The notes below the pieces were generated by a model, which saw only the letters and a program-made list of their open reading frames with translations, ran no database searches and was not told the origin of the DNA. Shown piece by piece: positions 1-64,000 of a DNA stretch of 64,000 bases. The translations under genes and the position numbers were made by a program. Each line of letters opens with the position of its first letter. Positions within the stretch are counted from its first letter, which is position 1. Source of the stretch: Antedon bifida (taxonomy: Eukaryota > Echinodermata > Crinoidea > Comatulida > Antedonidae); the NCBI GenBank assembly GCA_963402885.1, contig OY727100.1:15841395-15905394 (forward strand), in the 5' to 3' direction.

Positions 1-175
1 TTATAGATGGTAATGGATCATGTAAAAATTATTCCACTAAAATTTCATTTTCTAGCTGTCATAATGATTTAAATTTATGAGTTTATAACAGTACAATTCT
101 CTAAAAAATGTTGTTACAGCAGTGGAATAATTTTGAACATGACCCTTACATTAGATCAAAAAGTTTGTATTCTAC

Positions 176-3100
176 CTGGTGCAATGCAATCCCCTGTCAC
201 CTTATCACAGGTGAGAGATGATAGACATTCGCATTGAAATTCACACTGTGTACCATAAAACCCAATCGGACATGGGGTCTCTGCCAAATATTCTGTAAAA
301 GAAAACAAGAATATCTTTATTTGCCTATCATATACAGAGTATAATCCCACTCTGAAGTATAATCATACTCCTAATTTAGGCTATTTTCAAACATAAGTCT
401 TTGGTAAATCAATTGGTGGTTCTGAGTACAATATTCATAACATATGAAAAGTGAAATTCTTATAGTATTTAAAAATCAATAGATATCTAAGAATTTAATT
501 TAAGTGGTATTCAAGAAAAATTTAAGGATAAATTTTCCTCTTATCTTATCCTTATATAAAATGGTCACTGAAACAGCAAAATAAATAATCTAATTGCGTC
601 TTATGAATATTCATATAAGAGTAAAATATTCATTACCATCACAAGTGTCACCTGTCATGCCGTTAGTACAACCACCAGAACAGCCACTGAAGTAAGTACA
701 TTGAGCATCGGGACAATCACAGTCAAACCGACAATCTGGACCATATTTACCAGTGGGACAAACTAAAACAAAACACATTTCAAAGGTGATTATAACACCG
801 TATTGCAACAAATGTAGCATGTCAAGTGTAGTTACCATATTAAATTTTGTAGAATAGAATAAACAGGTAGTATTAGCAACTCCAGTACACACGTTGTTGC
901 TGCAGTAGCAAGAGCTGCAGTATCAACAACTACAGTAACAGTTGTTGCTGCAGTATCAACAGCTGTAGTATCAACAACTGAAGTAACAACAATTGTTGGT
1001 GCAGTATCAACAGCTGTAGTATCAACAACTGAAGTAACAACAGTTGTTGCTGCAGTATCAACAGCTTACAGCTGTAGCATCAACAACTGCAGTAACAACA
1101 GTTGTTGCTGCAGTATTAACAGCTGTACTATCAACAACTGCAGTAACAACAGTTGTTGCTGCAGTATCAACAGCTGTAGTATCAACAACTGCAGTAACAA
1201 CAGTTGTTGCTGCAGTATTAACAGCTTACAGCTGTAGCATCAACAACTGCAGTAACAACAGTTGTTGCTGCAGTATTAACAGCTGTACTATCAACAACTG
1301 CAGTAACAACAGTTGTTGCTGCAGTATCAACAGCTGTAGTATCAACAACTGCAGTAACAACAGTTGTTGCTGCAGTATTAACAGCTGTACTATCAACAAC
1401 TGCAGTAACAACAGTTGTTGCTGCAGTATTAACAGCTGTACTATCAACAACTGCAGTAACAACAGTTGTTGCTGCAGTATCAACAGCTGTAGTATCAACA
1501 ACTGCAGTAACAACAGTTGTTGCTGCAGTATTAACAGCTGTACTATCAACAACTGCAGTAACAACAGTTGTTGCTGCAGTATCAACAGCTGTAGCATCAA
1601 CAACTGCAGTAACAACAGTTGTTGCTGCAGTATCAACAGGTGTACTATCAACAACTGCAGTAAACAACAGCTGTAGTAACAACAGTTGTATCAACAGCTG
1701 TACTATCAACAACTGTAGTATCAACAGCTGTACTATCAACAACTGCAGTAAACAGCTGTAGTATCAGAGTACCAACAGCTGTAGCTGTACTACTATCACC
1801 AATGAGCAGATTATCTCATCAAACTTACTTGATTCACATAAAAGTCCATAAAAGCCTCCAGCACAAGAGCATCCAAAAGGTGGTGGCCGACACATTATTT
1901 TATCTTTACAGCTGTCAGCAGAATCACTACATTTAATAGTACCATACTTTCCAAAATAATTGGTTGCATGTGCTGGAAAATAATATATCTAGTTACTGCA
2001 AAGAATGTGCAAATGGATTATTCATTATTACATTATTTTATATACAGTTGAATACCCATAGGACACTGTCTTCTGAATAGGGATTGCCCATAGGTTTAAA
2101 TTAAGCTGTCCCTTACTTGTTTCATGTGAAAGTGTCCCCTTAAGATGAATGTCTTCAGAATAAGGGTTGCCCATGTTAAATAATGTTTTGCCTGTGTCCC
2201 TTTATAGGGGTGTCCCCTGAATATGGCTTTTACTAGGGGAGGAGAGAGGGTTATTGTATTCTAAAAAATGGTAACTATGATACATACGTGTTTCACAGAG
2301 ATCACCAATGTATCCAGAGGGGCAGATACATGTACAAGAAGCAGGTTCACACACTCCACCATATTTACAGATTGGACATGTGTACCGACAATTAGGTAGG
2401 CCACACATCCCTGCAGGGCATTCTGTATGAACAATTTGGTTGTTTTAAAAATAATCCATATTATAACACACCTAAGTATATTCTTGTTATTTTTTGTGGG
2501 TCACATGATATTAAATAACTGTACAATAGCATTTTGTTTGTGTTTTCATTTTTGTTTCACAGTATAAGTATGCAACCACACATGAGTGTAGGCTGTTATT
2601 GGCTGATCATGTTCAAGCAAGCTGTAGTATCCACCATCTATAATTGTTCTACCGCACTCCCAAAATTGGAATGCCCTCTTTTGGTCTCTCATTAAAAATT
2701 GGTGTGTTATAAAACAAATAATGATGTTAGTGTAATGAACAAATAATTTCATTCAGTTTTGCCTCGTGAAAATATAACATTTCATTTTTCACCACATGAA
2801 ATTATTTGCACCATTCCACTTATAAATATTCATTATTTGTATAACAGTTGTGTCTGACCTGACCTGACCTGAGAAGCCACGCTGTGAATAAAGAGGCAAT
2901 GCAGTAGGAGTTCTGGCAAACAAGTCTTCTCCGACGGTAAATTGTTCGTTTTGGTCTATTTTCAAACACCTGTCTTTAATTGTAATCGGACCTATTTACA
3001 AGCTTTAAAGACAGTTACTAAATGAACATAAGTATGATATTGCCTTTACTACCTCTCACACTAAGCTGGAAAAATGCATGCATGTTTTCATCCCGTCTTC

Positions 3101-4052
3101 CATCTATGTAACATTCATAGATACCATCATCTTCAACAGTAGCGTTTGAAATCTTTAAAACTTCAAACCCATTGGCTGTAGGGATGTTTACTCCATTAAA
3201 ACTCCACCGAAGTTGTTGATTTTCATTCGCATTTGTTTGAAGCTGGACGTACCCGCCAGTCGATGTAACAACAAATGGATTCAATGGTAGAATATATGCT
3301 TCAATCAAAACAAAATGAAAATACAGTATGTATGTATTAAATTAAGTTAAAAATTGAAAACAGTTAGAATTTCTGTATCTATCAAATACAGCTGATGTCA
3401 CATTACCACGTAACATACCTGTGTTCCTATGCAAATGTGTATTGGTTTTCAAAACTAAAATTTCAATACTTTTTTAATTAATTTGTAAATTGATTTATAA
3501 ATCTGGACATTAGAGAACTAGCATGTGTGGTTTTGTGTATTTGTTAATATTTCATAGTCTAGGCAGTACCAAAAGGCATGTTTCAATACTCTATATTCAA
3601 TTAAAATAGTGTCGACCATTACACTAGGGAATTTTCTAAGTATTTACAAACCGATTGCTTAGTTTATATAAGCAAGTATAAAATAGTGTTTGACAAATAA
3701 TTTGCTGAGAAATTACCTCCAAGTTCCTGAATAAAACCTGTAATATTTATTGGCCTAGCATCATAATCTATTGGTATATACCGAGTCAAAAAAGGACCTG
3801 GACGAAGCTCTGCTGCACCAGATGACGGTAGTCTCAAGATTAACCTGCACAAGGTTTGACTCCGTATATTGATTGTGGTAGACCCAGCAAATAAAGTATG
3901 ACTCCAATCAGTATCCTCCAATTCCACATAATTGTGGGGTTCAACTAAGTACGACGCTGATATATGTGGTATTAGAGCACTGGTATCCTGTTGAACGTGG
4001 TATAAACTAACCCACTTGTTCTTCAAAAAAGCAGTAAGGTCCTGCGGAGGTT
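176..4052 (-). CDS. Tie-like module A: near-identical duplicate of module B, continues off the left edge
   Basis: Exons 4052-3717, 3298-3053, 2422-2288, 1972-1829, 762-637 and 292-176 have exactly the lengths of module B (336, 246, 135, 144, 126 and 117 nt) and nearly the same protein. In the Ig exon only a few residues differ (GGYVQLQ against GGYAQLQ; AFFQLSV against AFFRLSV). Introns are also alignable, for example 3300-3660 with 12300-12660. The last visible exon ends in phase 1 with a GTAGAA donor at 175, so more exons lie to the left. A haplotype duplicate in the assembly is the main alternative to a true recent tandem duplication. Confidence 0.75.
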
Positions 4053-7000
4053 CTACACAAGGTAAGAAAACAGAATAGTTTACTTTTCTGGATTTCCAGA
4101 ATGCAATTTCAATAGAAGGAATCACCAGACTTACTTAAAAATAAAAAAATAAGAGCATCTATTTTACCCAGCATTTTGAATAGAAGACTTGGGTACAAAT
4201 TGTAAACAAAGTTTTGTTCACATGAAACAATGCTCTTCTCTAGCTAATTTCAATCCATTGATATAAAGTTTGCAGTACACCATGTATAGTTCTGAAAAGA
4301 ACTGTTGAGTTTCTCGATGTTTTGATCAATATACTTCCTCAGGACATATGTACTGCAAATTTTATTGATTTCGCCATGCAAACCTTCAAACAATATATAT
4401 AGCTAACGTCTCATCCAAAAGACGGTGCAGTATCTACATGTATTCCTATCGAAGTTGAAACACACAAAGAGCGGAGATACGATTTGAATCTTGGACCAAA
4501 GGAAACTTATGGTCTTTCACAGTTCAGTGTTCAACACAGTGGCTACCACCAGTTTAGCTAACTGTGCTATGCCGCTCTCTCATCTTTTAATATAAATAAT
4601 TAGCTTTACAACATAAACATTAATTAATACTCTTACAGTAGTTATGCATATTATTAACCCATCTTAAGTGTCAGTAATTGACTATACGTAGAGGTTAAAA
4701 AGACTGTATACTTACGTAATAATATATCTGGTGCTGTAAAAGAATATATAATAAAAATAATGAGAAAACTCAATAAGTAATTTAACTAATAATGGGGTTG
4801 TAGCTTGGTGGTAAGATGTATGGTGACCAATTAAATAACGTCTCTGCAGGGGTAGGGCTTGAGTCCCCTCACCCCCATACATAGTTATCAACCTTTAGAG
4901 ATTTGAAATGCATGACAGACTACACCATTTTTGTGGTTGGGGGTGGGGGGGGGAGTGGGTTGGAGGGAAGGGGAGTTGAAGGAAGGGTGTTTTTCGCGTT
5001 TTACATTTATTTTTATATGTGTGGTGTTTATTACGAATACTTAAATACTCTTTTTGATAGATTTTTCCTCGACTAAATTTGCGTAGTGGAAAACAGGCTA
5101 CATTCAAACTGGTTTTGGTAGTTGACTGTATTAACTTACCTTGTGTTGTAGTAGGAGCTGTTGTAGTTGGTTCTGCTGTTGTAGTTGGTTCTGCTGTGGT
5201 AGTTGGTTCTTCTGTTGTAGTTACTAAATAAAACAAAAACATTGTGGTTGTACAATTCCACCAAAAGCCGTCAACATCCACCACAGTAACAAATAACAAC
5301 TATAAATTTTGTTTAAACAACTCCTGTCTATATCTTACCTACATAACACTCGCTGGTTACTCTGTCACAAGCCTTATTAGCTCCACATGGACATGTTAGG
5401 GTGCAATATTCTCCATAAAAACCTTGTTCACAACTTGTTGTATTTTGATCTAATAAAAATAAATAAATAAATATACTGTATACACTTCGTACTTTTCTGA
5501 TTTTCTGATGATTAATTTACTATAAGAAAATCTAATTGTCTATTACAATGTTATATTCCTCTATTTCACAGTTAAAAGCTATCAAGTTATCCAACATGTA
5601 CCAACAAGAATAATCTTTACAATGTCTGTTGTGTGATCCTTTTGTGTGATATAAAGCTCTGTCAAGACTATCAAACTAGTTTGTCAAAGTGTCAAATATG
5701 GTAGTGATATATGAGCACATCACATTTTTTTGTCACATAAAGTTTGATAGGGTATAGAGAGTTTTAATAATGATGTGACATACTGTTCTAGTCCTGATGG
5801 CAAGGCCTGAAGAAACACTAGTGTATAAAAAACATGATTTACAGAATAAAAAAAGCAAACTCATGCATTATAGTATGAGAGGTTTTAAATACTTACATGG
5901 TATACATTCACCGGTGGTTCTATTACAAGCCTGTTGAAAATCACATTCGCATTGAAGTTCACACAACTCACCAAAATCACCAATCAAACAGGTAGAGTCA
6001 GGGCCAGGATCTGACATTGAAATATTTAAATTCACATGTAACTATGTATACAATTTTCTAGTGCCTACTTAACTAGAAACTACCACAAGTTACTGTACAC
6101 TGTGAATATAATAATATTATATAACACCTAAATAAATTTAGATTTATTTATCAAATGTCATTTGATTGGACGATTGTGGGTCACATTGCGTGCAATAGTA
6201 CGCACTATTGAACATACTTTTTTTACTACTGTCAAAAACAAACCTTTGCAAGTGTCACCAATGAATCCATCTGTGCAGACGGAACCAGAAGCGCATCCAG
6301 CAACATAGTCACAGTCACCATCGCTACAATGACATTCAAGATCACAGTTTGGTCCATAATGTCCATCTTCGCACACTGAATTAAAAAAAAAATCATTGCT
6401 TTTTATTTACTATTATTAGAATTTCAGAGGTACAGTATCCTCATTTGACAGACTTTTGGTTAGCTTTGGGCACAATATCTAAGTTATTGCCTTGAAAAGT
6501 GTTTATAAAACTACAAACTGATATACCTGATCACACAAGTTAGTGGTTTTGGTACTGGGTCTGAGTTTAAATCTTTTTGTTAAAAACTGTTTCTAGTGAA
6601 AATGTTTTTGTACAGACAAGTTATTCTTTTTTTTTCATTTCATAACATTTATTTACAAATTATTCAACAAAAATAAAAGGATAAGAAAAATGATGATAGG
6701 TCAGAGATTGAATGCAGAGGCCCGGAAGGAGGGAAACAAACATCTTGAGGTGGGCGAGCTTTAAAAAAAAAAAGGGTTTTTGGGGTAACCATGTATGAAA
6801 TGACTGCATATGTAAAAGTTTACTTTGATCACAATTTTGTCCCATCCATCCAGACGCACAAATACAGCCGAGTGGATCCGGATAACAGAATATCTTTCCA
6901 CTACAGTTTCCATTTGGTTCTGAACTGCATGTTGTACTGCAATCTGTGCCAAACACATTGTCTCGTTCTTCACAAACTATAATTTCAAAAGGGATACAAA

Positions 7001-10000
7001 CAGTATCTTCATTAAAACACATATTTATATATTTACCTTTGGATTTTGACTAGATATATTCAGTGTATAATAGCAACCTTTTGTTTTCACATGCCACAAA
7101 ACTATGCAGCTGTGGAAAAGTCATTCTGTGCATATGAACAGTCGTGTGTGTGTGTGTTTTTTTTTGTTGGTTTTTTTTTTTTTTTACCATATTTAATGAG
7201 GGTGATCCATCCAGCAATTGCTGCTCATTAGGGACCCTCAGAGGTTCACAACACAACATTATACACAAGATGCTCTATATAAACAAAGTCTTATTACAAG
7301 TCTTTGGGAGTGGAGTTGTAATTGTGTCCTTAGAAAAAATCCTGACATATGACGGGACTTGAACCCAGGACCCTTGGAGTGGTAGCCAAGCACCATAACC
7401 ACCAAGCCACAACTCCACTCCACTCCACTGTGTGTGACAGGCCATTCCTGTGCTATAAAATGTACTTACCCTGGTCACACTGTGAACCATGAAACCCTCC
7501 TGGGCAGACACATGAGCAAGTATCAGCGGAACAAACACCTCCATTATAACAAACAGGACAGCGCTCCAAGCATCCTGGACGTCCACATAAACCACCAGGA
7601 CAGCCTGATAAAATATAAAATTACTGTATATTATGAGAGAGAATGAAAAAGTGTATATATTGTATTGATGAATTTTACAGTAACCCTAACCATAAAGACA
7701 GTCTGACCTAACGGCAAAACTGCAGTATAGCTCAATAGCTGAATATTCTTTCTTCATTGTTTTTATCTTTTTATCAGAATAAAATCATAAAAATTCACCT
7801 CTGACCACTACTCGAAAGTAGGCATGGGCTTTCTGGTCATAATCACCGTTTAGAAAACATTCATAAACACCCGATTCTTCAATATATGCTTTTGTAATAG
7901 TTAAGATTGGTAATCCATTTGCAAAATCCAAATCCTCTCCATTAAATTTCCAACGTAGATTCGCATTCTCTTCGGCATCTGTAGATAATTTTGCGAATCC
8001 GCCATGTGAAACACGGACTACATCTACTAAAGCGTTGATTGCAGCTAGTAAAAATAAATGAAATATTTAATCTATCAATTAAAATAATAAATCCAAAATT
8101 AACTAAATGTTTGTAATAGTGCCCTCTATGTTGTTTTTTTTTAAATATAGCTACATCTAAGGTTTGGCCATGTTTTATAAAATTATAAATCAAAATGTTG
8201 TTACTGCAGTACATGCAGTAGAATAATGACATGAACCTTAACATTTCCCTATTATAACCTTTACAATTAAAAAATAAACTACTGTGGTAAGATGCTGTTG
8301 AAGTGAGTAATAATTAGGGACCTTAGTATAGGCCAAAAATACGGTTAAAATGGCTGTGTTAAAAAAAAAATGTTGTGCAGCATTTGAATGGCAAGGCTAG
8401 GCCTATGCTGTACCACCAGGCAGGGCCAAGAGATTCAGAAGGGTTGCCGCAAAACAGGGGAGGGAGAGAGATGTTGCTATGCTAGCTGGGCCTATACACC
8501 CAATTTAATACACCAGCGTACTACTAACTACTGCCACTAATACTATCTAGGTAGACCTAGGTCTAGCCCCACTAGCCTATTATAGTAGTAGTAGGCATGT
8601 TGTCTTTGGCCAGTTGTGCGTAACTAGCAGGTGTGCGTAACTAGTACTGAAATGGATATGACGTTTATGTCTGTTTATGATTGTACGCTTCAGCGAACAC
8701 GGAATATCTGTCCTCCTCCCCTAATAGTCCCTATATCATTGATTATTATGTATACTGACCATTATTTGGGCGAAACCATGCTGTTGTCGTTGTCACAAAT
8801 CCATCAAGGGTGGCTGTACCAGTGAATGGTCCCACTCTTTGTTCTGCAGTACTTGAAGTTCCAACAACAACTTGAATAGAGTTTGTGTTTGCAGCATCAT
8901 CACTATCTGGAGCGATATCTGAATCACTTGAGAATGGACCATTACTTGAGGCAGTAAAATCCATGAATACTGAAGGATCATCTGTCAATGCAATAGTCAT
9001 TTCTACCGTTCGTGAATCTTTGAGAGAGTAGAATGTCAGCGTGACAGCAGGATCGCTTGACATGTCTGTCCATGGGGGGTCTACCACCAACACAATATCC
9101 ATAATTTCATCTACAGAAAAAAACAAACATATTGCAATCATGCAATTGAAAAGTCTCTAATGGTTATGCAACTAAATCGAAAACCAGTTCAGATATGGAA
9201 CCAGTTCACACAGTCCCCTTCCACTATCGAATAAATGTGATAATTTTGCATCAGGAACCAAAGTTAATTTGTCAGATTTGCTGCACTAGCCTGATGTAAA
9301 TGATAATTCACGGGTGGGACTCCAACCAACTGCCTCAAGATCATTAGCATAACGTTCATACCTGTACCTCTAAATAACCAAGTTACTAATGTACTGTGAA
9401 ATATCTTTGCATCAGGGACCTAAAGCACTCCTAATGAGGGTATATGTTTTAAAACTACACTACACTTTGTTGGGTCCATGAGGTGTCTCCTTAATAGGGG
9501 TCCTACTGTAGTATAGAAAGACCTGTAAAGATACATCAAAAAGTTTGTATTCTACCTGGTGCAATGCAATCCCCTGTCACCTTATCACAGGTGAGAGATG
9601 ATGAACATTCACATTGAAATTCACACTGTGTACCATAAAACCCAATCGGACATGGAGTCTCTGCCAAATATTCTGTAAAAGAAAACAAGAATATCTTTAT
9701 TTGTATAATCATATATATGATCCGAGTATTAATTCAATAATCCCACCCCACTAATTTTAGCTATATTCAAGTCAATTTGCATGTAATCCAAGTATAATCC
9801 CAAACAATTGTTATGTACACAAGTCAAGTTAAAAGTTAATATTCATAACCTGTGACTGTGTTCATCAAACACACTGAAGTGAAACACTTCCTTAAATAAT
9901 AAGTATTTCACTTAAGTCAATCAATATTTTTATAAATTTATTTATTACTTATAAAAGTAACATTTTGAAAAAAATTTTAAACTTCAAGGGTTTCCCTTAA

Positions 10001-13000
10001 TTCAATAATCCCGCATATTATGAATATTCATATAAGAATAAAATATTTATTACCATCACAAGTGTCACCTGTCATGCCGTTAGTACAACCACCAGAACAG
10101 CCACTGAAATAATTACATTGAGCATCTGGACAATCACAATCAAACCGACAATCTGGACCATATTTACCAGTGGGACAAACTAAAACAAAACACATTTCCA
10201 TGTGACCATAACGGAACTGGGTCAAATATAATCAACAACTGCAGTAACAACAGTTGTTGCTGCAGTATCAACTCTTGTAGTATCAACAACTGCAGTAACA
10301 ACAGATTTTGCTGCAGTATTAACTGCTGTAGTATCAACAACTGCAGTAACAACCGTAATTGTTGCTACAGTACTACGTCGAGTGGTCGAGTGGTTAAGGC
10401 AGGGGCGCCAGAATACAAACCATAAGTCATACAATCAACACAGGTTCAAGGCACTCCTCAATGATGGTTGTGTTTTTTTTTTTTTTTTTCTTATTTTATA
10501 CCATCTTTAAAAAATGTGGCCTATTCATTTCTAATGGAGGAACTGATCATTAAGTGGCATCAATATAATATAAAAACAAAAAGTTAAACCTTTAAAATTG
10601 TTGATGGATAAAAATATATAAATATTTAAAAAAAATGTTGTTGGAATAATTGTTTAATTTGAAATTTAACTAAAACTGGAATTCGAGTGTTAACAGATAT
10701 CACCCATGTGAACTTTAGAACCCAATTTCAGAAGGGTAGGGTCCAACGTATTGGTCCATTGCCGTAGACAGACAAATGAGTGTTGCTTGTTGGCAGCTGT
10801 ATGACTTCAATTAGTCTCAGCTGCTGCTGCTGTAGTAGCAACAGCTTTAGCAGTACCACTACAATCTACACCATTAACGATAGGTTTAATATCCCATCAA
10901 ACTTACACGATTCACATGCCAGTCCATAAAAGCCTCCAGCACAAGAGCATCCAAAAGGTGGTGGCCGACACATTATTTTACCTTTACAGCTGTCAGCAGA
11001 ACTACTACATCTAATAGTACCATACTTTCCAAAATAATTGGTTGCAAATGCTGGAAAATAATACATCTAGTTACTGCAAAGAATGTTTAAATAATTACAA
11101 CTGAATTATATTACTTTATGTTTTTATTATTGACCTTTTACATATACAGATAGAACCTTTTCAGGACACAAAAAAGTGTCCCCTGGATAGAAGTTTCCTG
11201 TGTAATGCCCTAATTATTTCCATGCGAAAGAGTTCCCTGAATAAAGGTTGCCTAAGGGTTGAAATATGTATTGCCTCTCGTTTGTTTCATGCAAAAGTGT
11301 CCGCTGAATATGGTTTATTGTATTACAAAAAATGGTATGATACATACGTGTTTCACAGAGATCACCAATGTATCCAGAAGGGCAGATACATGTACAAGAA
11401 GCAGGTTCACACACTCCACCATATTTACAGATTGGACATGTGTACCGACAATTAGGTAGACCACACATCCCTGCAGGGCATTCTGTACGAACAAATTAGT
11501 TGTTTTTAAAATAATGCATAACAGTTGTATTTCATCTTGCTTAATAGAGACTCGAGTGGCCATAATATCGGCAAAGTTTGCTAGCCACTCCTCGGCCATA
11601 ACTCTGGTGGTAGAACAAGTCTTCTCGGAAAAAGGTCAAGTGTACACTTCTGGGTTGTGTCCACTTAAAAAGAACTCATTGGATCTTTCGGTATGAGTAG
11701 GGTTACACCGGATTCCTGGTCCATTTTGAAACCTTTGTAATTTATTCATTTATATATTCCTTTCAGTGATACATAAAAAAGGGAGCACTGAGGAAAGACA
11801 AGAGCTGTCAAGGACAACTATCAGGACAAGTCTCTCCAACTCCAGACAAACAAACAATACAAGAAAAAATAAAATTAAGATTACAAGAAAAGACTATGTA
11901 CAATATGAAAATCAAATTTGTAACAATAAATGTATGAAAAATAAAAATTATAGTTGAATTATGTTGTTATTGTTACCTGACCTATCTACAAGCTTCAAAG
12001 ACAGTTTCTAAATGAACATAAGTATATTGCAAAGGATATTGCCTTTACTACCTCTCACACTAAGCCGGAAAAATGCATGCATGTTTTCATCCCGTCTTCC
12101 ATCTATGTAACATTCATAGATACCATCATCTTCAACAGTAGCGTTTGAAATCTTTAAAACTTCAAACCCATTGGCTGTGGGGATGTTTACTCCATTAAAA
12201 CTCCACCGAAGTTGTTGATTTTCATTCGCATTCGTTTGAAGCTGGGCGTACCCACCAGTCGATGTAACAACAAATGGATTCAATGGTAGAATATATGCTT
12301 CAATCAAAACAAAATGAACATACAGTATGTATGTATTAAATTAAGTTAAAAATTGAAAATAGCTAGAATTTCTGTATCTATCAAATACAGCTGATGTCAC
12401 ATTACCACGTAACATACCTGTGTTCCTATGCAAATGTGTATTGGTTTCAGTACTGTATGGGTTCAAAACTAAAATTTCAATACTTTTTTAATTAATTTGT
12501 AAATTGATTTATAAAAATGGACATTAGAGAACTAGCATGTGTGGTTTTGTGTATTTGTTAATATTTCATAGTCCAGGCAGTACCAAAAAGCATGTTTCAA
12601 ATACTCTATATTCAATTCAAATAGTGTCGACCATTACACTATGGAATTTTCTACGTATTTACAAACCGATTGCTTAGTTTATATAAGCAAGTATAAAATG
12701 GTGTTTGACAAATAATTTGCCGAGAAATTACCTCCAAGTTCCTGAATAAAACATGTAATATTTATTGGCCTTGCATCATAATCTATTGGTATATACCGAG
12801 TCAAAAAAGGACCTGGACGAAGCTCTGCTGCACCAGATGACGGTAGTCTCAAGATTAACCTGCACAAGGTTTGAGTTCGTATTGTGAGTGCCTGAGACCC
12901 ATCAAATAAAGTATGACTCCAATCAGTATCCTCCAATTCCACATAATTGTGGGGTTCAACTAAGTACGACAGTGATATATGTGGTATTGGAGCACTGGTA

Positions 13001-16000
13001 TCCTCTTGAGTGTGGTATAAACTAACCCACTTGTTCTGCAAAAAAGCAGTAAGGTCCTGCGGAGGTTCTACACAAGATAAGAAAGCAGAAGAGTTAACTT
13101 TTCTGGATTTCCCAAATGCAATTTCTTTTGCACAGGAAATTCATTTTATATAGGCAAGAATCTTTACGTAATTTGTTAGATTATTGGAGCATCAATAAAT
13201 AATGATGTCTTCTTTCAAAAGCATTATTTTCTAAAACCTATAGGATATATAAGTATTGTTATAAATAAAGGGTGAAAATCAGAAATCAAAGATAAATTGT
13301 AATTATCTTTTATACTATATAAGGTAACCTCTTGATTGTTATGCAATTCATTTATATACAGAATTTCCACATCTATCTCTCCTTTTTTCAGAAATAGTTT
13401 TTGATTTTATTATGTAATTCTTGTTGCTAGATTTAAACAAATAAAGAAATGAAATTTAATAAAGTCTAGTTTCAAGATGCTGTCAAGTCGTACTGTCTTT
13501 ATTTTACCCATTTTATCATATTATTTTATTATGAAATTGTTTATTTTTATGGTGTTTATATTTGAACGCGAGCCAGAGTTCTTGACAACATAAATAAATT
13601 ATATTGAATGACTGACAACCTAGTAAAGAAAAATCTTATTACATTACACAATTATGGAAATACTTTTTACAAAAAAAGATAAAGATATAACGATAACTAA
13701 AAAATAAATTTGAAAGTTGAATATTATACAGATATTGACTGCTTAGAGGTTAAATATAAGATTTGACATCCCAGAGGGAATGATATTTTGTTCGAGGGAA
13801 TATATTTCCTCAAACAATATATCATTCCCAAGGGGTTGTCAAATCTTATATTTTACCGAGATAAAAGGCGATATCTGTTATATTACATAGCCAACAACAA
13901 GTTGAATATCTACTGCTGGATCGAGTGTAGCTAGGCCTCCTTTGTAATAAGCCTGCTGATGATGTGAGGTCTGGGCTGTCGATTTGAGAGGAGCGAATTC
14001 GGCAACTCTATTTAAACGTCAACTTAAAACTCTTCTTTTTAATTAATTACTAAGTAATGTTAGGCGCTCTGTTCTTTGTAGGGCGCCATATAAAAACTTT
14101 TATAGAATAGAATAGAATTGTGACCAATACGGGTGCACCACAAGGCACGGTATTGGCACCTTTCCTTTTTACGTTATATACATCCGACTTTCGATCCAGT
14201 CATGTTGACTGTTCAATAGTTAAGTTTGCTGATGATACTGCATTGCTTGGGCTAATACGGTACGATAATGACAGTCATTATAGGACTAAAATTGTTAAAG
14301 ATGTATTGACAATTGAAACACACAAAAATCAAGGTCAAAATATTCTAAATTTAAATTGGCCATATCAAAGTAATATATAAGTTATCCACTTTAGGTCGAA
14401 AATTCAAGTCAAAAACAATTAGTTTACGTAATTAACAGGTAAATTAATTTGATTACATTTCGTCTGGAAAATCGTCGCGAGCGAAAGTAAACAAAGATTT
14501 CAAACCACGAGTATGCATTATGCAGGATTGGGAATCGTCACAATTGAGAAGGTGTTTTCACACAGATCGCGAGGAAGTTTTATGATTATGCATACAGAGT
14601 TGCATTATGAGATACGTTTTGATCGAAAACTTTGACTGGAAGTCAAAGTTATTTTTTGAAAAAAAAATGTCTGTATTTCAGTTAAATTTTTGGACTCATT
14701 TTTGATGAAAGTTAATAACTATTATGATACTTCAAAATGACCCACTTTTTTCGAAATATTGTTATTTTTATTTTTTTGGAATTAGTCAAAGGGACAATAC
14801 ATCTTTAACTTTGTTATTAGTATTGTGAAGATAACTACCTTAAACTTAATATTACCAAAACTAAAGAACTTGTAATTGATTTTCGTAAACATAAAATAGA
14901 GACTGAAGTGGTCGTAATTTATAATACTCGTGTTGAAAGGGTCATTTAAATATTTAGGGGTCGTTTTCGATGATCAACTTCAATGGGGAGATCATATAGA
15001 TAGTGTAATGAAAAAACTTAACACTTGTTTGTATTGCCTTCGTAAAATGAACGACTTTCATGTCAGACATGAAATCCTTACTATGTTCTACCAATTCGTT
15101 ATTTGTGGTGTATGGGCTTATTGTATTACAGCATGGGGTAGTAACGCGTTGAAAGAGGACTTGGTGAGGATCGATCATAAAACAAAGAAATTAGGTAATT
15201 TAACAGTGGCTCTAGTCTGCAAAGTGTTGAGTCTGTTCACCACACACGTGTGATGAGACTGTTCATGTGTATCCTAGATGATAATAGTCATCCACTTCAT
15301 GATAGGCTGATCTATTATACCTAGAAGTGGTAGGATGCGACTGCCATACTCCCGCACTAATCGTTATCGTTATTCATTTGTCCCAATGAGCATCAAGTTT
15401 TTCAATATGAATTATATGAGATAATGCACAGTGTAATAAAATTATATATTAGATTAGTGATAGCAATAATAATTACAATAATGACGACAAAATTAATATT
15501 TTTAATTGTTGTTTAAATGTTACCATTTTAATGTCACATGTTCATGGCATAGTCAAAGTTTGATTTTATTTATTTTAATATTTTTTTATAGTTTTTTCGT
15601 TTATTCAAAAAGTAGCTATAATTATTCAAAGGTTTTCCCTGTGTTAACATTGTAAGAACAGTCACATAGAAATGTATTGGCCACAATGGAAATAAGGGCC
15701 ACAATGGAAATAAGTTTGACCTTTGGTTACTTTTTTGTGTTACCCTGAATTCATTCTTTGTATTTTATATGTTGTGTTATTTTGTGAATTCGAATAAAGA
15801 AATAAAAAAATAAAAAAATAAAAATAAAATATAAGTATGGGTCTGCATTTTGGGGATATCAGATCTTTAAAAGACTGTATACTTACGTAATAATACATCT
15901 GGTGCTGAAACAGAATATATAAAAAAAATCATGATAAAATTCAATAAAACAAGTAATTGGGGTTGTAGCTTGGTCTTAAGATGTTTGGTGACCAATTAAA

Positions 16001-19000
16001 TAACACAGGAGTCTCTTCAGGGGGTAGGGCTTGAGTTGCCATCACCTTCTTTTTGACAGCTAAAATGACATTATATATTGTTTGAAGGTTTGCATGGCGA
16101 AATCAAATGTTGATATAAAGTTTGCGGTACACCACATTATATTAGTTCTGAAAAGAACTGTTGCGTTTCTCGACGTTTTGATCAATATGCTTTGATTCTC
16201 ACTCCTCAGTTCTTTTCAGAACTCAACAGTTCTTTTCAAAACTAATATAAAATGACATTATTAACTACTTTTTTACCACTTTTTTTTTGACAGATTATTA
16301 ATATTATGTTAGCGCATCCCGATTTGAAAAATCCTGGATCCTTCTAACAGTTTATACTTACCATTTGTATAGTTACAAATATGCAATTAAAAGTATTTAA
16401 AATTATTCCAAATACAATATAAAAAATGGTAATAAAAATATAGAATCTATGTTATTCCTTATGACCATTTACACACAACGCGGGCGGTTTCCGCTCAGGA
16501 TAGATAGAGATTATATGTAGAATAAGTTTTCCGCTTACCGTTACTGCCCGTCTGTGTAAATTGGCCTTTATTTTGTTGTGCTGCATAGGTAGCCTTGTTC
16601 GTGCAAATGGTCTACTTTTTCAAGTTTTTTCAAATACCAACATATGGTTATCAAAAAGCGAAAAGCGTATATGATTTTTTCCATGAATTTATAAGACCTG
16701 ACGCGAGTTGAAAGCATCAGCTTATGCGTAATAATTCATATTTCATCATCTAAGTCATTTCCACTGCTGCAAAATTCAAGTTTTTTTTGCTTCAGCGTAA
16801 TTAGTAGTGTTGAATGGATTTACTTTTTGCAAAGCGAAAAAACAAATGCGCAACCAATCAGAACCCAGGAAATAAGTTACCTCACCATCTTGAGAACTCA
16901 TGTACATAGAACAGTTTAGCAAACAGGAAATAAAAATGAAAATCACAGTTACAGTTTTCGCTCTTCTAGTGATAAATAATAAATGGTAGTGTGATTTTTC
17001 TGTCTTTGAAAACATTGGATTGCCACAATGCAATTTGCAAAGTGGAAAACAGGCTAAATTCAAACTGGTTTTGGTAGCTGACTATATTAACTTACCTTCT
17101 GTTTCAAGCATAGCTGTTGTAGTAGGAACAGTTGTCGTGGGAGCCGTTGTAGTAGGTACAGTTGTCGTGGGAGCCGTTGTAGTAGGTACTGTTGTCGTAG
17201 GAGCAGTTGTTGTGGGAGCCGTTGTTGTAGGAGCGGTTGTAGTTGGAGCAGCTGTAGTAGGAGTTGGATGGTCTAAATTCAATATAAAAATAAACAACAA
17301 ACTATAATTTATATTACATATTTTAAAGATGTATTGTCCCCCTGAAAAAATAATTCTTAACAACATTTTTGTTGGATATGCCATTTTAATGTAACATAAT
17401 AGTTATCCACTTTGACCAAAAATTGGATCGAAAACAAATGTATTTACCTGAAAAAAATGTAATTTAAAGAAAAAAATGGCCAAATTGGCTGCCAGCCAGT
17501 GGGTTTTTGGTTGAAATTGACCATTTATTTTGTCAATTTATAAGTGAAAACATTATTTTTTTTTTTTTTTTCGATGGAAGTGATTAACTTTATTAAAACT
17601 ACAAAATAACCTATTCAAAGTCTGATTTAATAAATCTTCATTTTTCATGTTACATGTTACAATACATCTTTAAAGCCAGTGTCATTTTAGCTAAATTTGA
17701 TAAACTTGTTTAATTAAAAAAGCATCATCTTTTTTCTTAGGTCAGTTTAAAAAAACATTATATTTGTTTGTGCATATTTTTTTGTAAGATGAATAAAGCT
17801 TCTTCAGTTTTTTAAAGCAATAATTATTTATATTGTTGAGTATGCATTGCATATGCTCTTCTGGTTCTGGTTCCTAGTATACTGGTCATTTGAGAACATT
17901 CATATCAAACATTTGTATATACGATACTGTATATGATATTTTATACATGATCAATTCCCTAGTTCTCTTTATGACATCATCAATAATGGATATAAAAGTG
18001 TGCCCAACTAAAACATGTTAACCAAGTTTTTTTCACCTTTCATTTCAATTTTTCATGTATTATTAGGAAGGTTTCGCAACCTTACGAATACGATAACGAA
18101 AACGGATACGTCACACATTTGTGAAACTTTTGAGCTGATCCCCACTTCATATTCGTAAAGCGTATTCCTGTTGACGAAAATCACCATTCATATTCGTAAC
18201 TACAAAACGAGTATAGTTTTTGATCTATTTTGCACATTTTGCATTTGAATCAGGAATGATTCATGATTATAATATAATTATAGATTTATTGAAAGTAATT
18301 TACTAAAGTAATTTACTAAAATGCCAGGTCAATTTTTATAAATAGCAGTTTTTAAAGTCCTCACTCGCTTTGATGTTACGCTAGGCCTAGGCAGCCAAGC
18401 ACAAAGCAACACGTACCTGCGCTTCGCTCAAATATACCGCAGTCATATTTTGGATGACGCCCTCAATATTTCGTTGCCGTGCGAAACAGATTTTTACTGG
18501 CTTACGAAAACGAATACGTGTGCGTGACGTATCCGTTTTCGTTATCGTATTCGTAAGATTGCGAAACCTCTCTATTATTGACAATTATTCCACTGCAGTT
18601 ACTACATTTTGTTTTACTGTACTCTCAAATCTGTAAATTATTTAGCATGCTTTTTCAGGTATTCATACTGTTTGCAGTAAACTTTGAAACAAACTAAAAT
18701 CAGGCATTATTGCTGCAGTAAGAAAATGTAGTTACTGCAGTAACTGCAACAGATCCCTTATCAATTAGAACTGTAGTATTAATTTTATACCTTAAACAAC
18801 ATTTTGAATTGAATTACTATAATATGAAGTATACTCACCTTCTCTACAACATACATAACTCTTTGAGTTACAGGATAAAGCTATCCATTCTTGTTCTTTA
18901 TTCATGTAGGCACAATCAAGACCGGAAGACGGCTCATCCGCTTTCCAGGCTAAATGGATATTAAAACAATGTTAACATAGCATAGGTTCTAGACGGTGAT

Positions 19001-20420
19001 TCTACTAATGATAAAGAGATAAACATTTCGGCACATTTTGCATTTCATATGTACTGTATACAACTTGGGCTTGAAAAAAAAATCTAAATGCCAACTAGTG
19101 GCAATCATATTAAAGGAATACCATGGAAGGTATGGCCTGGAAGTCTAAAGCTCTGTCTACACTCTCAACTTTGTGATGTACATATATATGGACACTACCA
19201 TATTTGGGCACATCACACTTTTTTTTAAACTAGTTTGTAGTGTAGTCAGGGCTTAAGTGTTAACAGTGTAAAACAGTGGCAGATCTCAATAAAACACAAA
19301 TAAATCAGTCAATAAGATTAATCAAAACAGGGCAGCCAGGGCAAACTTTCAGAAAACACTATTATTTATATAAGATGTATTGCCCTATAAAACATAAACA
19401 ATGAAGATTCATTTTTAAAAAAGGCTTTGAATAGGCTATTTCACAGTTTTAATTAAAATGGCATATTCAACAACAAACATTATTTTTTCAGGAGAACAAT
19501 ATATCTTTATCTTAATCTTAATTAATTAATTTCTTATTCTTTTTTATTTTTGTTTATAATTTTTTCCTTTTCACCTGTAAACACCGCCTCTTGTCCAGTT
19601 GCTGCCCAAGTCCATGCTCCATTTATTTTACAAATACCCAAAAGTATTGGATCGTCATTTAGCAGATTAGCAGCTAAAAAAGTATTTATTTCTGGAGATT
19701 CAATGTAGATGGGTACACTGACGCCACCACGAGTGGCGCGGCTGTCACAGTGACCATTTGTGACAAACTGATTGTAAGTTTTGTCCTTGTCTTCGAAATG
19801 AAAAGTAATGTCATCAGTATAGTCTGTTACAGTCCACGGTGCTGTCACTGTAAACAAAAATAAAACAGGGTGATTTTTGTGTCAGTCTACATACTGAATG
19901 CAAGGGTTTTTGTTATTTGAAAACAGTATCATACTCATGCTGTAAAGTTTGGTTCCCACTGGGACGCAATGCAAGGACATAAGCGCAACTCAAGTATTTT
20001 GACCAATCACAAATGATGGATTATTCGAAAAGCAAACTCCCAGCTTAATAGCACAATTTAGTTTTCAGGACACGTCACACTACTACTTATCTATCAAGTC
20101 GAAAAGTCATTCTACACAAGCATAAACATCCGTAAATTCCCAGCTTAATTGCATCATTTCGTTTTTTCATAGTGCGTCATAAGACTACTAATATATCAAG
20201 TCAAAAAGTTATTCTACAAAAGCTCAGAAAATGACTGTTAGGCTCAATATCTGCTTTAGTCGTGTGGCATGTCATTAAAATGAAACCTCACTATAAATGT
20301 CTAATTAAAAAGACTGCTATTAGAATTGAAAAGTGTACAAATATGAAGAAAAAAAATGTCTAACTTACCCATAGTTGCACAAAGAATTGTACTCAAAACA
20401 TAAGTTTTTAGGTGAAACAT
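176..20420 (-). CDS. CTLD / mucin / triplicated Tie-like Ig-EGF receptor ectodomain (3' end outside window)
   Basis: A multi-exon gene assembled by phase. Exons in transcript order: 20420-20369, 19847-19575, 18949-18839, 17272-17096, 15904-15887, 13067-12732, 12297-12052, 11482-11348, 11050-10907, 10179-10054, 9672-9556, 9110-8760, 8044-7799, 7604-7470, 6976-6824, 6375-6244, 6010-5897, 5449-5339, 5223-5140, 4733-4716, 4052-3717, 3298-3053, 2422-2288, 1972-1829, 762-637, 292-176. Every join is phase 1 and in frame, giving about 1394 residues with no stop and no transmembrane segment yet. The domains are a signal peptide, a C-type lectin domain, a Thr/Pro linker, then three Ig-like plus EGF modules. 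The EGF exons follow the order and Cys spacing of the Tie receptor EGF block, for example the GCSCAGGFYG and FCYPDPLGCIC segments. Secreted or membrane-anchored cannot be decided here. The domain calls are firm; continuity as one transcript is inferred. Confidence 0.8.
890..1795. repeat. Intronic 51-bp minisatellite (GTTGTTGCTGCAGTA / CAACAGCTGTAGTAT)
   Basis: About 17 imperfect tandem units of 51 bp, rich in self-complementary words (CAGCTG, CTGCAG, AACAACTG). It sits in the intron between exons 1972-1829 and 762-637. The unit is a multiple of three, so several strands and frames stay open for 140-210 codons, but there are no splice sites in phase with the neighbouring exons. Confidence 0.85.
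4716..5223 (-). CDS. Second Thr-rich linker exon and second 18-nt microexon
   Basis: Exon 5223-5140 (28 codons) encodes VTTTEEPTTTAEPTTT and further PTTT repeats ending APTTTQ, a shorter and more acidic version of the earlier linker. Exon 4733-4716 is 18 nt and gives APDILL; its acceptor and donor match those of the first microexon. Flanking intron sequence (about 4690-4870) also matches 15870-16040, so the linker-microexon unit was duplicated with its introns. Confidence 0.72.
5339..9110 (-). CDS. Tie-like module C (divergent copy)
   Basis: Seven exons form a second, diverged module. Exon 9110-8760 (117 codons) is an Asp/Ser/Thr-rich beta domain (DPAVTLTFYSLKDS, GPFTGTATLDGF). Exon 8044-7799 is an Ig domain with LRWKFNGEDL and IEESGVYECFLNG, and like the module A and B Ig exons it is exactly 246 nt. 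Exon 7604-7470 (135 nt, EGF; CYNGGVCSAD) matches the 135-nt EGF of the other modules. Then come 6976-6824 (FCYPDPLGCICASGWMG), 6375-6244 (GHYGPNCDLECHCSDGDC), 6010-5897 (GDFGELCELQCEC) and 5449-5339 (GFYGEYCTLTCPCG). Equal exon lengths alongside diverged sequence indicate an older duplication than the one giving modules A and B. Confidence 0.75.
5653..5765. mobile_element. MITE family M1 copy
   Basis: AAAGCTCTGTCAAGACTATC to TAAAGTTTGATAGGGTATAG, with GTAGTGATAT and GCACATCACA inside. Intronic. Confidence 0.6.
7178..7433 (-). mobile_element. tRNA-derived SINE (family S1), reverse orientation
   Basis: Read on the minus strand it starts GGAGTTGTGGCTTGGTGGTT (A box region), has a B box (GGGTTCAAGTCCCG), a body ending in ATCACCCTCATTAAATATGG, and a poly-A tail seen as poly-T at about 7156-7186 on the plus strand. 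A near-full second copy lies at 54243-54493. It sits in an intron of the lectin/Tie-like gene. Confidence 0.75.
9556..13067 (-). CDS. Tie-like module B: beta/Ig-like domain, Ig domain, four EGF-type exons
   Basis: Six exons. The first, 13067-12732 (112 codons), is a beta-rich domain at the position of Tie Ig1, with TDWSHTLFDGS and GAAELRPGPFLTRYI but without a clear Cys pair. Exon 12297-12052 (82 codons) is an Ig domain with LRWSFNG and VEDDGIYECYIDG; it has the late Cys but a weak early one. Cys-rich exons of 45, 48, 42 and 39 codons follow: 11482-11348 (ICKYGGVCEP, CICPSGYIGDLC), 11050-10907 (GKIMCRPPPFGCSCAGG), 10179-10054 (CPTGKYGPDCRFDCDCPD) and 9672-9556 (CPIGFYGTQCEFQCEC). The order matches EGF1-3 of Tie1/Tie2 plus one extra half-EGF. 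All borders are phase 1. Confidence 0.78.
10230..10372. repeat. Short copy of the 51-bp minisatellite in the duplicated intron
   Basis: The same GCAGTAACAACAGTTGTTGC units appear at the matching place in the module B copy of the gene, but only about three units remain. A tRNA-derived SINE head follows directly from about 10373. Confidence 0.8.
10373..10490 (+). mobile_element. tRNA-derived SINE head (family S2)
   Basis: GTCGAGTGGTTAAGGC resembles a pol III A box and ACAGGTTCAAGGC a B box, followed by a poly-T tract. The same head and its body occur at 49482-49770, and a body fragment lies at 11570-11722. Confidence 0.55.
11570..11722 (+). mobile_element. SINE S2 body fragment
   Basis: It shares GGTGGTAGAACAAGTCTT and the ACTTAAAAAGAACTCATTGG-type segment with the longer copy at 49482-49770. 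Intronic. Confidence 0.55.
13745..13860. repeat. Long imperfect palindrome (hairpin)
   Basis: TAAATATAAGATTTGACA at the left pairs with TGTCAAATCTTATATTTT at the right, and GGGAATGATATTTTGTT pairs with an AACAATATATCATTCCC arm. It is either a small MITE or a stem-loop; intronic. Confidence 0.6.
13970..14118 (+). mobile_element. LINE 3' end fragment
   Basis: A short frame reading RSANSATLFKRQLKTLLFN ends at a stop and is followed by AGGGCGCCATATAAAA and a (ATAGA)n tail. That is the usual C-terminus and 3' tail of CR1/L2-type LINE ORF2. It is 5'-truncated and abuts the next LINE relic. Confidence 0.6.
14119..15832 (+). pseudogene. Degenerate LINE reverse transcriptase, interrupted by a MITE
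   Basis: 14120-14380 encodes GAPQGTVLAPFLFTLYTSDF and KFADDTALLG, the RT finger and catalytic FADD-type motifs. After about 440 bp of foreign sequence the frame resumes with EDNYLKLNITKTKELVIDF (about 14836-14890), then FKYLGVVFDDQLQWGDHI and YQFVICGVWAYCITAWGS (14945-15160), the RT C-terminal region of CR1/L2-like LINEs. It ends near AATAAA/(AAATA)n at 15795-15832. Frameshifts and missing endonuclease make it a dead relic in an intron of the lectin/Tie-like gene. Confidence 0.75.
14370..14817. mobile_element. MITE family M2 copy inside the LINE relic
   Basis: It ends in GGGACAATACATCTTTA, matches the GTTATCCACTTT and AATTGG segments of the copies at 17324-17672 and 53812-54110, and splits the RT reading frame. 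The left end is eroded. Confidence 0.55.
15887..17272 (-). CDS. Thr/Pro mucin-like linker exon and 18-nt microexon (first copy)
   Basis: Exon 17272-17096 (59 codons) encodes about ten repeats of the type APTTT/VPTTT between HPTP and AMLETE, a likely O-glycosylated stalk after the lectin domain. Both borders are phase 1 (TTTAG acceptor, GTAAG donor). The next exon, 15904-15887, is only 18 nt, with a TTTCAG acceptor and GTAAGT donor. Joined in phase it reads APDVLL and leads into QPPQDL of the next exon. An equivalent linker and microexon recur further downstream in the same gene, which supports both as real. Confidence 0.75.
16440..16576. mobile_element. MITE family M3 (GGCCAATTTACACAG ends)
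   Basis: It is bounded by ATAAGG..CCATTTACACA on the left and TCTGTGTAAATTGGCC on the right, with internal CGGGCGG and GCGGTTTCCGCTC. A related copy is at about 44185-44312, also beside ATAGATTCTGTATT-type sequence. Confidence 0.55.
17324..17672. mobile_element. MITE family M2 (TAAAGATGTATTGTCCC ends)
   Basis: It begins TAAAGATGTATTGTCCCCC and ends ACAATACATCTTTA, with shared internal AGTTATCCACTTTGACC and AACCTATTCAAA segments. There is no ORF. Intronic, next to the mucin exon. Confidence 0.7.
18063..18566. mobile_element. ~500-bp inverted-repeat element
   Basis: The left end GGTTTCGCAACCTTACGAAT and following CGATAACGAAAACGGATACG are mirrored at 18515-18562 (CGTATCCGTTTTCGTTATCG, ATTCGTAAGATTGCGAAACC), giving arms of about 45 bp. 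There is no transposase ORF, so it is a non-autonomous MITE. It lies in the intron between the lectin exon 3 and the mucin exon. Confidence 0.75.
18839..20420 (-). CDS. Signal peptide and C-type lectin-like domain (exons 1-3)
   Basis: Exon 1 (20420-20369) encodes MFHLKTYVLSTILCATM, a basic then hydrophobic leader, ending in phase 1 at a GTAAG donor. Exon 2 (19847-19575, 91 codons) and exon 3 (18949-18839, 37 codons) together form a C-type lectin fold. The signs are SPEINTFLAANL (helix 2), GAWTWAATG (the WxW region), AWKADEPSSG at the ligand-loop position, and the closing cysteines in LDCAYM, ALSCNS and YVCC. The canonical EPN/QPD sugar motif reads EPS, so calcium-dependent sugar binding is uncertain. 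This is the only lectin domain in the gene and it is N-terminal, so it probably faces the ligand. The start is chosen as the only ATG giving a leader joined in frame to the lectin exon. Confidence 0.8.
19147..19254. mobile_element. MITE family M1 copy
   Basis: AAAGCTCTGTCTACACT at one end and AGTGTAGTCAGGGCTT at the other, with TTTGGGCACATCACAC inside. Intronic. Confidence 0.65.
19370..19512. mobile_element. MITE family M2, short copy
   Basis: Ends ATAAGATGTATTGCCC and GAACAATATATCTTTA, with TTTGAATAGGCTATTT and AAATGGCATATT inside. Intronic, beside the lectin exon. Confidence 0.55.
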
Positions 20421-22629
20421 TTTCACACTTTTTTTTTTCTGGATTACATCACAAAACTACGCGATACCATCTTAGCCTTCTGTTTATCAGAAACAGAATG
20501 TGTCAGTTTTAGTACAATTCAAATTCTTTAACGATTGAAACTAATCAATAATTATTGCTTAAAAGAAAAACAGGTTAGCGGAAAAAATGAGTTCAATAGA
20601 AGTATATTAAAAATCAATATTGATTGGTCTTCTCAACAAATTAAGACTATTGATTTTTATAGCCGATTTAACACAGTAAAATATTTTACTGTAGTTGTAG
20701 TTTTGAAACAATTCAATAGATATAGTAATCAATATACTGAATATTATTAACCAGAGGTTATAGAGATATAATTTAGGTACCAAATTCCTTACAAAACTAT
20801 TTTTAAACTACAATTATTATATTATTACTAGCGGTTACCATCTAAAGCCTTGTCTACACTACTGTATCAAACTTTATGTGACAAAAACATGTGATGTGCC
20901 CATATACGGACATGATGATGTCATATCACTATCTTATTTGAACACATCACACTTATTTTTGTCAAACTAGTTTGATAGTGTAGACAGAGCTTTACGGACG
21001 TTATCTAGTAAGTGAATTCATCATTGTACAGTTCAGACATTGCTTGCTGTCTTTGAATACAATGACCTTGCTGAGAATTACTGAACACGATATTTGGCCA
21101 TCGCAAAGACATTGTTCAAAAAGAGAAATTTTCGCAAAAGATTCCATTCTAACATACAAAGGTGCTAGAATGGCGCAAGTATTGGTTTAGGATAGAGGAT
21201 AAAGTTAGTACTGTTATTTGTGATCTATGTGAATTAAGTGAACTGAAACAGCTGTAATAATAACTTTAATAGAAAAAATAAAAGAATGACTGGACAAAAA
21301 TAAACCAGTTCTGAGAATTAAATTACATGGAACGACATGGTAAAGAAAAAACCGCAAGAAAATTAATTTGGAGGGAAATGATACGCAATTTAATTCATTT
21401 CGCGTCAAAAGATGCAATATAACTAACACAAAATCAATGTAACCATGACTTGAAATCTATAAATTGTAAATATTTGTTCATGTCGACCTTGCTTATTATT
21501 ATAGTTTATATTGATTGTATTTCATTCTGCTGTGACAATTGTTTTATTAATACTGTATTATAAATATATAATTTTTTTTAAAGGTCAAAGTGCATGTATG
21601 TTATAACTTTCTTGAAGACAAATTGATGGCAGAACATAAACTTTTTAACTTAGTTTTTGATTTGCTATAATAAAGACAAACTACTACTTTAGTATAAAAT
21701 GTTGTGTTTATTCTGAACCATGTATTAATACATTATTTTGTACGAAAATGATTATGATGATTAAATTACTTATTTAAAAAATATATATACAATATGGAAT
21801 ATTTATTTTAAACGTTGATGAGATTATGGATTTTTTGAAAGAATTGTATTTATTCACAAAAAAAGAAATGGTGTGGGGGAACATGAGCCAGTTATTCAGA
21901 CCTCCCAAGTCTCCCGAAAAACACACATATGTCATATACCTATTGTATACATTTTTGCCAGATATTTCTTTATATACCACCCTCTATGTTTGGTTGTATT
22001 TTTCTTAATATAGCACCCTCTATGGTTTGGCCATGCAATATTTAATTTTGAGTTATTATTCTTGCCAATGGAGATTAAAAGAAATGAGGATGAGTGGATT
22101 AAATAACGGTGTGGGTGGGTTAAATAACGGTGTGGGTGGGTTAAATAACAGTGTGAGTAGGCTAATTATGGTTCACATCCATACACTAAGGTTCTAGGTA
22201 CAGTAGGTTAAATAACTCCTTAAGTACAGTACATCCATGAACTGTTTCTAGACATGTAGGGCTTACAAAACATCACTGTCTTAAAATCAATTAAATCAAA
22301 AATTTCTCTCACACACAAATTGTTTGTCATAGGACGGATACTATGATAAAATATTTTACACACTATAGACACAAATATCAATGAGCTATTCCGTGCACTC
22401 ATCAGATACCGCTGAATGTTGTTGTTTCTTGTCCACTGCGCTTTGAGACGGTTATCGTATTTGGCAACCACCGTGTGTGGCTGCACCATCCCAGATCAAA
22501 GCGCAATATAAAAACTATCTATTATCCATATCTTCATTTCTTCTGCCAGGATGCGCAATTTGTACAATGTAATGTTTAAAGCAATTATGTTGAAAGTGTA
22601 AATATACACACCCCAGCACCTTTCAAATT
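20421..22629. other. Intergenic stretch between two minus-strand genes
   Basis: AT-rich DNA that should hold the promoter of the lectin/Tie-like gene; no TATA or factor site stands out. It contains an M1 MITE (20844-20993), three to four copies of a TTAAATAACGGTGTGGGTGGG-type repeat at 22090-22160, and a GCGCAATATAAAAACTAT SINE-like tail at about 22500. No exon recognised. Confidence 0.5.
20844..20993. mobile_element. MITE family M1, near full-length
   Basis: About 150 bp, from AAAGCCTTGTCTACAC to GATAGTGTAGACAGAGCTTT. The interior reads ATGTGATGTGCCCATATACG and its imperfect complement, so the whole element folds as one hairpin. It is a good reference copy for the family. Confidence 0.8.
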
Positions 22630-25600
22630 TCAAATGACACTTCCGTCTCTAATACCAAGTTTCTCCTGCAGTAATTTAGTAGTCTTTGTAAACTCTTCCT
22701 CCATCAATTCCATTTTTTTCAAATCGTCAGATAATAATGAATTCTTTTGATGTAAATTTCGCGTGTCAACTTTGACCTTTGACAAAGTTGGATTAATATA
22801 AGATTTATTGTAATTTGTTTCAGAACCTCTGACCTTAGCGGATTTTGCCCTCTGGCCTTTTATATTACCAGTAGATATGGGTCGAGTTGTCTCAGACTTT
22901 AAAGGTCGGTCACCCTTCAGTACAACTAAAAGAAAATTATAAAAATGACTGGGGTAATAATGTTCAGTGCTTAGAGGTTTCACAACATTAGGCGCTATAT
23001 AAATCCAGGATATTATTATTATTATAATAAATTTCCTGATTTTAGATTGTTTTATATAAACCATACTAACACAGAAACCTGCTTGAGTTTGGTCCATAAA
23101 CCTTGGTCTACACTATCAATTTTTATGTCACAAAAAATGTGATTTGCCCATACATCAGGCACAGAACATGAATTCTAAACCACCCGGTGATATATTGAAA
23201 TTTAATTAATTAATTTGAAACGATAAAGATGAGGAAATCTGTGAGAATGAGAAAAAGTCGCCCCCAATCGAGATTCGAACCTGGAACCTTCTGCTTGATG
23301 CAGATGTCCTAACCATTAGTCCACTGGGTTTTCATGGTATTGTTCAAACTCGATTAGATAGCGGCGCTTTTACACCCTGGGCATGGAATGGCGGAACAGC
23401 ACTAGTCCCTCAATTGTACGCACACGCACCAGAGAGCAAATTGATACGCCCTCATCTTTTCAGTATTTTTATTCACGAAGTGGGATTTCCTTTTATATAT
23501 AAACACATCAGGCACAGAACATGAATTCTAAACCCCCCGGTGATATACTGAAATTTAATTAATATATATAAACAATATATTTACCCGCACTAGATGGCCT
23601 TGCTCTGACGCTATCTGCTTTCCGTTGCAGATGACCACTAAGTGGACGTTTCGGCTTTTGCCGTTCACCTAACACTTTGTTAGCATCAAACAGCTCAGGC
23701 TAAATAAAGAAAAAAAAAACCAAATACAATAATATTTAAAAAAATATTTGTCATATATGCTTATGTACCATTAAATCAAAATGATTCAGATACAGAGGTC
23801 ACAACCAGAAAAGTTTATGAAAGCATAGCAGCCAAACAAGAGAGGGCATGACACAAATTGAAAAAAAAAATACATCAAATATAGAGGGTGATATTAATTA
23901 AAAACTTATGTATCATCATTAAACAATGGATACACGTAGGTGATTTCCAGACATGGGAAAGGCGAAAAATGTGTTGGGGGAAAATGCATCTTTTGCCTCT
24001 AGTAACAAACTAGACCCAAAAGTAGTAGAGCCTAAATATATAAATGTTTAAACATTGCCTTTTCGCAGGAGGGAAACTGAAAATATCAGGAGAATTGGCC
24101 ATCTTGGTCACAAAAATAATCATACAATATATTAAATGAAAAAATGAATATTACCTTGCAAAATGTCTTAGGCCTTGGATTTGTATTCAATATGAAATCC
24201 AACATATCAGTAGGTGGTCTACCTTGTTCATTACCAGTTAGTGTAGTGTTAGATTTTCCTGAAGCTGGTCTCCTATCTTTCGATGATGTGTCCTGCACGT
24301 TTTTATTTTTCTTCTAAATATGAAATAAATGCAGTGTAAATGCCATAATTCCAAGCAATTATAGATATACCTGGCGATTCCAGAGTTTAATATTCTGAAT
24401 CATGGTATGATGGTATATATATACTGCATTTTAAAATACAACTGACAGTGATTTTATCTGTAGCATTAAAGCTGTCTACACTATCAAACTTTATGTGACA
24501 AAAAATGTGGTGTGCCCATATATGGACATGATCATTTGGGCATATCATTACTACATTTGGGCACATCACACTTCCTTTGTCAGATATGGTAAGTCATTTC
24601 AAAACAAGTGCATCTGTCAATTCTGGTAAATTACAGTGAATAAATATAACAATAATAAACCTAAACTCACATGTTGTTCCGTTAAAAAGAAATTCCCGTT
24701 GTCTACATTCGCAGATGTGGTCCTGTGAATTACAAGTAGGTCACGGTGGTAGGCTAGCTGCTCTTCTAAGTAAGCCATCCTACTCTCAAGTCTTGCTTTG
24801 GCCCTGTCCAACGCATGCACTTCTAGCTCCTTGTAGTGTTTGTTTAGTAGGCCTAGCGATAACATTGCCCAGTGATTGATAGCCCTTGACTGATGTAAAG
24901 AGAGAACAGTAATGCTTATCAGTTTAATGGCGACAGTATTTTCATGAGTGGAAGCATTGTCATTCTTTCAACAATTACAAAACATTATTATCCTCTCATC
25001 ATTCATAACATACCAATTGCCCTAATGGACATTGCTAACTTTGTTTGCACTACATAATATACCTGCAATGTTTACTTACTAATGAGCTAGGAAATGAAAA
25101 AGTAATTTACCTTTCCAGGAGAATAGATTTTACATTCCTCTGAATGACGATCGTCCATTAGTGAAGAAGGTGGGCTCATACCTACAAGAAAAACAAAATG
25201 TCAAATAAATAATACCAGAAGAATTGGTAGAATTATGTTTTTTAAAGCAAAGTAGTGAAACTGTAGCTTGGTGGTTAAGATGCTTGGCTACCAAATTCCA
25301 GGGTAGTAGGTCCAAATCCTGTCAGATGTCAGGATTTTTTTCTCACGACAGATTGACTCCACTCCAAAAGGCTTGTTTAAGATTTTGTTTATAGAGCATC
25401 ATGAGCATCTGTGTACTGTAAACAGGATTGCCACCTTTAAGAATTTTACTGAATGGATTCGGTTATGGTTATCCTTGCCTAATGTAAGTAAAACAATTAT
25501 CTCACCCACTATATTTGAAACATGAAGAGTAGCACCTTTGTCTCCTTTCCAGGATCTAGAATAAAACAAATATGTTAAAGAGTGTGGTTCCATGTGAATA

Positions 25601-25829
25601 CTTACTCTTATTACTTATTTGGTAACTTAATATTATAACTGCAGGCCTACTTGCAAAACTATTACTATATTTTTCACCTTTTAATAAGCAGTATAAGGCA
25701 GTTCAACTGGTCTTGAATGCGTTGAGTCTCGGCTCTGCTTTCCAGAACCTCTTGCCGCATCCTTGCTATAGCTTCTCTAAAAGCCTTGCTGTCGATGCCG
25801 GCACTACTGGATCTTACATGGAGGGGCAT
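22630..25829 (-). CDS. Unrecognised 353-aa coiled-coil protein with RPxS motifs
   Basis: Seven exons join in phase: 25829-25678, 25555-25506, 25181-25111, 24889-24671, 24313-24155, 23699-23585, 22925-22630 (stop TGA). The N-terminal helix (AFREAIARMRQEVLESRAET) and the middle helix (NKHYKELEVHALDRAKARLE, SRMAYLEEQL) have heptad character and likely form coiled coils; a last helix (DDLKKMELMEEEFTKTTKLL) is at the C-terminus. Between them is a basic, disordered stretch with repeated RPxS-type motifs: RPASGK, RPLSGH, RPSSAV, RPISTG. Such motifs are common in microtubule and ciliary proteins, so a ciliary role is a weak inference. I do not recognise the family. The start ATG is the first in the exon that opens the coiled coil; an upstream exon is possible. 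Confidence 0.75.
23140..23575. mobile_element. tRNA-derived SINE between 60-bp direct repeats
   Basis: 23265-23340, read on the minus strand, has GTGGACTAATGGTTAGGAC (A box region) and CCAGGTTCGAATCTCG (B box). The surrounding segment is flanked by two near-identical direct repeats, CATCAGGCACAGAACATGAATTC at 23153 and 23505, each about 60 bp and ending GAAATTTAATTAAT. That is longer than a normal target-site duplication, so a local tandem duplication or tandem SINE dimer is likely. A partial relative is at 54130-54240. Located in the last intron of the coiled-coil gene. Confidence 0.6.
24468..24585. mobile_element. MITE family M1 copy (one end eroded)
   Basis: AAAGCTGTCTACACTATCAAAC followed by ATGTGGTGTGCCCATATATGG and TTTGGGCACATCACAC; the right terminus is degraded. 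Intronic. Confidence 0.6.
25250..25400 (+). mobile_element. SINE S1 fragment
   Basis: CTGTAGCTTGGTGGTTAAGATG, GGTCCAAATCCTGTCAGATG and GATTGACTCCACTCCAAAAG follow the S1 consensus seen at 54243-54493. Intronic. Confidence 0.55.
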
Positions 25830-26344
25830 CCTTCTTAAAAGTAACTTTACATGTAATATGTAATTGAAAAAAATCCTAACTGCAGTGTTGGTGCCAACAG
25901 GTTAGCATGGTAGATCTAAATTAACAGAGGAAGCAATTAAGTGATATCCAACTGAATTTGTCTTGAACATTATTACAAAACAAATAAAGGAATTCAATAT
26001 GTGATTAGTATTTACAGGGTCAACATGCATAACAATTGCTATGTAAATGGCTTTCCATACGTACAAATGGTTGCTATAACAACATGCTATGTAGGTTTAA
26101 TTGTTTTATTATGAAACTAAGATCGGAATTTACTAATAATAGTCTAGAGATGGTTTAGCTTGGTTAACAATGTTGTAGTGATAAAATATTCCCCTTCTTC
26201 GTAATAATAGCAAACGCAATAGTATGTCGGATATCCGAATACTGGGCAGTTGCATTCCGGTGTCGGAACTGTATCCAGAGTGTTAAAAAAAAAAATTAAA
26301 ATTACATTGTTTTCCAGTCAATTATTATTATTATTAATATTACG

Positions 26345-26772
26345 CAGCAGCAGCCTAAAATATGCCTTTTTCACTAAATGGAAAACATCTTTGATCGATG
26401 ACAAACAATGCCGTGCAATGAAGCGTAACCAACAGAAATAACATAGCGTTTTCAGCATATTTTCGAAGGACAAGTTACTTAAAAATTCGTAACTCCTTAA
26501 CGGACAGTCGTATGGACAAAATTTTACTATAAAATGTTCTTAAAATATTAGCAGTAATATAGGCCAATTTTTTAATAACATTTTACAGTAATTTATTTTC
26601 TCATACGATCATCTGTTCAAAAGTTACGATTTTTTAATTAACATGGTGTCCTGAAATCCCATGAAAATGGGATGTTATTTCTGTTGGTTACGCTTCGTTG
26701 CACGGCATTGTTTGTCATCGATCAAAGATGTCTTCCATTTCGTGAAAAAGGCATATTTTAGGCTGCTTATGT
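26345..26772. mobile_element. Foldback pair with ~100-bp arms
   Basis: 26345-26447 (CAGCAGCAGCCTAAAATATG through TGCCGTGCAATGAAGCGTAA) is the near-exact inverted complement of 26672-26772, with a 225-bp spacer. There is no coding sequence. Confidence 0.8.
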
Positions 26773-26794
26773 TTAGGCCTAATATAAAGGTAGT

Positions 26795-28812
26795 GGGACG
26801 ATTCAGCCCCGAGATGATTCGGCACGAGACTATTCGGCCCGGGACGATTCAGCCCTGGGCTGAGGCGATTCGGCACACTTAAATTTATCGGCTTTGATAT
26901 GCATTTTATAAGCATAAAATAAGCTTTTTTCCCAAACTTTATTTTCAGAGAGACTATGGGGTAGTTCTACTATGGATAAAGATGCAATAAGGCCAACATT
27001 TTGAAAACATTGTCGAAAATGATTGTTTTTTAGTCACGTGAACGATGTAAACAATTACGCCCTCTGTTGGCCGCTTGGCGAATCAACGAAATAAACAAAG
27101 TTTTTGAATAAATTGAATATAAAATTACGTTTTTTTATTTATTTTATATATAGGCCTATATCAACATTGTCAACAATATCAATAAAATCAGGGGTGGCGC
27201 CAGGATCTTCCCGACGCGGGGGCTACATTCCCCGACGAGGGGGCTATGCGAGCGAAGCGAGCATAACTAGGCTGGGGGCCAGGGGGCCGCCAAGGGCCCC
27301 CGGAAGCAACGCGTTCTAGCGTCATTTGAGGTCATTTTAATCAGATTTAGGGTAGCCATTTTTTCCATTTTTTATAATGCATAAATAAAATACTGCGTGC
27401 AAAAAAACGATGCGCGATGACTGTTTCAATCCATATTTTTCAATTTAAAAAATAAAAGTTCAAAGAAAATTTAGAAAAATAGAGTTGGAGGTCCCGGAAA
27501 TTGGACTTATTAGGCCTATACTTCAAAACATGAAACAAAATATATAAGTCCCTATCAAGGTTGTGACTGAGCTAAGAAATGTTTTGAAAAATAGAGATGT
27601 TAGGTCCCGGAAAATGCACTTCTTGTACTTAGAAATATGACCAGCTTTATTGTTGGGGCTGAGCTAAGAAACTGTTTAAAACTATAGCTTCAGGTCTTCA
27701 AAAAATTGCATTTTATACTTCGGAAACATCAGGCCTAGAGGCTTAAAAAACGCAAGCGTAGACCTTTTTCAGTCGGGGAAATAAGTTTATTCCTCCCAAG
27801 TGTATGCGTGCGTACCATCTGGACTTCCGAGTGGTGAGAAATTCATGACATACAGGACATTGAAAATGTAATAACTTAGCTATAATAAGATGTTGGCTAA
27901 GCGAAAATGGCATGTTTTTTTGTTTATAGTAATGGATGAAAAATTTATTTTAGGTGCCCAACGGTACAGAAGGTTACGTAACGTAATTCGTTTTTGCTGT
28001 AGTGTAGCGTACGTCGACGCAGTACACGACGTAACCGTCAGTAAACTTTGCCTGGAAAATAACTACAGTACACATTTTGGTCCCTGGATGGAACATGATA
28101 TCACGCGTCTCGACCCAACGTTGAACGATTCGTACAAAGGGATACCGCCAGAGACAAGTGCGAACCTAGCTATTGTTTAGTAGTAAGTTAGATCGCTGGC
28201 AATAATGAATGCATATAAAGTGCATATCACTCTGACGTACTCTCACGGTCAATGAAACGTCGCGGTTTTCTAGGCGCTGAAGCTAGCTACGAAGTGAACG
28301 CGAACGCGAACGCTTTTTACTGTATATTATATTCCCCGACAAAAAGTACCCGTGTTCCCTTCGGTAACCGTCGGTAAACTTCGCCTTGAAAATAACTACA
28401 TTACACATTTTGGTCCCTGGATGGAACTTGATATCACGCGTCTCGACCCAACGTTGAACGATTCGTACAAAGGGATACCGCCAGACAAGTGCGTACCTAG
28501 CTATTGTTTAGTAGTAAGTTAGATCGCTGGCAATAATGAATGCATATAAAGTGCATAATACTTAATAGCCCTCTGACATACTCTCACGGTCAATGGAACG
28601 TCGTGGTTTTCTAGGCGCTGAAGCTATATGAAGTGAACGCGAACGTTTTTTTACTGTATATTATATTCCCCGACAAAAAGTACCCGTGTTCCCCGACGGG
28701 GGGGCTAGGCTCCCCGACGAGGGGGCTAGAGCCCCCGTAGCCCCCCCCCCCCCTCCCAAAAATACCAAAAAAATATGAATATGAACTCAGCAGGGCCGAA
28801 TCGTCCCGGATT
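26795..28812. repeat. GC-rich interspersed repeat block with CGATTCGGC boundary repeats
   Basis: It starts with a short tandem array (GGGACGATTCAGCCC and variants, 26797-26876). The array's inverted match, GGGCCGAATCGTCCCGG, appears at 28793. Inside are a GC-rich segment (27190-27310, GAGCGAAGCGAGC and GGGGGCCAGGGGGCCGCC), diverged GGTCCCGGAAAATGCACTT repeats (27490-27700), and a direct duplication of about 250 bp (27960-28200 with 28360-28540, sharing GTTGAACGATTCGTACAAAG). No credible ORF. Probably a composite non-autonomous element. Confidence 0.5.
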
Positions 28813-29461
28813 CATTATGACATCTAAAAAAATTGCCCAGGCTTTTTTTTAAATTTCGGGCGATTCAATGTGTGGGCCTTCTATTTCAAAATTCTGAATC
28901 CGCTACTGGTGTTAGAGATCATAAACACAAACAAAATCGTTCCGCCTACTGGCTAGTTGAGTAAGCCTCCGTCTGCAGCAGTTTCTCGTACTAGCCCGCC
29001 CAACTACTGCGGCCGGGGCGGGCGAGACGAGCTCAGCCATAGACGGATGAAATACCAAGAAGTTCAAGCAGACTAGGCCTACCTAGGCTAGGCCTAGCTA
29101 GGCCTTTAGGGCCTAGGCCTATCCACCACCTGACTCGCCTAGCAACTGAAAACACTATTAAACAGACGCATTATTATTACACATTTTTGTATCATTTTCT
29201 TTATTTTAGTCAATTCGTAATTATTTCATACCAACCTTAATTATGAATTACTGTCAAAAAGCACACATTTAATAAATAAAGTTTCTGACACTTGTACACC
29301 ACACACGCAACGCAAGAACGATCTTCTTGGAAAACAAAATTCATTTATTTACTATGGAACGCTAAGAGCTAAAAAAGATACACATATAATATTTGGCTCG
29401 CCATAACTTGAAAGAAGACCTCCATCCATCGGCTGGAGCATTCTCTACTTCTCTACGGAGC

Positions 29462-30065
29462 TTTTCGTATGTTAATACACTGTGCTCAAGTGGACACCCA
29501 ATTTGGCGCCAGTGGAGCACAGTATAAAGTCACTTAATTTTAATATCTTTTCGTATGTTAATACACTGTGCTCAAGTAGACCCAATTTGGCGCCAGTGGA
29601 GCACAGTGATATAAAATAGAAATAAAGTCACCTAAGTTTTAATATCTTTTCGTATGTTAATACACTGTGCTCAAGTGGACCTAATTTGAAGTCACTTAAG
29701 TTTCAATATATTTTCGTATGTTAATAACGCTGTGCTCAGGTGGACACAATTTGGCACCAGTGGAGCACAGTGATATAAAATAGAAATAAAGTCACCTAAG
29801 TTTTAATATCTTTTCGTATGTTAATACACTGTGCTCAAGTGGACCTAATTTGAAGTCACTTAAGTTTCAATATCTTTTCGTATGTTAATAACGCTGTGCT
29901 CAGGTGGACACAATTTGGCACCAGTGGAGCACAGTGATATAAAATAGAAATACAGTAATATAAGTCACTGAATGTTAATATCTTTTCGTACACTGTGCTC
30001 CCGTGGACCCAATTAAGTTTCAATATATTTTCGTATATTAATACACTTTGCTCCAGTGGATCCAG
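29462..30065. repeat. Subterminal tandem array (left)
   Basis: About six repeats built around TTTTCGTATGTTAATACACT, GTGCTCAAGTGGACCCAATT, and GTGGAGCACAGTGATATAAAATAG. Unit length alternates because some units lack the GCGCCAGTGG segment. GTGCTCAAGTGG and CCAGTGGAGCAC give each unit internal dyad symmetry. Confidence 0.8.
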
Positions 30066-30305
30066 TTTGAAATAGTCACATACAAAAACCTCGAGAAAAA
30101 ATACTTCTGGAATTCAAAAATATTTCAAATATATAGATATGTTCAATATCGGTTACTCTATCCGTAATGCAAAAGAAAAATTAGTTTCAAGCCATATCAG
30201 TGATTTTAATAACTTGCGTTTGTCAAAGATTATTACTTATTTGGTGTCCCCGGAAAGTGCACCTATTCATTGAAATATTTACATACAGAATTAACTCTAT
30301 TCCAC

Positions 30306-30375
30306 CAACCAGCGTGGGAATCGAACCCACGACATACGTGTTGTCAGCACGACGCTCAGACGACTGGTCGGTGGA
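30306..30375 (-). pseudogene. Damaged tRNA-like head, second SINE copy
   Basis: It keeps the B box (GGGTTCGATTCCCACG) and the anticodon loop CTGACAA (anticodon GAC). The D arm is cut short and runs into GGTCGGTGGAATAGAGTT, the inverted copy of the flanking AACTCTATTCCACCAACC. The head thus lies between two 20-bp inverted repeats. Confidence 0.5.
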
Positions 30376-32092
30376 ATAGAGTTAAAGGTATGCGACCAAC
30401 TGTGTTTGGGGTTCACAGAATTATACGTCCACCTTTCCACTACACATCATGAGGCGACAAATCAATGCATCTGGTGATGTGCTGGAAACGACCCCAAAAG
30501 GCTGTGGTAGGGCCTTAGTGCTGAGGCAGGGAGAGCACATTTAACATCTTTTTTTAATTCTTTATTTAATTTTTTTTTCAACCTGTATTCGATCTCGTAA
30601 ATTTAACAAGGTTAATATGATATTTATGATGTAAGGATGAATTACGTAATACACGTATAAATAGACTATTATCAGATGTTTAGTCATGTACTACTTTGTG
30701 GCGTAACGAATAATGCTCAGGGTTGGGTGCTTTCAGCTCTAGTAGATTGGGTTCGAACCTCTACGGATACTTTTTTTAATGGAAAATAATGAATATTGTT
30801 TTTTCTTTTATTTTGAAAAAGAGATATTTTGAGGGTTGTGAATGTCAGGCCTAAACAAGAGGACCTTTTTTAAAATCAGAAACAAAGTTGCATGGTATTA
30901 TTTTCCATTAAATAGACTGCCATAAAACCTCGAAAAGAAGCCCATGTGCTCCTTCATTTTTAATCTTGGCTGCGCTTCTTTTCCACATGGAGTTCTTTTC
31001 GAGATTACTTTTGCAAACTAAGAGGAGCTGCTGGGTTCCAAAATGTTTTATTTACATGATTTGTACAATCGTCTAATGTAAAGATTAACAACATCAAGAT
31101 TTAACAGTGTGGCGTGTTGACCGCGAATGGCTAACATACCATCTCCCTCATAATTCACCTGTACAAACTCATTTGCATAACAACGTCGCACGACATACCA
31201 AACTGTTTAAAATAGAGCTGCAAGGTCCCCGGAAATAACATCTATTATTTTTTTTAACAACATGTATAAGAATCTTCAGTACCCCGCCATGCTTGTGGAT
31301 GAGCAAAGACAAAAATAGAGCTGCATAGGTTCCCGCCCGAAAAAAATGCACTTTACATGATTTGAAATTATATGAAACAAAACTATATAAGACTCACCAG
31401 GACAATAGAGCTTGTCCCCGGAAATTGCACCTATTCATTGAAATATGAAATTAAATATTATTCTCTAGTACTAGCCCACCATGGTTGGGGCAGACAAACT
31501 ATCTGTTTAAAACATGTTTATGGGACGGTGCGGCCATACACACCAAGTACCAAAAACGTTTATTCATAACATATTACTCGGACATTTCGCTACCAATGTA
31601 GAAACATTGATTACAAAATCAAAATTTAACAGTGTGGCGTGTTGACCGCGAATGACTAACAATACCATCTTTTCCACTACACCTGCACAACCATTGCATA
31701 ACAACGCACGGCATAGCATACCGTTTCGTACACCTGCGATGAAAATATTAAATTCAATTTCTTTTAAAATTGAGGGCGGTAAACATAAAATTTAGAAGAT
31801 CGAATACAGGTTGGAAAAAAAAATTAAATAAAAAAAAAGATGTTAAATGTGCTCTCCCTGCCTCAGCACTAAGGCCCTGCCACAGCCTTTTGGGGTCGTT
31901 TCCAGCACATCACCAGATGCATTGATGTTGTCGCCTCATGATGTGTGGTGGAAAGGGGGACGTATAATTCTGTGAACCCCAAACACAGTGGTCGCATACC
32001 TTTAACTCTATTCCACCGACCAGCGTGGGAATCGAACCCACGACATACGTGTTGTAAACACGACGCTCAGACGACTGAGCTAACTGATCATT
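30363..32092. mobile_element. Inverted pair of tRNA-derived SINEs
   Basis: 30363-30597 and 31797-32030 are near-identical inverted arms of about 235 bp. Shared words include GAGTTAAAGGTATGCGACCA, GCATCTGGTGATGTGCTGG and GCTGAGGCAGGGAGAGCAC. Both end with an A/T-rich run and the CTGTATTCGATCT segment. Each has a tRNA-like head at its outer side. Read towards each other they could fold into a long hairpin. Confidence 0.7.
32018..32092 (-). tRNA. tRNA-Val(UAC)-like SINE head with a complete cloverleaf
   Basis: On the minus strand a full cloverleaf can be drawn: 7-bp acceptor stem GATCAGT/GCTGGTC with two G-T wobbles, D arm GCTC..GAGC, anticodon loop TTTACAA (anticodon TAC), and T arm GTGGG TTCGATT CCCAC. 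The outermost anticodon-stem pair is a T-T mismatch. It is fused directly to the SINE body, so it is more likely a SINE promoter than a working tRNA gene. Confidence 0.5.
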
Positions 32093-32186
32093 TTGGTTTT
32101 AAAAAGGTTAATAAGATAGGTATGACGTACTGATGAATTACGTAATACACGTATAAATAGACTATTATCAGCTATTTAGTCATTTT

Positions 32187-35100
32187 CATTTCATTTCATT
32201 TCTTTTCATTTATTTCACTATCATCATCGCAGCCTTAGCTGAATTACAAAGATATTTACATTTTCTCAATATTAAAATTTGTATAAAAGTATAAAACCAA
32301 TGATAATTATATATAAAAAAGGAGGCAATTTACACAAGAAATACAATACAGGAACATTCAACAAGTTTAGCATTAAAATATTAAAATAGAAAAAAAAACA
32401 CCAAAAAGGACCAATAAGAATTGCATAGCTGTACTGGATGATATATAATGATTATTCATTTAGAAGCGAGATAAGGTATGGTATTGCACTTTTTCTATAT
32501 CTTTCAACTCTGCATTTGGGTTGTTGATACTTTACACGTCTTAGTTTCATGTTACTTACATTCTTCACTGGAAACCATTTTCCAAAATGAATACTTTTTG
32601 AACAATTCAGAGCAAACTTATAGCATAGATTACGCCTTCTATCAGATAAAGTGTCTAAAGAAAGGTCATTGAGTGCTTGGTCATAACATATGTAGTCATT
32701 ACACAATATTATTCTGCAAGCCCTTTTTTGGACAGATTCTATCATATCACTTTGTTTCTTAGTGAGACTAGAATGCCATACTGGGACAGCATATTCAACA
32801 CTTGGTCTTATGTAACTCTTAAATACATCTACAAGATCAAATTTCGGAAGATTGAACTTTCTTAATCTACACAATATATGCAGACGTCTGCTGGCTTTGG
32901 ATACAATTTCTTTAACATTACGGTCCCATTTGAGGTTGGCTTGTATCCATAAACCTAGTAACTTAGTTTCATTAACGATTTCAATTGTAGCATTACCAAT
33001 CAAAAGGGGTTCATGTTCATATTGATTTCTTTGAAAGTTAAAATACATAGTTTTACATTTAGTTGGGTTAAGTTTTAGTTTGTTTTCATTAGACCATACA
33101 TTCAGTAAAGCAACATCATTCTGAATTGAGGAAATTTCATCCTTTTTTACTATCTGTCCTATGCACAAATCATCTACATATTTCCAAGTTTTACATGGCG
33201 AGTCTTGCATGGCATCATTAATTAGAGCAAGAAAGATCATAGGCCCAAGGAGTGTGCCTTGAGGGACGCCACATGTTAGATTAACACTCATTGATAATGT
33301 AGATTTATAGCGTACTTGTTGGGTTCTGTTTGACAAAAAGCTAATTAACCACGGTACAATTTCAGGTCTACAGCCAAGTGTTACTAATTTAGAAACTGCT
33401 ATTGTGTGGTCAACACAATCGAATGCTTTACTAAAGTCAGTTAAAACTAACTGACCAACAGATTTGGGAATGTTACTACCTTCATAGAACACATTTAGTA
33501 GATCAGCCAAATTATGGGTTGTAGAAAAGTGTTTACGGCAACCATATTGGTTGTTATCAAGATTTTTCTCGATATCTGTTAAGAGCCATTTTTTAATGAA
33601 GCCCTCAGCTACCTTAGCTAGGATACATGTAAGCGAGATTGGTCGAAATTTGTCAACCCTAGTACAACCATTTTCTTTGGGAACCGGAGTAACAATAGCA
33701 TCCTTCCACATAGTTGGGACATGACCCTCACTGAGGGAGGCATTTAAGATATTAGTCATAGGGATGCTTAGTTCGCATGCAAAATCTCTTATTAATCTGT
33801 TAGGCACATTATCAGGGCCCGGGGCCTTATTTACTTTAACTTTCCTTAATTGATTGTACATTTCCCATTCTTTTACATTAGGGGGTTTATTGGCAGGTAA
33901 ATACGTAGGAAGCTTACATAAATCAATACTAGGTCTGCTTTGGGAAGTTATAGCAAAATGGTTGTTTACAAAATTACTTATACCATGATAGTCATCCTGC
34001 GGAATATCCTCTACACTAATAAGTGGTTGGGGTTTAGTTTTATTAGCTAACATCTGCACGCCTTGGTGCCATTTATGGGGATTAGTGGCTTTTAAGTTTA
34101 ATAAACGTTCATTGTAAAAGTTCATTTTGTCTTTCTTGATCACTTTTTGTACCATATTCCTATAGAATTTCCATTGCAGCGATTTACCATGATTAGTAAA
34201 AGCGTGTTGACGTTTCATTATAAGATCCTTTGCTTGTTGCGAAATCCATGGCTTATCAGTTGGATGTATCTTAATGGATTTAACCGGGAAGAATGTGTTG
34301 ATAGCAGAAGTCAATGACAAATAAAATGATTGCGTTTTCTGTTCAGTATTACTCGCGTTAATAACCTCGTTCCAGTCATGGGTAGTTATCCAACGGCCAA
34401 ATTCTTCAACACTTCTCGCTTTCATTGGTCTGATTACACGCTTTTCGATTTTGTTGCTATTCGTCCTTGTAGTTGCTGACAACAGAACACAATTATGATC
34501 GCTAGCACCCATCGGCGACACAATTCGGGGATTGCAATAATACTGCTTCAGATTGGTGGCTATAATATCTAGTATTGCATCACCTCGCGTTGGTTCTTTC
34601 ACAATTTGTTTTAGGTTATGTGCACGGCATAGTGGGGCTAGGTCAGTTCTGTTCAGGTCCCCCATAATAATGAAGCCAGCGTCTGGGTGTTTAAGTTTAA
34701 GACTGTCAAGAGATTTAATAATATGATCCAAGAGCAGTTGTTGGTCAGAAGAATTAGGTGGAATATATATTCCACAAACTATAATAGAGGATACAGCTCT
34801 GGGGAGCCTCTTCGGTCTTATAAAAACCCAAACACACTCTAGCTCTTCGGGTACTACTATTTCAGGTATTCTTCGCGACAGAAATTCAGAATTAACATAT
34901 ACGGCCACTCCACCACCCTTCTTATGCGTTCTATGATAGGTATAAATATTGAAGTTGTTAATCATCAGTGCATCATCTGTTATTTGCGGTGTTTGCCAAG
35001 TCTCTGTGACAACTGCTAAATCAATACAATTTTGAAGTAGAAGGGTTTCTAGTTCGTCCACACGGTAGATTAAAGAACGCGGGTTAGTCAGGAAAATTGA

Positions 35101-35560
35101 TGGGAGTGATGGCTGTAACTTTGTATAGTTGACTTTACGAAGTGAATTAGGGAATAAACTACTTAGAAAACGCCCTCGCTTGTTGTCTATATAATCAGAA
35201 GCACGTGTAACAGTGATAATAGTGGGAATTTTTCTGCGTATATTTACACCACCTCTTCTACCTCTACTTTTACGATAGATGCCAAGATTATTCAGCTTAG
35301 TGAGGGTTCCCTTAGGTAGGTATTGCACCTTATTACGACGTTTAATGAAGGCTGATCCAATATAAAATAGCTCATGTCTGGAATAACGAGTCATTTTGGC
35401 TTGCTCAGTGGCTTGTGTATCATTCCAATATAAGAATTAAATCCCTCTTCGTTAAAATTTGAGAACTTATCTCACCCCAACAACAGCAGTACAGATACAA
35501 TGTTAAAAAGGGAAATTATCTCAATCCAACACCAACAGTACAGTTAAAATGTTAACGGGT
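32187..35560 (-). mobile_element. CR1-like LINE, 3' (AAATG)n tail to 5' region
   Basis: The element inserted into a copy of the 278-bp unit: TATCAGCTATTTAGTCAT stops at about 32180 and the unit resumes at about 35565 with GGTGGCGTAACGGGTAAT. The minus-strand 3' end is a run of GAAATGAAATG-type repeats (32181-32220). The 5' region holds a short duplication (TATCTCACCCCAACAACAGC and a relative about 60 bp on). Its only ORF is intact. Confidence 0.7.
32452..35394 (-). CDS. Intact LINE ORF2: endonuclease and reverse transcriptase, 980 aa
   Basis: One uninterrupted frame. The N-terminal third is an APE-type endonuclease: TNPRSL, VVTETWQTP, IIMGDLNRTDLAP and MGASDHNCVLL supply the Asn, Glu, Asp/Asn and Asp-His residues. 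The reverse transcriptase follows: KFRPISLTCILAKV, LTDFSKAFDCVDH (first catalytic Asp), CGVPQGTLLGPMIFL and WKYVDDLCIG (YVDD catalytic pair). The C-terminal part (SYIRPSVEYAVPVWHS) is the usual thumb-side region. The length and the lack of stops suggest recent or possible activity. Clade CR1/jockey-like is judged from motif style only. No separate ORF1 was found. Confidence 0.9.
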   Translation of the reverse strand: MTRYSRHELFYIGSAFIKRRNKVQYLPKGTLTKLNNLGIYRKSRGRRGGVNIRRKIPTIITVTRASDYIDNKRGRFLSSLFPNSLRKVNYTKLQPSLPSIFLTNPRSLIYRVDELETLLLQNCIDLAVVTETWQTPQITDDALMINNFNIYTYHRTHKKGGGVAVYVNSEFLSRRIPEIVVPEELECVWVFIRPKRLPRAVSSIIVCGIYIPPNSSDQQLLLDHIIKSLDSLKLKHPDAGFIIMGDLNRTDLAPLCRAHNLKQIVKEPTRGDAILDIIATNLKQYYCNPRIVSPMGASDHNCVLLSATTRTNSNKIEKRVIRPMKARSVEEFGRWITTHDWNEVINASNTEQKTQSFYLSLTSAINTFFPVKSIKIHPTDKPWISQQAKDLIMKRQHAFTNHGKSLQWKFYRNMVQKVIKKDKMNFYNERLLNLKATNPHKWHQGVQMLANKTKPQPLISVEDIPQDDYHGISNFVNNHFAITSQSRPSIDLCKLPTYLPANKPPNVKEWEMYNQLRKVKVNKAPGPDNVPNRLIRDFACELSIPMTNILNASLSEGHVPTMWKDAIVTPVPKENGCTRVDKFRPISLTCILAKVAEGFIKKWLLTDIEKNLDNNQYGCRKHFSTTHNLADLLNVFYEGSNIPKSVGQLVLTDFSKAFDCVDHTIAVSKLVTLGCRPEIVPWLISFLSNRTQQVRYKSTLSMSVNLTCGVPQGTLLGPMIFLALINDAMQDSPCKTWKYVDDLCIGQIVKKDEISSIQNDVALLNVWSNENKLKLNPTKCKTMYFNFQRNQYEHEPLLIGNATIEIVNETKLLGLWIQANLKWDRNVKEIVSKASRRLHILCRLRKFNLPKFDLVDVFKSYIRPSVEYAVPVWHSSLTKKQSDMIESVQKRACRIILCNDYICYDQALNDLSLDTLSDRRRNLCYKFALNCSKSIHFGKWFPVKNVSNMKLRRVKYQQPKCRVERYRKSAIPYLISLLNE

Positions 35561-35564
35561 GGCG

Positions 35565-36880
35565 TAACGGGTAATCCTCAGGTTTGGGTGCTCTCAGCTC
35601 TAGTAGGTTGTGTTCGAACCTCTACGGGTATTTTTTTTTTATGGAAAATAATGAATATTGTTTTTTCTTTTATTTTCAAAGAGAGATATTTTGAGGGTTG
35701 TAAATGTCAGGCCTAAACAAGTGGAACTTTTTTTAAATCAGAAACGAAGTTTCCTGGCATTATTGATGTAATGATGAATTACGTAATACACGTATAAATA
35801 GACTATAATCAGCTGTTTAGTCATGTATTACTTTGTGGCCTAACGGGTAATGATCAGGTTTGGGTACTCTCAGCTCTAGTAGATTGGGTTCGAACCTCTA
35901 CGGATATTTTTTTCATGAAAAATAATGAATATTGTTTTTTCTTTTATTTTGAAGGAGAGAGATTTTGAGGGTTGTAAATGTCAGGCCTAAACAAGTGGAC
36001 CTTTTTTAAAATCAGAAACAAAGTTGCATGGCATTATTTATGTAATGATGAATTACGTAATACACGTAGGCCTATAAATAGACTATTATCAGCTGTTTAG
36101 TCATGTACTACTTTGTGGCGTAACGAGTAATGCTCAGGTTTAGGAACTCTCAGCTCTAGTAGATTGGGTTCGAACACATCTACGGATATTTTTTTTTAAT
36201 GCAAAGTAATGAATATTTTTTTTCTTTTATTTTGAAAGAGAGATATTTTGAGGGTTGTAAATGTCAGGCCTAAACAAGTGGAACTTTTTTAAAATCAGAA
36301 ACGAAGTTTCCTGGCATTATTGATGTAATGATGAATTACGTAATACACGTATAAATAGACTATAATCAGCTGTTTAGTCATGTATTACTTTGTGGCCTAA
36401 CGGGTAATGATCAGGTTTGGGTACTCTCAGCTCTAGTAGATTGGGTTCGAACCTCTACGGATATTTTTTTAATGAAAAATAATGAATATTGTTTTTTCTT
36501 TTATTTTGAAGGAGAGAGATTTTGAGGGTTGTAAATGTCAGGCCTAAACAAGTGGACCTTTTTTAAAATCAGAAACAAAGTTGCATGGCATTATTTATGT
36601 AATGATGAATTACGTAATACACGTAGGCCTATAAATAGACTATTATCAGCTGTTTAGTCATGTACTACTTTGTGGCGTAACGAGTAATGCTCAGGTTTAG
36701 GAACTCTCAGCTCTAGTAGATTGGGTTCGAACACATCTACGGATATTTTTTTTTAATGCAAAGTAATGAATATTTTTTTTCTTTTATTTTGAAAGAGAGA
36801 TATTTTGAGGGTTGTAAATGTCAGGCCTATGAATAAGTGGACCGTTTTTAAAATTAGAAACAAAGTTGCATGGCATTATT
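35565..36880. repeat. 278-bp tandem array with dimer periodicity
   Basis: Five units start near TTTGTGGCGTAACGGGTAATG (about 35565, 35832, 36113, 36390, 36669). Adjacent units differ, while every second unit is nearly identical, with period about 557 bp: units with GGCCTAACGGGTAATGATC alternate with units with GGCGTAACGAGTAATGCTC. Each unit has GATTGGGTTCGAACCTCTACGG, a B-box-like stretch. A further lone unit is at 30695-30860. Confidence 0.8.
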
Positions 36881-37089
36881 TTCCATAGACTGCCATAAAA
36901 CCTCGAAAAGAAGCCCATGTGTTCCTTCATTTTTAGTACTCTTGGGTGGGTTTCTTTTCGAGATTACTTTTGCAAACTAAGAGGAGCTGCTGGGTTCCGC
37001 CCGGAAAATGTTTTATCTACATGATTTGAACAATCTTCTAATGTAAAGATTAACAACATTTTAAACATTGACTCTGCAAAAGGGAACAC

Positions 37090-37345
37090 ATTGTTTCTTA
37101 AATTAAGTGACTTTATTTCTATATACCAATGTGCTCCACTGGCGCAATATTGGGTCCACTTGAGCACAGTGTATAGAACATACAAAAAGATATTAAAGTT
37201 CAGTGACTTATTTCTATTTTATATCACTGTGCTCCACTGGCGCCAAATTGGGTCTACTTGAGCACAGTGTATTAAAATACGAAAATATATTTAAATTAGT
37301 GACTTATTTCTATTCTATATCACTGTGCTCCACCGGTGCCAAATT
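37090..37345. repeat. Subterminal tandem array (right), inverted relative to the left array
   Basis: Three units with GTGCTCCACTGGCGCCAAAT, GGGTCTACTTGAGCACAGTG and GTGACTTATTTCTATTTTATATC, the complements of the left array. Confidence 0.8.
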
Positions 37346-37511
37346 TGATCCACTGAACCAGTTACTGTAGTACTATTTCTATTTCTGAAGTAAATAAAGG
37401 CATAAATGGCGCTCCGTAGAGAAGTAGAGAATGCTCCATATTACACAGTAAGCTTCTGCTGCCAGAGAGAGGGAACCAGGACTAGGCCTAGCTAATAAAA
37501 CCCCCTAAAAT

Positions 37512-42790
<5,279 letters not shown>

Positions 42791-42856
42791 CAGGAACGTG
42801 TGCCTGCTTGGTGCCTTTCATCCAACACCATCTGAGCCTGTTACAGCAACATGTGT

Positions 42857-43242
42857 AAAGCCTTGTCTACACTACAAAACTTTGTGACGAAAAAAATGTG
42901 ATATGTCCATATATAGACATGATGATGTCATATCACTACCATATTTGGTCTAGTCTACACTAGCAAACTTTACCAAACTTTTGTTTGCAAACTCTGGAGA
43001 AGTTGTTTAAAACTATAGTCTCTGTTTCTGGGAGCTATAATTTTGTTCACCTGCATGATCACATGACCACAAAGACTGTGATTTGATTGGTTGAATTCAC
43101 AAACCTCAGCAGACATTTTCTAAAACTAGTTTTCTGTAGTTTCCCAACTGGTTTAACACTAGCAAACATTGAACATTTTTTTATTGCCAAACTCCGAGAT
43201 TGACACTAAACTTTGCTAGTGTAGACTAGGCTTTATATCCTT
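42857..43242. mobile_element. Truncated M1 MITE abutting a second TIR element
   Basis: AAAGCCTTGTCTACACTACA begins an M1 copy that stops at about 42948. A different element then runs from GTCTAGTCTACACTAGCAAAC (about 42950) to TTTGCTAGTGTAGACTAGGC (about 43236), with matching inverted ends and no ORF. It lies in the PDCD6 3' region. Confidence 0.65.
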
Positions 43243-43709
43243 TCACACTGTTGCGGAAATGGGTACCTATTGACCTTAGTTTGAAAATTGTATTGGACAA
43301 AATCAAGTTTTCCAACAAATGTTTTCACCGTATAATGTGATCTACAACACAATTTGGTTTATTTGTATAAACATCTTTTTCACAAGTGAGCTTATTTTGT
43401 TTTTAGGATTAGAGTATATAGAATTAGTAATGTAATGTATAATTGAATAAAATATATTATGGGATGACTAATAAACACTTTTTATAAAATTATTATCAGT
43501 AAAACCAAGAAAATTATATATAGCATGGTAAATGTTGTCAAATAAGAACAAAGGGAATTATATCAATTTTTGTATGTATAATATTTTTAATTTGGTAAGT
43601 GGTTGACTTATATAGATTAAAGAGGCATACTGTAGCTAGTAGCTTGGGAAGGAGGTGCATTGTTCTAGGTTGTTCCAGTACAGTACGTGTTTTTACCAAG
43701 AATAATAAA

Positions 43710-46137
43710 GTTGTAATTCCACTCTTTTATAGTTCTTACATAAGCTCTGTCTACACTATCAAACTAGTTTGACAAAGTGAGTAGTACAGTATATTGGAAT
43801 TTGTATATTCGCACCATTTATTGTAATCTGTTCTAAAGCTCTGTCTACACTATCAACCTTTATGTGACGAAAAAATGTGATGTGCCCATATACAGTATGG
43901 ACATGATTTCATATCACTACCATATTTGGGCACATCACACTTTTTTTTTAATCAAACTAGTTTTTGTGTGGACAGAGCTTTAAGTCTATAATGTGAATAA
44001 ATTTGTTAACTGAAAGAAGTTTTGTTTGCTTTACATCATTTGTCCTAAATTTGAATTCGACCTACCATGGACCCACAGTGACCTACCATGAGGGGCAAGG
44101 GTTGAGATGTACAAGTATACTTACTCCTCTTGTGTCGATTTAATGGTACACCTACTTTAACCACACATATTTTAAGGTATAATGTGGAAAGGCCAATTTA
44201 CAGAGACGAGCGGCAACTATAACAGAAAACTGCGTAGCTTGTCCCACGTCAAATCTGTATCTGTCCTAACCAGAAGCTGCCCATCCGCTCCGCTTTATGT
44301 GTAAATGGCCATAAGGAATAACATAGATTCTGTATTTGTTTAGCTGGATACCCACATCACTGAGAACACCTGTGAGTTATGTACTGGTTGGTCTATGCAC
44401 CTTAAATTGCTGGTAAACAGAAGCAGTCATGTGGGTTCGATTTGGTCTTGTTTTTTATTTCGGTTTTTGTCAAATTTATCAATAGTATTTAGGTTTAAGG
44501 TTAATATGTTTCATGGTTTTCACAAGCACCTTGAGCACTTTAGTGGATATGTGCGCTGTATAAATCTTATTATTATTATTATTATATTGTTATCACCGTT
44601 ACCACCCATCTGTGTAAATTGGCCTTTATGTGTAATTGAAATCTGTGATACTTAATAACAAACAATACTCATGTTTACACATAATTTAATAAGTATATAA
44701 ATATGGTTAGTATTTGCATATATATCTATACAACTAATACAATTCTGAACTTAGCAGTTGTCTAAAAATACTCCATATAATACAAATTTTATGAAACACA
44801 TTAAAAGTGTTCACATATTTCTACATTAATTATTACTGCCAAACAGAATATTTGGAATTCATTTAAATTATTGAGGGAGTTAAAACAGAATGTTTATGAC
44901 AATACATATTAAAAGACTAATTCTAAATTCACCTAACATTTAATTGCAATATGAATAAAATTGAGTTGAGAAAATGTTGAACCAGTATAAAATGAGTTTA
45001 GTAAAATCGCTGTGTTTTCACAGATAATGCAATTTATATATAGGTTGATTTCTATCTAGAAAAAAATGTAACTAAATAAATATATAAATAAACACCCCTT
45101 CATATAATGTATTGAAGTTACTTAAATAGTTGTACTCATTACTTATATTTTTTAAATATATAAAAAAATTAAATAGTATTTAAAAAATGTTATTGGTCTA
45201 TTTTCCCTGCCATTTGTAAATTTGTCTTGTTTTGTAGATTTTGTTTATTTTCAAAAATGAAAACCATGAAGGTGCTAGTTCATTTATTCCTTTTATCAAG
45301 GTACTAAAGCTTTATGCTAATATTCATATTATAAAATCCATAAATCCTATTTATTAATATTAAAAAAAACAATAACCACATCATCTAGTGTGTGGTCCTT
45401 ACATATGTATAAGCCAAAATATCATTTTGAGTAATTCTTTTACCAAAATGTGCTGGTATATGTTTGAGTCTGCCTCCCCCACATACCCTGACCTAACTTT
45501 CAAAAGGGTGCAAGCCTGTCTATGGTAACTCAATGCATTGTTTACCACTGGTACCGTTGTAATCTGTTACATGGAAAGTACATTATAGGCCAAAATACAA
45601 AAAGTGTGTTAAACATGTACACAGTGATATAGATAACTACTGTGAAGTAGCTCTGCGTCAGGGAGCTATGTAATTGGTCAGTTCCAACCCTAGCCATCAG
45701 CGCAAGCTCGGTGGTCTAGAGGTATGAGTGCCAGAATAGTGATCTGGAGGTCATGGGTTAGAGTCTCACCCGAGAATTACTTTTTTATGAAGTGTTCTCA
45801 ATATGTACATAAATGTACAATTACGTCATAGTACGGCAAACATCTGACCAGTGTTCATAAATAACCAATATTATATAACACCTAAATAAATTCCTGTCAT
45901 TTGATTGGACGATTGTGGGTCACATGGCGTGCAATAGTACGCACTATTAAACGATCGTTTAATAGTACTTTTTTAAACATTTTGTGTTGCCTCGTTGATA
46001 TAACCTTTCATCATTCACCTCATGCCATTATTTGTACCATTACACTCATAAACATTCATTATTTGTATACCGTTATATACTATTAATAATACTCCAAAGC
46101 ATAGGCCATTGTTAATGTTATGCACTAGTTTGATAAC
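43710..46137. other. Convergent intergenic region between PDCD6 and ANKS6
   Basis: No exon recognised. Besides the M1 MITE it contains an M3 MITE (about 44185-44312), a TATAAATC(TTA)n SINE tail at 44555-44585, AT-rich sequence to 45500 that may include the ANKS6 3' UTR, a tRNA-like SINE head at 45690-45785 (GGTCTAGAGGTATGAGTGCC, GGGTTAGAGTCTC) and a repeat at 45877-46080 shared with 6121-6230 (TCATTTGATTGGACGATTGT). Confidence 0.5.
43834..43982. mobile_element. MITE family M1 copy downstream of PDCD6
   Basis: AAAGCTCTGTCTACACTATC to TGTGTGGACAGAGCTTTAA; a fragment of a second copy is at 43744-43780. Confidence 0.7.
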
Positions 46138-49100
46138 CTATGTTTTGAAATCTCTATTTCTTCCCGAATTGAGTTCATTAATGGCAAGTAGCATACGACT
46201 TTGTGGTTCCGATTGCTTAATCCCGAGCTCAGTTAAGTCTGACTTATCCAAACTTAAGAATGCTTCCATGTCCACCTATAATGTTAAAATAGTCAATACA
46301 AATTATTAGTAACAAATTATTATTCAATAAATATTATTAAATATATATATTAAAACTAATATTAATATTCCCCTTATGACACTATGTATTGTTTAAGTGT
46401 GGTTCAATGTGCTGGGCGTTGTTCTACTGATCGTGAGATTGGGGGTTCAATGCATTGCTTGTATTCTTAGGCAAGACACTTTATTTACGATTGCCTCTCT
46501 CCACCCAGGTGTACAAATGGGTACCTGATAAGTTCAAGACACAACTTCCCCTTAACACTATGTTTAAAGGGCGTGTGTATGTTATTTTATAAGAAAGTTT
46601 TGCAGTTTTACACAATTGGTTTTTCCCACAATTTTATTGACTTTCCAAGTAAAATAGTAAAATTCCATCATTATCATTAAGTTTTCAATTTTGCCCTTAC
46701 AAACCCTGTTACAGCATTAAATGTAAGAATTAAATGAATAAAAATCAAATGAATAATATACCTCTTGTTCTTCAAATATTGGTGCATATTTCTCTAGGGA
46801 CAATTTTCTAAGTAACGCCGACAACTCGTCTAGGGGGAAATAAAATCAAAATGAATAAATATAAATAAAGATGGAAAAATTAATGAAAAATGAGTGGAGT
46901 CAATGATGATTGCCTACAAGAGCTCCTATCCGATGCAAACAATTCTCTTGACTAACACCTAAAGTTCTGCTGTCTTCATTATAAAACAAAAGTGTGATGT
47001 GCCCAAATAATATGACAGTGATATGATGTCATCACGTCAATGGGCACGTTTCTTTGTCACATAAAGTTTGAAAGTGTAGACAGAGCTTAAGACATAAGAC
47101 TTTCTTTGATTACCTCTACCTAGGAGATTATGTTTTCACTCTTGTATGTGTTTGCCTGGTAGAAACTAAATTGAATCTTACCATCTTCACTAACACCGCT
47201 ACTTGAGCTATGTTTCGGTTGAAGAGTTGAGCTGGCTTGGCTAGCTGAACTGTGATTTGATCCTGGTCTGCCCTTAGGGGATGGGGATGGTGAGGGGGTC
47301 AAGGTAGGTGTAGTGCTACCAAGAGAGGTACCACTAAGAGGTCGTTGCTTGGACGGAGTTGCAGAGCCTGAGATTGTAGAGGAAGTGGAACTGTTGTTTA
47401 GTCCCGATGTCTGAGATGTTGGTGAAACCGGGGAAGATGGCCTGTTGGATTGTACAAAGATTAAAATATATCAATAAAAATATAATGATAACAATATAAA
47501 GCAAGGTATTGTAAAGTATATAAGGTCAAGAGGTCAAGTGTAGGTAGAAGACACAATATGAATATTGTTAACCCTTCAGTAATTGACTACTGTATGCTAA
47601 AGCAGTTTTCTAAATAAGGGAGGGCCTGAAAATTAGTTGGGGAGGGGGTTCTGAAAATTAGTTGGGGAGGCCTGAAAAATTAGTTTGGGGGAGAGAAGAT
47701 CTGTGAATATATGTTGCAGAGGAAACATTACACGTATTGAAACAAAGATCTCAGTAGTAAATAATGTTCAAAATCAAACTTACTCATTAAAGCTAACTTG
47801 TGATTTTGGACTTATTTTGAAGGCAGACTGCGGTAGGAAGGCAATGTCTGGATATGCTTTAGATTCTGGACTTTCTGGACCTGAAAGAACATGAATCCTG
47901 TTATTTTATATATCAATAACAACAATGAGATAAGATAATAAGAACAATAATCAAAAAAAACAAACTTATTAATGTGAAATTTATTGATAATACACAAACA
48001 TGATTTTTATACACATTCATGTCACATTTCACTATGACTCACAGGACAAAGGTCAAAGGTAACTACAATCCAGATTTTTGTGATTTATTCTTATAGAATC
48101 CAATATATTTAATACATACCATGTTTTAATTCACTATTAATCTTGTTATGACTACCGGGTAGCCTAGTAGGCTTGTGTAGTCGACTTATGCTGCTAGCCC
48201 CACCTGATGAGTTCGGACTAGTGGTTGTGCTGAAGTTGTTTGAGTTGGACGGGCTAATGCTTTTGTTGTGTGGCCTTGTGAATAGACCTTTTGATTTCAT
48301 ATGAGGCTGTCTTGGACCAACATTCTAAAGAAAAAAAGGATTTTTTGGAAAAATAAAAAACATCAAACAGTTGATACTACTACAGTACTACTATTGCAAC
48401 TGATAGTATATGTTTTGATTACATTTTTTGTAATACTAAAGCTTTGTCTACACTATAAAACCTTAAGTGACAAAAATTATGCTCATATATGGACACAATG
48501 ACATATTATCACTACCATATTTGGGTACATCACACTTTTTTGTTAAACTAGTTGATAGTGTAGACAGAGCTTAAAACGAATTATATCATCCTTTGTATAG
48601 TTATTACTCACATATTGTCAAGGGTGAATGGAAACAAAAATCATTATCTAAAGCCTTGTCTACACCATCAAACTTTATGTGACAAAAAATGTGATATGCA
48701 CATATATGGACATGATGATGTCATATCACTACCATATGTAGTCATATCACCACCATATATGGGCACATCACACTTTTTTTCTTAGTTTGATAGTGTAGAT
48801 ATAGCTTTAGAGCAGAGAGTGCAACACCTTAATGGTGTCTTATCTTACCTTGCCATTTGCAAGCATTGACAGGGACGTTCTTGATGCATTCATTGGACGT
48901 TTAGAGCGATCATTTGGGTCAAAGGTCGGTGGCGGATGAAATGGGGGAACAACTGGCAAGAGTTTATCACTTTGGAATGTACTCATTGGAGATAAAATGG
49001 ACTGAAATAAAATGAATAACCATCAGAGATTAATTTCAATTGAGTTGAATTAATCACACTTGAATGAACTATTTATTTTTTAAGGATTTCACTTAAGTGT

Positions 49101-52100
49101 TATTTTCATGAAAACAACCTGTTTGAAAACAAAATTATATATTGTAAAAATGTGTTAACGTGAAATCTAGTCTGTCTGCAAGAATTACATTTAATTTTTT
49201 TGTTTGCATGATTTTAATGATTTTTCAATGTACACCTGGTCATGAAACAAACAAAGTTGATTTAATTTGATTTGACAAACTTGATACCTAGACTAGTTTT
49301 TAAAAGAAGCAGCAGCATACATACCAAAGACTGAATGGATTGACTCGTACTGCTAAGCCCACTATCATTACCTGAAAAATAATTACAAATAATGCTAATT
49401 CTTTTATAAGAATTTGCGACTTAATCAAGACGCAGTGCATTTCCAAAAGAAAAAATATGTGTTTATGCATTTACTGATATAGTGGTAATAATGGTCGAGC
49501 TGTTGACGCAAGGCTCCACCGCAAACCATATCTATACAATTGGCACAGGTTCAAGGCACTCCTCAACCATTGTTCTGGTGGTAGAACAAGTCTTTTCGGA
49601 TAAGGAATTAAAACTGGTGGTGCAGCATTCACATCTGGCCCATGTGCACTTTAAAGAACTCAGTGCATCTTTCGAAAGAGTAGGGGGTTACCCCGTGTAC
49701 TGGTACATCTCAGCCCCTGCCGTTTGTGGTAGGCGCTGCACAGTGACTGCCGTGGGATCGTAGAGAACCTAATAAGGGTTAAAGGGGGGTTCCGGGTTTA
49801 AAATGAATAGCAAAAAATGTAAAATATATTTGTTTGTCTCTTGAACGGTAAAAGTTTCAATTTATATAAGCGCCCAGTGAAGCAGAACGAAGGCTGTGAA
49901 ATGAGGCCAGATTACAAGTGCAGCTACGGCAAAATCACACTGTGGTTACAGAATAGGAAATTCGTGAAATGGTCAATCTTCCGACGACTCGTTATCATTA
50001 ACCATATCAAATACTTTTGTAAAATTATACTTATCTGATGTAATTTTAGTCGGTCTTCCCATTTATAAAGTCAATTTTTTATGAAAATCCATCAAAACAG
50101 TGAAAAATTAGATATGTTTGCACTTTACGTTTGCCGATTTTCGCACTGACTTAGGGAAAGCTTTCAAAATCAATGAAGCGTAACGTATACATTCCTGAGC
50201 GAGGAGAGCTAGACGACGATACACGTGCTCACTCTCTGCCCATGCCTGGCATCGTCACGTGATAAGCAGATACAATATACAATACCAAACTGGTCGGGTC
50301 GAGTATACCCCGTCTATAATCACAACATGAACGATGTACAGTATTTGATTGAAGGTCGACTCGACCTACCGGAATGGTATAGATAATATAGCTCGAATGA
50401 GAGAGTTGGAATATTATTTTGTAAACATAAGTATTGCTAATTTTAAAAAGTGTAGCCTATAGTAAAAGGCCTGGTAGTATCAATTCGCATAGGGTCTACT
50501 ACACTAGCTAGCTCAATTTTTAACTGGGCCGGATCGGCTAGGTCTCCTTCCTACTACCTGGTCTACTTGCTTGATGCAGTATCCGCTTTTTTGGAGAGTA
50601 AACTAGGCCTATTTTAGGCCTACTTATTAGACGATCGGGACACCATACGTGCGGAAGGCGATCGGACCTCGTTTTGCCTCAATATTTACAGCCGATTTTG
50701 TAGAACGTTTTAGGGTTAGATTGTTTAGGAGTTTGGTTGATAGGATGGGTGTGGAATCCACTGAGTTTTGTTATTTATGGGCCAATCGTTTAGTAGTAGG
50801 CTAGCTAGGCCCATGATGGCCCCAATGTTTTAACGTAGCCATCGTGGCATGGAATTTAGGCTAGGCCTAGCCTAGTACGTGAAGCCGATATACGATCTGT
50901 ACTATTCGAGGAATAAAAATAGTATAATTTATGACTCCGTAAATCTGTACTACTAGTAAATTTTGTATTTCATTAAATGTCAAATAAATATATGCTACTA
51001 CTGTTATTATTACACTTTAGGCCTAGCTTAGAAAATCTACAAAAAATGTATTTCACAATGATCGGGTGGTCGTCGTTTGACAGGGGAGAGAGCTAGAGAT
51101 GCAAGTTGACAAACACAACGTACAAGCTTGACGTCGCGAGTTTGGAATCCACTGATGACGTGATTTTGTGAATATCTCATGAATATTAATGAGCTTCCCT
51201 AAGCTGCTGAAAAACAGACTTTCCATGAATTTACCCTAAAATGTATATAAAATTTAATTTTTTTAATTTCTCGTTATTACTTCTTCATTCTGACATGTCT
51301 ATATTGTTATAATATTTTTTATTTAATAAATAAACGATATTTAAAAGCAATTTTAAACCCAGAATCCCCCTTTAAGACTAAATAGATGTACAGTTCTTTT
51401 GTATTTTACACTATTTTTTTTCTTTCTTACTTATTATGGATTTCAAAAACAAATCATCTTTTTGTTCACTGGTTTTTCTTTTCTTTTTTCCATTTCTTTG
51501 TATGCTTGCATCTGACTTCTCTTTGTCGATGGATACAGCGGAATCAGTCACGTTGTTTTCATCATGGAATGGAGTGAGTTTAGTGGTTGTCATGCCAGAC
51601 ATTAACGTCCGAGACAACTTCAGATTTTGGAAACGATTTGATAATCGATTCCACCATGCCTAGATTGAGAAAACCAAAATAATATTTGTTTCAATTTTGA
51701 CAAAGCCTAACATTAATTGTTAAACAGGGTCATTCCGAATTTTACAATATTTTTAGTTGATTTTCTGTTAATGACATAGATAATTAAGCAGGCTACACAA
51801 ACCAACAGTGGTGTTGGTAGTCTATGAGTGCCGTTTACCTGGATAAACCAACAATAGCCCTTTCTCCTTGAATAGCGAGATATAACTCGAAAAGTAGACG
51901 TTTTCATGGAATCCCCCTCTCCACAAATGGTATAGTCCATGAACTATGCCCTCACAAACCACCATCATCATTACTTATCGAGTTATATCTCGCTCTTCGA
52001 GGAGAAAGGGCTATTGTTGGTTTATCTAGGTAAGCTAGGCACGAAATAGACTTAAAGATTACTAATGGGCTAAAAATTGAAATTTAAAAAGAATAGAAAT

Positions 52101-55100
52101 TCACTCATGTAAACTGTAATGCTCAATTTTTTTTAACATACACTAGATTTGATCATTAGGAATTAGGAAGTATTTTGCTGTGACACCTAATTTGTTTACC
52201 CATTGATCATGTGCTACACATCACCATCTCCTTAACATTTCATCTGAAGGATAAAATACTGTTATAATTATATGGTGGTCTTAGAAAACTAGATAGCATA
52301 AAACTAATAGGCCTACCTTCAATCCCCCTTTTGGCTTCTCATCTGGTAGTGGCTTGTCAGATTTTGTAAGCCATGTTCCAGAACCGGTGTTGTTTTTTGG
52401 AGAGCGTGACGAGGCAGCAGAACCCTGGACAGGCATTGCTGCAGATGCCAACATCCGTGTCAATTCAGTGTCTGAATCAGCTGAAAAAAAACAACAAAGT
52501 TATATCTAAACATTTCGTAGACATACAACATAAAAGGCTGAGAATAGTTATGTGGTTGTAGGTTACTGTATCAGGGTCGTAGCTAGCATGATTATTTTAT
52601 ATTATGTAAATTGGGGAAAAAAATAACATGTACAAGACAATAAGGTACTTACGCAAACATATAACCAGATCAAGGGCTGTACATCGATCTTGGGCTTTGA
52701 GACTGGCATCGGCATTTTGACTCAGGAGAAATTTCACAAACTCTGTGTGCCTTTAATTAAAATGTAAGGTAGCTTATTAAAAGATTTTGTATCATTGTAA
52801 GGGTGTGTGGTTCGAATCAAACTCTTGTTGCATTGCTTGTATCTTTGGGCAAGATACTTTATTGACGTTTGCCCTCTCTGCCCAGGTGTGCAAATGGGTT
52901 GTACCTAGTAAGCTAAAGACACAACTTTGTGCCGATTACTAAGTGCATTATGGGAGTATGTTTCCATATGTGTTTGATCAAAAAATGACCAGGATAATAA
53001 TATGTACTGCGATTAGTTTTCACAACAGTAGGTGCTTTTATATATATATTATTATTTTTATATCCATTACTCCAAACCCCAATCCATATCATTATTTTAT
53101 ATTATGTAAATGTTTACCTAAAAAATGTGGCTTGCATAAGAGAAGTCCAACCATTCTTAGAATCCTGTTTGTTAATATCTGCTCCACGATGTAGTAACAT
53201 CTTGGCTATATCAATCCTTCCAAGCATGGCTGCTATCATAAGCGACGTTGCCCCCTCTGGTGACACAGTATCGACCTGTGTGGGGTCATCATCTAAGATC
53301 TGTGTTATAAGTCTGAGGTCACCAGTTTCTGCTGCTTCAATGATCTTTGGTTTTGATGTTGTTGGCACTGTATCAAGAACAAAAGAAACAAACAAAACTT
53401 GAATGATTTGTAAATGTCTATAAAATGACTGATGATTTTCCCACCCTAAAATGTTGTGTTATAGTAATCAGTGCCGTTAGGTACTTCATATAAGACATCA
53501 CCAACAAATAAGGTCTCCATTATTTGTATTGTGGTACCATATATATATTTCAGCTTTGTTTTCTCTTTTGCTTTATATTCTGTCATATACTCATTTGTTT
53601 GCATGCGTTGCAAAGTTGTGTAGAGAGGAGAATAACAATACATGCTTCAAAATAATCACTGTATCTTATAGATGTTGAGAAATCAAGCATCTGTAAAATA
53701 CAATCTGTGATTACAGAATATCTATCAGACTCTTTTTGTGTCCCTAATGTGTTTTCGTTAGTAGTTGCTTTGTACAATCTCCTCCATTGTGTATCAATAT
53801 TTGCAAAGGTTTAAAGATGTACTGTTGTTGTTGATGTTTCTGTTGTTGAAATGCCATTTTATTGTCACATAATAGTTATCCACTTTGACTACAAATTGGA
53901 TCTAAACAAAATTTATTTACCTTAAAACAACTGTAATTTAAAGCTGTTAGCCAATAGATATTTGGTTTAATTTAACCATTTATTATGTTATTTTATAAGT
54001 GAAAACATTTTTTTTTCTACGGAAGTGATTAACTTGATTAAAACTACAAAATAACCTATTCAAATTCTGATTTAATTAATCTTCATTTTTTGGGGGACAA
54101 TACATCTTTAAAGGCATTAGATGAAATTTTAATTTGTAATTAAAGGAAAAGTGAGGAAATCTATGAATGAGAATGCTACACCAACAGAAATTCGAAATCA
54201 GAACATTTTGTTTGATATGCAGATGAACTAACCACTGGGGCTATCATAGAGTGGAGTGGAGTTGTGGCTTGGTGGTTATGATGCTTGGCTACCACTCCAA
54301 GGGCCCTGGGTTCAAGTCCCGTCACATGTCAGGATTTTTTCTAAGGACAAAATTACAACTCCACTCCCAAAGACTTTGTTTATGTAGAGCATCTTGTGTA
54401 TATGTTTGTCTTGTGAACCTCTGAGGGTCCCTAACGATCAGCAATTGCTGGATGGATCACCCTCATTAAATATGGTGTAAAAAAAAAAAAAAAGTATTGT
54501 TCAATTGGATAGTGACTAATTAACACCCTTGGCATAGTGCAGTGGAACAACTTTTTTTATGAATATTGTTAAACTTTTTTTGTATCAGTTGTATTAATTC
54601 TAAGTTCCTTATAGTATCAGAAAAAAATTTCTTTTTACCATACATTATTTTTCTTAAATCGTGGAGAAATTGGTATAACTAATTCGTCTGCGTTTAAACA
54701 AATAAACACAATACACTGTCAGATATCAGATAATAGAGATAGGCCTTGATCTCTCTTAGCTGAACCAAGTAAACAAAAGAAATCCATACTTTGAATATAT
54801 ATTGTAGTACTTCAACATAAAGAGTTATTGTTTATTTTTTAAGCGAGGCTATACGTGGATCTTAAGATTATTAACAAACAATGCAAGAAAATGAATTCCT
54901 TTGTACACCTTTTATATCATAACAATGATGAATACAATGAGTTTACAGAACAAACTCAAAGATCTGATTACAATTTATTATACGAAAGTACATACTAGTA
55001 CTAAACTACACTATCAAACTAGTGTGATGTGCCCTAATATGAAAGTGATGTGCCCAAATATGGTAGTGATATGACATCATCCTTTCCATCATTTTTTTGT

Positions 55101-56646
55101 GTCACATAATGTTTGATAGTGTCAACAGTAGCATTTAATAATTTCAATAAAGTATCTTTTAACATTTTTTAAACAGTTTCTTTCGGTTAGAATTTAGCAG
55201 CACCAACACCTATTAAGGGGACACATTCTGGACACAACGAAGTTTGCAATGTCCTTAACAAGGTTATCTCCTAAATAGGGGTGATGTACTGTACCAAAAA
55301 AGAAAATTTAATTTTGATTTTTTAAAAACGTTGAGACAGAATTTCTAAATACCACACCTGAAAACTAGAAATAATATATTCAAACAACAAATATATATTA
55401 AGACTGTTGAATTTCTTATAATATTGATACAATTGCGAATACACAAAGGTAGACAATGGCAGTGGTTAATCAAGCATGTAGTTTATTAGTGGTAATACAA
55501 CAGATGTTGCTTTCTGCTAGTCAACAGGCTCAACAGATGGCAGCATTCAAACATACTTACGCCTCATTCGCACTAGAATTTGCCTTGGTCAAATTAACTG
55601 ATTTACCAGCTGCGGTGACCAAGAAATGTAATAAATGCGCAAAAAAACTGAGCTGCATACACTCTCAAATTAAGCATAAGATTTATTTAGTATTATATGA
55701 ATTTTATATATAAAATTAACAACATTCTGTTATAGCCATTTCAGAAACAATGTGTTCAAAATTAGTTTTGTTAACAAAACTTCCATAAATTTTGACAGCT
55801 AATTACATTATAAACTCCGTTTATATATATTTTTTTGCAGACTATTAATATTATTGTTAGTGCTCCCCATGATAGTTATCAAAATGTACTGATAATTGTC
55901 TTACCTATTTTTGGTCTTGTTGTTGTTTTCCTATCTAAATAGCCTGCTGCTTCTCGCTTACCAGCACACATTGCAACCTCGTAAGCTGTTTTACCGATGT
56001 AATTAGTCTCGTTAGGATCACAGCCTCGATCAACTAGAATCTGCGCTGATGTCATATGTCCATTCAGAGCAGCAAACATAAGCGCATTCCACCCTGTTGT
56101 TTCGTTCTTATGTTTTGGATTTGAACCGCGATCTAATAGCGCCCTCATTATGGCGTCATGTCCAAATTGTGAAGCTACTATCAACGGAGTCGCACCAATC
56201 CCTTTTGAGTAAAATCCTTGGTTAATATTACTTGTGCCATCATTAACGTCAATCCCTGTGTCAAGCAACCTTTTAACAACTGCTGTATGTCCAAAGCGCG
56301 CCGCTACAGTTAAGGCCGACGCGCCAAGGTTGTTCTTTAATTTAAAATCTGCTTTATTTTGCAATAATAATGCGACAACTTTATCGTGACCGTAACTAGC
56401 AGCCTGCATCAAGGCTGTCCAACCGTAAAAGTTCTTGCAGTCAAGTGCTGCTCCACCCATGATAAGTTGGCGGACGACATCCTCGTGTCCGTTAGCTGCT
56501 GCTAACTGGAGAGGTGTGATACCGGATTCTCCCTCAACACAATCAACTTTGATGTCGTTGTGTTGTAGTAATGTTTGTACCGTTGATAAGTCACCCTGCT
56601 CCGAGGCAGTACACAACTGTTTGCGAAAGTCACTGCTATACTCCAT
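46138..56646 (-). CDS. ANKS6: Ankyrin repeat and SAM domain-containing protein 6
   Basis: Twelve exons join in phase to 816 aa: 56646-55905, 53367-53118, 52750-52653, 52480-52317, 51659-51431, 49371-49325, 49001-48849, 48324-48120, 47880-47784, 47441-47182, 46829-46762, 46275-46138 (TAG). The first three exons give about nine ankyrin repeats (TPLQLAAANGHEDVVRQLI, GWTALMQAASYGHDKVVALL, GWTSLMQATFF). The middle carries PKGGLK-AWWNRLSNRFQNLK, close to vertebrate ANKS6. A Ser/Pro-rich stretch (TLTPSPSPSPKG) follows, then a split SAM domain (LSALLRKLSLEKYAPIFEEQ, VDMEAFLSLDKSDLTELGIK). In vertebrates it is a ciliary inversin-compartment protein that activates NEK8 and joins INVS and NPHP3. The start is the first ATG before the ankyrin array. 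Confidence 0.93.
46380..46575 (+). mobile_element. SINE family S3 in ANKS6 last intron
   Basis: ATTGCTTGTATTCTTAGGCA, GATTGCCTCTCTCCACCCAG and GTGTACAAATGGGTACC match the copy at 52795-53070. Confidence 0.55.
46961..47090. mobile_element. MITE family M1 copy in an ANKS6 intron
   Basis: A degraded left end (AAAGTTCTGCTGTC) and a good right end (AAAGTGTAGACAGAGCTT), with AAAGTGTGATGTGCCC inside. Confidence 0.6.
48438..48810. mobile_element. Two M1 MITE copies in one ANKS6 intron
   Basis: 48438-48572 (AAAGCTTTGTCTACACTAT to TGATAGTGTAGACAGAGCTT) and 48650-48810 (AAAGCCTTGTCTACACCATC to TAGTGTAGATATAGCTTT) lie about 80 bp apart, both hairpin-forming. Confidence 0.75.
49482..49770 (+). mobile_element. 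SINE S2, longest copy
   Basis: GGTCGAGCTGTTGACGCAAG head, CACAGGTTCAAGGCACTCC B-box region, then body CTGGTGGTAGAACAAGTCTT, CTTTAAAGAACTCAGTGC and GACTGCCGTGGGATCG. In an ANKS6 intron, directly before a TTAA-bounded element. Confidence 0.6.
49779..51375. mobile_element. 1.6-kb TTAA-bounded TIR element in an ANKS6 intron
   Basis: The left end TTAAAGGGGGGTTCCGGGTT (49779) and right end AACCCAGAATCCCCCTTTAA (to 51375) form a 26-bp inverted repeat with three mismatches, ending in TTAA on both sides. TTAA duplication is typical of piggyBac-type elements. No transposase is visible, so it would be non-autonomous. The inside is partly GC-richer than the surroundings and has CTAG/AGGCCT words. Confidence 0.65.
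51833..52037. repeat. Inverted repeat (hairpin) in an ANKS6 intron
   Basis: TAAACCAACAATAGCCCTTT CTCCTTGAATAGCGAGATAT (51844 onward) is mirrored by ATATCTCGCTCTTCGAGGAG AAAGGGCTATTGTTGGTTTA (51984 onward). Arms are about 65 bp; outer ends are TACCTGGA and TCTAGGTA. Confidence 0.7.
52795..53070 (+). mobile_element. SINE family S3, second copy
   Basis: ATTGCTTGTATCTTTGGGCA, GCCCTCTCTGCCCAGGTGTG and a tail CAACAGTAGGTGCTTTTATATAT(TATTAT). It ends just before ANKS6 exon 2. Confidence 0.55.
53812..54110. mobile_element. MITE family M2 copy in ANKS6 intron 1
   Basis: TAAAGATGTACTGTTG at the left and GGGGGACAATACATCTTTA at the right, with GTTATCCACTTTGAC inside. Confidence 0.7.
54243..54493 (+). 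mobile_element. SINE S1, near full-length
   Basis: A-box region GTTGTGGCTTGGTGGTTATG, B box GGGTTCAAGTCCCGTC, body with GGATGGATCACCCTCATTAA ATATGG and a poly-A tail. It is the best S1 copy in the window and lies in ANKS6 intron 1. A diverged copy of the 23265 SINE lies directly upstream (54130-54240). Confidence 0.75.
55000..55132. mobile_element. MITE family M1 copy in ANKS6 intron 1
   Basis: ACTACACTATCAAACTAGTG to TAATGTTTGATAGTGTC, ends eroded, with GCCCAAATATGGTAGTGATATG inside. Confidence 0.6.
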
Positions 56647-57351
56647 TGTGGCTTAGCATTGATCCTATGCTTAATTCTAGCACATCTATCTTATATACAC
56701 TACCACTGGAACTCCTACTTAGCCAATGCATTCTGAATGTAAATAAATTAAACAGGTTCTGAAACTGCATTCAGACGGTCATAAATTCTTCAACAGACAC
56801 TGCTCAATAACTCGTTCGGTCTTTAAGAATGTACTTAACAAAATCGTGATCTTTCTGGTAGAAATTAGTCATGAAAACAGTTAAAAATTACGTTCATTAT
56901 TACACTGTTTATACTTGAATGGTTCATAGTTCAAAACAAAATATGTCAGTGTCTCTGAAAGTTGATTTATAATCAAAACAAATAACGAAATAAACATTAC
57001 CAGATCACGTCTTCCGCCATACTTCGGAATTCTGAATTTCTGAAAGATAAGAAAAGAATGTGGTAGAATCCGAAAGAGGGCGGCAGACCGAAAAAACACT
57101 CATTCATGAATTTCTCTCGAATTTCTTGACACAAAAACTGGCAGAATATTAACTCTGCGTTCTGATGCTGATATAGCCTAATGTTTAGTTACTGGATATG
57201 TCTACATTGCTGCAACTTTTAATGTCGAAATGACTAGTAACTGACCAAATAATCTAATCCAAAATTCGATTAATTGTAAATGTTATAAACTATCTGTCTG
57301 TCGCCCTCTCCTGGTATTGTTCGCCAAGACCTGCCGAAAAATGTCAACAGA
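56647..57351. promoter_or_regulatory. Head-to-head intergenic region (ANKS6 and the signal-C2H2-TM gene)
   Basis: About 700 bp separates the divergent start codons, so both promoters and 5' UTRs must lie here unless non-coding first exons exist elsewhere. No TATA box or clear factor site can be named with confidence. Confidence 0.45.
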
Positions 57352-60300
57352 ATGTTTTGTTACCATTTTCTCTCCTCAAACACATTACAATTTTTAGTTT
57401 TTTTACTTGTAAGTATTTTGATAATTAGTAAAAATAAATCTGTAGAGACCGAGTCAGTTTTTATTCTCCTGACATCTATGTTGTTTCACGTAGGCCTGCT
57501 TACCGTTCCAGCTACCTTCATCCTCCCGGAAACCGACCGGGTAGATTTTTGTTTTGACCTGTCTAATTATTTCATTTTGCAGGCCTAGCTATTTTGATTT
57601 GTTTATAGACTCAGTTATTTTTCACGAATACAAGACTCTTTTTATTCAAACGACAAGAACAATTTATATGTTTAAAACAATATTGTTTAACAATCTGTTT
57701 TATAGGCCCACTAGGCCTATATACTACTGTACTGTCAGCTATCTTACCAAATTGTTAGGTAGGGCTATGTCTTATTTATTGGGCCTGGCTATAAATAAAT
57801 ATAAACAATTATTTTAATTAATTTCAGGTTGTTGTAACCTACGAAGTCACTGGATCTGAACAATGCTCAAGACACAAATCTAGAACAGCAAGAAAAACTT
57901 TAGAAAAGGTTTCACATTTTAAATTTTTTAAAATTTCTAATCTTAAACGACAATGATTAAAATCCTCAATAATGAGATCATTTAAAAATAAATTATGTAA
58001 TATATATATAAATATTTAAAATATAAAAACAAATACAAATTTATTAAAAGTAGTTATTTTAAGCAATTTTTGTGTTAGAAATATCAAATTTAATTATATT
58101 CTTTGACAAAAAGGTACTCAATAATACTAAGTTACATTTTGTAAACATTTTTTTTTCCAGAATTTCTTTCCTACATTCCAAACACACGGCTACACAGTTC
58201 CAGACAAGTGCCCGTGGAATCTGAAACATGATATTTATTTGATGCAGGAGCAGAACAAAGAAACTGATGAATTAGGCCGATGGGTGTGCAATATTTGTGG
58301 CAAGATATTTGTGTCAGAGTATCATATAGATTTACACATGACAAACAGACACAAAGATCATCTGTTGAATGTAATAAAGCCTGTTTTTATTCATTTTATA
58401 CTTGCTCGAATATAATCCCACTCTGGGCCATAAACTCACCACTAGGTATTTAGTAGTAATTGTCATCCAAAATAATCCAGTTGGTCCTCATATATAATCC
58501 CACCCTGAGCCATAAACTAACTAGATGTACCATGCAAATGATCCAATCATATATAAAGTGTGTAAACTCACCACTTGATTTTCATGCAAGATAATCCAGT
58601 TGGTCCTCGTATATAATCCCACCCTGGGGTATTAACTCACCACTAGGTTTTTAGTAGTAAATTGTCATCCAAAATAATCCAAGTGGTCCTCGTATATAAT
58701 CCGACCCTGGAACATAAACTAACAAGATGTATGATGCAAATGATCCAATCATATTATAAGGTGTGTAAACTCACCACTTGATTTTCATGCAAGATAATCC
58801 AGTTGGTCCTCATATATAATCCCACCCTGGGATATTAACTCACCACCAGATTTTTAACCTCCATTTTGATTCACAACCATCTAATTGTCATTTAATATTA
58901 AAATACTTTTACAGCCAAGTGATCCAGTATGCTTAGCTGATTCCTGTGACATTCTGCGATGTGACATTCTATCAGGTGACAAAAGGACAAATTACTGGGA
59001 CGAAGCTTTGTGCAATGAAGCACGACTGAAACAGCTCATGGATTCGTGTGAGGTAGGCTACTGATTTATGTTATGATTTAAGATTATGATTTATTATGAT
59101 ACACAAAAATATGATATGATACAACAATTATTGACCTTTTGTTTTCATGACACACAATTGGACTCACAGTTATTGAGTCTAAAAAAGTTTGATGTGCCCA
59201 AATATGGTAGTGATGACAACATCATGTCCATATATGGGTGCATCACATTTTGTTGTCACATAAAGTTTGAGAGTGTAAACAGACCTTTACAGTCATTCAG
59301 TGAAACTAGAAAACTGTATAATTTATTAGTCTAAAGCTACACTATCAAATTAGTTTGACAAAAAACTTTGATGTGCCCAAATATGGTAGTGATATACCCA
59401 AGTATGGTAGTGATATGCCCAAATATGGTAGTGATTTTTATGACACAGTTGTATGTTTTATTTCAGAAACAAGTAAGAAGTTGTTGTCCTGATCAAATAA
59501 AAGAAAATGAAAGATTTGATTTTATTTGTAAGTTGTTTTTTCATCGCCATCATATTTATTCATTTTCTTTTTAAAGATAATAAAGTAAATATGTGAAAGT
59601 AGTTTACTGAATATAACATGTGTAAGTTTTCTTGTTCACTTTGTAGCTAAACTAATTGACAGTACTTGTTCTTCGTTGACTTGTGACAAGTTTTATGATA
59701 CTGATAACCAAGAGGTAAGGTCTATGTCGTCATTATAATAATAATAAGCTTTATTTATTCACGGATACTTAACTCAACTGAAAGTTGTTTTTCAGTAAGG
59801 CCATGCTCAAAAGAAAACACCAACAAAAACAAATGTAAAAAGACCTTAATTACTATCAAAGCAGATAATAAAACAATTACAATGAAATAAAATGAAACAA
59901 TGATACACTTACTAACTACAAAATTAAATAATACACTACATTGAATACATTTAAATAAAGCTAGATAAAATTAGCAGTTAACAGTTTCTTAAAAAGAGAG
60001 ACAGTGTTCACATTTTTAAAATCTTCATTTAGCTCTTAAAATGCTGGTATAGATGCCTGCATCGTCCAGAGCTTACCAGCATATAATTATTGGACTATTC
60101 ATGCAGGGAATATAACAAGTATATCATGTGTTATGCTTTTTTGTAACTGCTTGTGTATTTTAACATATTTTATTGATATTTATATACCACGACCAAACAA
60201 ATTTCCAATAGAATTAATTGAATAGAATTTTTAGTGTGATGTGCCCAAATATGGTAGTGATATGCCCAAATATGGTAGTGATGTGGCATCATCATGTCCA

Positions 60301-61037
60301 TATATGGGCACATCATATGTCACATAAAGTTTGATAGTGTAGACAGAGCTTAAGGGTGACTGTACTAAGTACTAAAAGTACTAAGCCAGTGTTTGTATGT
60401 CCATACATGAATCTATTTTCTTCTCAGGAATCTATATACAGCAGCTCTGTTTATATCATTTTAATTGTCGTGCTAGGGACAGCTTTGGTGCTTTATTATA
60501 CGGTGGCTATTATCCATTTCTTGTAAGTAGTACATGTTACTCTAACGTCATTATGCTCAGTACACTGAGAAACCTTTCCTGCTTCTTACGATTCAAATAT
60601 TATATTCCTAGCAAGAATGGTTTAGAGGGATGAATGCCAGGCTAGTTTTCTGGATGTTGTGGGTTCGAGTCCTACCGTGGAATTTTTTTGTTCTAAGCAG
60701 ATTGAGAGAGTAGGGCAAAACATCTCTGACCAATAACTTAGTTCCCTGACCCAAAGCAACTCCTTAGTAGCTAAATTATCATCATATTACTTTCGTCTTA
60801 CATCATCATAATTTAATAAGTGTGATCATCATTATCATTATCACCAATTAGTACCAGGTAGTATTCTTTTTCAATTAAAAATATTTTGTGGATAAATGTT
60901 CTTTTCGTTCCAGCACCGACGAATCTTTTACAAAAGACAACGATGAATTTTCTGAGAAAAAAAAACGTCAGCGTTATACTGCTCCTATGGGATCTGAAAT
61001 ACGCAATAGATACACTTCAATAGGGCCTAGGAGATGA
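57352..61037 (+). CDS. Signal peptide / C2H2 finger / Cys-rich / transmembrane protein, 277 aa
   Basis: Eight exons join in phase: 57352-57408, 57828-57908, 58161-58370, 58915-59052, 59467-59527, 59647-59714, 60428-60522, 60914-61037 (TGA). Exon 1 encodes MFCYHFLSSNTLQFLVFLL, a hydrophobic leader. Exon 3 has a canonical finger, WVCNICGKIFVSEYHIDLH then MTNRH (C-x2-C-x12-H-x4-H). Exons 4-6 carry many cysteines (CLADSCDILRCDIL, SCCPDQ, STCSSLTCDKFYD). Exon 7 is a transmembrane helix (SVYIILIVVLGTALVLYYTV) followed by a Lys/Arg-rich tail (EKKKRQRY). This predicts a type I membrane protein with a lumenal or extracellular finger. I do not recognise a named gene. The exon 1 call depends on hydrophobicity and the in-phase GTAAGT donor; another 5' exon is possible. 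Confidence 0.8.
58380..58865. repeat. Intronic tandem repeat (TATAATCCCACCCTGGG...)
   Basis: About two and a half copies of a ~230-bp unit made of smaller related blocks: ATATAATCCCACCCTGGG, TAAACTCACCACT, AATAATCCAGTTGGTCCTC. Between exons 3 and 4 of the C2H2-TM gene. CGAGTATAATCC-like words also occur at 340-370 and 9720-9800. Confidence 0.7.
59157..59460. mobile_element. Two eroded M1 MITE copies in one intron
   Basis: 59175-59290 (AAAGTTTGATGTGCCC to GAGAGTGTAAACAGACCTTT) and 59333-59460 (AAAGCTACACTATCAAATTAG, with CCCAAATATGGTAGTGATAT tandemly repeated). Confidence 0.6.
60232..60353. mobile_element. MITE family M1 copy upstream of the transmembrane exon
   Basis: TAGTGTGATGTGCCCAAATATGG to GTTTGATAGTGTAGACAGAGCTTA; the left terminus is lost. 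Confidence 0.6.
60605..60700 (+). mobile_element. tRNA-like SINE head
   Basis: AATGGTTTAGAGGGATGAATGCC and TGTGGGTTCGAGTCCTACCG are A- and B-box-like. Related to the head at 45690-45785. Between the last two exons of the C2H2-TM gene. Confidence 0.5.
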
Positions 61038-61415
61038 AAAGCTGTAGCAGATCCAATAAATAGGATCTAGGAGGAGTTTATAAAAGTGCGCCCCAGTAAC
61101 AGATTCAATAAATAGGATCTAGGAGTTGATAAAAGTGCGCCCCAGTAACAGATTCAATAAATAGGATCTAGGAGGAGTTGATAAAAGTGCGCCCCAGTAA
61201 CAGATTCCATAAATAGGATCTAGGAGGAGTTGATAAAAGTGCGCCCCAGTAACAGATTCAATAAATAGGATCTAGGAGGAGTTGATAAAAGAGCGCCCCA
61301 ACAGATCCAATAAATAAGATCTAGGCGGGGTTGATAAAAGTGCGCCCCAGTAACAGATCCAATAAATAGGATCTAGGAAGAGCTGATAAAGTGCGCCCCA
61401 GTAACAGATCCAAAA
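61030..61415 (+). repeat. 3'-UTR minisatellite with a poly-A hexamer in most units
   Basis: About seven units of 47-53 bp: AACAGATTCAATAAATAGG, ATCTAGGAGGAGTTGATAAA, AGTGCGCCCCAGT. AATAAA occurs at 61055, 61107, 61156, 61260, 61309 and 61361; the unit at 61209 reads CATAAA. The array starts at the stop codon, and the coding end (CCTAGGAGATGA) itself resembles the unit. Confidence 0.8.
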
Positions 61416-61499
61416 TCAAATTTGTGCTGTTAGGAGAGAAAAACAATTTTTTCATTAATAATTCAGATTCTGTACTTTTTAATGAAATGTAATTTTAAT

Positions 61500-62265
61500 T
61501 AAATGTATATAAATTGATCAGTGTAGGCATATTTTAAAATTAATAAGATTATATATAAATATTAATGTTATAACAAATTGTTCATGCATATTTTAATTAG
61601 TCTTAAAATAGTTACATCAAAGATAATTTTAACATTTTATACAATATAAAATCGAATAACTGCAGAAGACTGTAGCTATATGTCGATAACATTTGTAAGT
61701 TTTTATAGTTTTATTGACATTATAAAAACAAATTCGGCATATTTTAAAAAGTAGTCCGTATTTTTATTCTTGTAATTTGTAGGTGCTTTAGGTGTATTGC
61801 ATAATTGTATGAAAATTAGGTATAATAGTATTTGTACTTACATGTTTGTGTGAATATACTGTTGACTTTAAATTGGGTATTTTACATTTGTGTTTTTGTG
61901 TTATTTTAAAAGAATTTTGTAAATGAGTGGCTGTGCCATGTGTTCAGTACTTTTAATTTATTTGTAAATTGTGGAATTAAAGTATTTTTCAGAAAAAAGA
62001 TCATAATTATATGCTATGTTTAATATGTCGTTTATATTCCAAATGCTCCAGTACACTGTAATGCTCGGTTGTAAAACAATATTGTGCCCTAACGACTTTT
62101 AAGCCATGTGATAGATGGAAAAAACGACAAATATACATTGTACGAAGTTTCTTTTAAAATAATTTCCACCATAGCATAGACTACTCCTTATTGCTTGGTT
62201 TCTGTTTCGTTTACTGTACGTCCCGCGTTGCGCCCATCGGGACCAAGTCGTAGAGACAGTACGGA
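61500..62265. other. AT-rich region, possible 3' UTR end
   Basis: No gene seen. An ATTAAA at 61976 could be the distal poly-A signal of the C2H2-TM gene. Confidence 0.35.
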
Positions 62266-62269
62266 AATC

Positions 62270-62665
62270 TTCTAATAGTAACCCACACTCTAATAGTAAC
62301 CCACACTCTAATAGTAACCCCCTTCTAATAGTAACCCACCTTATAAGTAAATCTATAATAACAACCAATTACTCTAATAGTAACCCATGGGGGTTACTAT
62401 TAGAGTCACAAAAACTTATGATGCAGCCGTATTTTGAAAATAAGGAGATAATGCATGTTGATCTCGGGAGTGGGGGAGGATTGAGTGTTTTTGAGTTTAT
62501 AAAATTATTTATTCGTACTGTTTTTTATTATTTTGCTACGATTTGCTGACCGGAAAAGTTGGGGTGCGATACTATTTTCAGGTGCCTAATTCAAGATTAG
62601 TAATAGTAACCCACTACTCTAATAGTAACCCCCCTTCTAATATTAACCCACCCTAAAAAACAATC
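62270..62665. repeat. TAATAGTAACCC foldback minisatellite
   Basis: Four to five copies of CTCTAATAGTAACCCACA at 62272-62340, then a perfect palindrome ACTCTAATAGTAACCC-ATG-GGGGTTACTATTAGAGT around 62372-62406, and further copies at 62602-62655. No coding. Confidence 0.75.
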
Positions 62666-62699
62666 AAAGAATAATAACCCAGGGTTACACTTACACACA

Positions 62700-64000
62700 C
62701 AATATTTACGGTATGCTATTTTAGAACATGCCCTCATCCTCTTTTCGAACCCCTCCCCTTTCTAGGAACACACTGCATACGTAACAACCTGTCACTAGAG
62801 ATAGAACCAGGGTCAGTAGCTCTTATCTCCATATCATTACCCGCTGATAATCGTTATATATCTAGTGGTCAGTATAATTGAATTGACCCTTTGAATTGGC
62901 ACATCATTGTCCGAAACACAATCCCGCTACCATGTGCATTGTTTGCAAGCAAACAAAAACATATCCTAGTTTTAGTACACAACAATAGAGGCTTGCCTGC
63001 TGATGTGATCAACATAAGGACAGTCATTGATCGCTGCATATCACTGTTGTAAGAAGAGAGTTGAATTTACTTTGAACACCAAATACATATTTCTTAGGAG
63101 TGGTAAGTTATTTTCATCTTAATTTACTTTTATTAAAAAGACTCACTTAGTGTTATTATTACTATCGAGTTTGAAAACATTCAATATATTCCGACATTTT
63201 TATATATGCATTTTGGTTTCTGGTTCCGCCTTTGCACCCCGTTGCTAAGGAGAGGGTCGCGATACCAATGCGGGAGGTACCAGACAGTGTTGTATGTTAT
63301 ATGGTGAGATATGTTAGTATTTGGAACATTACAGTAGTATAGAAAATACAATTACATAAAATCACTCCCTACAATAATATTTAGAATGTTATCACCTATC
63401 AAAGTCCCCGGACGCAATGCGTTCCCGGATAGTGCCATGGTATTATAATGTTACAAATATAATCGTGGTTCATTTTTATGGTACATACATAGTGCCAGTG
63501 TTTATTTCATCAGCTTAGTTGTATCTGCACTATAGAAATACCAGGACCATTCCGTCAATTCTAGTTATTATAGCACAAGCTTCCCAGCTTAAAGGGTTAT
63601 CCTCTGCTATACCATAAATGTATAAGTATTTAGTTTCTGTATGATTTTGTTAATTTCAAATTATAATGTAATGTGTATATTATAGATAGCAATACATATT
63701 ACAAACAAACAACAAACATGACTCTAATTTAGATTAGTAGGTCTAAATTAACAAAAACATGGACGAGTTAGTGCCAGTTGGAATGTTTTATGCTGTATAT
63801 GTTTGCTGTTCAATTCCGAAATAAAACTTGAATTAAGTTATTCGTTTACTTCTGGTTCTACAAGACCTACAATAGCTATACAAGTTTATGGTTGTTATCA
63901 AAGATTAATACAGTATAGTTTATGGATAGTTAATGGTTCTAATCGAGCAGTTCTAGGGTCAAGTGTTTGATTATATTCATTAAGTTTGCCCTTTTGATCA
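62700..64000. other. Right end of window, nothing recognised
   Basis: AT-rich single-copy-looking DNA. No exon with good splice sites and homology stands out on either strand. Confidence 0.4.

Follow-up and report, generated by a model that had tools for sequence, protein, structure and literature searches.

The lectin and Tie-like exons on the minus strand of a 64,000-nucleotide stretch of DNA (the window; C13:15841395-15905394, within a 315.6-Mb genome of 27 contigs) very probably constitute the N-terminal part of one giant adhesion GPCR gene. Because exons of the same strand continue beyond the left edge of the window into LamG and EGF exons, a GPS motif and a class B 7TM region, the product is most probably an adhesion GPCR, for which the full order would be signal peptide, CTLD, mucin, module A, module B, mucin, module C, module B', mucin, LamG-like/EGF, GAIN/GPS, 7TM and stop. 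The preliminary description of this DNA had named a kinase, a bare membrane anchor or secretion as the possible endings; what lies to the left of the window on the same strand is a fourth outcome, a GPS followed by a class B 7TM. Ectodomain and 7TM fall on one polypeptide in a frame-consistent predicted chain of 74 exons that has no internal stop. Positions left of the window are written -i, which corresponds to C13:15841394 minus i, and 60 kb leftward was examined.

Between 20420 and 176 on the minus strand, 24 exons can be joined with AG at all 23 acceptors and GT at all 24 donors, including the last at 176. All 23 junctions are in phase 1 and the frame is stop-free over 1382 codons, which bears out the proposal that signal, lectin, mucin and module exons join entirely in this phase. 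The order in the window is signal peptide, CTLD, mucin exon, modules A and B, a second mucin exon and module C, where each module starts with a beta-domain exon (here X) and an Ig exon, followed by EGF1-4 in A and C and by EGF1-5 in B. The three module runs originally described are present; that count is extended by a fourth module left of the window, a five-EGF make-up for module B and the second mucin exon at 5223-5140.

Exon 1 (20369..20420) holds the start codon and the signal peptide MFHLKTYVLSTILCATM, and has the best donor score among nine signal-like start exons found in a search down to -30 kb, some of which share a start codon or overlie known exons. The CTLD is divided between exon 2 (19575..19847) and exon 3 (18839..18949), and exon 4 (17096..17272) encodes a Thr/Pro-rich mucin-like linker homologous to linker 2 (5140..5223) and its flank. 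Module A consists of X (12732..13067; modelled with low confidence and as beta strands only), Ig (12052..12297), EGF1 (11348..11482), EGF2 (10907..11050), EGF3 (10054..10179) and EGF4 (9556..9672), and module B of X (8760..9110), Ig (7799..8044), EGF1 (7470..7604), EGF2 (6824..6976), EGF3 (6244..6375), EGF4 (5897..6010) and EGF5 (5339..5449). Module C, in which X (3717..4052), Ig (3053..3298), EGF1 (2288..2422), EGF2 (1829..1972) and EGF3 (637..762) are duplicates of those in module A, closes with EGF4 (176..292), the leftmost exon in the window, beyond which the predicted gene continues for about 28 kb. The intron before module A contains a reverse-transcriptase-like fragment (14111-14380, plus strand) that scores just below the Pfam cut-off. 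Elsewhere the window carries a LINE-like reverse-transcriptase open frame of 994 aa (32452-35436, minus strand), a tRNA-Val gene (32016-32090, minus strand) and a neighbouring gene with ankyrin-repeat exons (53114-53458 and 55879-56652, minus strand), which presumably resembles ANKS6.

The sequence profile Lectin_C of Pfam matches exons 2-3 with an E-value of 4.3e-7 (31.1 bits against a cut-off of 22.6), which identifies the CTLD fold. Classical sugar-binding C-type lectins carry the sugar and calcium motifs EPN or QPD and WND. Exon 3 reads EPS and WIA at what we take to be the usual EPN and WND positions, and classical sugar binding is therefore not predicted for this CTLD, the ligand of which may, judging from these residues, be something other than a simple sugar.

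Leftward of the window the predicted gene proceeds on the minus strand with the fourth module, B' (-204 to -3284), all seven exons of which are predicted in phase 1; one exon prediction places the EGF2 acceptor of B' 30 bases earlier than in B, and the chains and divergence counts given here use the B position. A 1.4-kb gap with two predicted phase-1 mucin exons, one at -3405, separates B' from a long block of predicted LamG-like and calcium-type EGF exons that starts from about -4711. The GPS motif follows, placed at -23899 to -24025 by exon prediction and at C13:15817393-15817497, minus strand, by a genome-wide GPS search; the closest Tie exon belonging to the window gene is 23 kb from it. 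Predicted transmembrane exons then extend to about -27.9 kb. Everything left of B' comes from a custom exon finder, and the peptides compared with Pfam and PDB were joined by hand. On these joined peptides the class B-type 7TM model 7tm_2 matches with 9.2e-26 (91 bits against a cut-off of 20.6), GPS with 3.9e-12 (3.4e-13 in a further comparison), EGF with 4.8e-10 and Laminin_G_3 with up to 5.8e-13, the last above cut-off in two of three pieces and just below it in the third. The best PDB match of the joined 7TM peptide is ADGRD1 (1.9e-31), and ADGRL3 scores 5.6e-31. The GPS sequence CHCYHFTAFAVVM contains the site HF|T, in agreement with the His-x-Thr/Ser rule (HxT) for GPS cleavage. Ahead of the 7TM, Pfam matched GPS and gave no match for the GAIN model; the strands that precede the GPS are, by eye, what we take to be GAIN-like.

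The stricter of two exon predictions gives 71 exons in total and 3,883 codons with one terminal stop, and lacks most transmembrane exons; the laxer one includes the transmembrane exons, but one of its junctions creates an internal stop and several of its small exons are weak. A hybrid chain, stricter up to the GPS and laxer for the 7TM, begins at the start codon, takes in the 7TM and counts 74 exons and 4,022 codons, the last of which is its only stop. Since the stricter and laxer predictions differ, the GAIN and 7TM parts have provisional exon borders. The look for transmembrane, FN3 or kinase exons left of the window, proposed with the preliminary description, yielded the first of these in the form of 7TM exons, and neither kinase nor FN3 exons in this gene.

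A tandem second gene with the same order of CTLD, LamG-like, EGF, GPS and 7TM-like exons lies at about -32.5 to -56 kb (C13:15785394-15808894). Its CTLD (3.6e-5) and GPS (9.3e-11) are both above the Pfam cut-off and its LamG-like exons are conserved. Its transmembrane exons show partial conservation relative to the window gene, and the joined piece matches GPS only and not 7tm_2. Left of -3298 the search gave no match to a Tie module, so that this paralogue is without detected Tie modules. The CTLDs of the two genes differ in exon make-up, and a common descent of the two is a possibility. The simplest reading is of an ancestor with the order CTLD, LamG, GPS and 7TM, one copy of which received mucin and Tie modules between CTLD and LamG. 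The Tie modules were probably gained by phase-1 exon shuffling between these parts of an older receptor, the form of which probably survives in the neighbouring paralogue.

One gene may nevertheless give several products, with alternative ends or starts that yield soluble lectin-Tie ectodomains beside the full receptor, a possibility that we regard as worth entertaining though on balance improbable. A signal-like exon with a phase-1 donor (4174-4126, minus strand) stands just before module C, which makes a second, shorter product possible; a stop can be read after the mucin exon at -3405, and skipping of phase-1 exons leaves the frame intact. Neither candidate is strong, and AT-rich introns yield exons of this sort by chance. 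It is unlikely that the predicted chain instead spans two adjacent genes, one for a lectin-Tie protein, secreted or mucin-like, that ends after B' or the mucin exons, and behind it one for a separate LamG adhesion GPCR. The join between the two parts is made by predicted exons and not by transcripts, the frame of the mucin exon at -3405 can alternatively be followed to a stop, and the paralogue is itself a CTLD-LamG-7TM-like gene without detected Tie modules. Against this, just 1.4 kb lies between B' and the LamG block, with the two predicted phase-1 mucin exons inside it, and no signal-like start exon is listed in this gap by the criteria used. Moreover the LamG block of the paralogue is led by a CTLD, and here the CTLD ahead of the LamG block is the one before the Tie modules. 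A single adhesion GPCR gene is the reading followed below.

The segments mucin-A-B and mucin-C-B' are tandem copies. A and C form a recent duplicate pair with protein identities of 89% for X and 98% for Ig, and between B and B' the identity per exon is 94% for X and 97-100% for the others. This closeness (94-100% per exon for B and B') would also be expected if the extra modules C and B' were an assembly error and no true tandem duplication, which is very unlikely. The introns differ by mismatches and indels, the reverse-transcriptase-like fragment is present in one copy only, and a 51-bp repeat in the intron between EGF2 and EGF3 differs in length between the copies, being much longer in module C (857-1763) than in module A (10169-10423). 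The coding differences are, unlike those of an assembly duplicate, concentrated at non-synonymous sites of X. In the pairs A/C and B/B' taken together, the pooled X exons have 24.5 non-synonymous and 5.5 synonymous differences (pN/pS 1.36) against 13.5 and 26.5 in the pooled Ig and EGF exons (pN/pS 0.14; Fisher p = 2.4e-4 for the contrast), with EGF2 of the A/C pair an exception within the scaffold (8 non-synonymous and 2 synonymous changes). The Ig/EGF scaffold is under constraint and X is not. Positive selection on X is not supported, pN not being above the pooled pS (p = 0.27), and X is therefore claimed as unconstrained and no more; a pN/pS near 1 fits a variable contact face and also a loss of constraint. 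Such a ratio raised the question of whether X is non-coding at all; the equal lengths of X in both pairs, where the introns carry indels, and the splice sites and open frames kept in all four copies count against this.

X has no Pfam match above cut-off, the best being a phage-sheath beta domain on X of module B (E 0.042, 14.7 against 31.4 bits). Its identity between A and B is the lowest of any exon (22%, against 41-51% for the others), and the likeness of the two X sequences to one another is weak (z 1.4 and 1.7). Homology to Ig1 of Tie2 was tried for X of A and B and rejected, with z-scores of -1.2 and 2.0 in global and -0.6 and 1.2 in local shuffles, and an hhalign comparison of X with Tie2 Ig1 gave a local match of 1.9% probability located in Ig2. 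X could conceivably be a very diverged Tie Ig1 all the same. Two AlphaFold predictions for X, from a three-row alignment and from a single sequence, contain beta strands only and have mean pLDDT values of 41 and 39, too poor to use.

The likeness of the remaining module exons to Tie is specific. Against PDB sequences module A finds Tie2 first (7.9e-28), ahead of teneurin (4e-7) and SCARF1 (6e-4), and module B likewise finds Tie2 first (5.7e-31), with teneurin next (4e-6); EGF1-3 of module B alone match Tie2 with 4.5e-24. Among EGF families with solved structures Tie is clearly favoured, and the possibility, raised at the outset, that a scavenger receptor would fit better is contradicted by the SCARF1 score for module A. 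No MEGF10 chain appears among the PDB matches listed for module A, module B and EGF1-3 of B, a comparison that covers solved structures. The EGF exons of A and B were also scored one by one against every EGF of Tie2 and two teneurin EGFs, using shuffles that kept the cysteines fixed. In all six cases exons EGF1, EGF2 and EGF3 score best with EGF1, EGF2 and EGF3 of Tie2 respectively, and EGF4 and EGF5 look generic, EGF4 of module A being teneurin-like. EGF2 aligns with the Tie2 stretch that holds the layout FCxPxPxGCxCAxGxxG, as the preliminary description had recognized. The Ig exon aligns with Tie2 Ig2 at its end only (PDB search; z 3.3-5.5 in shuffles), so that the Tie order Ig2-EGF1-EGF2-EGF3 is present with Ig2 aligned at its end only. 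In Pfam the Ig exons of A and C have sub-threshold Ig scores, the Ig exon of B has no Ig match up to E = 1, and the Tie Ig1 family, for which Pfam presumably holds a model, is not listed for modules A, B or C up to E = 1.

The order Ig2-EGF1-EGF2-EGF3 and the EGF2 layout are thus common to this gene and Tie2 (TEK), and Tie1 has the same order and layout. Unlike Tie1 and Tie2, this gene has four copies of the module, X where Tie has Ig1, and extra EGF4 and EGF5 exons. The Ig3 and three FN3 domains that follow the EGFs in Tie are absent, their place being taken by the next module, mucin or LamG exons, and the gene ends in GPS-7TM and not in Ig3-FN3x3-kinase. That the window gene is a Tie-family receptor tyrosine kinase with its kinase to the left has almost no probability, the modules being Tie2-specific but the next 28 kb holding LamG, GPS and 7TM exons with no tyrosine kinase exon among them, and the nearest kinase place (PF07714) lying 3.4 Mb off among the 123 places examined of 153 best-candidate matches. 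The earlier idea of a Tie-derived receptor stands as regards Tie-type, collinear Ig-EGF modules with a lectin head in frame; descent from a whole Tie receptor is unsupported. A recognition or adhesion receptor with a lectin head, as had been proposed, is probably the right kind of protein, given this qualification.

Tie-type exons occur widely in the genome. A search with module B gave 111 matches, and besides the window gene the Tie-type matches used form at least 14 places, 11 of them with at least two matches. These 14 places are clustered, on C1 and C7-C13, with for example 18 matches at C10:6.52-6.79 Mb, and several matches within clusters have equal scores, which suggests recent tandem duplication. 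On C1, EGF repeat matches also lie in two very long, apparently intronless open frames (C1:5014358-5019088 and C1:22760321-22762981; 1622 and 1069 aa). The 15 Tie-type places, window gene included, were compared with 89 of the 122 best-candidate GPS matches of the genome, and among these only the window gene has a downstream GPS on the same strand within 50 kb; a link of Tie-type modules to a 7TM receptor is seen at this gene only, within the same scope. Other nearby GPS matches lie on the opposite strand (C8:13.03 Mb), upstream (C7:23.80 Mb) or, on the same strand, 82 kb downstream (C7:9.16 Mb). The GPS search also revealed closely packed GPS motifs, all on the same strand, at C16:5959562-6266918, where receptor genes with a GPS are probably arrayed in tandem. 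Among 123 of the 153 best-candidate kinase matches none comes closer than 100 kb to the 15 places, the nearest being 146 kb away (C8:33.58 Mb).

Three Tie-type places were sampled for 10 kb downstream each. In all three the EGFs are followed by an FN3-like exon that scores below the Pfam cut-off (0.0042, 0.0036 and 2.6e-4), and no GPS, 7TM or kinase match occurs in these three stretches. One of them, L046 (C13:14459189-14469188), has two C-type-lectin-like stretches, one above cut-off (9.9e-8) and one below (0.0017), and EGFs with Tie2 as best PDB match (3.6e-7). It shares Tie-type EGFs and C-type lectins with the window gene and differs in continuing with FN3-like exons; the combination of lectin and Tie-type EGFs therefore occurs at least twice.

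In the adhesion GPCR family the GAIN domain cleaves itself at the GPS, and ligand or force activates the receptor through a tethered agonist. By analogy with the family, and from the predicted sequence, the GAIN domain of the present receptor would cleave itself at HF|T while the ectodomain remains attached. Raised off the cell by the mucin stalks, the ectodomain could use its CTLD, X/Ig and LamG faces to bind a partner carried by another cell, by matrix or by a microbe, the Ig-EGF runs serving as a stiff scaffold and X as a variable contact face. A pull or release would then uncover the tethered agonist TAFAVVM and switch on the 7TM.

The nearest solved relatives, ADGRD1 and ADGRL3 (class B2), have in common with the predicted gene an HxT GPS, a secretin-type 7TM and a long adhesive ectodomain. 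LamG/pentraxin-like domains are known in the adhesion GPCR family, and a CTLD and four Tie-type Ig-EGF modules, as predicted here, are not named in the portions of that review available, which include its human figure legend (PMC13197933). Amphioxus adhesion GPCRs share with the predicted gene C-type lectin and Ig domains in their N-termini (Lectin C-type and Ig I-set, besides SRCR and kringle), for which domain shuffling has been suggested, and the available portions of that account mention no Tie-type modules (PMC2246102). A literature search over titles and the beginnings of abstracts, with its coverage largely outside the subscription journals, returned no description of a protein that combines CTLD, Tie modules and 7TM. 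Within this literature the architecture is as unfamiliar as had been stated from the window: CTLD/Ig and LamG on adhesion GPCRs are already known, and for Tie-type modules on a GPCR no report was found.

A tentative and more speculative reading of the genome-wide distribution is that the X-Ig-EGF module of Tie type is a recognition cassette that moves freely and independently of the Tie kinase; it would have spread to many clustered genes, repeatedly next to C-type lectins, and in one case onto an adhesion GPCR. The fast X on a conserved scaffold would then be as in a receptor for self/non-self or microbe recognition, here signalling via G protein. Tie receptors are regarded as kinases of the vessel system. 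Here, the ligand-side module of Tie is found fourfold on what is most probably a GPCR, with Tie-type exons scattered in clusters across the genome, and it becomes testable from this whether the module predates the Tie kinase and the angiopoietin system or is independent of them. The predicted gene also illustrates how far the ectodomains of adhesion GPCRs may be rebuilt by phase-1 exon shuffling, and its fast-changing X over a conserved scaffold provides a concrete candidate for a recognition surface.
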